This document shows, piece after piece, positions 1-64,000 of a DNA stretch of 64,000 nt. A program made the translations under genes and the position numbers. How positions within the stretch are numbered: position 1 is the first letter of the stretch; the number at the start of each line of letters is the position of its first letter. The notes under the pieces were generated by a model. That model had not been told where the DNA came from. It worked only from the letters and a program-made list of their open reading frames with translations, and ran no database searches. This DNA comes from Loxodes magnus (taxonomy: Eukaryota; Ciliophora; Karyorelictea; Loxodida; Loxodidae): contig CAMPDV010000520.1 of the NCBI GenBank assembly GCA_946699065.1, positions 124,001 to 188,000 of the forward strand, given 5' to 3'.

Positions 1-559
1 TAACTTCTTTAACTAATTTAAATTTGTAATTAGTTTCTATAAATGTTACAGTAATTAAATCTTAACTCTAGTTATCATTTTAATTTCTTTCGTTATATCA
101 TAGTAAATTATTTTAACAAATCAAATATTAAAATAATTTTATCTTTGAAAATTGAAAAATTTTAAATTATCTGCAATACATCATAATTATAGAAGATTTG
201 CTTATTAAAACTAATAAATTATTTTATTTTAAATAAGTAAAAGAAATATTTCTTCATAGTAAAGAGTAGTTAAAAGTAAACTAGTATATGAAATAAAATT
301 TTATTTAGAGTAACAAATATTTAATAATAAATTAAATTGTATTTATAATTAATTAGTTTGAACAAAATAATTATAATTAAAAAATTAAATACTTAGTCTA
401 TAAAAATAAACTAATATGAAAGTAATATTTATTTTAGAGAAAATAAAATTTTTATTTTTTGTATTAAGAAAGGATATTTGTTGTTATTGTTTCAAATAAT
501 AAATAACCTCTAAAGTAAAAGTTTATTCCATTTTAATAATTTTAAAAATATTTATAATT

Positions 560-607
560 AAAATAAATAAATAAATAAATAAAGATTATTATAGAGCGCG
601 TAGCACC
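560..607 (-). repeat. SINE-like end fragment
   Basis: A TAAA simple-repeat run is followed by the GAGCGCGTAGCACC block that forms one end of the full elements at 6427, 25277 and 40483. Only this end is present. At 607 the copy-2 equivalent continues for about 68 more bases, so this copy has a secondary deletion. One-ended truncation suits a retroposed short element. Confidence 0.6.
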
Positions 608-749
608 TTTCTATTTATCCAAAGAGTCATTTCAGTTTCACCTAATGGGGAAAATTCTTATTAAAAATTATTCTTAAATCTTGAGTCAAATACTTCAGAC
701 TTCTTGAATAAGATCCAAATAAGAATTAGTAATTAGTCATTAGCAGGCA

Positions 750-905
750 CGTCAGCCAAGCTTTCATATTTTCAAGAGAGAACACTCGGGTAAGTTAGGC
801 TTGTTTCTTCTGAGCTTGTTCATCCTTCCCCATGGTGGCATCTAGTGCGAGATTACTCGCAATGCAGTATACACTGTACCAGATTACCTACTAGTTTGAC
901 TGACG
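750..905 (+). repeat. Left inverted repeat, MITE-like
   Basis: This GC-richer segment is matched in reverse complement by 3429-3569 over about 140 bases, including a shared core GAGATTACTCGCAATGCAGT. It begins CGTCAGCCAA and ends TTTGACTGACG, so it also carries short terminal inverted repeats of its own. It could be the left end of a 2.8-kb DNA transposon or a solo MITE with a second MITE opposite. No transposase was recognised between the repeats. Confidence 0.6.
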
Positions 906-1636
906 CGGCCGACATTCATTTTATATTATATATTAATAAATTTTATTCTTGATTATATTTTATATTCAATTATTAAAAATTTTACTGTAAATAAATAAAA
1001 GAAAAATATTAATAAAATCTGTAGTTTTTAATATGCTAAAATAATTTTTTTAAATAACCTATATTAATTCTAATAAAATATTAGTTTAATATTAAAAAAT
1101 TGTTAAATTATTTAAGTTCTAAAAGTATATTATATTTTAATTTTTAAAAGCTGTACAAGATAGTTTTTTAATATATAAAAATATTTCTACAAATATAGCA
1201 TTTTATTATTTTTAGTAATTGAAAATCAATAAATATCATAATTATTTATATTAAGTTTTCATTATTTTTAGTTAATTTTTTTTAATTATAATTATTTAAT
1301 TTAGATATGAGTTGCTTGGCTTTTTAAATAAAAATTTATTTTTTTGATAATTAAACTTTAAAAACTATTTTTAACTTTTTTAATTTTTAAATTTTGTAAA
1401 TAGCACATTTAATATATCTTAGGATAAATCTTAAATATTAAAATTTTAAATTTCTTTTTTTATTAGCTTTAAACTCAAATTTATTTTTATTAATAATTTA
1501 AAATTTAAGTTTAACTATTTTTTATTTTTTATTTTTATAAATTAATAAATTATTTATGCTTTATTTATTTACTGTTTAATTTAATAAAATATTTGTGTCT
1601 GAAAGAAATTGTTTTACTTTAATCATCTTAATTAAA

Positions 1637-2654
1637 TCAAAGATAAATTAAAGTTTTCTATTGCAAAGGAATTGCAATCTCATACAGAAAAAAACAGTTT
1701 ATACTTTATTATGCTTCAAAAAATGTTTAGGACATACATTTTTTGTAAGATCGAAAACTCGGGATTCTCCAGATTTTTGATTCACATCTACTCTCTGTGT
1801 TCAATTAATCTATTCACTTTTTTGACGTTCCAGTTTGGTTACAGAACAATATGTTAATTTATTTTTAGTTTATCTTTCAAAATGGTCTTAATTTTTCTTT
1901 CTGACTCTTTTTCACGGTACTAATCTTTTCAATAATTTCTTTATAAAACTTAAATTTCTAACAAATCCTAAAGAGATATGAGCAATTTACGCAGTATTAA
2001 AATTTCTTCTTGACAACTTTAAAACACCTTTTACTGATGGATAAGGATTGTTTCTTTTTATATTTCTACTTTTTGCGAATATTCCTTATGCTCTTTTTGT
2101 CGCGGTTTCAGAGCTTTAAGTTATCGTGCTAATTCTTTACTTTTTCGTCAAGTTAGGCAATTTATTTGCTCTAGTCCCATTAGATAGTTCAAAAACATCT
2201 ATTCTCTTTCTTAAATCATCAGTCTCTATTAATTTTAATTTTTTTTTTGCTTCAGTTTTTGATTGATTTTTTGATTCTTTCAATTTAGACCTTTTTCTGA
2301 AGATTGAATTTCATCAGTATTAGATAGCTAATGTTTATTGTCTTTATCCAAAGTATAATTTATACACTGTCTAGATTTTACATTTTCTTTTATTGCTTTG
2401 GTTTCTCTGTCATATTTGAAATTCAGGGATTTATTTCCGTACCTTTCCTATCTTTATGATTTATGGATTTGAACTTTATAAGAAGATGTCGGTTTAATAG
2501 GGCGTAAATTGAAGTATTTCTGCTTCTGATTTTCATTCCTGTTTTGGTAAGAGTTGCAAAAGTTCTTCTCTTAGCATTCTACCTTTTTCTTTCTTTTATA
2601 CAATTTTAGAATATTAAAATAATACTCATTAACATTATAAGTAATTAAATATAT
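1637..2654 (-). pseudogene. Degenerate coiled-coil protein gene, copy 1
   Basis: I do not recognise the family. Read with TAA/TAG as Gln, the minus strand gives a Lys/Glu/Gln-rich coiled-coil region. It contains runs such as KSRQCINYTLDKDNK, ETDDLRKRIDVFELSNGTR and EEILILRKLLISLQDLLE, ending at a TGA at 1639-1637. In the C-terminal half several differences from copy 2 are silent in this frame: TAG/TAA twice, AAA/AAG twice, TCG/TCA once, GAG/GAA once. They would be replacements in other frames, which supports past selection for protein. The start ATG seen in copy 2 is ATA here, and the N- and C-terminal parts are not in the same frame. It lies between the inverted repeats at 750 and 3429, so it could be cargo of a DNA element. 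Confidence 0.5.
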
Positions 2655-2699
2655 AAAAAACTATAAAAATTGCTTTTAAAAATACAGATGGTACAATAA

Positions 2700-3428
2700 T
2701 TAAATATTTTATATTCTATTTATATAGAGATAAACTTACTTTTTTGATAATGAAATATAATCATAATTAATATAAATTCTATTAATTATAAATATTAGTA
2801 AAATTATTTAAATAATTACATTTTATTTATTAGAATTAATTTATTATTTATTATTCTAATATCAATTATAAAAATAATTTACTAAGTATTTTAATTTCTA
2901 ATATGTTAACTTTAATTTTGTGCTATTTTATACTTAAATCCATAAAGTATTTAACTTTTTATTTAGTTTTAGTTAAATTATTAATTAATTAATCATTAAT
3001 ATAATTCGCCCTTCTGCTTGTATGTAAAATTTGAATTGCTAGTATATTTATTTCTTCTTCTAACTTCTTCCTGTCTTGCATTTAATATAAAACCTTGTTT
3101 CTTTCTCAGATTTTTCTAGTTCATGAGAGATAAACTTAAGTATCTGTTTGTTTAAATTCCTATAAGTTAATTTAAATACTTAATATATATTTTAGTTTAA
3201 TTTTAATTTGCTATCATCATCAAAATAAAAGATTCATAACATTAAATTGTGTTACTTCAGAAAAATGTAAACAAATAATTAAATTTAAATGTATAATTTA
3301 AATTTCTCACTTTTAAAATTATTTAGATAAATAGATATAAACATAATTTGGTAATAAACATATCCATATACTAATATTAAGACTATTATATCATTTTAAA
3401 TATGCATGAAGTCATAATTTTAAAATTT
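2700..3428. other. AT-rich spacer
   Basis: Between the coiled-coil gene and the right inverted repeat I see only AT-rich sequence with no recognisable coding motif. The same spacer is kept in duplication copy 2 (21530-22282). Confidence 0.5.
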
Positions 3429-3569
3429 GTAGGTAATCTGGAAAAGTGAATAACTGCATTGCGAGTAATCTCACATTAGATGCCATCACGAATAAGAGTG
3501 GACAAGCTCAAAAGAGATATGCCTAACATGTTAGAAAGCTCTCGCTAACAGTTGAAGTTTTGACTGACG
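3429..3569 (-). repeat. Right inverted repeat
   Basis: Reverse-complement partner of 750-905. It shares the GAGATTACTCGCAATGCAGT core and ends with TTTTGACTGACG, matching the outer CGTCAG end of the left repeat. It encloses the coiled-coil gene at 1637-2654 together with the left repeat. Confidence 0.6.
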
Positions 3570-4199
3570 ATGTTTAAATTTTTTATTTTTATATGAATTT
3601 TATTTTTAGAAAGACTGTGTATTTGCAACAAAATATTAAATAATATTTTAATAATAAGATTCCAAATATGGAGAAGCTTAGGTGTTTCATTTGATAATAT
3701 ACTAAGACAAAAAGAATAATTAGAAAATTTAAATGAAAATAAATAGTTAATTCATGACAAAGCTATTAAAGGTAAAGTCACATTAATAATTTCTGTTTAT
3801 AAAAATATTGGTTATAAACTTATAGTATAAAAACAATATAAACTTAGCTTGATAATAATATTATAGTTAGTCTAATGTCTTTAATATAAATTTTTTAATT
3901 AGTTTGATTTAATATCTTAATTACCTATATTAGTTTATTTATAACTTTATATAAGATTATTAATTTATAATTGATATTGAGCTTAGATATATGTTGAATA
4001 ATAATATTTTTTATTTGAGTTTAATGAAAATTATAATCAGAATAACTTAATAAGGGGTTAATATAAATAAAACAAGATAGTAGAAACTAAAGATTGCAAA
4101 TATGCTTAAACTTTATAAATGTTTCTATAATTTCCATTAATTGTGAATATTACTAATAAATTTCATAAATTAATAAATCTTTTTTAATAAAATTTGATG

Positions 4200-4702
4200 T
4201 CTTAAAAATAAAAGTTATTAATAAAAATAAGACAATATTACAATAAATAAAATTTTAATTTATTTTTATAATTTTATCTTTACTTTGTGTATAACTTCTA
4301 TTTATTTACCATTCATTTTTGTCAATAATTGCTTCCAATTTTTTAACTAGGTATAATTTTTATGCTTTTTAATTAAAAATTTATCTATGTTCCCTTTACA
4401 ATTGTTATCACTCCAACCTTTTAAAATAATTGTTTAAATCTTTAATTCGAAAATATAATTATTTTAATGTATTATACAATTAGTTAAGTTGTTTGTAAAA
4501 GATATAACTTTATTTTTTGATTATGAATGATTAAATTCTTTATATAAATTATTTAATTCTTTTATTTTTTATCTTTACTATTCTATTTATATCTCACCTT
4601 TCATTTAGTTTATTAAAAACTTATTAACCAAACTTTTACTTCATTTAATCTTACAATTTATTACTTATTTACAACTATTTCCTTATCAAAATAGCAGCTC
4701 AT
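4200..4702 (-). CDS. Hypothetical helical protein, copy 1
   Basis: Unrecognised. A minus-strand reading begins with Met-Ser and Phe-Asp-Lys-Glu at 4702 and is followed by a helical, charged region with DLNNYFKRLEW and AIIDKNEWQINRSYTQSKDK. The same start and DLNNY block occur at 23554 and 32625. Glu codons in one copy appear as TAG/TAA (Gln) in another, as expected for real coding sequence under this code. Copies 1 and 2 contain small indels between the start and the DLNNY block, while copy 3 appears to run in frame. It is divergent from the plus-strand ORF at about 4828. The C-terminal end is not fixed. Confidence 0.35.
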
Positions 4703-4827
4703 CAAACTGAGATAACACTAAATTTAAGATCTACAGCCTTTTAAATCATAGATAACCTAACAATCATACCTTAAATTACTTACCTTTATCTCAATAATTA
4801 GAGCACATTTTTTAATAATTTCCATAA

Positions 4828-5520
4828 ATCATGAGAGGAGTAGATTAATCTGAAAATAAAAGTATTTGAACTAATTTTTAGTAATTAATTAAGCAAATAA
4901 ACAGCATTTAATTAAAAATTATGTTACTCTAAAATTATAGTAAAATCTTTAATACAGAATTTAGTTGAAAAGCTTTTAAACATCTAATTACTTAAAAAAT
5001 TAAAAAGAAGACAAAATATAAGAAATTAGAAATATTAATTAAATAAATCATGAATAAGTTATGATTAAAGCTATATAAAATCCAATGGAGGTTGAGTAGT
5101 TAAACTTAAATATTAATCAAATATAGAAAATTAGATAATCAATCAGGTAATAAAAAGAGATCAATTTATGTGCTGATTCTGGAGAAGGCTAGAAAACACA
5201 AAATAAATTGTTGGAGATACCAAAATACAAAAAAGCAAAAATAAATAATTTTTTAAAAAACCTAACTTAAATTTACTGTGCATCTGAAGGTGACTTATAT
5301 AAGAAAAAATGATTGGTGGAGAGTAATTACTCTTGCAAATAATAGACAATCAAAAAAGAAGAACAAAGCAAATGTTTGGAAATGATTGAGATTCGAATAA
5401 AATACTAACGGTAAAGAAAGGGTAGATTAGTAGCCTAAGATATGTAATAAAGTATATGGTTCTGGAGAAGAAATGAACAATTTCAATGAGTCTTTCAATG
5501 ATTCTTGAGACTTTTTATAA
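4828..5520 (+). pseudogene. Hypothetical Cys-containing protein, copy 1
   Basis: Unrecognised family. The plus strand encodes, across at least one frame change, a Lys/Gln-rich region. It includes INHEQVMIKAIQNPMEVEQ, a CADSGEG motif, and INNFLKNLTQIYCASEGD. Equivalent sequence lies at 23690-24360 and, with a different C-terminus, at 32755-33438. The INNFLK-LTQIY block is the best conserved part. It is divergent from the hypothetical gene ending at 4702. Confidence 0.35.
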
Positions 5521-6199
5521 GATAATAAATAGCAAGCCAAATAAAGGCATTTTCACATTATTAAATTATTTTATGTTATTATGCTATTATTTATCTTATA
5601 TATTTACTATTTAAGTCTTTTTCCTTTATTTATAAAAACTATTTACTCACTTTACTAAAAGTTAGATTTATCATTAATATTTAAACTATCCAATTTTTTA
5701 AATATAGTTCTCTGAAAGAATAAAGAGAATGCCTAAGTTCTAGCATAGTGTATATAATAATTTAAAAATAAGTTTATCATTAATTCATCAAACTTTAATT
5801 AATAAAACTATTATGAAATCATATAAACATATGGCTCCAAAGAAATAAGTATCTCCTGTGAAAGCATTTAACAATACACATAACTTAATTAATTATTTTT
5901 ATATGCTATAATTGGAAGAATAGAAGCTAAAAAAAGAAGTTTAAAACACGAAATAAATAACTTATTCTCTTATGTTTACTATCAAAAAATTGATCAATGA
6001 ACTGAACCTTATAAAGAAAATTAGCTGGTTTACCCAAATTCATTCTTACACTTTTTGACGTAATCTTGACTGTATATTTTTTTTAAAGAAATAATTTCTT
6101 GAAATCAGTGTCCTAATATTTATATTCCTTCACTCTTTCTATTATCATTTTATTTATATATATTATTTATCAACTTTGTATTGTCTTTCCATTTCATAG

Positions 6200-7560
6200 C
6201 ATTCACTACGTCTTATCTGCAATTTTCATATTATGATATTAAGATCACTGTTGTAATATTTCAATCATCTCTTGTAGTCTGGACTTACCATCATTTCAAT
6301 GTCATCTGCATGTGCTAATGCTCCCATATATCATTCCTCTGTATATTATTCTTATTCCATGCTTGTGGTTATTCCTACTTTATTTTATCTTAATTAGTTG
6401 AGAAGTTTATTTATTATATATTTTTTAAAACCGCCATAGTTGTTCGAAGGTGAACAACAAGGTCATCTTCATCAGAGGTTGGGGAAGTTAAGTACCCATA
6501 ATCGACTTTATGTCTTCCTCTCCTTTGGTTTGACCTCGAGACATAAGATTCTTAGACCTTCGACACTGGCTTGGCTTGGCTTCGTTTATTTTTAATTCTG
6601 GAACGAAAAAGAAATAATATTGCGAGCTTCATCAGAGGTGGGGAATTTAAGTACCCATAATTGACACATGTCGTCCTCTGCTTTGGTGATGCAATGAGAC
6701 ACAATCCTGCCATGTCCTTGGACCTCCAAAAAGTATTAAAGATTATGAATATTCTAAAATTATATCAGTATTGAACATTTTTATCATTACTGAATAATTA
6801 TACCAGTATTGAACAAGGATTATCAGTAACAAACATTCTTGTCAGTATGAAACATTTTTTTTAAAGAGCTGCGCACCAACGAGAGTGCTACACGCTCTAT
6901 AATCAAATTTATTTATTTATTATTTATTATTTATTCATTATAATATTGAATAACCTTAGTGAACATGAGCTACCTTATTTAACTCCTTTCCTCTTTTAAA
7001 ACTGTTCTGATATTAAATCATTTATTTTTATCTTTTTTTCTTCTCAGTAAGGATCTTGATTATTTGCTTAGGCATTTCAATTTCATTTAGTATCTTTAAT
7101 ATATCTTCTCTTATTACTAAGAAAAAATAATTTTAATATCAATAAATATTCTGCTTTTTCTTAATTATTTTACTTATATTCTTGTGCAGTTCTTAGATTG
7201 AAGATTTATCATGAGCATGATTTATCTTGATTGAAGCCATATTATAATTCATCGTCATACCTGTTCAAATACGAGTTTGTTTATCCAATAATCAGAGATC
7301 AATGATTTTTACTATATGAATTAAAAGTGAAATCGGCCTATAATTCATAGAATCTTCCACTTTACCTTTTTTATGAAGTAATATAATAAAAGTTCTTGTT
7401 ATTTTGTTTGGTATAGCTCCAGATTGTATTATTTTTTATGTTAATGTTGCGGTTAGGTTAGAAAGCTTATCTCATCCAGCTCTTATTGTTCCTATTTATA
7501 TTCCATCAGGTCCTACAGCTTTTCATTAGGAGAGCGTTTTTATACAGCACACTAAATCTT
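6200..7560 (-). pseudogene. LINE reverse transcriptase domain, unit 1
   Basis: RT motifs appear in order on the minus strand: KAVGPDGI (about 7518-7500), NYRPISLL (about 7350-7330), FIDIK (about 7150), GVKQG..CSL.LFNI (about 6990-6940) and, after the SINE, GALAHADDIEMM (about 6325-6295). This domain copies element RNA into DNA at a nicked target in non-LTR elements. The palm motif reads HADD here, with His for the usual aromatic, while unit 2 reads YADN. FIDIK is in a different frame from NYRPIS, so the ORF is broken. Confidence 0.85.
6427..6938 (+). mobile_element. Dimeric SINE-like element in LINE RT, unit 1
   Basis: About 510 bases inserted in the LINE RT coding region. One end has CCGCCATAG and a perfect 7-bp hairpin (GTTGTTC/GAACAAC). 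Two related repeats follow, sharing CATCAGAGGT, TTAAGTACCCATAAT and TCCTCTGCTTTGGT. Next come short repeats of the form ATCAGTATTGAACA. The other end is an imperfect palindrome (GAGCTGCGCACC...GCTACACGCTC) with a TTTA-type tail. AT-rich flanks look like target duplications. Orientation is uncertain: the simple-repeat tail suggests the plus strand, but a T-run at the CCGCC end would suit Pol III termination on the minus strand. It resembles a dimeric SINE. Confidence 0.65.
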
Positions 7561-7999
7561 CTTTTTAAACCTAAATTTTTTATGTGTTCCTGTATGAGTC
7601 TGGTAATCTATTGCTGCCACTTTTATAGAGCTCCTCTCAGCTTTCTTTAAAATTCGGCATATTATTTTCGTTTTTTAATGTCCATTGTTCGTATTTTATC
7701 TATTTTAATTTTTTTATATTCCTTTTCAAGTGTTGTTTAAGCTTCCTTAATTAATTTCATCTTAATAAACATTGAATTTATTTTTCCTATCTTTTTTTAG
7801 ATGCAATATAAATTTCTCCTTACTTCTTATCTCATTTAATATAATTATCAATTTATTAGCATCCTTATCTAATTAGATACTTTACTTATTTCACTTACTA
7901 TTAGAAATGTTTTCTTAATTTTATTGTTTCTGCTGTATATTAGTATTTTCTAATTTAATTTGTTACAAATCCACATATCGCTTTGGTCGCTTCTTGGAT

Positions 8000-8850
8000 T
8001 TAATTTAACCATTTTTCATAGTATGCTTCGCTATCGAAATTTTGAATTCGCTAAGATCTATTTTTTCGAATCATTCTTTGAATCTCTCTTTAACCTTTTA
8101 TTGCTTTAATTGTTGAAATTTTATCCTTTTAATTTATGGACTTTTTCTAAATTCTTCCGAAATTTTTATCTTTATTTGTCTGGCTAATGATCTCCTATTG
8201 GTCTCTATTGATAGAATTTTGTGCTGATAATGCTAGGTGTAATGTATTGATTCATTAAGAATCAACTTATTTTCAATTTTCCATTCTTTTATGTTGTGAT
8301 GATGGTTGGATATTGATTTGAATCTTTACATTCTAAAATATAATCTTTCTTCAATTTAATAAGCATTAGCCTGCATTATTCTGCTCATAAGGTAAAAATT
8401 GGGGAATATGTACATTAAAATCTTCTAATATTAAAATTTATAATCCTTTGTTGTTTGCTGCTATTTTGTATTATTATAGACTTTCATAAAAGGGTATTAG
8501 TTAATTATAGTTGGATGTTATAGTTTTATATACGTTTATCAATTCTAGCTAATCATCAAGTGTTAAACTTATTAATCTTCCACTAAAACAGATCTGCTTG
8601 ATTGAGATCCGCTATATCCAACACTTTCGTTCTGCTCGTAATTTCATCTTTTATATAAAATGATACTCTTTTGTAGTGTTTTGTGCTCAATTTTATTATT
8701 GCTCTGAATCCGTATATATAAGGCATTTAATCAGTTTGATGCTTAAATATTTCTTAAATCGCCATAATTTCTATCTTCTTTTCACACATAAACTTGTTTA
8801 ATTCTTGTTTTTTTATATTACTCTGACATTTGCTGTGCCTATGTTTAATT
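8000..8850 (-). pseudogene. LINE APE-type endonuclease domain, unit 1
   Basis: Minus-strand segments in two or three frames give the order of an apurinic-like endonuclease: KFMCEKKIEIMAIQEIF (about 8780-8745), RVSFYIKDEI (about 8665-8640), LELINVYKTI (about 8545-8520) and ILILEDFNVHI (about 8430-8405). The last is the (G/E)DFN active-site block. This domain nicks the target DNA for target-primed reverse transcription. A frame change between FYIKDEI and LELINVY marks it as decayed. Confidence 0.8.
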
Positions 8851-9419
8851 CTGTATATTTTATTTATTATTATTTCCTTTTACTTCCTATTTTACTACCC
8901 TGAATTTTTAGCTTCCTCTTCTTTAATAGAGTGAAAACCAAATTGTTCTAATATTTATTATTTTTCCTGTATTTATGTCTTCGTTTTTTTACTCGATATT
9001 GTCTTCCTTTCCATTATATATTTTTTTCTATTTTTTTGAGACAGTGTTGTATTTATGCATACTTCCTTCCTGTCACTGTTTTATATATGTTTCAGTTTTT
9101 TTGGTATATTTCATATTTTACTTTCTGTTTTTTGTGACATTGATAGTTTCGCCTCAGTTTTATTTATTTAATTTTGTAGTTAAGTATCTATTAAAATCGA
9201 TCGCTTTTAAAGAAACTTTAATATGGCTTAAACTTGTAGCTTTTTCTAGAAATAAAAGTGGTATTTTATTTGAAGGTTAATCTTCTTCAGTTTTCTTCAC
9301 TTTCTTTTCTTTCGCTATCTGTTTCTCTTTATAGTAAGGCATTTTATTCCTAAGTTCTACATGCATCAACCTGGTTTTTACTTCCTTAGCATTTCTAATT
9401 GCTTTCTTTATAGCTTTTT

Positions 9420-9650
9420 TATTAAGTATTAATTTTTGCTATATCCTTATTTGTTGCAGTTTAAACATTTTAAAATTGATGGTTGGCGATACAACGATAT
9501 GTGTATGGGATTTCCAGACTGACTCAAGTAAGTATTTTACCTTTCGTCTAACTTATCTAGTATACTTTCTGCGTCTTTGCTCTCCTTTAATTCTAAATAA
9601 ATTCTCATTTTCCCATTGACTCACGTTATACCTTTTACATCTCTATACAG
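9420..9650 (-). pseudogene. LINE ORF1 zinc-knuckle remnant, unit 1
   Basis: The minus strand reads CLNCNKQGYS, a CX2C start of a CCHC knuckle whose His and last Cys are missing. The paralogous position at 39774 reads CMNCNQKGYS. Upstream is an Arg/Glu-rich stretch. CCHC knuckles in ORF1 or gag proteins bind nucleic acid. In units 1 and 2 a WD40-like micro-insertion (9481-9523) lies just upstream of the knuckle. Confidence 0.55.
9481..9523 (+). other. WD40-signature micro-insertion
   Basis: About 40 bases with no counterpart in unit 3 at the same LINE position (near 39800). On the plus strand, antisense to the LINE, they read GDTTICVWDFQTD, which matches the ETIKIWDFQTG blade end of the WD40 genes near 46.5 and 60.3 kb. 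The flanks are ordinary LINE sequence. Also present at 28355-28398. Confidence 0.6.
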
Positions 9651-10339
9651 ACTATTTTTCCGTACTGCTATAGATGGGTTTCTACCTGGCTAAAACTTGA
9701 ATACATGTTAATTGTTCAATGAATCAGATAGCTCTTAATGTATTGAATTCCTCTATGTTTCTTTGTTCTTTAGGTATTAAAAAACTTCTAGTCTTCTATG
9801 TTTAATTATTTCCAATTTGTGAGAGTGCTTCTTTATTTTTGATTCACATAATAATTATTCCTTTTTAAGAATTTTCATACTCTCAGAATTTTTACCATAT
9901 TCTTAATTTAAATATCTGAGAAATGCTTGAATTATTTCATTTTCTTGCATTTCTGCTGGATTGAGCCTTTGGCTGTAGTATTCTTCTTCTAAAAATTTAT
10001 TGAAACAGGTAACTCATACGCATTTAGCCGTTTTGAACTGCATATTCTTCTCCTCATTTTATGGTAATTTGCTATTTTATTTTCTTCTTCCATTATAATG
10101 ATTTGCACAGAGCTGTGGTTTGAGTTGATGTTCTAAATTATCTACTGTTTTTGATAGGTTACTTAGTTTTAAGATTTCTGTCCTTTTTTTTCTGCATTAC
10201 TTCTAGTAGTTATAATATTTTGCGACAGAGTCTTTTTTCTTAAAAATAATATCAAAAATCTTATTAAGTTGTAAAGCTCTTTCATTTCTTTATTAAATTT
10301 AATAACTAATCTCGATCCGAGATTGGCGGCATGTGGAAT

Positions 10340-10487
10340 ATAGGATTGCTACTTGATATAATAGCTTAATATTGTAGTATTTAAGTAAATAAAGTAATAA
10401 TGTAATAGTTGATATAATTGAGTGTATTTTTGATGGTAACTGTTATAAATTACCTTTATAGCTTTTGTAGTCTAAATAATAATAAAA
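10340..10487 (+). promoter_or_regulatory. Shared upstream region of RING-Kelch gene 1
   Basis: About 150 bases between the LINE 5' end and the ATG are strongly conserved in all four units (from 29215, 41120 and 54935). The shared block includes TTAATATTGTAGTATTTAAG and the run TAGTCTAAATAATAATAAAA just before the ATG. Conservation here, higher than in the LINE beside it, suggests promoter and 5' UTR. No specific factor site can be named. Confidence 0.4.
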
Positions 10488-11882
10488 ATGTAAGCGTTAC
10501 CAAAATGCTTAATCTGCTTAGAAGATTACAACTTAACTAATGCTCTTCCAACTGTCTTACCTTGTGGACATATTTACTGTGGTTTGTGTTTGAATACTTA
10601 GTACTGATTATAAGGCATAATGTAATGTCCTATTTGTTAAAAAGGATTCCATTTTAGATTTGATGATTTACCTTAAGAAAGTGATTTAATAAGAATGATA
10701 TTTTAAAACTAATAATACATATAAAAGATTTAAGATGCTAGATAGAAATTAAAAGAGATAAGGAGGTAAATTATGGAAAAATCTAAAACCATTACAACCA
10801 AATAATCAAACATTAGTAATACTCTCATAATACCACTAACTAATATCATCATCAATCATTAACCAACATTTATCTACCAAAAATAACACTCAAATATTAT
10901 CTAATTCTACTAATCACTAAAACCAACTATACTCTAATATAACTCATAACCACCTACAATACTAAAGTCTAAATTAACTTACAATCTAATAAGATAAAAA
11001 CTATAACACAATACTAAGTAACCAAATATTATTTAGACTAACTAACATAAACTAACCTAACACTTTATATAATCTAACTATATTCACTTTTTTAATTGAT
11101 GGATTTAAAAATTAAGTTTATTTAATATTTAAACAGAGTAATTACGATAAGTCTAAGTTTAAATTATAATTCCAAACTATAGTAAAAGTATAGAATATTA
11201 AAATAAGTTATATTTAATTGGAGGAATTAACTAAAATTAAAATAAAGGAATAAAAGAAACTTGGTAGTTCGATTATGAAGGTAATAGAATAAAACTTAGT
11301 GATCTAAATGAGGGAAGAGGTGACTTTGGAATAGCTGCAGCTTAAAAATATGTTTATGTGTTTGGAGGATTAACTAATAATTATCAAGCACTATAATCAG
11401 TAGAAAAGTTAAAGATAGGAAACTAGAGTAAATGATAAAACTGCTCTTAATTTCCAATCTAAATAGCAGATTTAACTTTAGTAATAGATCAAGATGAATA
11501 AAATATTTATTCTTTTGGAGGGATAAATTAGAAAGGATAAACTTTACAAGATATATGAAAATATAATATTTAGAATGATAGATGGAGTAAGTTAAATTTG
11601 AATCTTCCTGAAGCTGTTGCTGGGCCTATAGTTTCTTTAATGCCTTTTGTCATATGTGGAGGTTTAAAAAATGGATTTACGAAAGAATTTTCAAGAAGAA
11701 TATATAAAAGAAGCAAAGAATAATGATAATAAAGCTAAATTTTTTAAAATGTTGTGGCTTTAACGGAGATGAAAATAAGAAATAACTATGGATATGTTTT
11801 TGCTATAGAATAAGAAAGCGTTTCAATAATGAGGATTGATTTAGAAAAATTGAGTTATAGAAGTATTAGAAGTAATAACTGA
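10488..11882 (+). CDS. RING-Kelch protein, probable E3 ubiquitin ligase, gene 1
   Basis: 464 residues with TAA/TAG as Gln, ending at TGA. Residues 7-50 form a C3HC4 RING: C7, C10, C26, H28, C31, C34, C47, C50. RINGs of this kind recruit an E2 for ubiquitin transfer. Residues about 80-200 are a low-complexity Asn/Gln/Thr/Ile linker. From about 243 a Kelch propeller follows, with GG at 245-246, and later VFGG, SFGG and ICGG blades with conserved Trp. Internal TGA codons at 40, 204, 316, 357 and 413 read as Trp; 316 (SKWQN) and 357 (DIWKYN) are Kelch tryptophans. The start is the ATG before QALPKCLIC, identical in all four copies. Variable boxes are residues 203-205 (NWW) and 229-231 (PNY), and the GG loops vary between copies. 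No break is seen. Confidence 0.88.
11094..11180 (+). other. Two hypervariable 9-base boxes in RING-Kelch gene 1
   Basis: Positions 11094-11102 and 11172-11180 differ almost completely between the four genes, while sequence on both sides is nearly identical. Box 1 encodes NWW, NCL, DFT and DQW in genes 1 to 4; box 2 encodes PNY, QYN, PEL and HVG. Both lie between the constant linker and the first Kelch blade and keep the frame. Confidence 0.75.
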
Positions 11883-11989
11883 TAAACATAATAATAATAT
11901 CTATATTATTAATAATATTTATAATAAATATAATTTAATATGTAAAGAAGTAGTTTAAAGATCTATAATTAGGTAAATATGTTAATACT

Positions 11990-12430
11990 TATTAAAATAT
12001 TTAAAGCGTCTGAAATAAATAAAGAATCAAATTTTATCTAAACATCTTTAAAAATCTATTATTCAAATATTATCATTATTCAGATACAAACATACAGCTT
12101 ATAACATACTTATATTCAACATAGTCAAAAGAACTATCTTTAAATACATCCTTATATTCAAATTATGCAAGTACTACTAAGATTACTATTTATCTAATCA
12201 AATCAAAACTATAATAAAATCATAATTAAGCTATACCTATATCTAAATACTAATTAAGTCATCACTACTATCATCAAGTAAGCATCTTAAACCCTTAAAT
12301 ACATTATTCCTTTAATCATTTAAACCAAAATCTATATACTTAAAAATGTCCCTTTTATAACCAATAATAAAGTCAAGCCATTATAGCACCTATACTCTCG
12401 TTTAAAATTCAATCATAAGATAAGATAATA
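11990..12430 (+). other. G-poor tract downstream of RING-Kelch gene 1
   Basis: This AT-rich stretch has very few G on the plus strand. It is shared with 30840-31310, 42780-43200 and 56580-57000. It leads into the plus-strand LINE-like element and may encode the Asn/Ser/Thr-rich N-terminus of its ORF1. In unit 1 the gag-like insertion separates the two. Coding status is uncertain. Confidence 0.35.
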
Positions 12431-12501
12431 TAATAGATTATCTTGACTTCAACATTATTAGTTTTGTTACAAATCTAATTTTTTGTTAAGTTTAATAAAA
12501 T

Positions 12502-13182
12502 TCACCTTCTACTTTAAATTTGTTCCGATCTTCGTTATCATGTCTCTTGACAAATCTGAATCTTTTCTTTCTCAGTATCTCTTCTGTGTCGAATTCTAAC
12601 AAACTTCTGTTGAAACTACTTACAGTCACTTGAATTTAGGAAGCATTCTAAGTGATTTATAATCATTTTTTCTGAATATTCTGCCATCTTGCGTGTTTCA
12701 CAACTTGTTTAAATTATACAATTATTTTTGGCTTTTGTATTCTTGTTTTTTTAAATAACTACCAACAGTCTCTTATTTTGTGTCCCATTTTTTTACAGTA
12801 TCAGCCTTTTTCTTTTCCTGATAATAAATTACTATGGATCTTTTGCTTCTATGTCCATCGGATTATTTCCTTGATTTTGCATGATCTAAGAACTTCATTT
12901 TTCACAAATTTGTTGATTATATTATCGGAAAAACTCTAATTTTGCTTCAATTGCTTAAATTCTCTAATTAATTTGTTCAATCGATGGAATAAGGTTAAGT
13001 TGCTATTTGATCTCCTTGCTATTGATGTGAATTTCAGTGATGCTTTCCTATAGGACTATTATATTTCTCTGTAGCTCTTGAAACGAATATTATAGCTTTT
13101 GGTTCTTACTTAAGAGAAATTCCAGATCGATTAAGTAATCACTTTGAGCTTGGCTAGATAGGCGATTACTTTTTCGGACCAT
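12502..13182 (-). pseudogene. Gag-like ORF with coiled coil and CCHC knuckle
   Basis: The minus strand from ATG 13182 reads MVRKSNRLSSQAQSDYLIDL, then a coiled coil (QELQRNIIVLQESITEIHI, EQINQRIQAIEAKLEFF) and NPMDIEAKD. The same frame runs to a TGA at 12504. A zinc knuckle, YCKKMGHKIRDC, sits in a different frame near 12780, with its first Cys position altered. Coiled coil plus basic region plus CCHC is the plan of retroelement ORF1/gag proteins that package RNA. The block is inserted between 12430 and about 13195 relative to unit 2. No endonuclease or RT of its own was found. Confidence 0.6.
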
Positions 13183-13194
13183 TTTTTTATATAA

Positions 13195-14900
13195 TAAATT
13201 TTCGAGATTAATATGATAAACCAGTAAGAACTACTCAGCAACATCCAAATCAAGTTTTGAGGATGGAGAAAAAAAGCAAGGAAAATATGATGAACTAATA
13301 AAATACTCTTTAGGTTTAGATAACTGCTTAGCTAAAACAGAAAAATAGTTAAAGGCCTTCGGAAATATTAAAAACAATTTTGCTTACAATAAAAAGAAAC
13401 AATAGGATTTGATGGTAGAACAATTATGTACCTAGAATTATCAGAAACCACTTATCCAGAAAATATTCCTACTTGACTGGAAGAAAAAATTTACGTGTAA
13501 AGTTAAACAGTAATAAGTAATATAGAAGATAAAAAATAAAGCAAGCTAATAATCAGTTATATTGGAACATCAAAAAAAGTGGTAAATATGTATCAAGAAA
13601 TAACAAACTGAAATAAAAGATATATAAATAAAAATAGAAAAACTAAAGAAATTATAAAGAAGAGAAGCATGCAAAAATTTGGATCCTAAAGTATAAAATT
13701 GCTTAAATAATTATACGCGAGATAGGCAGCAATTGATAGAATAATAAAAGATTATTTAACTGAATAAATGCTGAGATAAAATGATTTCTGCTACTTAGAT
13801 ATATGGAAAAGCCAAAGTTTAACACCATGAGAGAAAAAATGGAATTGAACCTTTTGAAAAAATAAGGTTCAATAAGTAACTAGCTATTTTGATAACTGAT
13901 GCAATTACTTTGAATAATAAACAAGAAATAATATGAGAAAAGATAGCATACATAAAACCTGAACATAAATACAAACATTAGAGTAATTTGGTTTTGAAAA
14001 AGACTAAGCTAAATTGATGATACTAAAGAATCAAACAATGAAGATAAAGAAAATTTGAATATTTAAATTAATTAAACATAAGAACTGATAATATAAGAGG
14101 AATAAAGTCTAACAAAGAAGAGTTATGTAAATGAATGCTTGAAAAAGATATATTATGGTGACTCAAGAAGTGTTTATAGATTGAATTAAAGATATGCTTG
14201 AAATAAAGGAATAATGGAACTAGACTTAGTAAAGGAGTGGCTTTATATATTAAAGAAGAATTGATATGGAGAGAGTATGAAGTAAATGGAATAAAATGAA
14301 ATACTGGAAGGGTTGTAATTTGTATGAATCTTACTTAATGTATATGCGCCTACTTGAGGAATAATGAATCCGTTTCTATGAAAGCGTAATTAAAAGCAAT
14401 TTAAGTTTATAAGTATAGTATGAGATTTAATGCACATATACATAATTTCTAGCAAATAAACTAAATCCAGTAGGATAGTAGCTATTAATTAAAACTATAA
14501 TGCAATAATTCAGCATAAGATCCAACCTAGATTACTACAAAAGAAAGTTTAAGACTATTTTTTAAGGGACTAATAGCATAATTAGCATAAGAATTGTTTA
14601 GGAAAGAATACTAGATGATATCTATTAATTGTTAAAATAGCAGATATAGATCATAAGTAAGAAGGTTATATTACTAAAAACTGAAAATTGGAAAAATATT
14701 GGAAAAGCTTCACAATGAGCTACATATTCTTTGAAGCTGGTTAAGGTAGATAATGATATAGGAAAAATAAGAAGTTAAATTAAGTTGTGGATATGTTGCT
14801 AATACTTAAAAGAAACGTTTAAGAAATGAATTAAAAAAGTATCAAAAATAAATTTAATGAGATAAAGAAAATATTGTATACTAACATAAGATAACAAAAA
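13195..14900 (+). mobile_element. Plus-strand LINE-like element, unit 1, decayed
   Basis: Homologous to better copies at 43195-45990 and 56985-59790. Segments encode the ORF1 C-terminal part (NYQKPLIQKIFLLDW, about 13440) and, from about 14080, an APE endonuclease start (RTDNIRGIKSNKEEL) with an RFNAHIH remnant of the GDFNAHI block near 14425. Frameshifts are many. It differs from the minus-strand LINE of the same unit. No RT motif was recognised. Confidence 0.55.
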
Positions 14901-15575
14901 GGAGATAATGGATTGAAAAATTTAACATTTTCATGGACTAAATAAATAAAGGTAATTTGAATAGCAAACAGATATGTTTTCACCATTAAACTGTAATTAT
15001 CTTACTATTTAATATCTAATTAAAAGGTAAGAACATGAATAATTTCTTTAAACTTAAGAAAATATTTTAGCTATATTAGCCTATTTGATTAACTCTTACT
15101 TTATAAGTTATTGAGAAAATACTTTTGAGTAAAGAAAAGTGACTTTAATTCTATAACTAATCAATTAAATATAATAATTAATTAAATCCATTATAATGAT
15201 AGTATTGAAGAAATACTAGCTAATAAGCAAAATTTACAAAACTTAAAATAAACTTTTTAAAACTATAAGCTGATAACTTAGTAAATATATTATAAATTAT
15301 TAATCAAATGCATAATATTTACATTTTTCCTTTAAATTATCTAAATTAGTCTTTATTAGTAACTAAAAACAATCAAATCATAAATACGCTATTTATTACC
15401 ATAGTTGAAACAGAATATAATAGTAAATACTATAATATGTAGCCATATCCAAAATTTAAATACTAGTTTTTATTACTATAGTCATAAATATTTTACTCCA
15501 ATATAATTATATTAATATCAAAATATCATTCATAATTCATTTCAATTTACCTATCTAATCCATTTTTCAAATTAA
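14900..15575. other. AT-rich spacer
   Basis: Sequence unique to this place in the window. I see no reliable coding, RNA or repeat signal in it. Confidence 0.4.
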
Positions 15576-16400
15576 ATGCCATAAGGTCTCAAGAAGGGTT
15601 TTTTTCCAGCTCCATAGAAAAAGGAAAGAAAACCAGAGACTGCTAATTCTTCTTCTACCATGTCTTCTTTAATAACATAATAATTTTCTTAGGCTCTTTA
15701 ACCCCCATATTTGAAAAATAAAGATAATCTTAAATTGAATAAGAAATTAAATCAACAGAAACTGACTAAAGCAAGCGAGATTTTTTACTCCCATAGCCAT
15801 GATCAAGCAACTACATGAAAAGTGGCAACTAAAAAATAATGTAGAAATAGAAAAATGATGAATAGCTAATAATAGAATAACTTATAAAATCTATCCGTAA
15901 CTTATAAGAAGAAGTTTAAATATTAAAGAAAGAAAACCAAAAATTATTATAGAAAAGTTAAAGCAATGAAGTAAGATTAATGAAACAGGAAATCGAAGTG
16001 AAGCTTTTGGGAGAAAAAAGAATTTAACCTTATCTAAAAATAAAATTGAACTAGATTACATAAAATCCATAGAGATAAATCCTCCCAGAAGGATCGTCAA
16101 GCTGTGCTACCTGTATAAATTAAGATTCCACGCATACAAGAGATACAAGATATATTTAGATAAACAGAGAACAAATAGTGAAGAATTTTGGAGAGAACTG
16201 TCAAGAATTTATGTAGACAAGGATGGAAGAATATTTAGAAAGAGGCTTTTTCAAGGGAGTGTCAAAACTCCAAAAAATTTAGGATTCCCGAACTTTTATT
16301 TTAAACTTCAAAGAACGAACTATGGAGGTATATATTGAAGGGGTTTAAATTCCTCCGTAGATAGGAAAACTTTAATTTAGTATATTATTATTATTAAAAA
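15576..16400 (+). pseudogene. Coiled-coil protein gene with two frame changes
   Basis: Unrecognised family. Three readings in succession look coding. Frame 1 from ATG 15576 gives MPQGLKKGFFPAPQKKERKP and a Ser-rich N-terminus. A second frame from about 15815 gives a coiled coil (LIKSIRNLQEEVQILKKENQ, LMKQEIEVKLLGEKR). A third frame from about 16005 is free of TAA, TAG and TGA for over 100 codons, rare in this base composition, and encodes KLCYLYKLRFHAYKRYK, RIYVDKDGRIFRKRLF and NLGFPNFYFKLQRTNYGG. The second change falls near a run of six A at about 16015. Possible causes are decay, sequencing error, tiny introns or programmed frameshifting; I cannot decide. Confidence 0.5.
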
Positions 16401-17007
16401 TAGTAGATATTATAATCTTATTTTAAACTTACTTAGTCTGCTTTTTAGGCTATTCCTAGGAGTTTAAGTTGTAATTAATATCTTAATTTATATTATAATT
16501 CTGTTTTGTTTAGAGATAAAATATTTTCATTTAAAAATTCAAAAAGATCATTGAAGAAAGAAAAAAATTATATACGTTTCTAAATAAAATTAAACAAAAA
16601 AAATTCTCAGATACTAAAATATAAAAGAAGGAAATAGATCAGTCATACTATAAAAATAAATTAAAAATTGACCATTAATAAACATAATAAAAACAATAAT
16701 TAAAGTGCCTAAAATATATTTAATTTAATAATTTTAAATATTCTTATTCTAAAAATCTAATTAATAATTGAAAATATTGCTATTTATTTTTAGTTATCTT
16801 TATTTATATTTCTTTCTAATAATTAACTTTATGCTAATATTGTATCATTAACATTAAAAAAATTAAATAATCTAGAAAAAAGCATTATAATTAAATTTAG
16901 TCTAAATTTTTGTTTATTTTATTTAAAATAAAACTATAAAAAGAATTGTAATTAAAAAATATAAAATAAAAGCTTTTTAATAAATAAATGATAATATTGC
17001 AAACAAT
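16400..17007. other. AT-rich intergenic sequence
   Basis: Very AT-rich sequence between the broken coiled-coil gene and the membrane-protein gene. It probably holds the promoter of the latter, but no specific element is visible. Confidence 0.4.
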
Positions 17008-17763
17008 ATGCTATTAATAATTGTTTATTTAATTTTTATTTCTTATATATTTAATTTTTGCTATATTTTATATTTATTTTTATATACAAATATTACTGCT
17101 AAAATTATTTTTTTATTTTTAAATATAAGTACTTTATACATGTTATGCATAAAAAGAATTGTAAACAAATCCGGAAATTTAAACCTTAAATTCTAATAGA
17201 TCAATCTTAGGTCTCAATTAACTTGCAAGAACCAAAAATTCAAAAAGATAAATCTACTCCTGTTAAGGATTGAATTTCATAACAAACTAAAGAAGCTTGA
17301 GAAACTCCATGAGCAAAACATTATTCAGTTTTATTACTTAATTGAGAAAATGAATAAAGAAAAATATATCCTGAAGGCGAAAAAATAGAATCTTAGGTAA
17401 CTTTTGTAAGATAAAAAAATGAAAATCAAGGTTTGTTAAGTTAAGTTTATTTTTAAGATGAAGCTTTAACTTCCAAATTTGTATTAATAGTAAAAACATA
17501 GCAACAAATCCATAGAAAATTAAAGAAAAATTTAAATTATCAATTAAAAAACCAACCTCGAACTGATAAGATAGAAATTTAAAAAAAAGTTTAAATACAA
17601 TAAAAAATTTACTTCAAGCCTTAGAATTTATTTAGAGAAGCAGTAAAAGTATTCCTCGATTACTAATAATAAATATTTGAACAGCTAAAAACTAAATATA
17701 TTGATTAAAGTAGAGTTTAGCATGGATGAAAGTAATTCAGCTTCTAAAAGTTCGCTTTAATGA
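17008..17763 (+). CDS. Membrane-anchored coiled-coil protein, hypothetical
   Basis: 251 residues in one frame from ATG 17008 to TGA 17761-17763, no internal TGA. Residues about 1-22 and 28-50 are strongly hydrophobic and likely two membrane helices, or a signal anchor plus helix. A soluble Lys-rich region follows, with a coiled coil (HNKLKKLEKLHEQN, LIEKMNKEKYILKAKKQ) at about residues 82-125, then a basic stretch. It ends in an acidic/Ser tail, MDESNSASKSSLQ. The first 62 codons contain no TAA or TAG. Family unknown. It sits in sequence unique to the window and has no obvious partner. Confidence 0.6.
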
Positions 17764-18771
17764 TTGCAGTTAAAATATTATGTAATTAGCATTTTTTATC
17801 TATTTATTATATCTAAATTGCTATTTTTTAATACTTTTTAATCATAAAGCACTTAAATATTTGGTCTTCCCTCTCCATAATATTCTTATATTCTTATAGT
17901 TCAAATTTCCTACATCTATTCTCAACACTAAAAGGCTTGATAAATCTAGAATAAAAGAATAAGGAAATCTATCTCGAGTTCTAAATCCTGATAAATTATA
18001 AGAATTAAGTTTAAATACTATTTATATTATTATTCACTCTTTCTTTTATATATTTTTCTGGAATATTCTATTTTAATTCAATTTTTTATTTTTCCTACCA
18101 TAATAAGAGGTTCTAATAACACTAACGTAAAACACTTCAAGAAGATTGAAATAATATTAGTTTCATGTATCATTCTATATATTATACTTTCATATATCAT
18201 TTATAACTTTTGTTTAATTTATTCCTCTAAATGAATATATATTTTCTTCTCTTTTATCTGCTACTAATTTCTAAAGTGCTATTTCAAAAGGAAATTAACG
18301 CTTCTACTAAATTTTGGAATTAATACATTTATTTTAACTTCTTTAATTTATTCTGTTTCTATATTAAACAATCAAAATCTTTAAGTGTTAACTATTAGCT
18401 AATTATTTATTATAACTAAGTTATTTTCTTTTACTGCACTTGTTAAATTAAATAGATATAAGCAGCATTAACATAGTTTCTTCATTTACATTTTAATTAT
18501 TATATTAATACGTTATAGTTTATAAAAGCTTTAGATTATTAGCATTTAAGTAATTTAAAGTTTAAGAATATAATTTTAATTAATTTAGTTTATAATTTAA
18601 TATACATAATATGTAAATACTTATTTACCTAATTATTAATATATTAAATTCACTTATTTAAAATTACTAAGTTATAATACTAACATCAATATAATATATT
18701 TTCAGTTATTAAAGCACTAAATAATTGGAAGTTTATTAGATTTATTAATTAATTAAAAGTAAATACATTTT
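17764..18771. other. AT-rich intergenic sequence before duplication copy 2
   Basis: No coding motif, repeat or RNA is recognised. Its right edge is the start of duplication A copy 2. Confidence 0.4.
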
Positions 18772-19334
18772 TAACTTCTTTAGCTAATTAGAATTTGTAA
18801 TTAGGTTCTATAAATGCTACATTAATTAAATCTTAACTCTAGTTATCATTTTAATTACTTTCGTTATATCATAGTAAATTATTTTAACAAATCAAATATT
18901 AAAATAATTTTATCTTTGAAAATTGAAAAATTTTAGATTATCTACAATACATCATAATTATAGAAGATTTACTTATTAGAACTAATAAATTATTTTATTT
19001 TAAATAGTAAAAGAAATATTTCTTCATAGTAAAGAGTAGTTAAAATTAAACTAGTATATTAAATAAAATTTTATTTAGAGTAACAAATATTTAAGAATAA
19101 ATTAAATTGTATTTATAATTAATTAGTTTGAACAAAATAATTATAATTATAAAATTAAATACTTAGGCTAGAAAAATAAACTAATATGAAAGTAATATTT
19201 ATTGAAGAGAAAATAAAATTTTTATTTTTTGTATTAAGAAAGGATATTTGTTGTTATTGTTTCAAATAATAAATAACCTCTAAAGTAAAAGTTTATTCCA
19301 TTTTAATAATTTTAAAAATATTTATAATTAAAAT

Positions 19335-19402
19335 AAATAAATAAATAAAGATTATTATAGAGCGCGTAGCACCTCGTTGATGCACAGCTCTTTCAGTATT
19401 AA
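19335..19402 (-). repeat. SINE-like end fragment, copy 2
   Basis: A TAAA run is followed by GAGCGCGTAGCACC, CTCGTTGATGC and a GCTCTTT end, the palindromic end of the SINE-like element without its body. This copy keeps the whole palindrome, which is partly deleted at 607 in copy 1. Confidence 0.6.
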
Positions 19403-19584
19403 TATTTAATATTAAAAAAAGTGTTCTCAAAAGCTTGATTTTATTCTATTCATCCAAAGAGTCATTTCAGTTTCACCTAATGGGGAAAATTCTTATTAAA
19501 AATTATTCTTAAATCTTGAGTCAAATACTTCAGACTTCTTGAATAAGGTCCAAATAAGAATTAGTAATTAGTCATTAGCAGGCA

Positions 19585-19740
19585 CGTCAGCCAAGCTTTC
19601 ATATTTTCAAGAGAGAACACTCGGGTAAGTTAGACTTGTTTCTTCTGAGCTTGTTCATCCTTCCCCATGGTGGTATCTAGTGCGAGATTACTCGCAATGC
19701 AGTATACACTGCACCAGATTACCTACTAGTTTGACTGACG
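19585..19740 (+). repeat. Left inverted repeat, copy 2
   Basis: Same as 750-905 with a few substitutions, bounded by CGTCAGCCAA and TTTGACTGACG. Its partner is 22283-22422. Confidence 0.6.
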
Positions 19741-20479
19741 CGGCCGACATTCATTTTATATTATATATTAATAAATTTTATTCTTGATTATATTTTATAT
19801 TCAATTATTAAAAATTTTACTATAAATAAATAAAAGAAAAATATTAATAAAATCTGTAGTTTTTAATATGCTAAAATAATTTTTTTAAATAACCTATATT
19901 AATTCTAATAAAATATTAGTTTAATATTAAAAAATTGTTAAATAATTTAAGTTCTAGAATTATATTATATTTTAATTTTTAAAAGCTGTACAAGATAGTT
20001 TTTTAATATATAAAAATATTTCTACAAATATATCATTTTATTATTTTTAGTAATTGAAAATAAATAAATATCATAATTATTTATATTAAGTTTTCATTAT
20101 TTTTAGTTCATTTTTTTTAATTATAATTATTTAATTTAGATATGAGTTTCTTGGCTTTTTAAATAAAAATTTATTTTTTTGATAATTAAACTTTAAAAAC
20201 TACTTTTAACTTTTTTAATTTTTAAATTTTGTAAATAGCACATTTAATATATCTTAGGATAAATCTTAAATATTAAAATTTTAAATTTCTTTTTTTATTA
20301 GCTTTAAACTCAAATTTATTTTTATTAATAATTTAAAATTTAAAATTTAAGCTTATTTATTTTTTATTTTTTAATTTTTATAAATTAATAAATTATTTAT
20401 GCTTTATTTATTTAATGTTTAATTTAATAAAATATTTGTGTCTGGAAGAAATTGTTTTACTTTAATCATCTTAATTAAA

Positions 20480-21498
20480 TCAAAGATAAATTAAAGTTTT
20501 CTATTGCAAAGGAATTGCAATCTCATACAGAAAAAAACAGTTTATACTTTATTATGCTTCAAAAAATGTTTAGGACATACATTTTTTGTAAGATTGAAAA
20601 CTCGGGATTCTCCAGATTTTTGATTCACATCTACTCTCTGTGTTCAATTAATCTATTCACTTTTTTGACGTTCCAGTTTGGCTACAGAACAATATGTTAA
20701 TTTATTTTTAGTTTATCTTTCAAAATGGTCTTAATTTTTCTTTCTGACTCTTTTTCACGGTATTAATCTTTTCAATAATTTCTTTATAAAACTTAAATTT
20801 CTAACAAATCCTAAAGAGATATGAGCAACTTACGCAGTATTAAAATTTCTTCTTGACAACTTTAAAACACCTTTTACTGATGGATAAGGATTGCTTCCTT
20901 TTATATTTCTACTTTTTGCGAATATTCCTTTTGTTCTTTTTGTCGCGCGTTTCAGAGCTTTAAGTTATCGTGTTAATTCTTTACTTTTTCGTCAAGTTAG
21001 GCAATTTATTTGCTCTAGTCCCATTAGATAGTTCAAAAACATCTATTTCTCTTTCTTAAATCATCAGTCTCGATTAACTCTTATATTTTTTTGCTTCAGT
21101 TTTTGATTGATTTTTTGATTCTTTCAATTTAGACCTTTTTCTGAAGATTGAATTTCATCAGTATTAGATAGCTAATGTTTATTGTCTTTATCCAAAGTAT
21201 AATTTATACACTGTCTAGATTTTACATTTTCTTTTATTGCTTTGGTTTCTCTGTCATATTTGAAATTCAGGGATTTATTTCCGTACCTTTCCTATCTTTA
21301 TGATTTATGGATTTGAACTTTATAAGAAGATGTCGGTTTAAGAGGGCGTAAATTGAAGTATTTCTGCTTCTGATTTTCATTCCTGTTTTGGTAAGAGTTG
21401 CAAAAGTTCTTCTTGTAGCATTCTACCTTTTTCTTTCTTTTATACAATTTTAGGATATTAAAATAATACTCAGTAACATTATAAGTAATTAAATACAT
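20480..21498 (-). pseudogene. Degenerate coiled-coil protein gene, copy 2
   Basis: Equivalent of 1637-2654. The ATG at 21498 starts MYLITYNVTEYYFNILKLYK, followed by KKKVECYKKNFCNSYQNR. Relative to copy 1 there is an extra base in the GAGAAATAG run and another in CGCGCG, each shifting the frame, so neither copy is intact across its length. Most substitutions in the C-terminal half are silent in the coiled-coil frame. Function unknown. Confidence 0.5.
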
Positions 21499-22282
21499 AA
21501 AAAATAATAAAAATTGCTTTTAAAAATACAGATGGTACAATAATTAAAATTTTATATTCTATTTATATAGAGATAAACTTACTTTTTTGATAATGAAATA
21601 TAATCATAATTAATATAAATTCTATTAATTATAAATATTAGTAAAATTATTTAAATAATTACATTTTATTTATTAGAATTAATTTATTATTTATTATTTA
21701 TTATTCTAATATCAATTATAAAAAATAATTTACTAAGTATTTTAATTTCTAATATGTTAACTTTAATTTTGTGCTATTTTATACTTAAATCCATAAAGTA
21801 TTTAACTTTTTATTTATTGTTTTAGTTAAATTATTAATTAATTAATCATTAATATAATTCGCCCTTCTGCTTGTATGTAAAATTTGAATTTCTAGTATAT
21901 TTATTTCTTCTTCTAACTTCTTCCTGTCTTGGATTTAATATAAAACCTTGTTTCTTTCTCAGATTTTTCTAGTTAATGAGAGATAAACTTAAGTATCTGC
22001 TTCTTTAAATTCCTATAAGTTAATTTAAATGCTTAATATATATTTTAGTTTAATTTTAATTTGCTATCATCATCAAAATAAAAGATTAATAACATTAAAT
22101 TGTATTACTTCAGAAAAATGAAAACAAATAATTAAATTTAAATGTTTAATTTTAAATTTCTCACTTTTAAAATTATTTAGATAAATAGATATAAACATAA
22201 TTTGGTAATAAACATATCCATATACTAATATTAAGACTATTATATCATTTAAAATATGCATGAAGTCATAGTCTGAAAATTT

Positions 22283-22422
22283 GTAGGTAATCTGGAACAG
22301 TGAATAACTGCATTGCAGTAATCTCACATTAGATGCCATCACGAATTAAAGTGGACAAGCTCAAAAGAGATATGCCTAACTTGTTCTAGAGCTCTCGCTA
22401 ACATTCGAAGTTTTGACTGACG
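22283..22422 (-). repeat. Right inverted repeat, copy 2
   Basis: Reverse-complement partner of 19585-19740. A base is missing in the shared core (GCATTGCAGTAATC) compared with copy 1. Confidence 0.55.
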
Positions 22423-23049
22423 ATGTTAAATTTTTTATTTTTATATGAATTTTATTTTTAAATTAACTGTGTATTTGCAATAAAATATTAAATAATATTT
22501 TAATAAGAAGAATCCAAATATGGAGAAGCTTAGGTGTTTCATTTGATAATATACTAAAGACAAAAAGAATAATTAGAAAATTTAAATGAAAAAAATAATA
22601 AATTCGTGACAAAGCTATTAAAGGTAAAGTCACATTAATAATTTCTGTTTATAAAAATAGTGATTATAAACTTATAGTATAAAAACAATATAAACTTAGC
22701 TTGATAATAATATTATAGTTAGTCTAATGTCTTTAATATAAATTTTTAATTAGTTTGATTTAATATCTTAATTACCTATATTAGTTTATTTATAACTTTA
22801 TATAAGATTATTAATTTATAATTGATATTGAGCTTAGATATATGTTGAATAATAATAGTTTTTATTTGAGTTTAATGAAAATTATAATCAGAATAACTTA
22901 ATAAGGGGTTAATATAAATAAAACAAGATAGTAGAAACTAAAGATTGCAAATATGCTTAAACTTTATAAATGTTTCTATAATTTCTATGAATTGTGAATA
23001 TTACTAATAATTTTCATAAATTAAGTAAATCTTTTTTAATAAAATTTGA

Positions 23050-23554
23050 TGTCTTAAAAATAAAAGTTATTAATAAAAATAAGAAAATATTACAATAAAT
23101 AGAATTTTAATTTATTTTTATAATTTTATCTTTACTTTGTGTATAACTTCTATTTATTTACCATTCATTTTTGTCAATAATTGCTTCCAATTTTTTAACT
23201 AGGTATAATTTTTATGCCTTTTAATTACAAATTTATCTTTATTTTTGTTACAATTGTTATCACTCAACCTTTTAAAATAATTGTTTAAATCTTTAATTCG
23301 AAAATATAATTCTTTTAATGTATTATACAATTAGTTAAGTTGTTTGTAAAAGATATAACTTTATTTTTTGATTATGAATGATTAAATTCTTTATATAAAA
23401 TTATTTAATTCTTTTATTTTTTATCTTTACTATTCTATTTATATCTCACCTTTCATTAAGTTTATTAAAAACTTATTAACCAAACTTTTACTTCATTTAA
23501 TCTTACAATTTATTACTTATTTACAACTATTTCCTTATCAAAATAGCAGCTCAT
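23050..23554 (-). pseudogene. Hypothetical helical protein, copy 2
   Basis: Copy of 4200-4702 with the same ATG context at 23554 and the same DLNNY block. One-base indels relative to copy 1 (for example near 23265 and 23400) shift frames, so coding ability is doubtful. Confidence 0.3.
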
Positions 23555-23689
23555 CAAATTGAGATATCACTAAATTTAAGATCTACAACCTTTTAAATCA
23601 TATATAACCTAGCAATAATACCTTAAATAACTTACCTTTTTCTTAATAGTTAGAACACATTTTTTAATAATTTCCATAAATCATGAGAG

Positions 23690-24360
23690 GAGTAGATTAA
23701 TCTGAAAATAAAAGTATTTGAACTAATTTTTAGTAATTAATTAAGCAAATAAACAGCATTTAATTAAAAATTATGTTACTCTAAAATTATAGTAAAATCT
23801 TTAATACAGAATTTAGTTGAAAAGCCTTTAAACATCTAATTACTTAAAAAATTAAAAAAGAAGACAAAATATAAGAAATTAGAAATATTAATTAAATAAA
23901 TCATGAATAAGTTATGATTAAAGCTATATAAAATCCAATGGAGGTTGAGTAGTTAAACTTAAATATTAATCAAATATAGAAAATTAGATAATCAATCAGG
24001 TAATAAAAGAGATCAATTTATGTGCTGATTCTGGAGAAGGTTAGAAAGCACAAAATAAATTGTTGGAGATACCAAAATACAAAAAAGCAAAAATAAATAA
24101 TTTTTTAAAAAACCTAACTTAAATTTACTGTGCATCTGAAGGTGACTTATATAAGAAAAAATGATTGGTGGAGAGTAATTACTCTTGCAAATAATAGACA
24201 ATCAAAAAAGAAGAACAAAGCAAATGTTTGGAAATGACTGAGATTCGAATAAAATACTAACGGTAAAGAAAGGTAGATTAGTAGCCTAAGATATGTAATA
24301 AAGTATATGAATCTGGAGAAGAAATGAACAATTTCAATGAGTCTTTCAATGATTCTTGAG
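23690..24360 (+). pseudogene. Hypothetical Cys-containing protein, copy 2
   Basis: Copy of 4828-5520 with the CADSGEG and INNFLKNLTQIYCASEGD blocks retained (about 24020-24150). Differences are few. Frame changes are shared or added. Family unknown. Confidence 0.3.
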
Positions 24361-25039
24361 ACTTTTTATAAGATAATAAATAGCAAGCCAAATAAAGGCA
24401 TTTTCACATTATTAAATTATTTTATGTTATTATGCTATTATTTATCTTATATATTTACTATTTAAGTTTTTTTCCTTTATTTATAAAAATTATTTACTCA
24501 CTTTACTAAAAGTTAGATTTATCATTAATATTTAAACTATCCAATTTTTTAAATATAGTTCTCTGAAAGAATAAAGAGAATGCCTAAGTTCTAGCATAGT
24601 GTATATAATAATTTAAAAATAAGTTTATCATTAATTCATCAAACTTTAATTAATAAAACTATTATGAAATCATATAAACATATGGCTCCAAAGAAATAAG
24701 TATCTCCTGTGAAAGCATTTAACAATACACATAACTTAATTAATTATTTTTATATGCTATAATTGGAAGAATAGAAGCTAAAAAAAGAAGTTTAAAACAC
24801 GAAATAAATAACTTATTCTCTTATGTTTACTATCAAAAAATTGATCAATGAACTGAACCTTATAAAGAAAATTAGCTGGTTTACCCAAATTCATTCTTAC
24901 ACTTTTTGACGTAATCTTGACTGTATATTTTTTTTAAAGAAATAATTTCTTGAAATCAGTGTCCTAATATTTATATTCCTTCACTCTTTCTATTATCATT
25001 TTATTTATATATATTATTTATCAACTTTGTATTGTCTTT

Positions 25040-26420
25040 CCATTTCATAGCATTCACTACGTCTTATCTGCAATTTTCATATTATGATATTAAGATCACT
25101 GTTGTAATATTTCAATCATCTCTTGTAGTCTGGACTTACCATCATTTCAATGTTATCTGCATATGCTAATGCTCCCATATATCATTCCTCTGTATATTAT
25201 TCTTATTCCATGCTTGTGGTTATTCCTACTTTATTTTATCTTAATTAGTTGAGAAGTTTATTTATTATATATTTTTAAAAACCGCCATAGTTGTTCGAAG
25301 GTGAACAACAAGGTCATCTTCATCAGAGGTTGGGGAAGTTAAGTACCCATAATCGACTTTATGTCTTCCTCTGCTTTGGTTTGACCTCGAGACATAAGAT
25401 TCTTAGACCTTCGACACTGGCTTGGCTTGGCTTGGCTTCGTTTATTTTTAATTCTGGAACGAAAAAGAAATAATATTGCGAGCTTCATCAGAGGTGGGGA
25501 ATTTAAGTACCCATAATTGACATATGTCGTCCTCTGCTTTGGTGATGCAATGAGACACAATCCTGCCATGTCCCTGGACCTCCAAAAAGTATTAAAGATT
25601 ATGAATATTCTAAAATTATATCAGTATTGAACATTTTTATCATTACTGAATAATTATACCAGTATTGAACAAGGATTATCAGTATCTGATAATTTTATCA
25701 GTAACAAACATTCTTGTCAGTATGAAACATTTTTTTTTAAAGAGCTGCGCACCAACGAGAGTGCTACGCGCTCTATAATCAAATTTATTTATTTATTATT
25801 TATTATTTATTCATTATAATATTGAATAACCTTAGTGAATATGAGCTACCTTATTTAACTCCTTTCCTCTTTTAAAACTGTTCTGATATTAAATCATTTA
25901 TTTTTATCTTTTTTTCTTCTCAGTAAGGATCTTGATTATTTGCTTAGGCATTTCAATTTCATTTAGTATCTTTAATATATCTTCTCTTATTACTAAGAAA
26001 AAATAATTTTAATATCAATAAATATTCTGCTTTTTCTTAATTATTTTACTTATATTCTTGTGCAGTTCTTAGATTGAAGATTTACCATGAGCATGATTTA
26101 TCTTGATTGAAGCCATATTATAATTCATCGTCATACCTGTTCAAATACGAGTTTGTTTATCCAATAATCAGAGATCAATGATTTTTACTATATGAATTAA
26201 AAGTGAAATCGACCTATAATTCATAGAATCTTCCACTTTACCTTTTTTATGAAGTAATATAATAAAAGTTCTTGTTATTTTGTTTGGTATAGCTCCAGAT
26301 TGTATTATTTTTTATGTTAATGTTGCGGTTTGGTTAGAAAGCTTATCTCATCCAGCTCTTATTGTTCCTATTTATATTCCATCAGGTCCTACAGCTTTTC
26401 ATTAGGAGAGCGTTTTTATA
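25040..26420 (-). pseudogene. LINE reverse transcriptase domain, unit 2
   Basis: Same motif series as unit 1: KAVGPDGI near 26375, NYRPISLL near 26210, GVKQG near 25860 and AYADNIEM near 25155. The Asp-to-Asn change in the palm would abolish metal binding in known RTs. It is interrupted by the SINE at 25277-25812. Confidence 0.8.
25277..25812 (+). mobile_element. Dimeric SINE-like element, unit 2
   Basis: Same insertion site as 6427-6938, so it predates the duplication. It holds a short repeat segment (ATCAGTATCTGATAATTTT) that copy 1 lost by deletion between ATCAGTA repeats. The palindromic end reads GAGCTGCGCACC...GCTACGCGCTC. Short ATG frames inside it are incidental. Confidence 0.65.
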
Positions 26421-26839
26421 CAGCACACTAAATCTTCTTTTTAAACCTAAATTTTTTATGTGTTCCTGTATGAGTCTGGTAATCTATTTCTGCCACTTTT
26501 ATAGAGCTCCTCTCAGCTTTCTTTAAAATTCGGCATATTATTTTCGTTTTTTAATGTCCATTGTTCGTATTTTATCTATTTTAATTTTTTTATATTCCTT
26601 TTCAAGTGTTGTTTAAGCTTCCTTAATTAATTTCATCTTAATAAACATTGAATTTATTTTTCCTATCTTTTTTTAGATGCAATATAAATTTCTCCTTACT
26701 TCTTATCTCATTTAATATAATTATCAATTTATTAGCATCCTTATCTAATTAGATATTTTACTTATTTCACTTACTATTAGAAATGTTTTCTTAATTTTAT
26801 TGTTTCTGCTGTATATTAGTATTTTCTAATTTAATTTGT

Positions 26840-27720
26840 TACAAATCCACATATCGCTTTGGTCGCTTCTTGGATTTAATTTAACCATTTTTCATAGTAT
26901 GCTTCGCTATCGAAATTTCGAATTCGCTAAGATCTATTTTTTCGAATCATTCTTTGAATCTCTCTTTAACCTTTTATTGCTTTAATTGTTGAAATTTTAT
27001 CCTTTTAATTTATGGACTTTTTCTAAATTCTTCCGAAATTTTTATCTTTATTTGTCTGGCTAATGATCTCCTATTGGTCTCTATTGATAGAATTTTGTGT
27101 TGATAATGTTAGGTGTAATGTATTGATTCATTAAGAATCAACTTATTTTCAATTTTCCATTCTTTTATGTTGTGATGATGGTTGGATATTGATTTGAATC
27201 TTTACATTCTAAAATATAATCTTTCTTCAATTTAATAAGCATTAGCCTGCATTATTCTGCTCATAAGGTAAAAATTGGGGAATATGTACATTAAAATCTT
27301 CTAATATTAAAATTTATAATCCTTTGTTGTTTGCTGCTATTTTGTATTATTATAGACTTTCATAAAAGGGTATTAGTTAATTATAGTTGGATGTTGTAGT
27401 TTTATATACGTTTATCAATTCTAGCTAATCATCAAGTGTTAAACTTATTAATCTTCCACTAAAAAAGATCTGCTTGATTGAGATCCGCTATATCCAACAC
27501 TTTCGTTCTGCTCGTAATTCCATCTTTTATATAAAATGATACTCTTTTGTAGTGTTTTGTGCTCAATTTTATTATCGCTCTGAATCCGTATATATAAGGC
27601 ATTTAATCAGTTTGATGCTTAAATATTTCTTAAATCGCCATAATTTCTATCTTCTTTTCACACATAAACTTGTTTAATTCTTGTTTTTTTATATTACTCT
27701 GACATTTGCTGTGCCTATGT
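26840..27720 (-). pseudogene. LINE APE-type endonuclease domain, unit 2
   Basis: Same minus-strand blocks as unit 1: FYIKDEI near 27530, LELINVY near 27410 and LEDFNVHI near 27290. It is broken by the same frame changes. Confidence 0.75.
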
Positions 27721-28354
27721 TTAATTCTGTCTATTTTATTTATTATTATTTCCTTTTACTTCCTATTTTACTACCCTGAATTTTTAGCTTCCTCTTCTTT
27801 AATAGAGTGAAAACCAAATTGTTCTAATGTTTATTATTTTTCCTGTATTTATGTCTTCGTTTTTTTACTCGATATTGTCTTCCTTTCCATTATATATTTT
27901 TTTCTATTTTTTTGAGACAGTGTTGTATTTATGCATACTTCCTTCCTGTCACTGTTTTATATATGTTTAAGTTTTTTTGGTATATTTCATATTTTACTTT
28001 CTGTTTTTTGTGACATTGATAGTTTCGCCTCAGTTTTATTTATTTAATTTTGTAGTTAAGTATCTATTAAAATCGATCGCTTTTAAAGAAACTTTAATCT
28101 GGCTTAAACTTGTAGCTTTTTCTAGAAATAAAAGTGGTATTTTATTTGAAGGTTAATCTTTTTAGTTTTCTTCACTTTCTTTTCTTTCGCTATCTGTTTC
28201 TCTTTATAGTAAGGCATTTTATTCCTAAGTTCTACATGCATCAACTTGGTTTTTACTTCCTTAGCATTTCTAATTGTTTTCTTTATAGCTTTTTTATTAA
28301 GTATTAATTTTTGCTATATCCTTATTTGTTGCAGTTTAAACATTTTAAAATTGA

Positions 28355-28398
28355 TGGTTGGCGATACAACGATATGTGTATGGGATTTCCAGACTGAC
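28355..28398 (+). other. WD40-signature micro-insertion, copy 2
   Basis: Copy of 9481-9523, reading GDTTICVWDFQTD antisense to the LINE ORF1. It is shared by units 1 and 2 only. Confidence 0.6.
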
Positions 28399-29363
28399 TC
28401 AAGTAAGTATTTTACCTTTCGTCTAACTTATCTAGTATACTTTCTGCGTCTTTGCTCTCCTTTAATTCTAAATAAATTCTCATTTTCCCATTGACTCACG
28501 TTATACCTTTTACATCTCTATATAGACTATTTTTCCGTACTGCTATAGATGGGTTTCTACCTGGCTAAAACTTGAATACATGTTAATTGTTCAATGAATC
28601 AGATAGCTCTTAATGTATTGAATTCCTCTATGTTTCTTTGTTCTTTAGGTATTAAAAAACTTCTAGTCTTCTATGTTTAATTATTTCCAATTTGTGAGAG
28701 TGCTTCTTTATTTTTGATTCATATAATAATTATTCCTTTTTAAGAATTTTCATACTCTCAGAATTTTTACCATATTCTTAATTTAAATATCTGAGAAATG
28801 CTTGAATGATTTCATTTTCTTGCATTTCTGCTGGACTGAGTCTTTGGTTATAGTAATTTTCTTATAAAAATTTATTGAAACAGGTAACTCCTACTCTTTT
28901 ATCAGTTTTGAACTGCATATTCTCCTCCTCATTTTATGGTAATTTGCTATTTTATTTTCTTCTTCCATTATAATGATTTGCACAGAGCTGTGGTTTGAGT
29001 TGATGTTCTAAATTATCTACTTTTTTTGATAGGTTACTTAGTTTTAAGATTTCTGTCCTTTTTTTTCTGCATTACTTCTAGTAGTTTAAATATTTTGTGA
29101 CATAGACGTTTTTCTTAAAAATAATATCAAAGATCTGATTAAATTGTAAAACTCTTTCATGTCTTTGTTAAATTTACCAAGTAATCTTGATCCGAGATTG
29201 GCGGCATGCAGAATGTGATATTGCTACTTGATATAATAGCTTAATATTGTAGTATTTAAGTAAATAAAGTAATAATGTAATAATAGATATTTATATACTA
29301 ATTTTTGATGGTAACTGTTATAAATTACCTTTTATAGCTTTTGTAGTCTAAATAATAATAAAA

Positions 29364-30755
29364 ATGTAAGCGTTACCAAAATGCTTAATCTGCTTAGAAG
29401 ATTACAACTTAACTAATGCTCTTCCAACTGTCTTACCTTGTGGACATATTTACTGTGGTTTGTGTTTGAATACTGAGTACTGATTATAAGGCATAATGTA
29501 ATGTCCTATTTGTTAAAAAGGATTCCATTTTAGATTTGATGATTTACCTTAAGAAAGTGATTTAATAAGAATGATATTTTAAAACTAATAATACATATAA
29601 AAGATTTAAGATGCTAGATAGAAATTAAAAGAGATAAGGAGGTAAATTATGGAAAAATCTAAAACCATTACAACCAAATAATCAAACATTAGTAATACTC
29701 TCATAATACCACTAACTAATATCATCATCAATCATTAACCAACATTTATCTACCAAAAATAACACTCAAATATTATCTAATTCTACTAATCACTAAAACC
29801 AACTATACTCTAATATAACTCATAACCACCTACAATACTAAAGTCTAAATTAACTTACAATCTAATAAGATACAAACTATAACACAATACTAAGTAACCA
29901 AATATTATTTAGACTAATTAACATAAACTAACCTAACACTTTATATAATCTAACTATATTCACTTATTTAATTGCTTAATTTAAAAATTAAGTTTATTTA
30001 ATATTTAAACAGAGTAATTACGATAAGTCTAAGTTTAAATTATAATTCAATACAATAGTAAAAGTATAGAATATTAGAATAAGTTATATTTCATTGGAGG
30101 ATATAATGAAAATTAAAAGAAAGGAATAAAAGAAACTTGGTAGTTCGATTATGAAGGTAATAGTATAAAACTTAGTGATCTAAATGAGGGAAGAGGTGCC
30201 TTTGGAATAGCAGCTGCTTAAAAATTTCTTTATGTGGCTGGAGGAGTTAATAATAATCAAGTTTTATAATCAGTAGAAAAGTTAAATATAGAAAACTAAA
30301 GTAAATGATAAAATTGTTCTTAATTTCCATTCTAAATAGCAGGTTAAACTTTAGTAGTAGATAAAGACGAATAAAATATTTATTCTTTTGGAGGGTCAAA
30401 TTATAAAGCATAAACTTTAAAAGATATATGAAAGTATAACATATAGAATGATAGATGAAGTAAGTAAAATTTGAGTCTTCCTGAAGCTGTTGCAAGGCCT
30501 ATAGTTTGTTTAGAGCCTTTTGTCATATGTGGAGGTTTGAAAAATTATTCTACGAAAGAATATTCAAGAAGAATATATAAAAGAAGCAAAGAATAATGAT
30601 AATAAAGTTAAATTTTTAAAGATATTAAGGCTTTAACGGAGATGAAAATAAGAAATAACTATGGATATGTTTTTGCTATAGAATAGGAAAGAGTTTCAAT
30701 AATGAGGATTGATTTAGAAAAATTGAGTTATAGAAGTATTAGAAGTCATAACTGA
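29364..30755 (+). CDS. RING-Kelch protein, probable E3 ubiquitin ligase, gene 2
   Basis: 463 residues, one codon shorter than the other copies because of a deletion in a Kelch loop. The RING and linker match gene 1 except for a few changes (for example Glu for Gln at residue 38). Internal TGA occurs at codon 40 and at the Kelch tryptophans SKW and DIW. TGA also stands in DRW (30456-30458), where gene 1 has TGG, so the exchange is silent only if TGA is Trp. Variable boxes read NCL and QYN. Blade loops read GGYNENQ, GGVNNN, GGSNYK and GGLKNYST. It starts at the shared ATG after AATAATAATAAAA and ends at the conserved TGA. It is head-to-head with the unit 2 LINE. Confidence 0.87.
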
Positions 30756-31304
30756 TAAACATAATAATATCTATATTATTAATAGTATTTATAATAAATA
30801 TAATTTAATATGTAAAGAAGTAGTTTTAAAGATCTTTAATTAGGTAAATATATTACTACTTATTAAAATATTTAAAGCATCAAAAATAAATAAAGAATCA
30901 AATTTTATTTTAAACATATTTAAAAATCTATTATTCAAATATTATCATTATTCAGATACAAACATACAGCTTATAACATACTAAAACATATTCAACATAG
31001 TCAAAAAAACTATCTTTAAATACATCCATATATTCAAATTATACAAGTACTACTTAGATTACTCTATTATTTTCTAATCAAATCAAAAATATAATCAAAT
31101 AATACTTAAGCTATACCTATATCTAAATACTAATTAAGTAATCACTACTATCTTCAATTCAACATCTTCAAATCTAAAATTAATTATTTCCTTTAATCAT
31201 TTAAACTAACTACTATATATTTAAAATGTATCTTCTATAGCCAATAATAAAATCAAACCATTATAACGCATACGCTCTCGATAAAAACTCAAACATAATA
31301 ACTT

Positions 31305-32330
31305 TTCGATATTAATATGATAGACCATTAAACTATACTCAGTTACATCCAAATAAAGTTTTTAGAAAGGATGTCTAATGGTGAGGAAAAGCAAAAAAAT
31401 AAGATAAACTAATAAAATTAGCAGAAAATAAAATATTTTAATGAGCAATTTTTTGAAAAAAATAAAGAGAATAAAATAGAAAATTTCGTCTAAGAAATAG
31501 GAATAATCTATCGATTATAGAGAGACATTTTAAACGTTACAACTCAAGCATAGTAAAAATAAAATAACGTTTGCATTAATGGAACTCTTGAGTACTGTTA
31601 GAGAGAATTTGGATAATATATAGATTAAGTACGAATAATAGCAACTGGACTTATTCTAACTGTTTTATTAGATTAAGAATAAATTAATAAATTCTCTAAC
31701 ATAAAAAATAATAATATTAAACTTTTATATTTTAACAAGAAGAGAAATATAAATTAATACGACAGTAATAATAACTACCTAATTCACTTTGGTATAAACA
31801 AAAGCTTAATTCCAACAGAAAAATAGCTAAAAGTCTTCGCAAAAATTAAAAAAAGAGTTTTACATATGTGTAAAGTTAAGTAATTTGGTAATATGATGAT
31901 GTGTAAACTATCAAAAATTAGATACGATACTATGAAGAAGATAAAAAAGCAAATAAAATTAATAATCAATTGGGTTGAAAAATAAAAAAAATAGTAAAAT
32001 ATATATCAAGAAATAGCATATTGAAATAAAAGATATATAAATATAAATAAGATACCTAAATAAATGCTAAATAAAGGATAAGAAGATATAAAGATTGGTA
32101 GCAAAATATTTAATTCTAAAGAATAAAATTTCTTAAATAATTATTTAAATTGCACCTGAGATAGTTAGTAACTGATAGAATAATAAAAGATCTTTCAAAT
32201 GAATAAACGCTGAGATTAAATGACTTAATTACCTTAGATTTATGGAAAAAACCAAAGTTTAGTATTATAGAAGAAAAAAATGCTATTGTCAAAAACCCAT
32301 TGAACAAAATAAGTTCCAAAAAATGTTATA
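31305..32330 (+). mobile_element. Plus-strand LINE-like element, unit 2, truncated
   Basis: Similar to the ORF1 part of 43195-45990, including a GVIVKNPLN-type end near 32300 and a PTEKQLKVF block near 31805. It stops near 32330, where it is joined directly to sequence resembling the hypothetical gene pair of 4.2-5.5 kb. The endonuclease part is missing. Confidence 0.45.
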
Positions 32331-32339
32331 TTTTTTATC

Positions 32340-32625
32340 ACTCCAATCTTTTTAAATAATTGTTTAAATCTCTAATTCGAAAATATAATCCTTTTAATGC
32401 ATTATACAATTAATTTAGTTGTTTGCAAGAGATATAGCTTTACTTTTTGATTGTGAATGATTAAATTCTTTATAAAAATTATTTTATTCTTATTTTTATC
32501 TTTACGATCCTATTTATTTCGTTTTTCATTTAGTTTATTAAAACTTTCTAATCAAATTTTTCTTCATTTCATCTTACAATTTATTACTTATTTACAACTC
32601 TTTCCTTATCAAACCATTAGCTCAT
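32340..32625 (-). CDS. Hypothetical helical protein, copy 3, partial
   Basis: From ATG 32625 one frame reads MSQWFDKERVVNKQQ, then KQSYISCKQLNQLYNALKG and DLNNYLKRLEW, running up to the junction with the LINE-like element. This copy lacks the indels of copies 1 and 2 between the start and DLNNY, so it may preserve the ancestral frame, but its C-terminus is cut off at about 32340. Function unknown. Confidence 0.4.
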
Positions 32626-33099
32626 CAAACTGAGATGACACTAACTTTAAGATCTGCAACCCTTCGAATCATAGATAACCTAACTATAAGACCTTAATAA
32701 CTTCTCTTTATCTCAATAATTAGAGCAAATTTTTAATCTTTCTATAAATAATGAGAGAAGTACATTAATCTAAAAAGTAAAAATAATAAAATTCATTTTT
32801 TCTTATGTTTGTTTAAATGTTTAGCAGTTAATTAAGTAAATAAGCAGCATTTACTTTAAAATTAAGTAATAAATCTTTAATACAGAATTTAACTTAAAAG
32901 CTTCTACACTTCTATTTAATTAAGAAAAAAAAACAGAAAATAAAATATAAGAAACTAGAAATCTTAATTAAATAAACCATGAATAAGTTATAATTAAAGC
33001 TATACACAATCCAATGGAGATTGTGTAGTCAAATTTATATACTAAAAAATTCTAAAAAAATTAGATAATTAATCAAGTAATAAAAAGAAGATTAATTAT

Positions 33100-33438
33100 A
33101 TGCTGGCTGCGTAGAAAGCTAAAAAACATAAAATAAAGATGTTGGAGATAACAAAAAGTAGAAAAAAGGTAAAAATAAATAATTTCTTAAAAAGCCTAAC
33201 TTAGATTTATTTTGCGTTTAAAAGGACACATAATAAAGCAGAAACTTATCCTTAAAAAGCAGATCTTTGGTTAGTTCGGACAGAATAAGGAAATCGCTAA
33301 GAGTCAGATAAATCAAGAACTATATTTCCTCTAGAAGTGAAAGGTACAATAAATCTTTTGTCTACATAAAACTCTGTTAGTTGAATAGTGAGTAAACTAC
33401 TTGCAGATATGAAACGGATAAGTCCATACTATCTTTGA
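33100..33438 (+). CDS. Hypothetical protein with INNFLK-LTQIY block, copy 3
   Basis: 112 residues from ATG 33100 to TGA 33436-33438; the real start may be further upstream (the homologous region begins near 32755). It shares HKIKMLEITK and KINNFLKSLTQIYFA with copies 1 and 2, then diverges into KADLWLVRTEQGNRQESDKS and FPLEVKGTINLLSTQNS. The different C-terminus suggests recombination or a distinct paralogue. Function unknown. Confidence 0.4.
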
Positions 33439-33617
33439 TGATGTTAAATTTTGAAGGCTCTAAGATTAGGTTTTGGTTTAAGAATTTGATGTATAAGTCT
33501 AGAGACTTAAAGTCTGTTATGTGTTTTTAAATTTAGGGTTTTAAGTTTGTATTAATGTTTTTTATAGGTACTTATACTTATTGGGTTAAAGTTTGTTACT
33601 CCAATTTAAGAGAGTTT

Positions 33618-36600
33618 ATGTTTAATTAAATCTTAATTTTCTACTCATAGTTTAAAGGAGATATATCGAATGAATTTTAGTTACTCAATACGAAGATACG
33701 AGGTAAGAATTGCTTCTATTTATTTAATTAGCTTCCCTTTTAATCATATGATTTGCATCATTGTCTTAAACCAGCTATTAGCTCCATAGCTTGTGTTAAA
33801 TTAAGGATTTACAAGAATAAAAGTAAAAATAAGGAGTAGAAGTTTTAGCTTTATAAGAATAATTGGAAGAAGAAAATTAAAGTAGAAGAACTTAAATGTT
33901 GGACCTATTTTACAATAACGAATATCTAATTATACTCTTTTAATTCTTATTGGCTAAGGCTCAAAGAAGGGGAATATTCATCTTTAACCTTTCTAAAAGA
34001 TTTATTTATTTAAGCAAGTTTTTTAAATGAAATTGATCAATTGAAGTTAATTAAGTACCTGCACTATAATAATATCTCTTACTTTTTTATGGATGGTTTC
34101 TTTCGCTTTATATAGAGAATATTTACTTTTTTCCACTTTAGATTAAACTAGTAGAAAGATATTAAGGAACTATAATCTGAAATCAGTTTGTCTATCATAG
34201 CAAGAAAAATAAAAGCTGAATGTTTTTGTGAGTCTTTTTTTGATTGGCACAAGTAATTTGTAACAGTTTTAGAAATAAAGATATCTTACTCTTGAACTAG
34301 TTTCTATGCTTGTTTTAATCCAAGATAATAATTAAGATATTGACTGAAGCATAATACCTAGTTGAAAAATAAGAAGCTGACCTATTTACATAATTCTATA
34401 AAAAAGCTTTAATCTTCTGTACAAATCTTAATTTAATTTCCAGTTATAAGCCTTAAGCTTTTGAAAATTATTGAAAAAACATCTAAAATTCAGTAAGATG
34501 AGTTTAAACAATCATTAAGACATACTAATGATATTAGGCCAATACTCTAGATTGAGTGACATTATGAAATTTATTGATTCTAGTCTTTAAGTGATTAGCT
34601 AGGTATACAATTTTACTAAGTAAATAGTTAAAAGTATTTAAGATGCTAATAGAGATCATAATCAACATTATAGTATTTTAGCTTCTTATTTAGATCCTAG
34701 CAATTTGCAGTTTAATATCTTGCTACATAACCTTTATAAACTTCCCTATTTTCAGTTTACATCAAACACTTTTGAGTTAATGATAGGAGTAAGGTTAACT
34801 GTCTAATTGCATATATTAATTAGCTATTAACTAGATTTAGCTCATTTTTATATATCTAACTGAGTTTAATACATCATATATGGCATTTTATCTCTACTTT
34901 ACTAATAATTAAGAATTATCCCTTCTATAGAGATTTATTAATATCTGGAGTATTAATTACTATATATCCATTAGATACTCTTATGTATAATAATATAGCT
35001 ATCTAAGAAACTCTATTTTTAAGAGATTTATCTCAAATGAAAAACACAAGCAACCTTCAAAAGAAGCACTTATATATATAGCTAGCTACCAATTAATAAC
35101 CATCAAAGTATTAAAGGAGAAACATATGAAAATGCCATCAATTAGCCATAGGCCTTTATTTCATTATTATCTAATTATATGCAAGATTAGCTACGCCTTT
35201 ATTAACCTCAGCTCTAAAGGACATCTATAAATCAAATTATATACACTTATATCCATCCTAATTAAAAGCCAAATCAAACGGATAAGAGATAGTAGAGAGA
35301 TATTTTAGCCAAATCAAGCTGTTCTTCTTAGTCAGAAGTTAGAATATTGGCTATAAAATTAGAACAAGAAAGCAAGTTGGCTTCTTAAATTAATAGTGAC
35401 AAGTATTATTAGATTATTTAGACATCTGTCAAGCATCAAGAATCAACATATAGCTTCTTAGGTAAGGTGTAAGAAGCTTTGGATTAATATCATGCTCAAA
35501 ATTTTAAAAAAGATGAAAATGAATCAAGTTAATAGGAAACATTGTAAGTATCTAAATAGGAAAAGCCACTATCTCTTATTCAAATCCGATTGAATAAATA
35601 GTCTAAAATGTGCCTTTGTGATCCATAAAGCAAATTGTAAAATAGAATGTCCTTGTGGAAATAAAGCTAAAGTTGATTGTCCTTGTAAAAGAATGGATTA
35701 TATAAGTTTTAAAGAGTTAATAATAGTCTGTTTTTGTTTGAATGGTTTTTACCTAAATCTATATATATGAAGCTCTATACATTGTAATATTTGAAAAATG
35801 AGTTTAAATGACTAATATAGAAGCTTATTGAATAATCATTTATATGATTAATAACTGAGATAGATCTTTTATCTTTGTACTCTAAAGTTAAAAGTATAGC
35901 TTTATACCCTTAAACTTACTTTTTAATCAATTATGAGTTTTTCTGATTCTGTACAAGTTAATACCTTGTACAGTTACCTAGATTTAATTATAACCTTTTG
36001 AAGATAAATGATCTAGTAAGCTCACTAAATTAATAATTTGCTATTAAGATGCTTTTAGTATGAATATTAATAAAGACCCAATATCTTGGAGTTCTATCAA
36101 GTATGAACTTAAGCAAAATATCTATAAGGGATTTTTAAGAGAAAATAGATAAAGTTTTTATATAAGAAATTCAAATGATTAATAGAGGAAATTTAGGTTT
36201 AGCTATTCAATTAGGAGAATTAATAGCAAGATTAAAGTTAAGAACCTGCAGTTAAACAAAAGTATCCTAGAAGTAGATCAACAAGGATGTTACATTGTCA
36301 ATCTAAAATTTCTAAAAAGTGCCTTACTAATCATCTAAAATATCTATCAAAAGTCATACCAATTGACATTGTAAATAACCCCTAGACTAATTATTTAGAC
36401 ATCAAGCAAGATTTCCAAATGAAAACCTAGAAAGAGTATAAATATGGAAAATAATGGAATAGTAAAGTATTGTTAAGACATGTTATTAAATAGAAGGATT
36501 CGTCAAATGTCTTGTAGAACAAAGTTTTACTAATATTGCTAGTTAGGAAGACAGAAATATGAAAATAATGGATATTTTGTGGTAAATTTAAAAATAAAAT

Positions 36601-36885
36601 CTTAATAATTTCTTATTAAGTAAATTATAATAAAACTCTTATAAACATATATCAAATTAATTAGAATGTATAGCGTTTCTTAGTACTCGTATTTATGCAT
36701 TAATTTAATTTTCTATAATGACTAAAAGCATTAGAAGTATAACTTAAGATAATCTCTATAATATACTATATATATACGTTCTTGATTCAAACTAAAATCA
36801 TCTACTCTTCTTTCTTAAGTAAATAAAGTTCTTTATTTATCTTTCAAATCTTATATCTCTATATTGTCTAGATAATTTATTCTGA
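33618..36885 (+). CDS. Large unidentified protein gene, one frame change
   Basis: About 1090 residues if joined. From ATG 33618 (MFNQILIFYSQFKGDISNEF) one frame stays coherent to about 35330, with LRLKEGEYSSLTFLKDLFIQ, FMDGFFRFIQRIF, KAECFCESFFDWHKQF and TPLLTSALKDIYKSNYIHLY. The next frame then carries on to TGA 36883-36885, with LEQESKLASQINSDKYYQ, LGKVQEALDQYHAQNFK, NLGLAIQLGELIARLKLRTC and ENLERVQIWKIMEQQ. The change lies near 35310-35335, where a coiled-coil-like segment starts. It may be a one-base indel, a tiny intron (length 1 mod 3) or frameshifting. The region is unique to the window. I recognise no family. A Cys cluster in a third frame near 35610-35690 is noted separately. Confidence 0.5.
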
Positions 36886-37185
36886 AGACAAATTATTTCT
36901 TGATCTTACATTTTTTATTCAACTCAGGATGATTCTAATTATCATTAATCTTTTTTAATATTTCTTAAGAATTTCCTCTTTATCAAACTTCTTTCCTTGA
37001 CTTCTTAATAATACAAGCTAACCATTAGATATCTGACTTCTTACATGAAAAGAAGCTAGATAGTTATACTCTCGTTCATTTTTAGAGTTCTTTTAATAAA
37101 TTTATTTTATTCCCTCAAGTTTAGGGATATAATTTATCTATTGATATACTCTTTATCTTCAAATCCCTATAAAATCTCTTAGAAC

Positions 37186-37987
37186 ATGAATAACCTTAAA
37201 ATATTCTGCTATTTATTCAAGTTAACTAAGCTTTTTATATAATAACATTACTTTATTTTGCTCATCAAAGTTATTTACCAGCTTCTATTTCCTACAGATT
37301 CTAGTCAAACTTTCTTACTAAGCATGTCAAAACACACTTTTAGACTAAAATCAACTAAACTGATTCAAATTTTGTTAGTAAGTGAATTAAGAGTTGACTT
37401 CATTAATAATATCTTACTCCTATTTAGCTTGAAGTTAATCTATATTTTCTTTTCTAAACTTAACGTTCTATTACTTACTGAAATTTATTAGGTTTAATTT
37501 GCTTCATACTAAATCTGAGCTTTATTATTTACCTAATAGATATCACTAGCTTATTTATATACCTTAAAATATATAATTGAGATAGTATATATTATACTTA
37601 GCTTTATCAACTTTTATTACTATATTTTCTAACTTTAATTTGGCTATATGCTTAAGCTATACCTTAATACTCCTTAGATTTTATCAAATACTTATTTCAA
37701 TATATCTTCCAAACTTAAAAACATACTAAATTATTTACCTCTAATTTTAAATGCAAGTATAGACTACTTAAATCTAAGTCAACCTAGAGACTATACAACT
37801 TAGTCTTCATAAGACTATACCTTTAACTAATAAATATAGTCTAATTAGTACCTCATATTCAGCGCTAAACATTACCTAAATATCCTCTACCAGTATAAAT
37901 GTACTATCAAGCTAATAGATGCAAGATTTTACTCTAGATATTCTTTTAATGCTATATATTTAAATTAAACATTATTGATAGGAGTGC
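37186..37987 (+). CDS. Hypothetical hydrophobic protein, 3' end cut by LINE
   Basis: From ATG 37186 the frame reads MNNLKIFCYLFKLTKLFI, then a 77-codon stretch with no TAA, TAG or TGA (SELRVDFINNILLLFSLKL). It goes on through SLAYLYTLKYIIEIVYIIL, SSKLKNILNYLPLILNAS and IDARFYSRYSFNAIYLN to the edge of the truncated LINE at 37988. Several hydrophobic segments suggest a membrane protein. Another frame of 37030-37350 also looks plausible, so the call is tentative. Confidence 0.35.
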
Positions 37988-39754
37988 CTTTTATTAATAT
38001 CCATGGTGCATATTTTCTCTACTTTTATTATTTTTATATTCCTTTTCAAGTGCTGTTTAAATTTCCTTAATTAATTTCATCTAAGAAAATATTTAATTTA
38101 TTTTTCCTATCTTTTTTTGATGCAGTCTAAATTTTCTTCTTGCTTCTTATCTCATTTTAATAAAATTATCAATTTATTAGCATCCTTATCTAATTAGATA
38201 TTTTACTTATTTTGACTGCTATTAGAAGTATTTTCTTAGTTTATTGTTTCTACTGAATATTATATTTACTCATTTAATTTGTTATAAAGCCACACATCTT
38301 AGGTCGCTTCTTGGATGTAGATAGATCATATTTCATAGTATGCTTCGCTATCGAAATTTTCGAACTCGCTAAGATCTATTTTCTCGAATCATTCTTTGAA
38401 TCTCTCTTTAACCTTTTATTGCTTTAATTTTTGAAAGTTTATCCTTTTAATTTATAGGTTTTTTCGATATTCTTCCGCAACTTTTATCTTTATTTTGTCT
38501 GGCTAATGATCTCCTATTGGTCTCTATTGATAGAATTTTGTGCTGATAATGTTAGGAAATATATACTGTTTCGTTAAGAAGTATTCTATTTTGAATTATC
38601 CTTTCCCTTATGTTAGGATGAAGGTTTAATCTTGATTTGGATCTTTACATTCTAAAAGATAATCTTTCATCAAGTTAAATAAGTATTAGCATGGATTATT
38701 ATGCTCAAACGGTAAAAAAAAGGAATATGCGCATTAAAATTCCTTAAATCTAAAATTTATAATTCTTTTCTGCTTACTGCTATTTTGTATTATTATAGAC
38801 TTTCATAAAAGGGTATTAATTTATCAGAGTCGGATAATGTAGTGCTATATACGTTTTTCAATGCCAGCCGATCATCAAGTTTTAAACTTATTAATCTTCC
38901 TCTAAAATAATTCTGCTTGATTGAATTTCGCTATATCTAATACTTTGGTTCTGCTGGTAATTCCATCTTTTATATAAAATGATATTCCTTTGTAATGTTT
39001 TGTGCTCAATTTTATTATAGCTCTGAATCCGTATATATAAGGCATTTCAGCATTTTATCCACAAATAATTCTTAAATTGCCATAATTTCTATCTTCTTTT
39101 CACACATAAACTTGTTTAATTCTTCTGTTTTATTTTATTCCTCTGACATTTACTGTGCCTATGTTTAATTCTGTCTATTTTATTATATTAGTTTTTCCTT
39201 GTACTTCCTATTTTTCTTGATCCTCCTATCCTGGATTTTTAGCTTCATCTTCTTTAATAGTGTGAAATTTAAATCGTTCTGATGTTTATTATTTTTCCTG
39301 TACTTTTTTGTTCACTTTTTACTCAATACTATCATCTTATATATTTTTTCTATTTTTTTGAGACAGCGTTGTGATTTTGCATATTTTCTTCCTGTCACTG
39401 CTTTCTAGCTGTTTCAGATTTGTTTTGCCATATTTCCTATTTTACTTTCTGCTTTTTTGTGACATGTTTCGTTTCGTCTCAGTTTTATTTATTTTATTTT
39501 GAAGTTAAATATCTATTTTAGTCGATCACTTTTAAAGAAACTTTAGTATGGCTTAAACTTGTTGTCTTTACTAGAAATAAAAAGTGATATTTTATTTGAA
39601 AGTTAATCTTCTTCAGTTTTCTTCAATTTCTTTTCCTTCGCTATCTGTTTCTCTTTATAATAAGGTATTTGATTCCTGATTTCCGAATGCATCAACCTGA
39701 TTTTTACTTCCTTAGCATTTTAATTGCTTCCTCTATAGCTTATTTTCTTAAGTA

Positions 39755-39949
39755 TTAATTTGTACTATACCCTTTTTGGTTGCAGTTCATGCATTTCAAT
39801 CTGATGGATGATTTAAGTAAGTGCTTATACCTCCTTCGTCTAACTTGTCTGTTATATTTTCCGCATCTTTGATCTCCTTCAATTCTAAATAAATTCTCAT
39901 TTTCCCATTGGCTCACGTTGAACCTTTTACGGTTCCGATCTCTGTACAT
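39755..39949 (-). pseudogene. LINE ORF1 basic region and zinc-knuckle remnant, unit 3
   Basis: The minus-strand frame is basic, with NRKRFNVSQWENENLFRIEG and RQVRRRRYKHLLK, followed by CMNCNQKGYSTN. That has CX2C spacing but lacks the His and the fourth Cys of a CCHC knuckle. It corresponds to 9420-9650, without the WD40-like micro-insertion. Such regions bind RNA in ORF1 proteins. Confidence 0.6.
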
Positions 39950-40482
39950 ACTATTTTTCCTTACTGCTATAGATGGATTTCTACCTGGTTCAAACTTGAA
40001 TGCATGTTAAATACTCAATAAATCATGAATTCCTCTATATTTTTTTGCTCTGTTAGTATTAAAAAATTATAAATTTCTATACTTAATTATTTACGAATTG
40101 TATGAATGTTTTCTTATTTTTTAAACATAATAAATATTCCTATCTGATAGATTTTCACACTCTCAATATTTTTACCATATTCTTATTACAGATATCTGAG
40201 AAATGCTTGGACGATATCATTTTCTTGCCTTTCTGCTGGACTGAGTCTTTGGCTGTAGTAATTTTCTAAAAATTTATTGAAACAGGTAACACCTACTCTT
40301 TTAGCAGTTTTGAGGTGCATATTCTCGTCCTCATTTTATGGCAATATGCTATTTTATTTTCTTCTTCCATTATAATGAATTGCACAGAGCTGTGGTTGAA
40401 TTGATGTTCTAAATTACCTACCTTTTTTGATTATTTGCTTAAATTTTAGATTTCTATCACTTTTTCTTGTGCATTCCTCCTA

Positions 40483-40990
40483 AATAATTAAATAAATTTG
40501 ATTATAGAGCGCGTAGCACTCTCGTTGGTGTGCAGCTCTTTAAAAAAAATGTTTCATACTGACAAGAATGTTTCTTACCGATAAAATTATCAGATACTGA
40601 CAAACCTTGTTCAATACTGGTATAATTATTCAGTACTGATAAAAATGTTCAATACTGATATAATTTCAGAATACTCGTAATCTTTAATACTTGCTGGAGG
40701 TCCAAGGACATGGCAGGATTGTGTCTCATTGCATCACCAAAGCAGAGGACGACATGTGTCAATTATGGGTACTTAAATTCCCCACCTCTGATGAAGCTCG
40801 CAATATTATTTCTTTTTCGTTCCAGAATTAAATCCAAATTAAGCCAGTGCCGAAGGTCTAAGAATCTTATGTCTCGAGGCCAAACCAAAGCAGAGGAAGA
40901 CATAAAGTCGATTATGGGTACTTAACTTCCCCAACCTCTGATGAAGATAACCTTGTTGTTCACCTTCGAACAACTATGGCGGTTTAAAAA
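40483..40990 (-). mobile_element. Dimeric SINE-like element in LINE ORF1, unit 3
   Basis: An independent insertion, in opposite orientation to those at 6427 and 25277 and at a different LINE position; unit 4 and unit 1 show the empty site near 54785 and 10205. It shows the palindromic end, ATACTGA repeats, two body repeats and the GTTGTTC/GAACAAC hairpin before CTATGGCGG. Flanking TAATT-type sequence may be the target duplication. The 71-codon ATG frame inside (40710-40925) is not considered a gene. Confidence 0.7.
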
Positions 40991-41270
40991 AAATATGATT
41001 CTAATAATTTAAAAATTTTGCGACAGAGTCTTTTTTCTTAAAAATAATATCAAAATCTGATTAAGTTGCAAAGTTCTTTCATGCCTTTGTTAAATTTAAT
41101 AACCAAATCTGGCACGTGGAATATAGGATTGTTACTTGATATAATAGCTTAATATTGTAGTATTTAAGTAAATAAAGTAATAATGTAATAATAGATATTT
41201 ATATACTAATTTTTGATGGTAACTGTTATAAATTACCTTTATAGCTTTTGTAGTCTAAATAATAATAAAA

Positions 41271-42665
41271 ATGTAAGCGTTACCAAAATGCTTAATCTGC
41301 TTAGAAGATTACAACTTAACTAATGCTCTTCCAACTGTCTTACCTTGTGGACATATTTACTGTGGTTTGTGTTTGAATACTGAGTACTGATTATAAGGCA
41401 TAATGTAATGTCCTATTTGTTAAAAAGGATTCCATTTTAGATTTGATGATTTACCTTAAGAAAGTGATTTAATAAGAATGATATTTTAAAACTAATAATA
41501 CATATAAAAGATTTAAGATGCTAGATAGAAATTAAAAGAGATAAGGAGGTAAATTATGGAAAAATCTAAAACCATTACAACCAAATAATCAAACATTAGT
41601 AATACTCTCATAATACCACTAACTAATATCATCATCAATCATTAACCAACATTTATCTACCAAAAATAACACTCAAATATTATCTAATTCTACTAATCAC
41701 TAAAACCAACTATACTCTAATATAACTCATAACCACCTACAATACTAAAGTCTAAATTAACTTACAATCTAATAAGATAAAAACTATAACACAATACTAA
41801 GTAACCAAATATTATTTAGACTAATTAACATAAACTAACCTAACACTTTATATAATCTAACTATATTCACTTTTTTGATTTCACAATTTAAAAATTAAGT
41901 TTATTTAATATTTAAACAGAGTAATTACGATAAGTCTAAGTTTAAATTATAATTCCAGAACTTAGTAGAAGTATAGAATATTAGAATAAGTTATATTTAA
42001 TTGGAGGATATAACATAAATTAAGAGAAAGGAATAAAAGAAACTTGATAATTTGATTATGAAGGTAATAGAATAAAACTTAGTGATCTAAATGAGGGAAG
42101 ATGTGGCTTTGGAATAGCAGCTGCTTAAAAATATATTTATGTGGTTGGAGGAATTACTAATAATAATCAACGGTAATAATCAGTAGAAAAGTTAAAGATA
42201 AGAAACTAAAGTAAATGATAAAACTGTTCTTAGTTTCCATTTTAAATAGCAGGCTAAACTTTAGTAGTAGATAAAGATGAATAAAATATTTATTCTTTTG
42301 GAGGGTTTAATTAGAAAGTATAAACTTTGAAAGATATATGAAAATATAACATATAGAATGATGGATGGAGTAAGTAAAATTTGAATCTTCCTGAAGCAGT
42401 TCTTAGGCCTATAGTTTGTTTAGAACCTTTTGTCATATTTGGAGGTATGAAAAATGCATTTACGAAAGAATTTTCAAGAAGAATATATAAAAGAAGCAAA
42501 GAATAGTGGTAATAAAGTTAAATTTTTAAAGATGTTTTAGCTTTAACGGAGATGAAAATAAGAAATAACTTTGGATATGTTTTTGCTATAGAAAAGCCAA
42601 GAGTTTCAATAATGAGAATTGATTTAGAAAAATTGAGTTATAAAAGTATTTAAAATCACAACTGA
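41271..42665 (+). CDS. RING-Kelch protein, probable E3 ubiquitin ligase, gene 3
   Basis: 464 residues, same start, RING and linker as genes 1 and 2. Codon 259 (ETW, 42045-42047) is TGA here but TGG in genes 1 and 2, while DRW is TGG. Variable boxes read DFT and PEL. Blade loops read GGYNINQE, GGITNNNQR, GGFNQKV and GGMKNAFT. The ICGG of genes 1 and 2 is IFGG here. The TGA at 42663-42665 matches the end of the other copies. No frameshift is seen. It lies between the truncated LINE (minus) and a LINE-like element (plus). Confidence 0.87.
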
Positions 42666-43194
42666 TAAACATAATAATAATATCTATTTTATTAATAGTA
42701 TTTATAATAAATATAATTTAATATGTAAAGAAGTAGTTTAAAGATCTTTAATTAGGTAAATATGTTACTACTTATTAAAATGGTTAAAGCGTCTCAAATA
42801 AATAAAGAATTAAACTTTATCTAAACATCTTTAAAAATCTATTATTCAAATATTATCATTATTCGGATATAAATATACAGCTTATAACATACAAAACATA
42901 TTCAACACAGTCAAAAAACTATCTTTAAATACATCCTTATATTCAAATTATACAAGTATTACTTAGGTTACTATTTATCTAATCAAATCAAAGCTATAAT
43001 CAAATAATAATTAAGCTATACCTATATCTAAATACTAATTAAATCATCACTACTATCATCAAGTCAACATATTAAAATCTAAAATACATTATTTCCTTTA
43101 TATTATTTAAACTAGCTACTATATATACTTAAAAATGTATCTTCTATAGCCAATAATAAAATCAAGCCATTATAACTCATATACTTTCGATAAA

Positions 43195-45990
43195 AACTCA
43201 GACATAATAACTTTTTGAGATTAATATGATAAGCCAGTATGATTTAAACAACATCTAGATAAAGCTTTTATGAGGGATTTTTAATGATGAAAAAAAGTAA
43301 GGAAAAATGGGATGAATTAATAAAATTAGCAGAAAATAAAATTTTCTTAAATGAATATCTTTTAAAGTAAATAAAGTAGAAAACTTCATCTAAAAAATAA
43401 GAATAATCTATCTCAATTTTATATAAGGAAATTGAAAATTATTTGTAAAAGTCTCTTCTCAAAAGGATTCATCTTAGTCAAGTTACGACTAATAAAAAAC
43501 ACTTTAAGAACTCCAAGTTATGCAATTAAAAAATTTTAAACTTTTAAGAACTGGACAAGAACTCGTAAGAAAAATTGAACGTCTTATGATTAATTCATAA
43601 GAAAAAAAAATTGAAAATAAATAGCTAGGAAATATCAGAATAGAATAATTAGAAACAAAATTTAACCAATTCGCAGAGTTAACTGAAAGCTTATTTCTAT
43701 AAAAGATGTTGATGAATTATACAATGAATGTAGAGCAACAGCCTACAAAAAATTATATTCTTTATTGGAAAATAATGAGATGTTAATACTGCAAGTGACC
43801 AGAGCACAAAGTTAGAAGCTGCTTCCAATTCTAAAGAAAAAAAAGAAAATAGTAGAAAACAAATGGGAAATATTTTCAGGATCTATTGCAATCAGGAAGG
43901 TAAACTCTACAGGAAAAAAAATACTCCAGCTAAACAAAGAAGCTCCAAACATATATCATGCAATTAACGAATTTAATAAGAAATGAATGGGAATCACATA
44001 TCGGAAACTCTCAGAAAAAAGAAATAAAAAATCCTTTGAGCTTATGATAAACAAGATCCAAGCAAAAATGAAGTTTCTTTTTTTAGCATTAAACTTTTGA
44101 TTTGTGATTAACCAAATAAAGGTGAAATTACGTAAATTAATTAATTAATTCACATAGGGAGACATTTAAAAATTACAACTCAAGCAAAGCAAAAATAAAT
44201 TAATATGCCTCATTAATGGAATTCTTCATACACATATAGAGAGATTTTGGATAACTATAGATTAAGTACAAATAATACCAACTGGACTTATTCTAACTGT
44301 TTTCTCTGATTAAGAATATCTTAAAAATTCTCTAACATAAACAATGGCAACATTAATCTTTTGATATTTTTATCAAGAAGAGAAATATTAATGAATACTA
44401 CAATAATAATAGCTACTTAATTCACTACTTTTAAGTATTTAAAAAATTTAGTTCCAACAGAAAAACAGTTAAAAGCCTTCAAAAATAGAAAAAACAGTTT
44501 TACAGTCAATAAAGGGAGCAACATGACTTTATGTAGAACTATTACGTCCTAGAATTATCAGAAATCACTTATCCAGAAAATATTCCTACTTGACTAGATG
44601 AAAAAAATTATGTGTAAAGTTAAGCCATTCGGCAATATATGATGATGTTTAAACTGTCTAAAATTGGACACAGCACTAAATGTTGTAGAAGATAAAAAAG
44701 CAATAAAATTAGTAATAAATTGTGCTAAATTATCAAAAAAGCGTTAAAATATGTAACAAGAAATAGCACACTAAAATAAAAGTTGAAAACCTAAAAAATG
44801 TTAAAGAAATAATTAAGACGAGTAGCAAGCAAAAATTTGAATCCTAAAGTAAAAATTTGCTTAACTAATTATTTAAATGATGTATTAGATAGGCAATAAT
44901 TGAAAGAATAAAAAAAGATCATCCAACTGAATGAATACTGAGATAAAATTATTAAAGCTACCTAAGATCTATGGAAAAGCCAAAGTTTAACACCATGAGA
45001 GAAAAAATGGAATTACTAGAACTTGTTGAAAAAAATAAGTTTCAATAAATAACTAGCTCACTTCCATAACTAATAGATGAAACTATTTTTAATAATAATC
45101 CAAAAAATTTTCTCAAAAAAGATAGCATACATTAAACTTAAACATACATAAACATTAGAGTAATTTGGTTTTGAAAAATTCTAAGCAAGTGACACTAATT
45201 TGATATTTGATACTAAATAGAAAGAATCAAATAATGAAGATCAAGAAAATTTGAAAATTTGAAAATTTGAAATTAATAAAGTATAAGAACTGATAATGTA
45301 AGAGGAATAAAGTTGAACAAAAAAGAGTTAAGTAAATTTATGTTTGAAATAAATATAGATATTATGGTGACTCAAGAAATGTTTAATGATTCAATTAAAG
45401 ATATGCCCTAAATAATCGGATATCGCGTAGTTAAAAAGCCAGGAACTAGACTTAGTAAAGGAATGATTTTATATATTAAAGAACTATTTTTATACAAAGC
45501 TAAAGAGCATGATGCAAATGGACTAAAATAAAATGAAATACTCGAAGACGGCAGAATAATTTGTATGAATCTTGATGATAGATTTAAATTTATCAATGTA
45601 TATGCACCTACAACACTCGAGTAGGAATAACTAATCTCTTTCTATGAAAGCCCAAAATAACTAAAATATGTAGCAAATAGTTTAAGTTTATAAAATACTA
45701 TAGTATGAGATTTAATGCACATATTCATAAATTCTACCAAATGAACTAAATCCAGCAGAATAATAGCTATTAAAAATAATGAATTAATTCAAACTAGAAT
45801 GGAATGATCCAGCAAAAGACCTAACCTAGATTACTACAACAGGAAAAAAAAAGTTTAAAATTGAATATTTTTTAACGGACTAATGAATTAGTTGAGCATA
45901 ATTAGCATAAGAATTTTTAAGTAAAGAATGTTAGATGATTATTAATCTGGGTAATTAGTATTTAAATTGGTAGAAAAAAGCAGATATAGA
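43195..45990 (+). mobile_element. Plus-strand LINE-like element, unit 3
   Basis: ORF1 region about 43240-45000, with DVDELYNECRATAYKKLYSL, NKWEIFSGSIAIRKVNS and ICLINGILHTHIERFW. The endonuclease follows from about 45285. Unit 4 (56985-59790) differs by many silent changes in the DVDELYN segment (GTT/GTC, AAT/AAC), suggesting past selection on protein. Sequence ends near 45990 without an RT domain. Confidence 0.6.
45285..45760 (+). pseudogene. LINE-like APE endonuclease domain, unit 3
   Basis: Plus-strand blocks are RTDNVRGIKLNKKELSKFM, DIMVTQEMF, IGYRVVKKPGTRLSKGMILY, KFINVYAPTTLEQE and RFNAHIH, in the order of an APE domain. The TQE block is normally a metal-binding Glu site. The GDFNAHI block has lost Gly-Asp (SMRFNAHI). 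A 62-codon minus-strand frame at 45408-45596 is its antisense shadow. Confidence 0.7.
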
Positions 45991-46104
45991 TCATAAAATA
46001 TTATAAACTAAAAAAGTTTAAAAGATTTTTATATTTATAAATTATTTTATAAATACTTACATGAATTTACTTAATTTTATCAATTTACTTCTTAAATTGT
46101 AAAA

Positions 46105-46900
46105 ATTTTAAAGTCTTAAATATATTTGCTTGCTTAGTTAGCAATCTTCTACTTTCTAACTGTCTTGTCATTAGCTCCAGATTTTAAACACTTATTATCT
46201 CTACTCAAAGCCACAGTATTTACTTTATCTGTATGATCTTATAAAGTACATAACCATTCACTCTATGAGAAATTCCGTTTCTTAATAAGTTTACCTTGAT
46301 TTCACGATGTTATGAACTTATTATCCTTAATTATTAACACTTCATATAACGATTTTTTGGTATTGTTCTTATAAATTATCCTGTATAGAAATTCTCTATC
46401 TTAAATGATTTATCACTAGATCCAGTTACTATAAAGTTATTATCATTTGATAGCACTATAGATTATACATAATCTGAATGGTCAATTAAAGTTCTCGTAC
46501 AGTCTTCAATCTGGAAATCCCAGATTTTTTTCGTTTCGTCGTCAGATGCTGAAATTGATCATTTCTGATCTTTTGCTATTACTACCAAGTTAACTGCAAA
46601 CGAATGTCCATTCAAAGTTCTCGAACATCTTCCAGTCTGGAAATCCCAGATCTTTATCGTTTTGTTTCCACTTCCCGATATAGATCATTTCTAATCTTTT
46701 GCCATTGCTACCAAGTTAACTGCAAGCAATAGTCCGGTAAAAGTTTAGTCTAAAATATTAAAGAATTACTTTTAGATTATTCGTAGATAATTTTAATTTC
46801 AACTTTTAAAAAGCTCAAGTTTGGCAGTTTTCATATTTAAAAAGAAGAAAATATATTCTGCCTAGGGATATGCTTCTTTATCTTAAAATTTTTCTTAACA
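46105..46900 (-). pseudogene. WD40 repeat protein, shorter copy
   Basis: The minus strand encodes WD40 blades: SISGSGNKTIKIWDFQTGRC, TLNGHSFAVNLVVIAKDQK, ASDDETKKIWDFQ and, after a frame change, further blades ending ANDKTVRK. WD40 propellers are protein-interaction scaffolds. TGA occurs where Trp is expected (AAATGATCAATTTC). Compared with the copy at 59.9-61.0 kb it lacks two to three blades. The 5' end is not resolved; the reading can be followed upstream through AKLELFKS to about 46900. Confidence 0.65.
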
Positions 46901-47960
46901 AATAATTTAAACAAAATATGGTTTTTTATTTTTCAATTTTTATTTTATAAATTATTTTAATAATTTAATAATAAAATAATTCATCTTATGAAAATAATTT
47001 TAATTACTTAAATTAAACATAATTGAATATTTAATTATTTATTAGAATCTTGGAGATAGGTACTTTAATATTTTTTATAATTTAATAAAATTATATTTTC
47101 CTTTCAATTAGACTGATATAATTTAAAATAGTTAAGCATAAATAAGTTTTATATCTTTAATTATTTTTTTTGCTTTTAGTTTATTTTATCAAAAGTAATA
47201 TGCAAGAATTTATATTCTTATTATAGTAACTTTGCTTTACTTTTATTGATAATAGCTTATTTGAGTTTTAAATCTAGATTGTTTAATAAAAAAGGGTAGA
47301 TTTCTTTTATAATTAGATTGAATAATAAGTAAAATATTAGATTCTAATGTATTGAAAATAGGTGGTATTAAGAATAGTTTTTCCTTTGCATTTAATAATA
47401 AATTAGTGATATAATATTTGATTATTTTAAGAAAATTAGTTAAAATGGTAACTATAGTAAGTAAAATGTATAGTTTAAAGTATTAAATTGTTTATTTTAG
47501 AAATTATTATTTAATTATCCACTTTCTTATTACTAATTCATTTAAACTTTTTATTTAACTAATCTCTTCTTTTATATTTACAAAAGTACTTTATTACTTA
47601 TAATTCATATTTAACCTAAGCTAATTTCCTTATACTAATTTAATTAAAAAATAAAAGAAACCAAATAAATAAGAGTATCACACAGTGAAATGCTTACATT
47701 ATTTCTAATTCTAGTTTACAAATTTAAAACCTTTATTAAATAAGCTTTACTATGTTAACTACTTCTATTAAGAAGCTTCAAATTACTATTTACAAATTTA
47801 TAGTCTAATTTTAGTTTTTATTTAAATTTAGAAGAAATAAATATCTTTAAAATAAATAATAAATAGATAAGATTTGAAGTAGCACCTTAATTATGTTCAG
47901 CTCTTTAAAAAAGGTTTTAAAATAAAATAAATTATTTTCTGAAGTCTTCCATAGTGCTAG
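46900..47960. other. AT-rich intergenic sequence
   Basis: Shared with 60960-62000. The segment near 47880-47930 (GAAGTAGCACC...CAGCTCTTTA) resembles a decayed SINE-like palindromic end. Nothing else is recognised. Confidence 0.4.
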
Positions 47961-47963
47961 CAT

Positions 47964-48200
47964 TCATTTGTGAGTCTTGTCTTCTATAGGGCCATTATCT
48001 GAATGCTCCATAAGAAACCTTAGTATCTGGAATCTTTCATCATTAACACTACTTGATACCTCTTCAGTCTTGTCTTCTCTTGGCTCCTATCAAGATTCTT
48101 GCTCTGTTCTTCGCCCATGGGGTACTTCCTGGTACCAGAATTTAAATCAACTCAGTTGGTGGATTGTTCCTTCCTATTTAAAATGAAATAAATAATACAT
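47964..48200 (-). CDS. Small acidic hypothetical protein, copy 1
   Basis: 78 residues from ATG 48200 to TGA 47966-47964. The C-terminal part is acidic and polar: EPREDKTEEVSSSVNDERF then QILRFLMEHSDNGPIEDK. The same length, start and stop occur at 62005-62241. Its 5' end overlaps the divergent 312-residue gene by 18 bases, which is unusual, so one of the two starts may be wrong. No family recognised. Confidence 0.35.
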
Positions 48201-49144
48201 ATAGAAATTTTTGAATCTATTCTTAAAACTTTGTTTTTGGTAAAAGCATTTAAAAGTTACTAAGAAATAAAAATTCGTAAGGTTGAATATTTAATATTTT
48301 AAGAGCTATTTAGTAATAAAGAAATAAGAGAAAAGCTATTAGCAGTATAAAAGGAATTTTAAATAAGAAAAGCAGCTTCTATAATCAAAAGAAGGTATTA
48401 AAAACTATTTAGAGCCATACTTAAGTATAACTAAAATCAATCTTTAAGTATTTATTTATGAGTTAAGGTTATTAATTATTAAGAGCCTATAATCTATTGG
48501 CTTGTAATAATAGTATTAGAGTAAAATAAAAAGGAGAAGATTATATAATCTCAGTTCTAAAATTGAAGAGAAAGTATAAGATTAGCATTCAAGATATAAT
48601 AGACAAATTTGATTAGAGACGTAATTCTTTATTGTTATAAGGGTAATAACAGTACTGTGATATAATCTGAGATTTATTAAAGTTCGTTTGAAAAATTAAT
48701 GAAATAGATATACAATAAGTATTGTTAGATTATAAGCCTTAAAGCTTAAATAATGATAAACTATTAGCTAGTTTGTTATTATTTATTGGTTCGTTGTTGC
48801 ATCCTTATCGTTCATATCTGTAATCTGAGTCTGCATATAAATATTTAGCTCTACTATTTAATTTATAAAGGTAGTTAATAAGAATATGCAAAACAAATAG
48901 ATTTGAAAACTATGATGACTTTTGCCTTGAAATAGATTTGATTTAGTTAGTTAGTTCCGAACTAGATATAAATAATTGGATTTAGTTTGATTTAAATAAT
49001 TTGTATTAAGTTGCTGATTTTAAAAATGAAGAGAATGATATAGCTGCATTAAATGAATTGCTTAATTAATTAGATATATAACTCCTTTTTGTTGTTAATG
49101 AAATTGATTAGTGTTATTTTATTGTTTTTATAGTGTAAAATTGA
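48183..49144 (+). pseudogene. 312-residue gene, copy broken by 23-base insertion
   Basis: Starts MKQIIHIEIFESILKTLFLV and is closely similar to 62224-63162. After the codons for RAILKY there is a 23-base insertion (near 48430-48455) flanked by TTAAGTA repeats that moves the rest out of frame. Beyond it the sequence still encodes the acidic C-terminus (NNWIQFDLNNLYQVADFKNE) to the same TGA (49142-49144). It therefore looks like a recent loss of function in this copy. Confidence 0.6.
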
Positions 49145-49689
49145 ATTGGTAACTAAAATATAGGGAATCTATAAGCATTATTAGTTATTAAAATAATCAT
49201 ATTAATTAATTTTTTCTTTATATTTTTTATTTTAATTTTATAATTTTTATTCCATTTTTACCTATTTCTATGTAATTTTCTAGTGAAAAATAATGGTGAT
49301 ATTGAATGTATTTAGAAACAAATATTCTAAATTTGTCTAAATAATTTTAAGTTCTTAATTACCTTATAATACCTTAAATTATTTTACTTTTATCTTACTA
49401 AACTTTTATTACTGCATTTTTTATGTTTCCATCATATTTTTTAAGATTAGCAGACTATTAATCTGATCATTTTGTAATTTATTAAATAAATAGTCTTTCA
49501 AATTGATGAAATTATAATTTTAATATTTTCATCATTTTTGCTGATTGACAGTTTTTTAAATTTGCAAAATAGTAATTTAATAGCTATAAGTTTCCTATAG
49601 TACGTTTTTCTATTAAATTTAGTTAAATCTTTATTTATTAATTAATAATCAATATATTGCATTTAAGATTATACCTTTAATACTTTATA

Positions 49690-50390
49690 AATACCTTAAA
49701 CAATACTATTTTAACATAACTATCTCAAATTCAAAACTACATTCAATTACCAAAATTACTCATCTCATATTCAAAAACTAACAATAGTACACACAAACCT
49801 ACAAACACATAACCATCCAAAATTAACATACACAAATCTACACTCAATTCCTTAATTCATTACCTAAATTAAACATTTTTACACCAAACTTAAACAACAC
49901 CCAAATCCTTAGAGAAATCGCTAAAACATTTTAGCCCTTATCGACAAAATTTAGGATCTAGAAAAATAAATATATGCTCTTGCTAGGACCATGAAAAATA
50001 AACACAATAAAAAAGGATCTCATACAGCACGAGGACGATAATGAAATCCACATAATGGAATGATAAGTGAAGACAAGAATATTACTATAGATAGACAAAT
50101 TTTCTACAGTATTAATGATAATTGAAGAATAGTAAGCCGAGAATTTTGCCTATGCGAAAATTAAATTATCCATTTAGAAAATTAAGAAAACAAATCTAAA
50201 GAATCGAATAGAAAAGCATAATAAGTTAGACTATTCCAAGTGATGCTATATTAATATAAATTAAACAGTCAACAATCAAAATCTAAACAAATTTGAACCA
50301 TAAAAAGATTAAGAATGTAGAATTTGCAATAAGATAGGACTCTATTGAGAAGACTGAAGGAAAGAGAAAAAAAACTGAAAGATAAGTAAT
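49690..50390 (+). CDS. Polar N-terminus, coiled-coil basic protein, hypothetical
   Basis: One frame can be followed from a G-poor stretch encoding a His/Asn/Thr/Gln-rich region (NYQNYSSHIQKL, HNHPKLTYTNLHSIPQFI). It continues into a coiled coil (ALIDKIQDLEKQIYALART) and a basic region with REFCLCENQIIHLENQENKS and LLRRLKEREKKLKDKQW. Start and end are not certain. The layout (polar N-terminus, coiled coil, basic tail) resembles retroelement ORF1 proteins, but no zinc knuckle follows. The first part is repeated at 63710-64000. Confidence 0.45.
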
Positions 50391-50399
50391 GAAATATGA

Positions 50400-51185
50400 T
50401 GATCTCCATTTATTCAATATCGTTCGGAAACATATATAAGAAGAAGTAAAGAAATTCTAATTTTTTCAATCAATCCTTAAAATATGAAGAGTGGAGTAGA
50501 TGGAGCAACAAAGGAACAAATATTAAGGTAGGAACGAAGTGAGAAATATGATTATTATAAAGGATTTATTTTAAAAATATTGATTTAAATTTCCTTTTCA
50601 TTAAATACAGCCATTTTTATAAAAGCAAGGTTGAATATTTGCAAAATGATGATAATTAAATTTGCCAGTTGTAAAATAATAAAAATGAATATAAATTTGT
50701 ATTTAACTATTTTAGCAAGTATATGGATGTTTACTATATACATTAAAAGTATTAATAATAAGAAAATGTAGAATAAATTTATAATTGTAAAGCTATATTT
50801 TATTTAATAAATTATTGTATATAAATATTTTTTTATTTAAATATAAAAAGCAATAATTTAAGTTGTTAATACTAATCAAATATTCAAATATTATCCTTAG
50901 TTTAATATCTTATTTTCAATATACAATCCTACCTGTCTCTAGTTTATTCAATCATACCTTTTAATTTTAGTCTATCACTTTTATGCATATTATATACATT
51001 TCTAGATCAAACAATCAAATTCACAATTTTTACCTATCATTTTCTTATAACTCATTTATTCCCCAGCAGAACCAGCTGATACAAGTATATGAACTAAAGG
51101 TGCTAGAGTAACTAAAATAACTAAAGTATCTTACTAAAAGTAAGTAAAGCAAATAAGGCGAGTAAAAGCCGCGTAGAGAGATAAA
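50400..51185. other. AT-rich spacer before LSU rRNA fragment
   Basis: No gene is supported. The last 100 bases, from about 51065, become GC-richer and lead into the LSU-like block, possibly as 3' flank of the rRNA-derived segment. Confidence 0.4.
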
Positions 51186-51189
51186 GAAG

Positions 51190-52115
51190 AGATAGATGGG
51201 GTGACTATGAAAAAGTCTTAGCAGATCATAAGGAAAGCTTACTCTTATGTATACAACCCCAGGTCAATATTTATTGGTCTACAAAGGATCTGTCCTTTCT
51301 GCTTGCATGTGGATTACTCGTCTATTCTGCTAACAGAAATGAGGAGAGCTTGGGGATATAAAAAATATTGTTTTCATAAGTAAATAGAAGGCGTCGCTCC
51401 CAGATTAGATTCTGACTTAGAGACGTTCAATCATAATATATGAAGATGGTAGCGTAACCAAAAGGCTGTTCAACCAATGGCGATACCAGAGATCTGGACC
51501 AACGGTTCCTCTCGTATTGAGTTTTATTACTATGGCAATGCAGTAATTAATACAATAAAATTAAACTGGTTCACTACGGACTAAACCCAGGTCACATTTC
51601 TTTTCGACAGATGAGCAATAGAACACTTGGTGAATTCAGCTTCACAATGATAGGAAGAACCGACATCGAATAATCAAAAGGCAACGTCGCTATGAACGCT
51701 TGGCTGCCACAAGCCAGTTATCCCTGTGGTAATTTTTCTGACACCTCTGGCTTAAAACTCATAAAAGATAAAGGATCGATAGGCCATTATTTCCCAGTTC
51801 ATCCTGACACTGAGAGGTTGAATGAAGCCAGCTTTTCCCCTTTTGATCTGTGAGCGGTTTCTGTCCGCTCTGAGCTGGCCGTAGGACACCTATGTTATCT
51901 TTTAACAGATGTGCCGCTCCAGTCAAATTCCCTACCTGGCAGTTTCTCCCATCCAGTTACATTGCTAGAAAATTTCTGTATCTGCTCTTGGTAGGGGTTT
52001 GAAGCCTGACTGCTCATAACGATGGAGCTCCCTAGTAGCTGTGCCTGGAGCACAACAGGATGTCCCCGTTATTCCATAAAAAGAGAGCGTCAGATCGTGC
52101 AATCGGAAAGAGTTT
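51190..52115 (-). rRNA. Divergent LSU (28S-like) rRNA 3' fragment
   Basis: The minus strand matches the 3' part of eukaryotic nuclear LSU rRNA. It includes the sarcin-ricin loop context ACGAGAGGAACCG (near 51505), CGACATCGAATAATC-type and GCTATGAACGCTTGGC blocks, GCCACAAGCCAGTTATCCC (as written on plus, 51707) and CGGCACATCTGTTAAA (near 51920). Upstream blocks such as CCTGTTG near 52060 are much less alike. In the sarcin-ricin loop the base before TACGAGAGG is A where G is almost universal. No 5' part, 5.8S or SSU is present nearby, so I infer a pseudogene or inserted fragment, not a working rDNA unit. Confidence 0.75.
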
Positions 52116-53229
52116 CCTGTCCAAAAACTCTTTTATTTAAAATTAATTTAATAGTTCTGCACTTACATAATAGGAATTATCTCTTTTTATCTATCACTTT
52201 AATGATTTTAATGATAATCTTATTGAGATACTTCACATATCCCTTATCCTAAATACAATATAAAGTTAGAGACTGATAATTATCTTTACTTATACTAAAT
52301 AGTTTTTAATATTCTCTGGTTATTTTATGAAGGAACGCTTTGCAATTATTAGGCTTTAGTGTAATGATGCTATGGTTTCTACATTTTAACTTTTATTAAA
52401 GCTTATAAATATCTTTCAAACATCTCTTACAATTGATTGGCATTCTAACTTGTTAGGCCTTTGAGCTCTTGATGAAACAGTTGTTGACATAATTAAGACT
52501 TAGCAGATTGAGATTTTATTTGAATCTAGTAAAAATAAGTTTAATATTATTCACATAGATAACTACTATTTAAACTGAAGGAAATAAAAGTAGCTTAATT
52601 AACTATAATAGGCTATTTATTAGTTAAGATATAATTAATAGTTACTTTTAAAATTATACCATTAATGCAAGAAATTTCCCTCTAATTTGTTATTTACTTA
52701 TACAAACTTAGTTTGCAAACATGTACATAGAAACTGATAAAGAGAAGAGCAAGATTATTTAAAAATAGTACCATATGCTTAGAATTATAATAAATCCTTA
52801 AATGCTTTAACTATATCTTACAGATTTTAGAAGCTAAGTATTTAATAACCTCAACATTACAAATATCCAATTAGACTAACCTATCAAATTTATTACCAAG
52901 TACTTTCTAACCTAGAATTCATGCTTAATTTTATAATGTATACTCCATATATCAAGAGGATAAGTTAGAAGAGATATTTAATTATTGTATTTTCTTAATT
53001 GAGATATAGTAGTAAGGAAGATATTTGAGAGCTTTTAGTAATTTAAAATAAAAAAAAAACAGATAAGAGGAGACAAGGAATGGAAATATTCTTAGAGCTC
53101 AGCCTTTAAATCCTTATCTCTATTTTTCTTTATTAGTAATATTCTATTTGAGATAATAAGAGATTTAATGCTTTTAAATAGCAGATAAACTTTCCTCTCT
53201 ACTTTCCTTAAAATTCTTCATATCCTTTT
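52116..53229. other. AT-rich spacer
   Basis: Between the LSU fragment and duplication B copy 2 I see no supported gene. The sequence is unique to this place in the window. Confidence 0.4.
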
Positions 53230-54900
53230 CGTTTATTAATATCCATGGTGCATATTTTCTCTACTTTAATCGTTTTTATATTTCTTTTCAAGTGTTGTTT
53301 AAGTTTCCTTAATTAACTTAATCTAAGAAAATATTTAATTGATTTTTTCTATCTTTTTTTGATGCATTCTAAATTTTCTCCTTACTTCTTATCTCATTTT
53401 AATATAATTATCAAATTATAAGCATCCTTATCTAATTAAATATTTACTTATTTTACCTTCTATTGAAATTTTTTCTTAGTTTTATTATTTCTGCTGTATA
53501 TAGTATTTTATCATTTGATTTGTTACAAATCCACATATCGCTTTGGTCACTTCTTGGACGTATTCTGATTATTTTTATAATATGCTTCGCTATCTAAAGT
53601 TTCAAATATCTCTTTTCTTCAATCATTCTTTGAATCTCTCTAGAACCTTTAATTGCTTTAATTTTTGAAAGTTTATCCCTTTAATTTATTGCTTTTTTCT
53701 AAATTCTTCCGAAATTTTTATCTTTATTTTGTCTGGTAATGATCTCCTATTGGTCTCTATTGATAAAATATTGTGCTGATAATGCTAAGCGTGATATATT
53801 GATTCGTTAAGAAGTATTCTATTTTGAATTATCCGTTCCCTTATGTTATGATGAAGGTTGGATCTTGATTTAGATCTTTACATTCTAAAAGATAATCTTT
53901 CATCAAGTTAAATAAGTATTAGCCTGTATTATTCTGCTCATACGATAAAAATTGAGGAATATGCGCATTAAAATTCCCTAAAATTTATAATCCTCTGCTG
54001 TTATTATGAATTATTATAGATTTTCATAAAAGGGTATTTGTTAATCAGAGTTCGATGTTGTAGTGCTATATACGTTTATCAATGCTACCCATCATCAAGT
54101 GTTAAACATATAAATCTTCCTCTCTAAAATAATTCTGCTTGATTGAGATCCGTTATATTAAATACCTTGGTCTGATGGTAATTCCATCTTTTATATAAAA
54201 TGCTACTCCTTTGCAGTGTTTTGTGCTCAATTTTATTATTGCTTTGAATCCGTATATATAAAGATCTTCATCAATTTGATCCGCAAATATTTCTTAAATT
54301 GTCATAATTTCTATCTTTTTTCACACATAAAATTGTTTAATTCTTGTTTTATTTGATTCCTCTGGCATTTTTTGTGCCTATGTTTAATTATTTCCGAATT
54401 GTGTGAGTGTTTCCTTATTTTTGAATTCTATAAAAATTATTAGTGTCTGAAAGATTTTCATACTCTCAATATTTTTACCATATTCTTATTTCAGATATCT
54501 TGAGAAATGCTTGAACGATTTCATTTTCTTGCATTTCTTCTGGACTGAGTCTTTGGTTGTAGTAATTTTCTTATAAACATTTATTGAAACAGGTAACTCC
54601 TACTCTTTTAGCAGTTTTGAGCTGTGTATTCTCCTCCTCATTTTATGGAATTTGCTCATTCTTTTCTTCTTCCATTATAAGGGTTTGCACAGAGCTGAGA
54701 TCTGATATGATGTTCTAAATTTACTACTTTTTTTGATAGGTTGCTTATTTTTAACATTTCTGTCCCTTAATTTAGTGTATTTCTCCTAGTAGCTTAAATA
54801 TTTTGCGACACATATATTTTTCTTATAAATAATATCAAAGATCTGATCAAGTTGCAAAGCTCTTTCACACCTTTATTAAATTTAATAACCAATCTCGATC
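53230..54900 (-). mobile_element. LINE-type retroelement, unit 4, internally deleted
   Basis: Begins at the same breakpoint as unit 3 (CATGGTGCATATTTTCTC). It keeps decayed APE sequence to about 54350, then jumps to the region before the RING-Kelch gene, having lost most of ORF1 with the zinc knuckle. The 5' end abuts RING-Kelch gene 4. Confidence 0.7.
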
Positions 54901-55070
54901 TGAGATTGGCATCATGCAGAATGTGAGATAGCTACTTGATATAATAGCTTAATATTGTAGTATTTAAGTAAATAAAGTAATAATGTAATAGTTGATATTT
55001 ATATACTAATTTTTGATGGTAACTGTTATAAATTGCCTTTATAGCTTTTGTAGTCTAAATAATAATAAAA

Positions 55071-56465
55071 ATGTAAGCGTTACCAAAATGCTTAATCTGC
55101 TTAGAAGATTACAACTTAACTAATGCTCTTCCAACTGTCTTACCTTGTGGACATATTTACTGTGGTTTGTGTTTGAATACTGAGTACTGATTATAAGGCA
55201 TAATGTAATGTCCTATTTGTTAAAAAGGATTCCATTTTAGATTTGATGATTTACCTTAAGAAAGTGATTTAATAAGAATGATATTTTAAAACTAATAATA
55301 CATATAAAAGATTTAAGATGCTAGATAGAAATTAAAAGAGATAAGGAGGTAAATTATGGAAAAATCTAAAACCATTACAACCAAATAATCAAACATTAGT
55401 AATACTCTCATAATACCACTAACTAATATCATCATCAATCATTAACCAACATTTATCTACCAAAAATAACACTCAAATATTATCTAATTCTACTAATCAC
55501 TAAAACCAACTATACTCTAATATAACTCATAACCACCTACAATACTAAAGTCTAAATTAACTTACAATCTAATAAGATACAAACTATAACACAATACTAA
55601 GTAACCAAATATTATTTAGACTAATTAACATAAACTAACCTAGCACTTTATATAATCTAACTATATTCACTTTTTTGATTAATGAATTTAAAAATTAAGT
55701 TTATTTAATATTTAAACAGAGTAATTACGATAAGTCTAAGTTTAAATTATAATTCATGTTGGTAGTAAAAGTATAGAATATTAAAATAAGTTATATTTAA
55801 TTGGAGGATATAACAAAAATTAAAAGAAAGGAATAAAAGAAACTTGATAGTTTGATTTTGAAGGTAATAGAATAAAACTTAGTGATCTAAATGAGGGAAG
55901 ATGTGGCTTTGGAATAGCAGCTGCTTAAAAATATATTTATGTGGTTGGAGGATTTACTAGTAATAATCAAGTTTTATAATCAGTAGAAAAGTTAAAGATA
56001 GGAAACTAGAGTAAATGATAAAACTGCTCTTAATTTTCATTCAAAATAGGAGGTTAAACTTTAGTAGTAGATAAAGATGAATAAAATATTTATTCTTTTG
56101 GAGGTGGAAATTAGAAAGTATAAACTTTACAAGATATATGAAAATATAGCATATAGAATGATAGATGAAGTAAGTAAAATTTGAATCTTCCTGAAGCTGT
56201 TGCTAGGCCTATAGTTTGTTTAGAGCCTTTTATCATATTTGGAGGTATGAAAAATGGATTTACGAATAAATATTCAAGAAGAATATATAAAAGAAGCAAA
56301 GAATAGTGGTAATAAAGCTAAATTTTTAAAGATTTTGGAGCTTTAACGGAGATGAAAATAAGAAATAACTATGGATATGTTTTTGCTATAGAATAAGAAA
56401 GCGTTTCAATAATGAGGATTGATTTAGAAAAATTGAGTTATAGAAGTATTAGAAGTCATAACTGA
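55071..56465 (+). CDS. RING-Kelch protein, probable E3 ubiquitin ligase, gene 4
   Basis: 464 residues with the constant RING and linker. TGA stands at codon 259 (ETW) and at codon 366 (DRW, 56166-56168), where other copies use TGG. Variable boxes read DQW and HVG. Blade loops read GGYNKNQK, GGFTSNNQ, GGGNQKV and GGMKNGFT. It ends at the shared TGA 56463-56465. Start and context are as for the other three genes. The minus-strand frame at 56111-56299 is antisense to the Kelch region and not a gene. Confidence 0.87.
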
Positions 56466-56984
56466 TAAACATAATAATAATATCTATATTATTAATAATA
56501 TTTAAAATAAATATAATTTAATATGTAAAGAAGTAGTTAAAAGATCTATAATTAGTTAAATATATTACTACTTATTAAAATATTTAAAGCGTCTGAAATA
56601 AATAAAGAATCACATTTTATCTAAGCATCTTTAAAAATCTATTATTAAAATATTATCATTATTCAGAACAAACATACAGCTTATAACATACCAAAACATA
56701 TTCAACACAGTCAAAAATTGTCGTTAAATACATCCTTATATTCAAATTATACAAGTACTACTTAGATTACTCTATTATTTATCTAATCAAATCAAAACTA
56801 TAATCAAATTATCATTAAGCTATACCTTCATCTAAATAATAATTAGTTCAAAACTACTATCATCAAGTCAACATCTTAAACCCTTTAATACATTAATTCC
56901 TTTAATCATTTAAACTAAAATCTATATAATTAAAAATGTCCATTGTGTGACCAATAATAAAACCAAGCCATTATAACATCTTAA

Positions 56985-59790
56985 CTCTCGATAAAACTTA
57001 AACATAATAACTTTATGAGATTAATATGATAAGCCAGTATGATTTAAACAACATCCAGATAAAGCCTTTAGGAGGGATTTTTAATGATGAAAAAAAGTAA
57101 GGAAATGGGATGAATTAATAAAATTAGCAAAAATAAAATTTTATTAAATGAATAATTTTTAAAGTAAATAAAGTAGAAAACTTCATCTAAAAAATAAGAA
57201 TAATCTATCTCAATTTTATATTTAAAAAATGAAAATTATTTGTAAAGTCTCTTCTCAAAAGGATTCATCTTAGTTAAGTTACGATTAATAAAAAATACTT
57301 TAAGAAATCCAAATTATGCAATTAAAAAATTTTAAACTTTTAAGAACTGTACAAGAACTTGAAAGAAAAATTGAACGTCTTATGATTAATTAATAAGAAC
57401 AAAAATTGAAAATAAATAGCTAGGAAATATCAGAGTAGAATAATTAGAAACAAAATTTAACCAATTCGCAGAGTTAACTGAAAGCTTATTTCTGTAAACG
57501 ATGTCGATGAATTATACAACGGATGTAGAGCAACAGCCTATAAAAAATTATATTCCCTATTGAAAAATAATGAGATGTTAATACTGCAAGTGACCAGAGC
57601 ACGAAGTTAGAAGCTGCTTCCAATTCTAATGAAAAAAAGAAAATAGTAGAAAACTAATGGGAAATATTTTCAGGATCTATTGCAATCAGGAAGGCAAACT
57701 CTACAGGAAAAAAATAATCCAGCTAAACAAAGAAGCTCCAAACATATAGCATACAATTAACTAATTTAATAAGAAATGAATGGGAATCAACCTATCGGAA
57801 ACTCTCAGAAAAAAGAAATTAAAAATCCTCAGAACTTATGATAAACAAGATCCAAGCAAAAATGAAGTTTCTTTTTTAGCATTAAACTTTTGATTTGTGA
57901 TTAACCAAATAAAGGTGAAATCACGTAAATTAATTAATTCATTCATATAGGAAGACATTTAAAAATTACAACTCAAGCAAACCAAAAATAAAATAATATG
58001 CCTCATTAATGGAATTCTTCATACACATATAGAGAGATTTTGGATAAATATAGATTAAGTACAAATAATACTAAATGGACTTATTCTAACTGTTTTCTCT
58101 GATTAAGAATGTCTTAATAAATTCTCTAAGATAAACAATGGCAACATTAATCTTTTGATATTTTTATCAATAAGAGAAATATTAATGAATACTACAATAA
58201 TAATAGCTACTTAATTCACTACTTTTAAGTATTTAAAAAATTTAGTTCCAACAGAAAAACAGTTAAAAGCCTTCAAAAATAGAAAAAATAGTTTTACATT
58301 CAATAAAGGGAGCAACATGACTTTATGTAGAACTATTACGTCCTAGAATTATCAGAAATCACTTATCCAGAAAATATTCCTATTTGACTTGATGAAAAAA
58401 AATTACGTGTAAAATTATGCCATTCGGCAATATATGATGATGTTTAAACTGTCTAAAATTGGACACAGCACTAAATGTTGTAGAAGATAAAAAAGCAATA
58501 AAATTAATAATCAATTGTGCTGAATTATCAAAAAAGCGTTAAAATATGTAACAAGAAATAGCACATTAAAATAAAAGATACATAAATAAAAATAGAAAAT
58601 CTAAAGAAATGATTAAGAAATTATAAAGACGAGTAGCAAGCAAAAATTTGCTTAACTAATTATTTAAATGATAAACTAGATAGGCAATAATTGAAAGAAT
58701 AATAAAAGATCATCCAACTGAATGAATACTGAGATAAAATTATTAAAGCAACCTAAGATCTATGAAAAAGCCAAAGTTTAACACTATGAGAGAAAAAATG
58801 GAATTACTAGAACTTTTTGAAAAAAATAAGTTTCTATAAGTAACTAACTCACTTCCATAACTAATAGATGAAACTAATTTTAATAATAATCCAAAAAATT
58901 GTTCTCAGAAAAGATAGCATACATTAAACTTAAACATACATAAACATTAGAGTAATTTGGTTTTGAAATAGACTAAGCAAGTGATACTAATTTGATATTT
59001 GATACTAAATAGAAAGAATCAAATAATGAAGATCAAGAAAATTTGAATATTTGAAATTAATAAAGTATAAGAACTGATAATGTAAGAGGAATCAAGTTGA
59101 ACAAAGAAGATTTAAGTAAATTTATGTTTGAAAAAATGTAGATATTATGGCGACTCAAGAAATGCTTATAGATTCAATTAAAGATATGCCCTAAATATTC
59201 GGATATCGCGTAGTTAAAAAGCCAGGAGCTAGACTTAGTAAAGGAATGATTTTATATATTAAAGAACTATTTTTATACAAAATTAAAAAGTACGATGCAA
59301 ATGGACTAAAATAAAATGAAATACTCGAAGGCGGCAGAATAATTGTATGAATCTTGATGATAGATTTAAATTTATCAATGTATATGTGCCTACAACACTC
59401 GAGTAGGAATAACTAATCTCTTTCTAAGAAAGCCTAAAAATAATTCAAATACATAACAAATAATTTAAGTTCATAAAATACTATAATATGAGATTTAATG
59501 CACATATACATAAATTCTACCAAATGAACTAAACCCAGCAGAATAATAGCTATTAAAAATAATGAATTAATTCAAACTAGAATGGAATGATCCAGCAAAA
59601 GACCTAACCTAGATTACTACAAGAGGAAAAAAAAAGTTTAAAATTGAATATTTTTTAACGGACTAATGAATTAGTTGAGCATAATTAGCATAAGAATTTT
59701 TAAGTAAAGAATGTTAGATGATTATTAATCTGGGTAATTAGTATTTAAATTGGTTAAAAAAAGCAGATATAAATCATAAAATATTATTAA
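56985..59790 (+). mobile_element. Plus-strand LINE-like element, unit 4
   Basis: Copy of 43195-45990. The ORF1 region encodes DVDELYNGCRATAYKKLYSL (near 57510), ICLINGILHTHIERFW (near 58000) and NYQKSLIQKIFLFDLMKK (near 58350). The endonuclease starts near 59075 (RTDNVRGI), with GYRVVKKPGARLSKG, FINVYVPTTLEQE and RFNAHIH. Small indels break it. No RT follows. Confidence 0.6.
59075..59540 (+). pseudogene. LINE-like APE endonuclease domain, unit 4
   Basis: Blocks correspond one for one with 45285-45760. One-base losses near 59135 and 59345 break the frame. The FNAHIH block is again preceded by Met-Arg instead of Gly-Asp. Confidence 0.65.
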
Positions 59791-59909
59791 CTAAAAAAGC
59801 TTAAAAGATTTTTATATTTATAAATTCTTTTATAAATACTTACATGAATTTACTTAATTTTATCAATTTACTTCTTAAATTGTAAAAATTTTAAAGTCTT
59901 AAATATATT

Positions 59910-60960
59910 TGCTTGCTCAGTTAGCAATCTTCCACTTTCTAACTGTCTTGTCATTAGCTTTAGATTATAACCACTTATTATTTCTACTCAAAGCCACAAT
60001 ATTTATTTTATCTGTATGACCTTATAAAGTACATAACCATTCACTCTATGAGAAATTCCATTTCTTAATAAGTTTACCTTGATTTCCTGATGTTATGAAC
60101 TTATTATCCTCAATTATTAACACTTTACATAATGATTTTTTGGTATTGTTCTTATGCATTATTCTGTCTAAAAATTCTCTATCTTAAATGATTTATCAAA
60201 AGATCCAGTTACTATAAAGTTATTATAATTTGATAGCTCTACAGATTATACATAGTCTGAATGGTCAATTAAAGTTCTCGTACAGTTTCCAGTCTGGAAA
60301 TCTCAGATTTTTATCGTTTCATCGTCAGATGCTGAAATTGACCATTTCTGATCTTTTGCTATTAATATCGAGTTAACTGCAAACGAATGTCCATTCAAAG
60401 TACTCGAACATCTTCTAGTTTGGAAATCCCAGATCTTTTTCGTTTTGTTTCCACTTCCCGATATTGATAATTTCTGATCATTTGTTATTACTAACAATAT
60501 AATGTAATTCGTATGTCCATTCAAAGTTATCAAATATCTTCCAGTCTGGAAATTCAAGATCTTTTTCGTTTCATCGTCAGTTGCTGAAATTGATCATTTC
60601 TGATCTTTGTTATTACTATTGATCTAATGTAATTCGTAAGTCCATTCAAAGTTCTCGAACATCTTCCAGTCTGGAAATCTCAGATCTTTTTCGTTTTGTT
60701 TCCACTTCCGGATATTGATCATTTCTGATCTTTTGCTATTAATATCGAGTTAACTACAAACGAATGTCCATTCAAAGTTTAGTCTAAAATATTAAAGAAT
60801 TACTTTTAGATTAGTCGAAGATAATTTTATTTTCAACTTTTAAAAAGCTCAAGTTTGGCAGTTTTTATATTTAAAAAGAAGAAAATATATTCTGTCTAGG
60901 GATATGCTTCTTTGTCTTAAATTTTTCTTAACAAATAATTTTAACAAATTATGTTTCTTT
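59910..60960 (-). pseudogene. WD40 repeat protein, expanded copy
   Basis: The minus strand encodes about seven WD40 blades. Near-identical units carry TLNGHSFAVNSILIAKDQKW, SISGSGNKTKKIWDFQTGRC and SASDDETIKIWDFQTG, then more diverged blades (FIVTGSFDKSFKIENF, LQGHTDKINIVALSRNNKW) end near 59915. Trp is TGG in some blades and TGA in others at the same place (plus strand CCCAGA at 60427, CTCAGA at 60302). One missing base (AACAAAGATCAG, near 60605) and a shift near 60140 break the frame. The extra blades relative to 46.1-46.9 kb indicate recent tandem amplification. Confidence 0.7.
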
Positions 60961-62000
60961 ATTTTTCAATTTTTATTTTATAAATTATTTTAATAATTGC
61001 TTAATTAAAATAATTCATCTTATGAAAATAATTTTATTACTTAAATTAAACACAATTGAATATTTAAATTATTTATTAGAATCTTGGATATAGGCACTTT
61101 AATATTAAAAAATAATTTAAAACATTTATTTTTTTCTTTCGATTAGACTGATATAATTTAAAATAGTTAAGCATAATAAAGTTTTACATCTTTTATTTTT
61201 TTTATTTTTTTTGCTTTTAGTTTATTTTATCATAAGTAATATGCAAGAATTTATATTCTTATTATAGTAACTTTGCTTTGCTTTTATTGATTATAGCTTA
61301 TTTGAGTTTTAAATCTAGATTGTTTAATAAAAAAGGTTAGATTTCTTTTATAATTAGATTGAATAATAAGTAAAATATTAGATTCTAATGTATTGAAAAT
61401 AGGTGGTATTAAGAATAGTTATTCCTTTGCATTTAATAATAAATTAGTGATATAATATTTGATTATTTTAAGAAAATTAGTTAAAATGGTAACTATAGTA
61501 AGTAAAATGTATAGTTTAAAGTATTAAATTGTTTATTTTAGAAATTATTATTTAATTATCCACTTTCTTATTACTAATTCATTTAAACTTTTTATTTAAC
61601 TAATCTCTTCTTTTATATTTACAAAAGTACTTTATTACTTATAATTCATATTTAACCTAAGCTAATTTCCTTATACTAATTTAATTAAAAAATAAAAGAA
61701 ACCAAATAAATAAGAGTATCACACAGTGAAATGCTTACATTATTTCTAATTCTAGTTTACAAATTTAAAACCTTTATTAAATAAGCTTTACTATGTTAAC
61801 TACTTCTATTAAGAAGCTTCAAATTACTATTTACTAATTTATAGTCTAATTTTAGTTTTTATTTAAATTTAGAAGAAATAAATATCTTTAAAATAAATAA
61901 TAAATAGATAATATTTGAAGTAACACCTCAATGTCAATCAGCTCTTTAATAAAGATTTTTAAAATAAAAAAAATTATTTCTGAAGTCTTCCATAGTGCTA
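60960..62000. other. AT-rich intergenic sequence
   Basis: Copy of 46900-47960, strongly conserved with it although no coding motif is visible. It may include promoters of the divergent pair at 62.2 kb. Confidence 0.4.
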
Positions 62001-62004
62001 GCAT

Positions 62005-62241
62005 TCATTTGTGAATCTTGTCTTCTATAGGGCCATTATCTGAATGCTCCTTAAGAAACCTTAGTATCTGGAATCTTTCGTCATTAATGCTACTTGATAC
62101 CTCTTCAATCTTGTCTTCTCTTGGCTCCTATCAAGATTCTTATTATTTTCTTCGCCCAAGAGGTACTTTTTGGTGCCAGAGATTAAATAAACTCAGTTGG
62201 TGGATTGTTCCTTCCTATTTAAAATGAAATTAATAATACAT
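62005..62241 (-). CDS. Small acidic hypothetical protein, copy 2
   Basis: 78 residues, the same start and stop as 47964-48200. The C-terminal part reads EPREDKIEEVSSSINDERF and LKEHSDNGPIEDKIHK. Changes between copies include silent ones (AGT/AGC, GAT/GAC) and replacements. It overlaps the start of the divergent 312-residue gene by 18 bases. Unknown function. Confidence 0.35.
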
Positions 62242-63162
62242 ATAGAAATTTTTTATCCTATTCTTAAAACTTTGTCTTCGGTAAAAGCATTTAAAAGTTA
62301 CTAAGAAATAAAAATTCGTAAGGTTGAATATTTCATATTTTAAGAGGTATTTAGTAATAAAGAAATGAGAGAAAAGCTATTAGCAGTATAAAAGGATTTT
62401 TAAATAAGAAAAGTAGCTTATATAATCAAAAGAAGGTATTAAAAACTATTTAGAGCCATACTTAAGTATTTATTTATGAGTTTAGGTTATTAATTATTAA
62501 GAGTCTATAATCTATTGGCTTGTAATAATAGTATTAGAGTAAAATAAAAAGGAGAAGATTATGTAATCTCAGTTCTAAAATTGAAGAGAAAGTATAAGAT
62601 TAACATTCAAGATATAATAGTCAAATTTGATTAGATATGTAATTCTTTATTGTTATAAGGGTAATAACAGTACTGTGATATAATCTGAGATTTATTAAAG
62701 TTCGTTTGAAAAATGAATGAAATAGATATACAATAAGTATTGTTAGATTATAAGCCTTAAAGCTTAAATAATGATAAACTATTAGCTAGTTTGTTATTAT
62801 TTATTGGTTCGTTGTTGCATCCTTATCGTTCATATCTGTAATCTGAGTCTGCATATAAATATTTAGCTCTACTATTTAATTTATAAAGGTAGTTAATAAG
62901 AATATGCAAAACAAATAGATTTGAAAACTATGATGACTTTTGCCTTGAAATAGATTTGATTTAGTTAGTTAGTTCCGAACTAGATATAAATAATTGGATT
63001 TAGTTTGATTTAAATAATTTGTATTAAGTTGCTTATTTTAAAAATGAAGAGAATGATATAGCTGCATTAAATGAATTGCTTAATTAATTAGATATATAAC
63101 TCCTTTTTGTTGTTAATGAAATTGATTAGTGTTATTTTATTGTTTTTATAGTGTAAAATTGA
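62224..63162 (+). CDS. 312-residue hypothetical helical protein, intact copy
   Basis: One frame from ATG 62224 to TGA 63160-63162, 312 residues. The N-terminus reads MKLIIHIEIFYPILKTLSS, followed by basic helices (RKVAYIIKRRYQKLFRAILK). The middle has QYCDIIWDLLKFVWKMNEID, where both Trp codons are TGA, and LLHPYRSYLQSESAYKYLAL. The C-terminus is acidic (NRFENYDDFCLEIDLIQ, NEENDIAALNELLNQLD). No family is recognised; the helical Leu-rich build suggests a protein-interaction domain. The paralogue at 48183 is broken. It is divergent from the small acidic ORF at 62241. Confidence 0.6.
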
Positions 63163-63700
63163 ATTGGTAACTAAAATATAGGGAATCTATAAGCATTATT
63201 AGTTATTAAAATAATCATATTAATTAATTTTTTCTTTATATTTTTTATTTTAATTTTATAATTTTTATTCCATTTTTACCTATTTCTATGTAATTTTCTA
63301 GTGAAAAATAATGGTGATATTGAATGTATTTAGAAACAAATATTCTAAATTTGTCTAAATAATTTTAAGTTCTTAATTACCTTATAATACCTTAAATTAT
63401 TTTACTTTTATCTTACTAAACTTTTATTACTGCATTTTTTATGTTTGCATCATATTTTTTAAGATTAGCAGACTATTAATCTGATCATTTTGTAATTTAT
63501 TAAATAAATAGTCTTTCAAATTGATGAAATTATAATTTTAATATTTTCATCATTTTTGCTGATTGACAGTTTTTTAAATTTGCAAAATAGTAATTTAATA
63601 GCTATAAGTTTCCTATAGTACGTTTTTCTATTAAATTTAGTTAAATCTTTATTTATTAATTAATAATCAATATATTGCATTTAAGATTATACCTTTAATA
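63163..63700. other. AT-rich intergenic sequence
   Basis: Copy of 49145-49690. No feature is recognised; it precedes the polar-N-terminus ORF. Confidence 0.4.
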
Positions 63701-63709
63701 CTTTATAAA

Positions 63710-64000
63710 TACCTTAAACAATACTATTTTAACATAACTATCTCAAATTCAAAACTACATTCAATTACCAAAATTACTCATCTCATATCAAAAAACTAAC
63801 AATAGTACACACAAACCTACAAACACATAACCATCCAAAATTAACATACACAAATCTACACTCAATTCCTTAATTCATTACCTAAATTAAACATTTTTAC
63901 ACCAAACTTAAACAACACCCAAATCCTTAGAGAAATGGCTAAAACATTTTAGCCCTTATCGACTAAATTTAGGATCTAGAAAAATAAATATATGCTCTTG
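63710..64000 (+). CDS. Start of polar/coiled-coil protein gene, cut by window end
   Basis: Copy of the first part of 49690-50390. It has the same G-poor tract and the reading leading to ALIDxIQDLEKQIYAL, and runs off the window. One substitution changes the codon for Lys to a stop-type Gln codon in the DKIQ region. Confidence 0.35.

Follow-up and report, generated by a model that had tools for sequence, protein, structure and literature searches.

Hundreds of RING-Kelch genes in the ciliate Loxodes magnus combine a near-identical 5' half with a diversified Kelch face: a candidate recognition repertoire

Introduction

The closest described systems to the genes reported here are the NWD genes of Podospora anserina, the finTRIM genes of teleost fish and KEAP1. 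For the Podospora NWD genes (HET-D/HET-E), the published account describes pairs of residues under positive selection at the top of the propeller, in its d-a loop and b-c turn, and a concerted evolution in which units are exchanged within and between genes, in a set of 10 genes with about 70 repeat units (PMC1805685). For the finTRIM genes, which carry B30.2 domains and B-boxes and lie in gene clusters, the published text counts 84 genes in zebrafish and reports positive selection also in the RING/B-box (PMC2657112). For KEAP1, the ligand contacts are given as Tyr334, Ser363, Arg415, Arg483, Ser508, Tyr525, Ser555, Ala556, Tyr572, Phe577 and Ser602 (PMC6891428). In L. magnus, the genome paper describes a MAC assembly of 706 Mbp and a UGA that serves both as Trp and as stop (PMC11441545).

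Here, we have analysed a window of 64,000 nucleotides of L. magnus DNA (the window is this whole stretch) and the relatives of its RING-Kelch genes elsewhere in the assembly. Like HET-D/HET-E, these genes have a propeller that would act as the recognition domain, with diversity in the loops corresponding to the d-a loop and b-c turn (here the DA and BC loops).

Results

Four RING-Kelch genes in the window

The window carries four collinear intact RING-Kelch genes of 463-464 residues, all on the + strand, when TAA and TAG are read as Gln and TGA as Trp and as the terminal stop. An earlier sequence-only reading had claimed four intact paralogues, and all four are found open under the variant code. 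The blade-1 strings that it quoted (GG-INQNQN, GG-YNENQK, GG-YNINQE and GG-YNKNQK) and its series at the first position after other Gly-Gly pairs (L/V/I/F and I/S/F/G) are likewise present, and the interval that it singled out, 11094-11880, spans most of the Kelch half of K1.

10488-11882, + strand: RING-Kelch gene K1, 464 residues and a TGA stop; open when read with TAA/TAG=Q and TGA=W, with RING and Kelch both exceeding the Pfam cut-offs
29364-30755, + strand: RING-Kelch gene K2, 463 residues and a TGA stop; open frame, Pfam
41271-42665, + strand: RING-Kelch gene K3, 464 residues and a TGA stop; open frame, Pfam
55071-56465, + strand: RING-Kelch gene K4, 464 residues and a TGA stop; open frame, Pfam
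10503-10643, + strand: C3HC4 RING finger of K1, residues 6-52 (zf-RING_UBOX 1.9e-09, zf-RING_2 4e-08)
11052-11879, + strand: diversified half of K1, a Kelch propeller covering codons 189-464 (Pfam, structure model, diversity data)
18021-18298, - strand: fifth Kelch copy, decayed, frameshifted and inverted (70-74% DNA match to K1-K4)

All eight metal ligands of the C3HC4 RING are present in the four genes, and the closest PDB matches of the K1 RING are RNF4, TRIM25 and RNF8. The Kelch propeller runs from about residue 200 to the C-terminus of the window proteins (Pfam). The genes lie on duplicated blocks, with 1-12418 matching 18772-31298 at 96-97% and 41001-49982 matching 54786-64000 at 93-95%. 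Six-frame Pfam scans of four 4.9-kb stretches between copies gave no other domain and no reverse transcriptase, and a codon-usage scan, trained on the RING-Kelch genes themselves, returned only these genes. Just upstream of K3 is a piece of about 520 bases (40483-41000) that has no counterpart at K1, K2 or K4 and matches 6413-6921 and 25264-25797 in inverted orientation at 90-92%; it is likely to be a mobile repeat.

That TGA is read as Trp is supported by the interchange of TGA and TGG at three conserved Trp codons, 259, 366 and 413, where the TGA:TGG counts in 73 copies are 54:19, 23:50 and 48:25. TAA and TAG make up 3682 of the 3927 Gln codons in the aligned copies. Since TAA, TAG and TGA are all readable, an open frame here demonstrates only the absence of frameshifts.

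A family of hundreds

The RING-Kelch family has hundreds of members in the genome, which makes the observation larger than the sequence-only reading had it. The assembly (705,730,643 bases in 7843 contigs) contains 725 exact matches to the 44-base gene start and 0 to the reversed control; this count excludes altered starts and may include both haplotypes. A 510-base query from the 5' half gave 1055 first-look candidates, and the 40 that were scored were all at 100% identity.

Our comparison set comprised 79 copies, four from the window and 75 from outside, and the frame was kept to the terminal TGA in 73 of them. Five of the other six are frameshifted (L020, L026, L049, L051 and L094); the sixth, L077, is otherwise collinear and has TAA in place of the terminal TGA. 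Dropping 11 near-identical copies left a non-redundant set of 62, 58 of them outside the window. The other rows dropped were these six, L078 (the same place as L035, and too short) and 13 duplicate sequences, 12 of which were one place taken twice, while L060 is a second place identical to L059.

On nine contigs of known length, the listed copies are arranged in arrays with a median spacing of 14.6 kb (62 intervals below 40 kb). On eight of the nine contigs they lie at most 204 kb from a contig end, and on contig C132 they reach 350 kb. A telomeric position was considered and dropped: the viewed parts of five contig ends had, by eye, no telomere repeat, and contigs break in repeats. At least 27 copies lie on C132, some of them regularly spaced at 6.9 kb, which suggests a young tandem array. 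At the end of contig C22 (L098) there is what appears to be a tandemly repeated, Cys-rich coding sequence.

Variation is concentrated on one face of the Kelch propeller

The variable positions of the Kelch half lie as follows along K1, each identified by site diversity except where another basis is given:

11097-11102, + strand: codons 204-205, both hypervariable, in the BC turn of the first partial blade
11175-11180, + strand: hypervariable strand-A-start pair, codons 230-231
11226-11243, + strand: post-GG loop of blade 1, codons 247-252, varying at +1, +3 and +6
11319-11324, + strand: strand-A-start pair, codons 278-279, which align with Ser-Gly in the GRSGVG of a SAKe designed Kelch chain
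11370-11390, + strand: post-GG loop, codons 295-301
11466-11471, + strand: strand-A-start pair, codons 327-328
11523-11537, + strand: post-GG loop, codons 346-350
11619-11624, + strand: strand-A-start pair, codons 378-379
11664-11687, + strand: post-GG loop, codons 393-400
11751-11756, + strand: strand-A-start pair, codons 422-423
11805-11816, + strand: BC turn of the last blade, codons 440-443

The sequence-only reading had pointed to the post-GG positions and missed the strand-A-start pairs (230/231, 278/279, 327/328, 378/379 and 422/423), which are as variable. Position classes in a first site table of 38 copies had been picked post hoc and were not relied on. Instead, the 18 codons with at least three states among K1-K4 were picked from the window and measured in the 58 outside copies, where their variation proved to be beyond chance, with a mean entropy of 2.07 bits against 0.38 bits in the other 258 Kelch codons. 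Selection was gauged by pairwise πN/πS rather than by a codon model, because the recombination described below would confound tree methods. In the same 58 copies, the window-picked codons have πN 0.433 and πS 0.242 (ratio 1.79, bootstrap 1.59-1.99), the other 258 codons have πN 0.063 and πS 0.122 (ratio 0.51), and the 20 post-GG codons named by the sequence-only reading have a ratio of 1.37.

Replacements are far from uniform over the propeller, in which the BC and DA loops form the face that KEAP1 uses to bind its ligand. With loop borders placed by hand from the Kelch pattern and topology, the binding-face loops BC and DA (73 codons) have πN 0.203 and πS 0.175 (ratio 1.16; BC 1.28, DA 1.02), whereas πN and πS are 0.044 and 0.101 in the opposite-face loops AB and CD (60 codons) and 0.043 and 0.126 in the strands and the rest (124 codons). 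Among the 31 codons above 1.3 bits in the 58 non-redundant outside copies, 27 are in BC and DA, two in AB and CD and two elsewhere (the four off the binding face are 267, 289, 311 and 390). Put by loop, hypervariable codons are present in all 11 loops of the binding face and in 2 of the 11 loops opposite. This concentration supports the diversified recognition face proposed from the sequence alone. The structure model used was built from 42 rows and has a pLDDT of 69.5, with weak last blades; a first model from four rows (pLDDT 36.6) was unusable.

The 5' half is near-identical at the DNA level

The first reading had described a constant catalytic half. We found that the sameness of the 5' half extends beyond the protein to the DNA:

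10428-11027, + strand: island of near-identical DNA in K1, made up of the leader from -60, the RING and the linker, with a sharp 5' edge at -60
10768-11087, + strand: linker within the island, depleted of G (2.2% of the coding strand, measured on copy L010)

From -60 to about +540 the copies are near identity in DNA, while the Kelch half and the upstream DNA differ. In 38 flanked copies, π per 60-base bin is 0.12-0.27 upstream of -60, falls to 0.016 in the 60 bases directly preceding the ATG and to 0.000-0.003 up to +540; from +600, through the Kelch half and the early 3' flank, it is 0.06-0.12, and it climbs past +1740. Most of these 38 copies had been chosen by identity in the island, as the 39 best-scoring copies are biased to such identity, and the measurement was therefore repeated on copies taken in listing order. 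In 42 main copies out of the first 53, for which the exact 44-base start was still required, the island (nt 44-539) has π 0.0057, the Kelch half 0.094 and the upstream DNA 0.224, and at -60 the value drops abruptly from 0.33 to 0.00. The 53 copies have a median of four mismatches to the majority across 496 positions; the 11 outside the main group diverge more, at up to 94 positions. Linker G content is higher in divergent copies (5.3% in L089 and 9.1% in L094).

A constant catalytic half is thus supported, but not in every copy: alternative RING residues 33-46, with the metal ligands kept, are found in 7 of the 79 copies (L063, L072, L076 and L090-L093, on contigs C24, C35 and C122), so that these have another second half of the RING. 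Over codons 1-188, πN and πS are both 0.017 in 58 copies with the divergent subfamilies included (ratio 0.99), against a RING/linker ratio of 0.18 in the first, identity-biased 38 copies; purifying selection on this half is thus not demonstrated. With silent sites about as quiet as replacement sites, constraint on the protein is insufficient as the sole explanation, and homogenisation or a nucleic-acid function is needed.

Loop variants are shared among copies

Linkage in the Kelch half is very low. Across 62 copies with 59 biallelic sites, sites up to 30 nt apart have an r2 of 0.066 and more distant sites 0.02-0.04; r2 declines with distance (Spearman -0.12, permutation p 0.002), and the four-gamete fraction ranges from 0.69 to 0.89. 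The same loop haplotypes are found again in copies that are otherwise diverged, and loop variants are shared on a fine scale by copies on different contigs: at codons 203-206, 43 of 62 copies have a haplotype common to another copy, and all 43 have such a partner that is more than 7% different elsewhere; at codons 294-303, 18 of 62 share a haplotype, 12 of them with such a partner. The very low linkage and these shared variants would together point to diversification by selection plus short-tract shuffling.

The combinations of variants are mostly unique. There are 69 distinct Kelch-half proteins in 73 copies, and at 18 hypervariable positions (chosen from the outside copies and distinct from the window-picked set) all 62 non-redundant copies are distinct, with a median difference of 14 of 18. 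Close pairs diverge in different ways. Some are distinguished by one or two short clusters, as are L058 and L059, whose differences lie at codons 227-231, 249 and 252 and include no silent change, and some other pairs differ chiefly outside the hypervariable codons or mainly silently: none of the 18 hypervariable codons differs between L065 and L067, and 8 of the 15 differences between K1 and L009 are silent. The simplest account would be that the copies mutate and often undergo short-tract gene conversion, with the face under diversifying and the framework under purifying selection.

Discussion

RINGs of the class found here recruit E2, and Kelch faces bind peptides. We consider it likely that the family encodes single-chain RING-type ubiquitin ligases, in which a nearly constant RING and linker are joined to a diversified Kelch face that forms a recognition repertoire, most plausibly against non-self. 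The RING half would recruit E2, and the ligand-binding face of the six-bladed propeller would pick the target, so that each copy may ubiquitinate a different ligand. Diversifying selection would act on target recognition, and short-tract gene conversion would reshuffle the loop variants while the framework and the 5' half stay uniform. Such a repertoire could be directed against many or fast-changing targets, either proteins of parasites, viruses or mobile elements, or allelic self; the data do not separate a parasite target from an allelic-self target. The sequence-only reading had suggested that self/non-self, parasite or mating targets may be involved. On its face, the family resembles a large and inherited repertoire for recognition, carried by a microbe.

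By analogy, one may go further, and we do so tentatively, holding it the less probable side of the question: the genes could be an antibody-like repertoire of intracellular ubiquitin ligases in a single-celled eukaryote, in which the propeller face would be V-like and the RING half C-like and which would mark non-self or parasite proteins for degradation. Genome-wide short-tract conversion would then shuffle the V loops, and a separate process would keep the C half identical, possibly copying from transcripts, which is conceivable because the island starts sharply at -60.

The strongest competitor, to which we give a distinctly smaller share of belief than to a non-self repertoire, keeps the same diversified E3 family and assigns it many endogenous targets, as an F-box-like adaptor set. 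It fits the same sequence data. However, the near-saturated diversity (at 16 hypervariable codons, π is 0.57 and 0.56 at the first and second positions) and the mostly unique combinations look more open-ended than a fixed one-to-one pairing of ligase and target would. Copies within a contig are also only slightly more alike than copies on different contigs, the median difference being 0.087 between neighbours less than 20 kb apart (37 pairs) and 0.097 between contigs (2414 pairs).

It is rather unlikely that the island is a selfish or regulatory DNA element, such as a target of homology-dependent silencing or of cDNA-templated conversion, whose identity would say nothing on RING function. The identity of the island at silent sites as well, its sharp edge at -60 and the nearly G-free linker fit such an element. 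Against it, RNA structure was not found in the island (z -0.21), the idea that the edge (window position about 10428) is perhaps the transcript start is a guess, and the face-specific variation of the Kelch half would be left unexplained.

We regard it as very unlikely that targeted mutagenesis of chosen codons, by codon replacement or in the manner of diversity-generating retroelements, makes the variation in place of selection. Codons 204-205 and 229-231 can be wholly rewritten where the surrounding stretch is hardly changed or not changed at all. When codons at the 16 hypervariable positions differ between copies, they do so by two or three bases in 61% of cases; the figure is 8% for the opposite face and 6% for the remaining codons. 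Yet many loop haplotypes are common to several copies, which indicates copying, and the reverse-transcriptase domain was absent from the four 4.9-kb stretches, a part of the window. Diversity-generating retroelements make adenine-directed variation and have a template repeat and a reverse transcriptase nearby; unlike theirs, the variable codons here differ by all four bases, with no single-base signature. Least probable of all is relaxed constraint, by which the loops of an amplified, mostly useless repeat would drift while the framework lags: the genes do lie among repeats, with no Pfam domain in the four stretches scanned, and 5 of 79 copies are frameshifted and one lacks the terminal TGA, but πN exceeds πS at the window-picked codons (1.79), πN there (0.43) exceeds the upstream non-coding π (0.12-0.27), the exposed loops of the opposite face are conserved and framework πN/πS is 0.51.

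Searches for relatives of the proposed ligases gave little. Searched at full length, the protein had no relative at E 0.001, and viral contigs yielded none, but this absence means little because standard-code gene callers would break this protein. A region search (four hits) and a profile search seeded with them gave only distant Kelch proteins among the 120 of 545 matches listed, and wherever the source names an organism it is a bacterium. A partial literature search found no ciliate or Loxodes precedent for such a recognition repertoire, one query leading only to a paper on radial spokes, and the words 'kelch' and 'ubiquitin' are both absent from the main text of the L. magnus genome paper (PMC11441545).

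With its hundreds of natural variants built on a single propeller scaffold, the family would be useful for learning the rules of ligand choice on such faces. It is also a system in which to study how, within one genome, a gene can be kept identical in one half and diverse in the other.

How do these genes stand beside the described systems? As in Podospora, variants appear to be exchanged between gene copies. Exchange there involves repeat units and a variable repeat number, while in Loxodes it would involve short tracts at nearly fixed length. The Podospora proteins are built from WD40 and NACHT, neither of which is listed by Pfam for K1-K4, in place of the Kelch and RING found here, and the hundreds of Loxodes genes contrast with the 10 genes described there. 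The finTRIM genes have B30.2/PRY-SPRY instead of Kelch, and a B-box, which Pfam does not list for K1-K4; a helix at residues 64-101, after the RING, in a low-confidence model bears on a comparison with the coiled coil of TRIM proteins. The host of the finTRIM genes is an animal with adaptive immunity, whereas Loxodes is single-celled.

KEAP1 joins CUL3 through BTB/BACK. The Loxodes proteins resemble KEAP1 and other BTB-Kelch (KLHL) proteins in their six-bladed Kelch fold and in variable sites that fall in the loop classes of the KEAP1 ligand contacts. They differ in having the RING in the same chain, and neither BTB nor BACK is listed for K1-K4 (Pfam, threshold 10, with HMMER filters dropping most matches above 0.1). 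If the recognition repertoire is real, the design logic of the HET-D/HET-E propellers and of the finTRIM genes would have emerged anew in a protist, on a larger scale and in proteins that carry their own effector.
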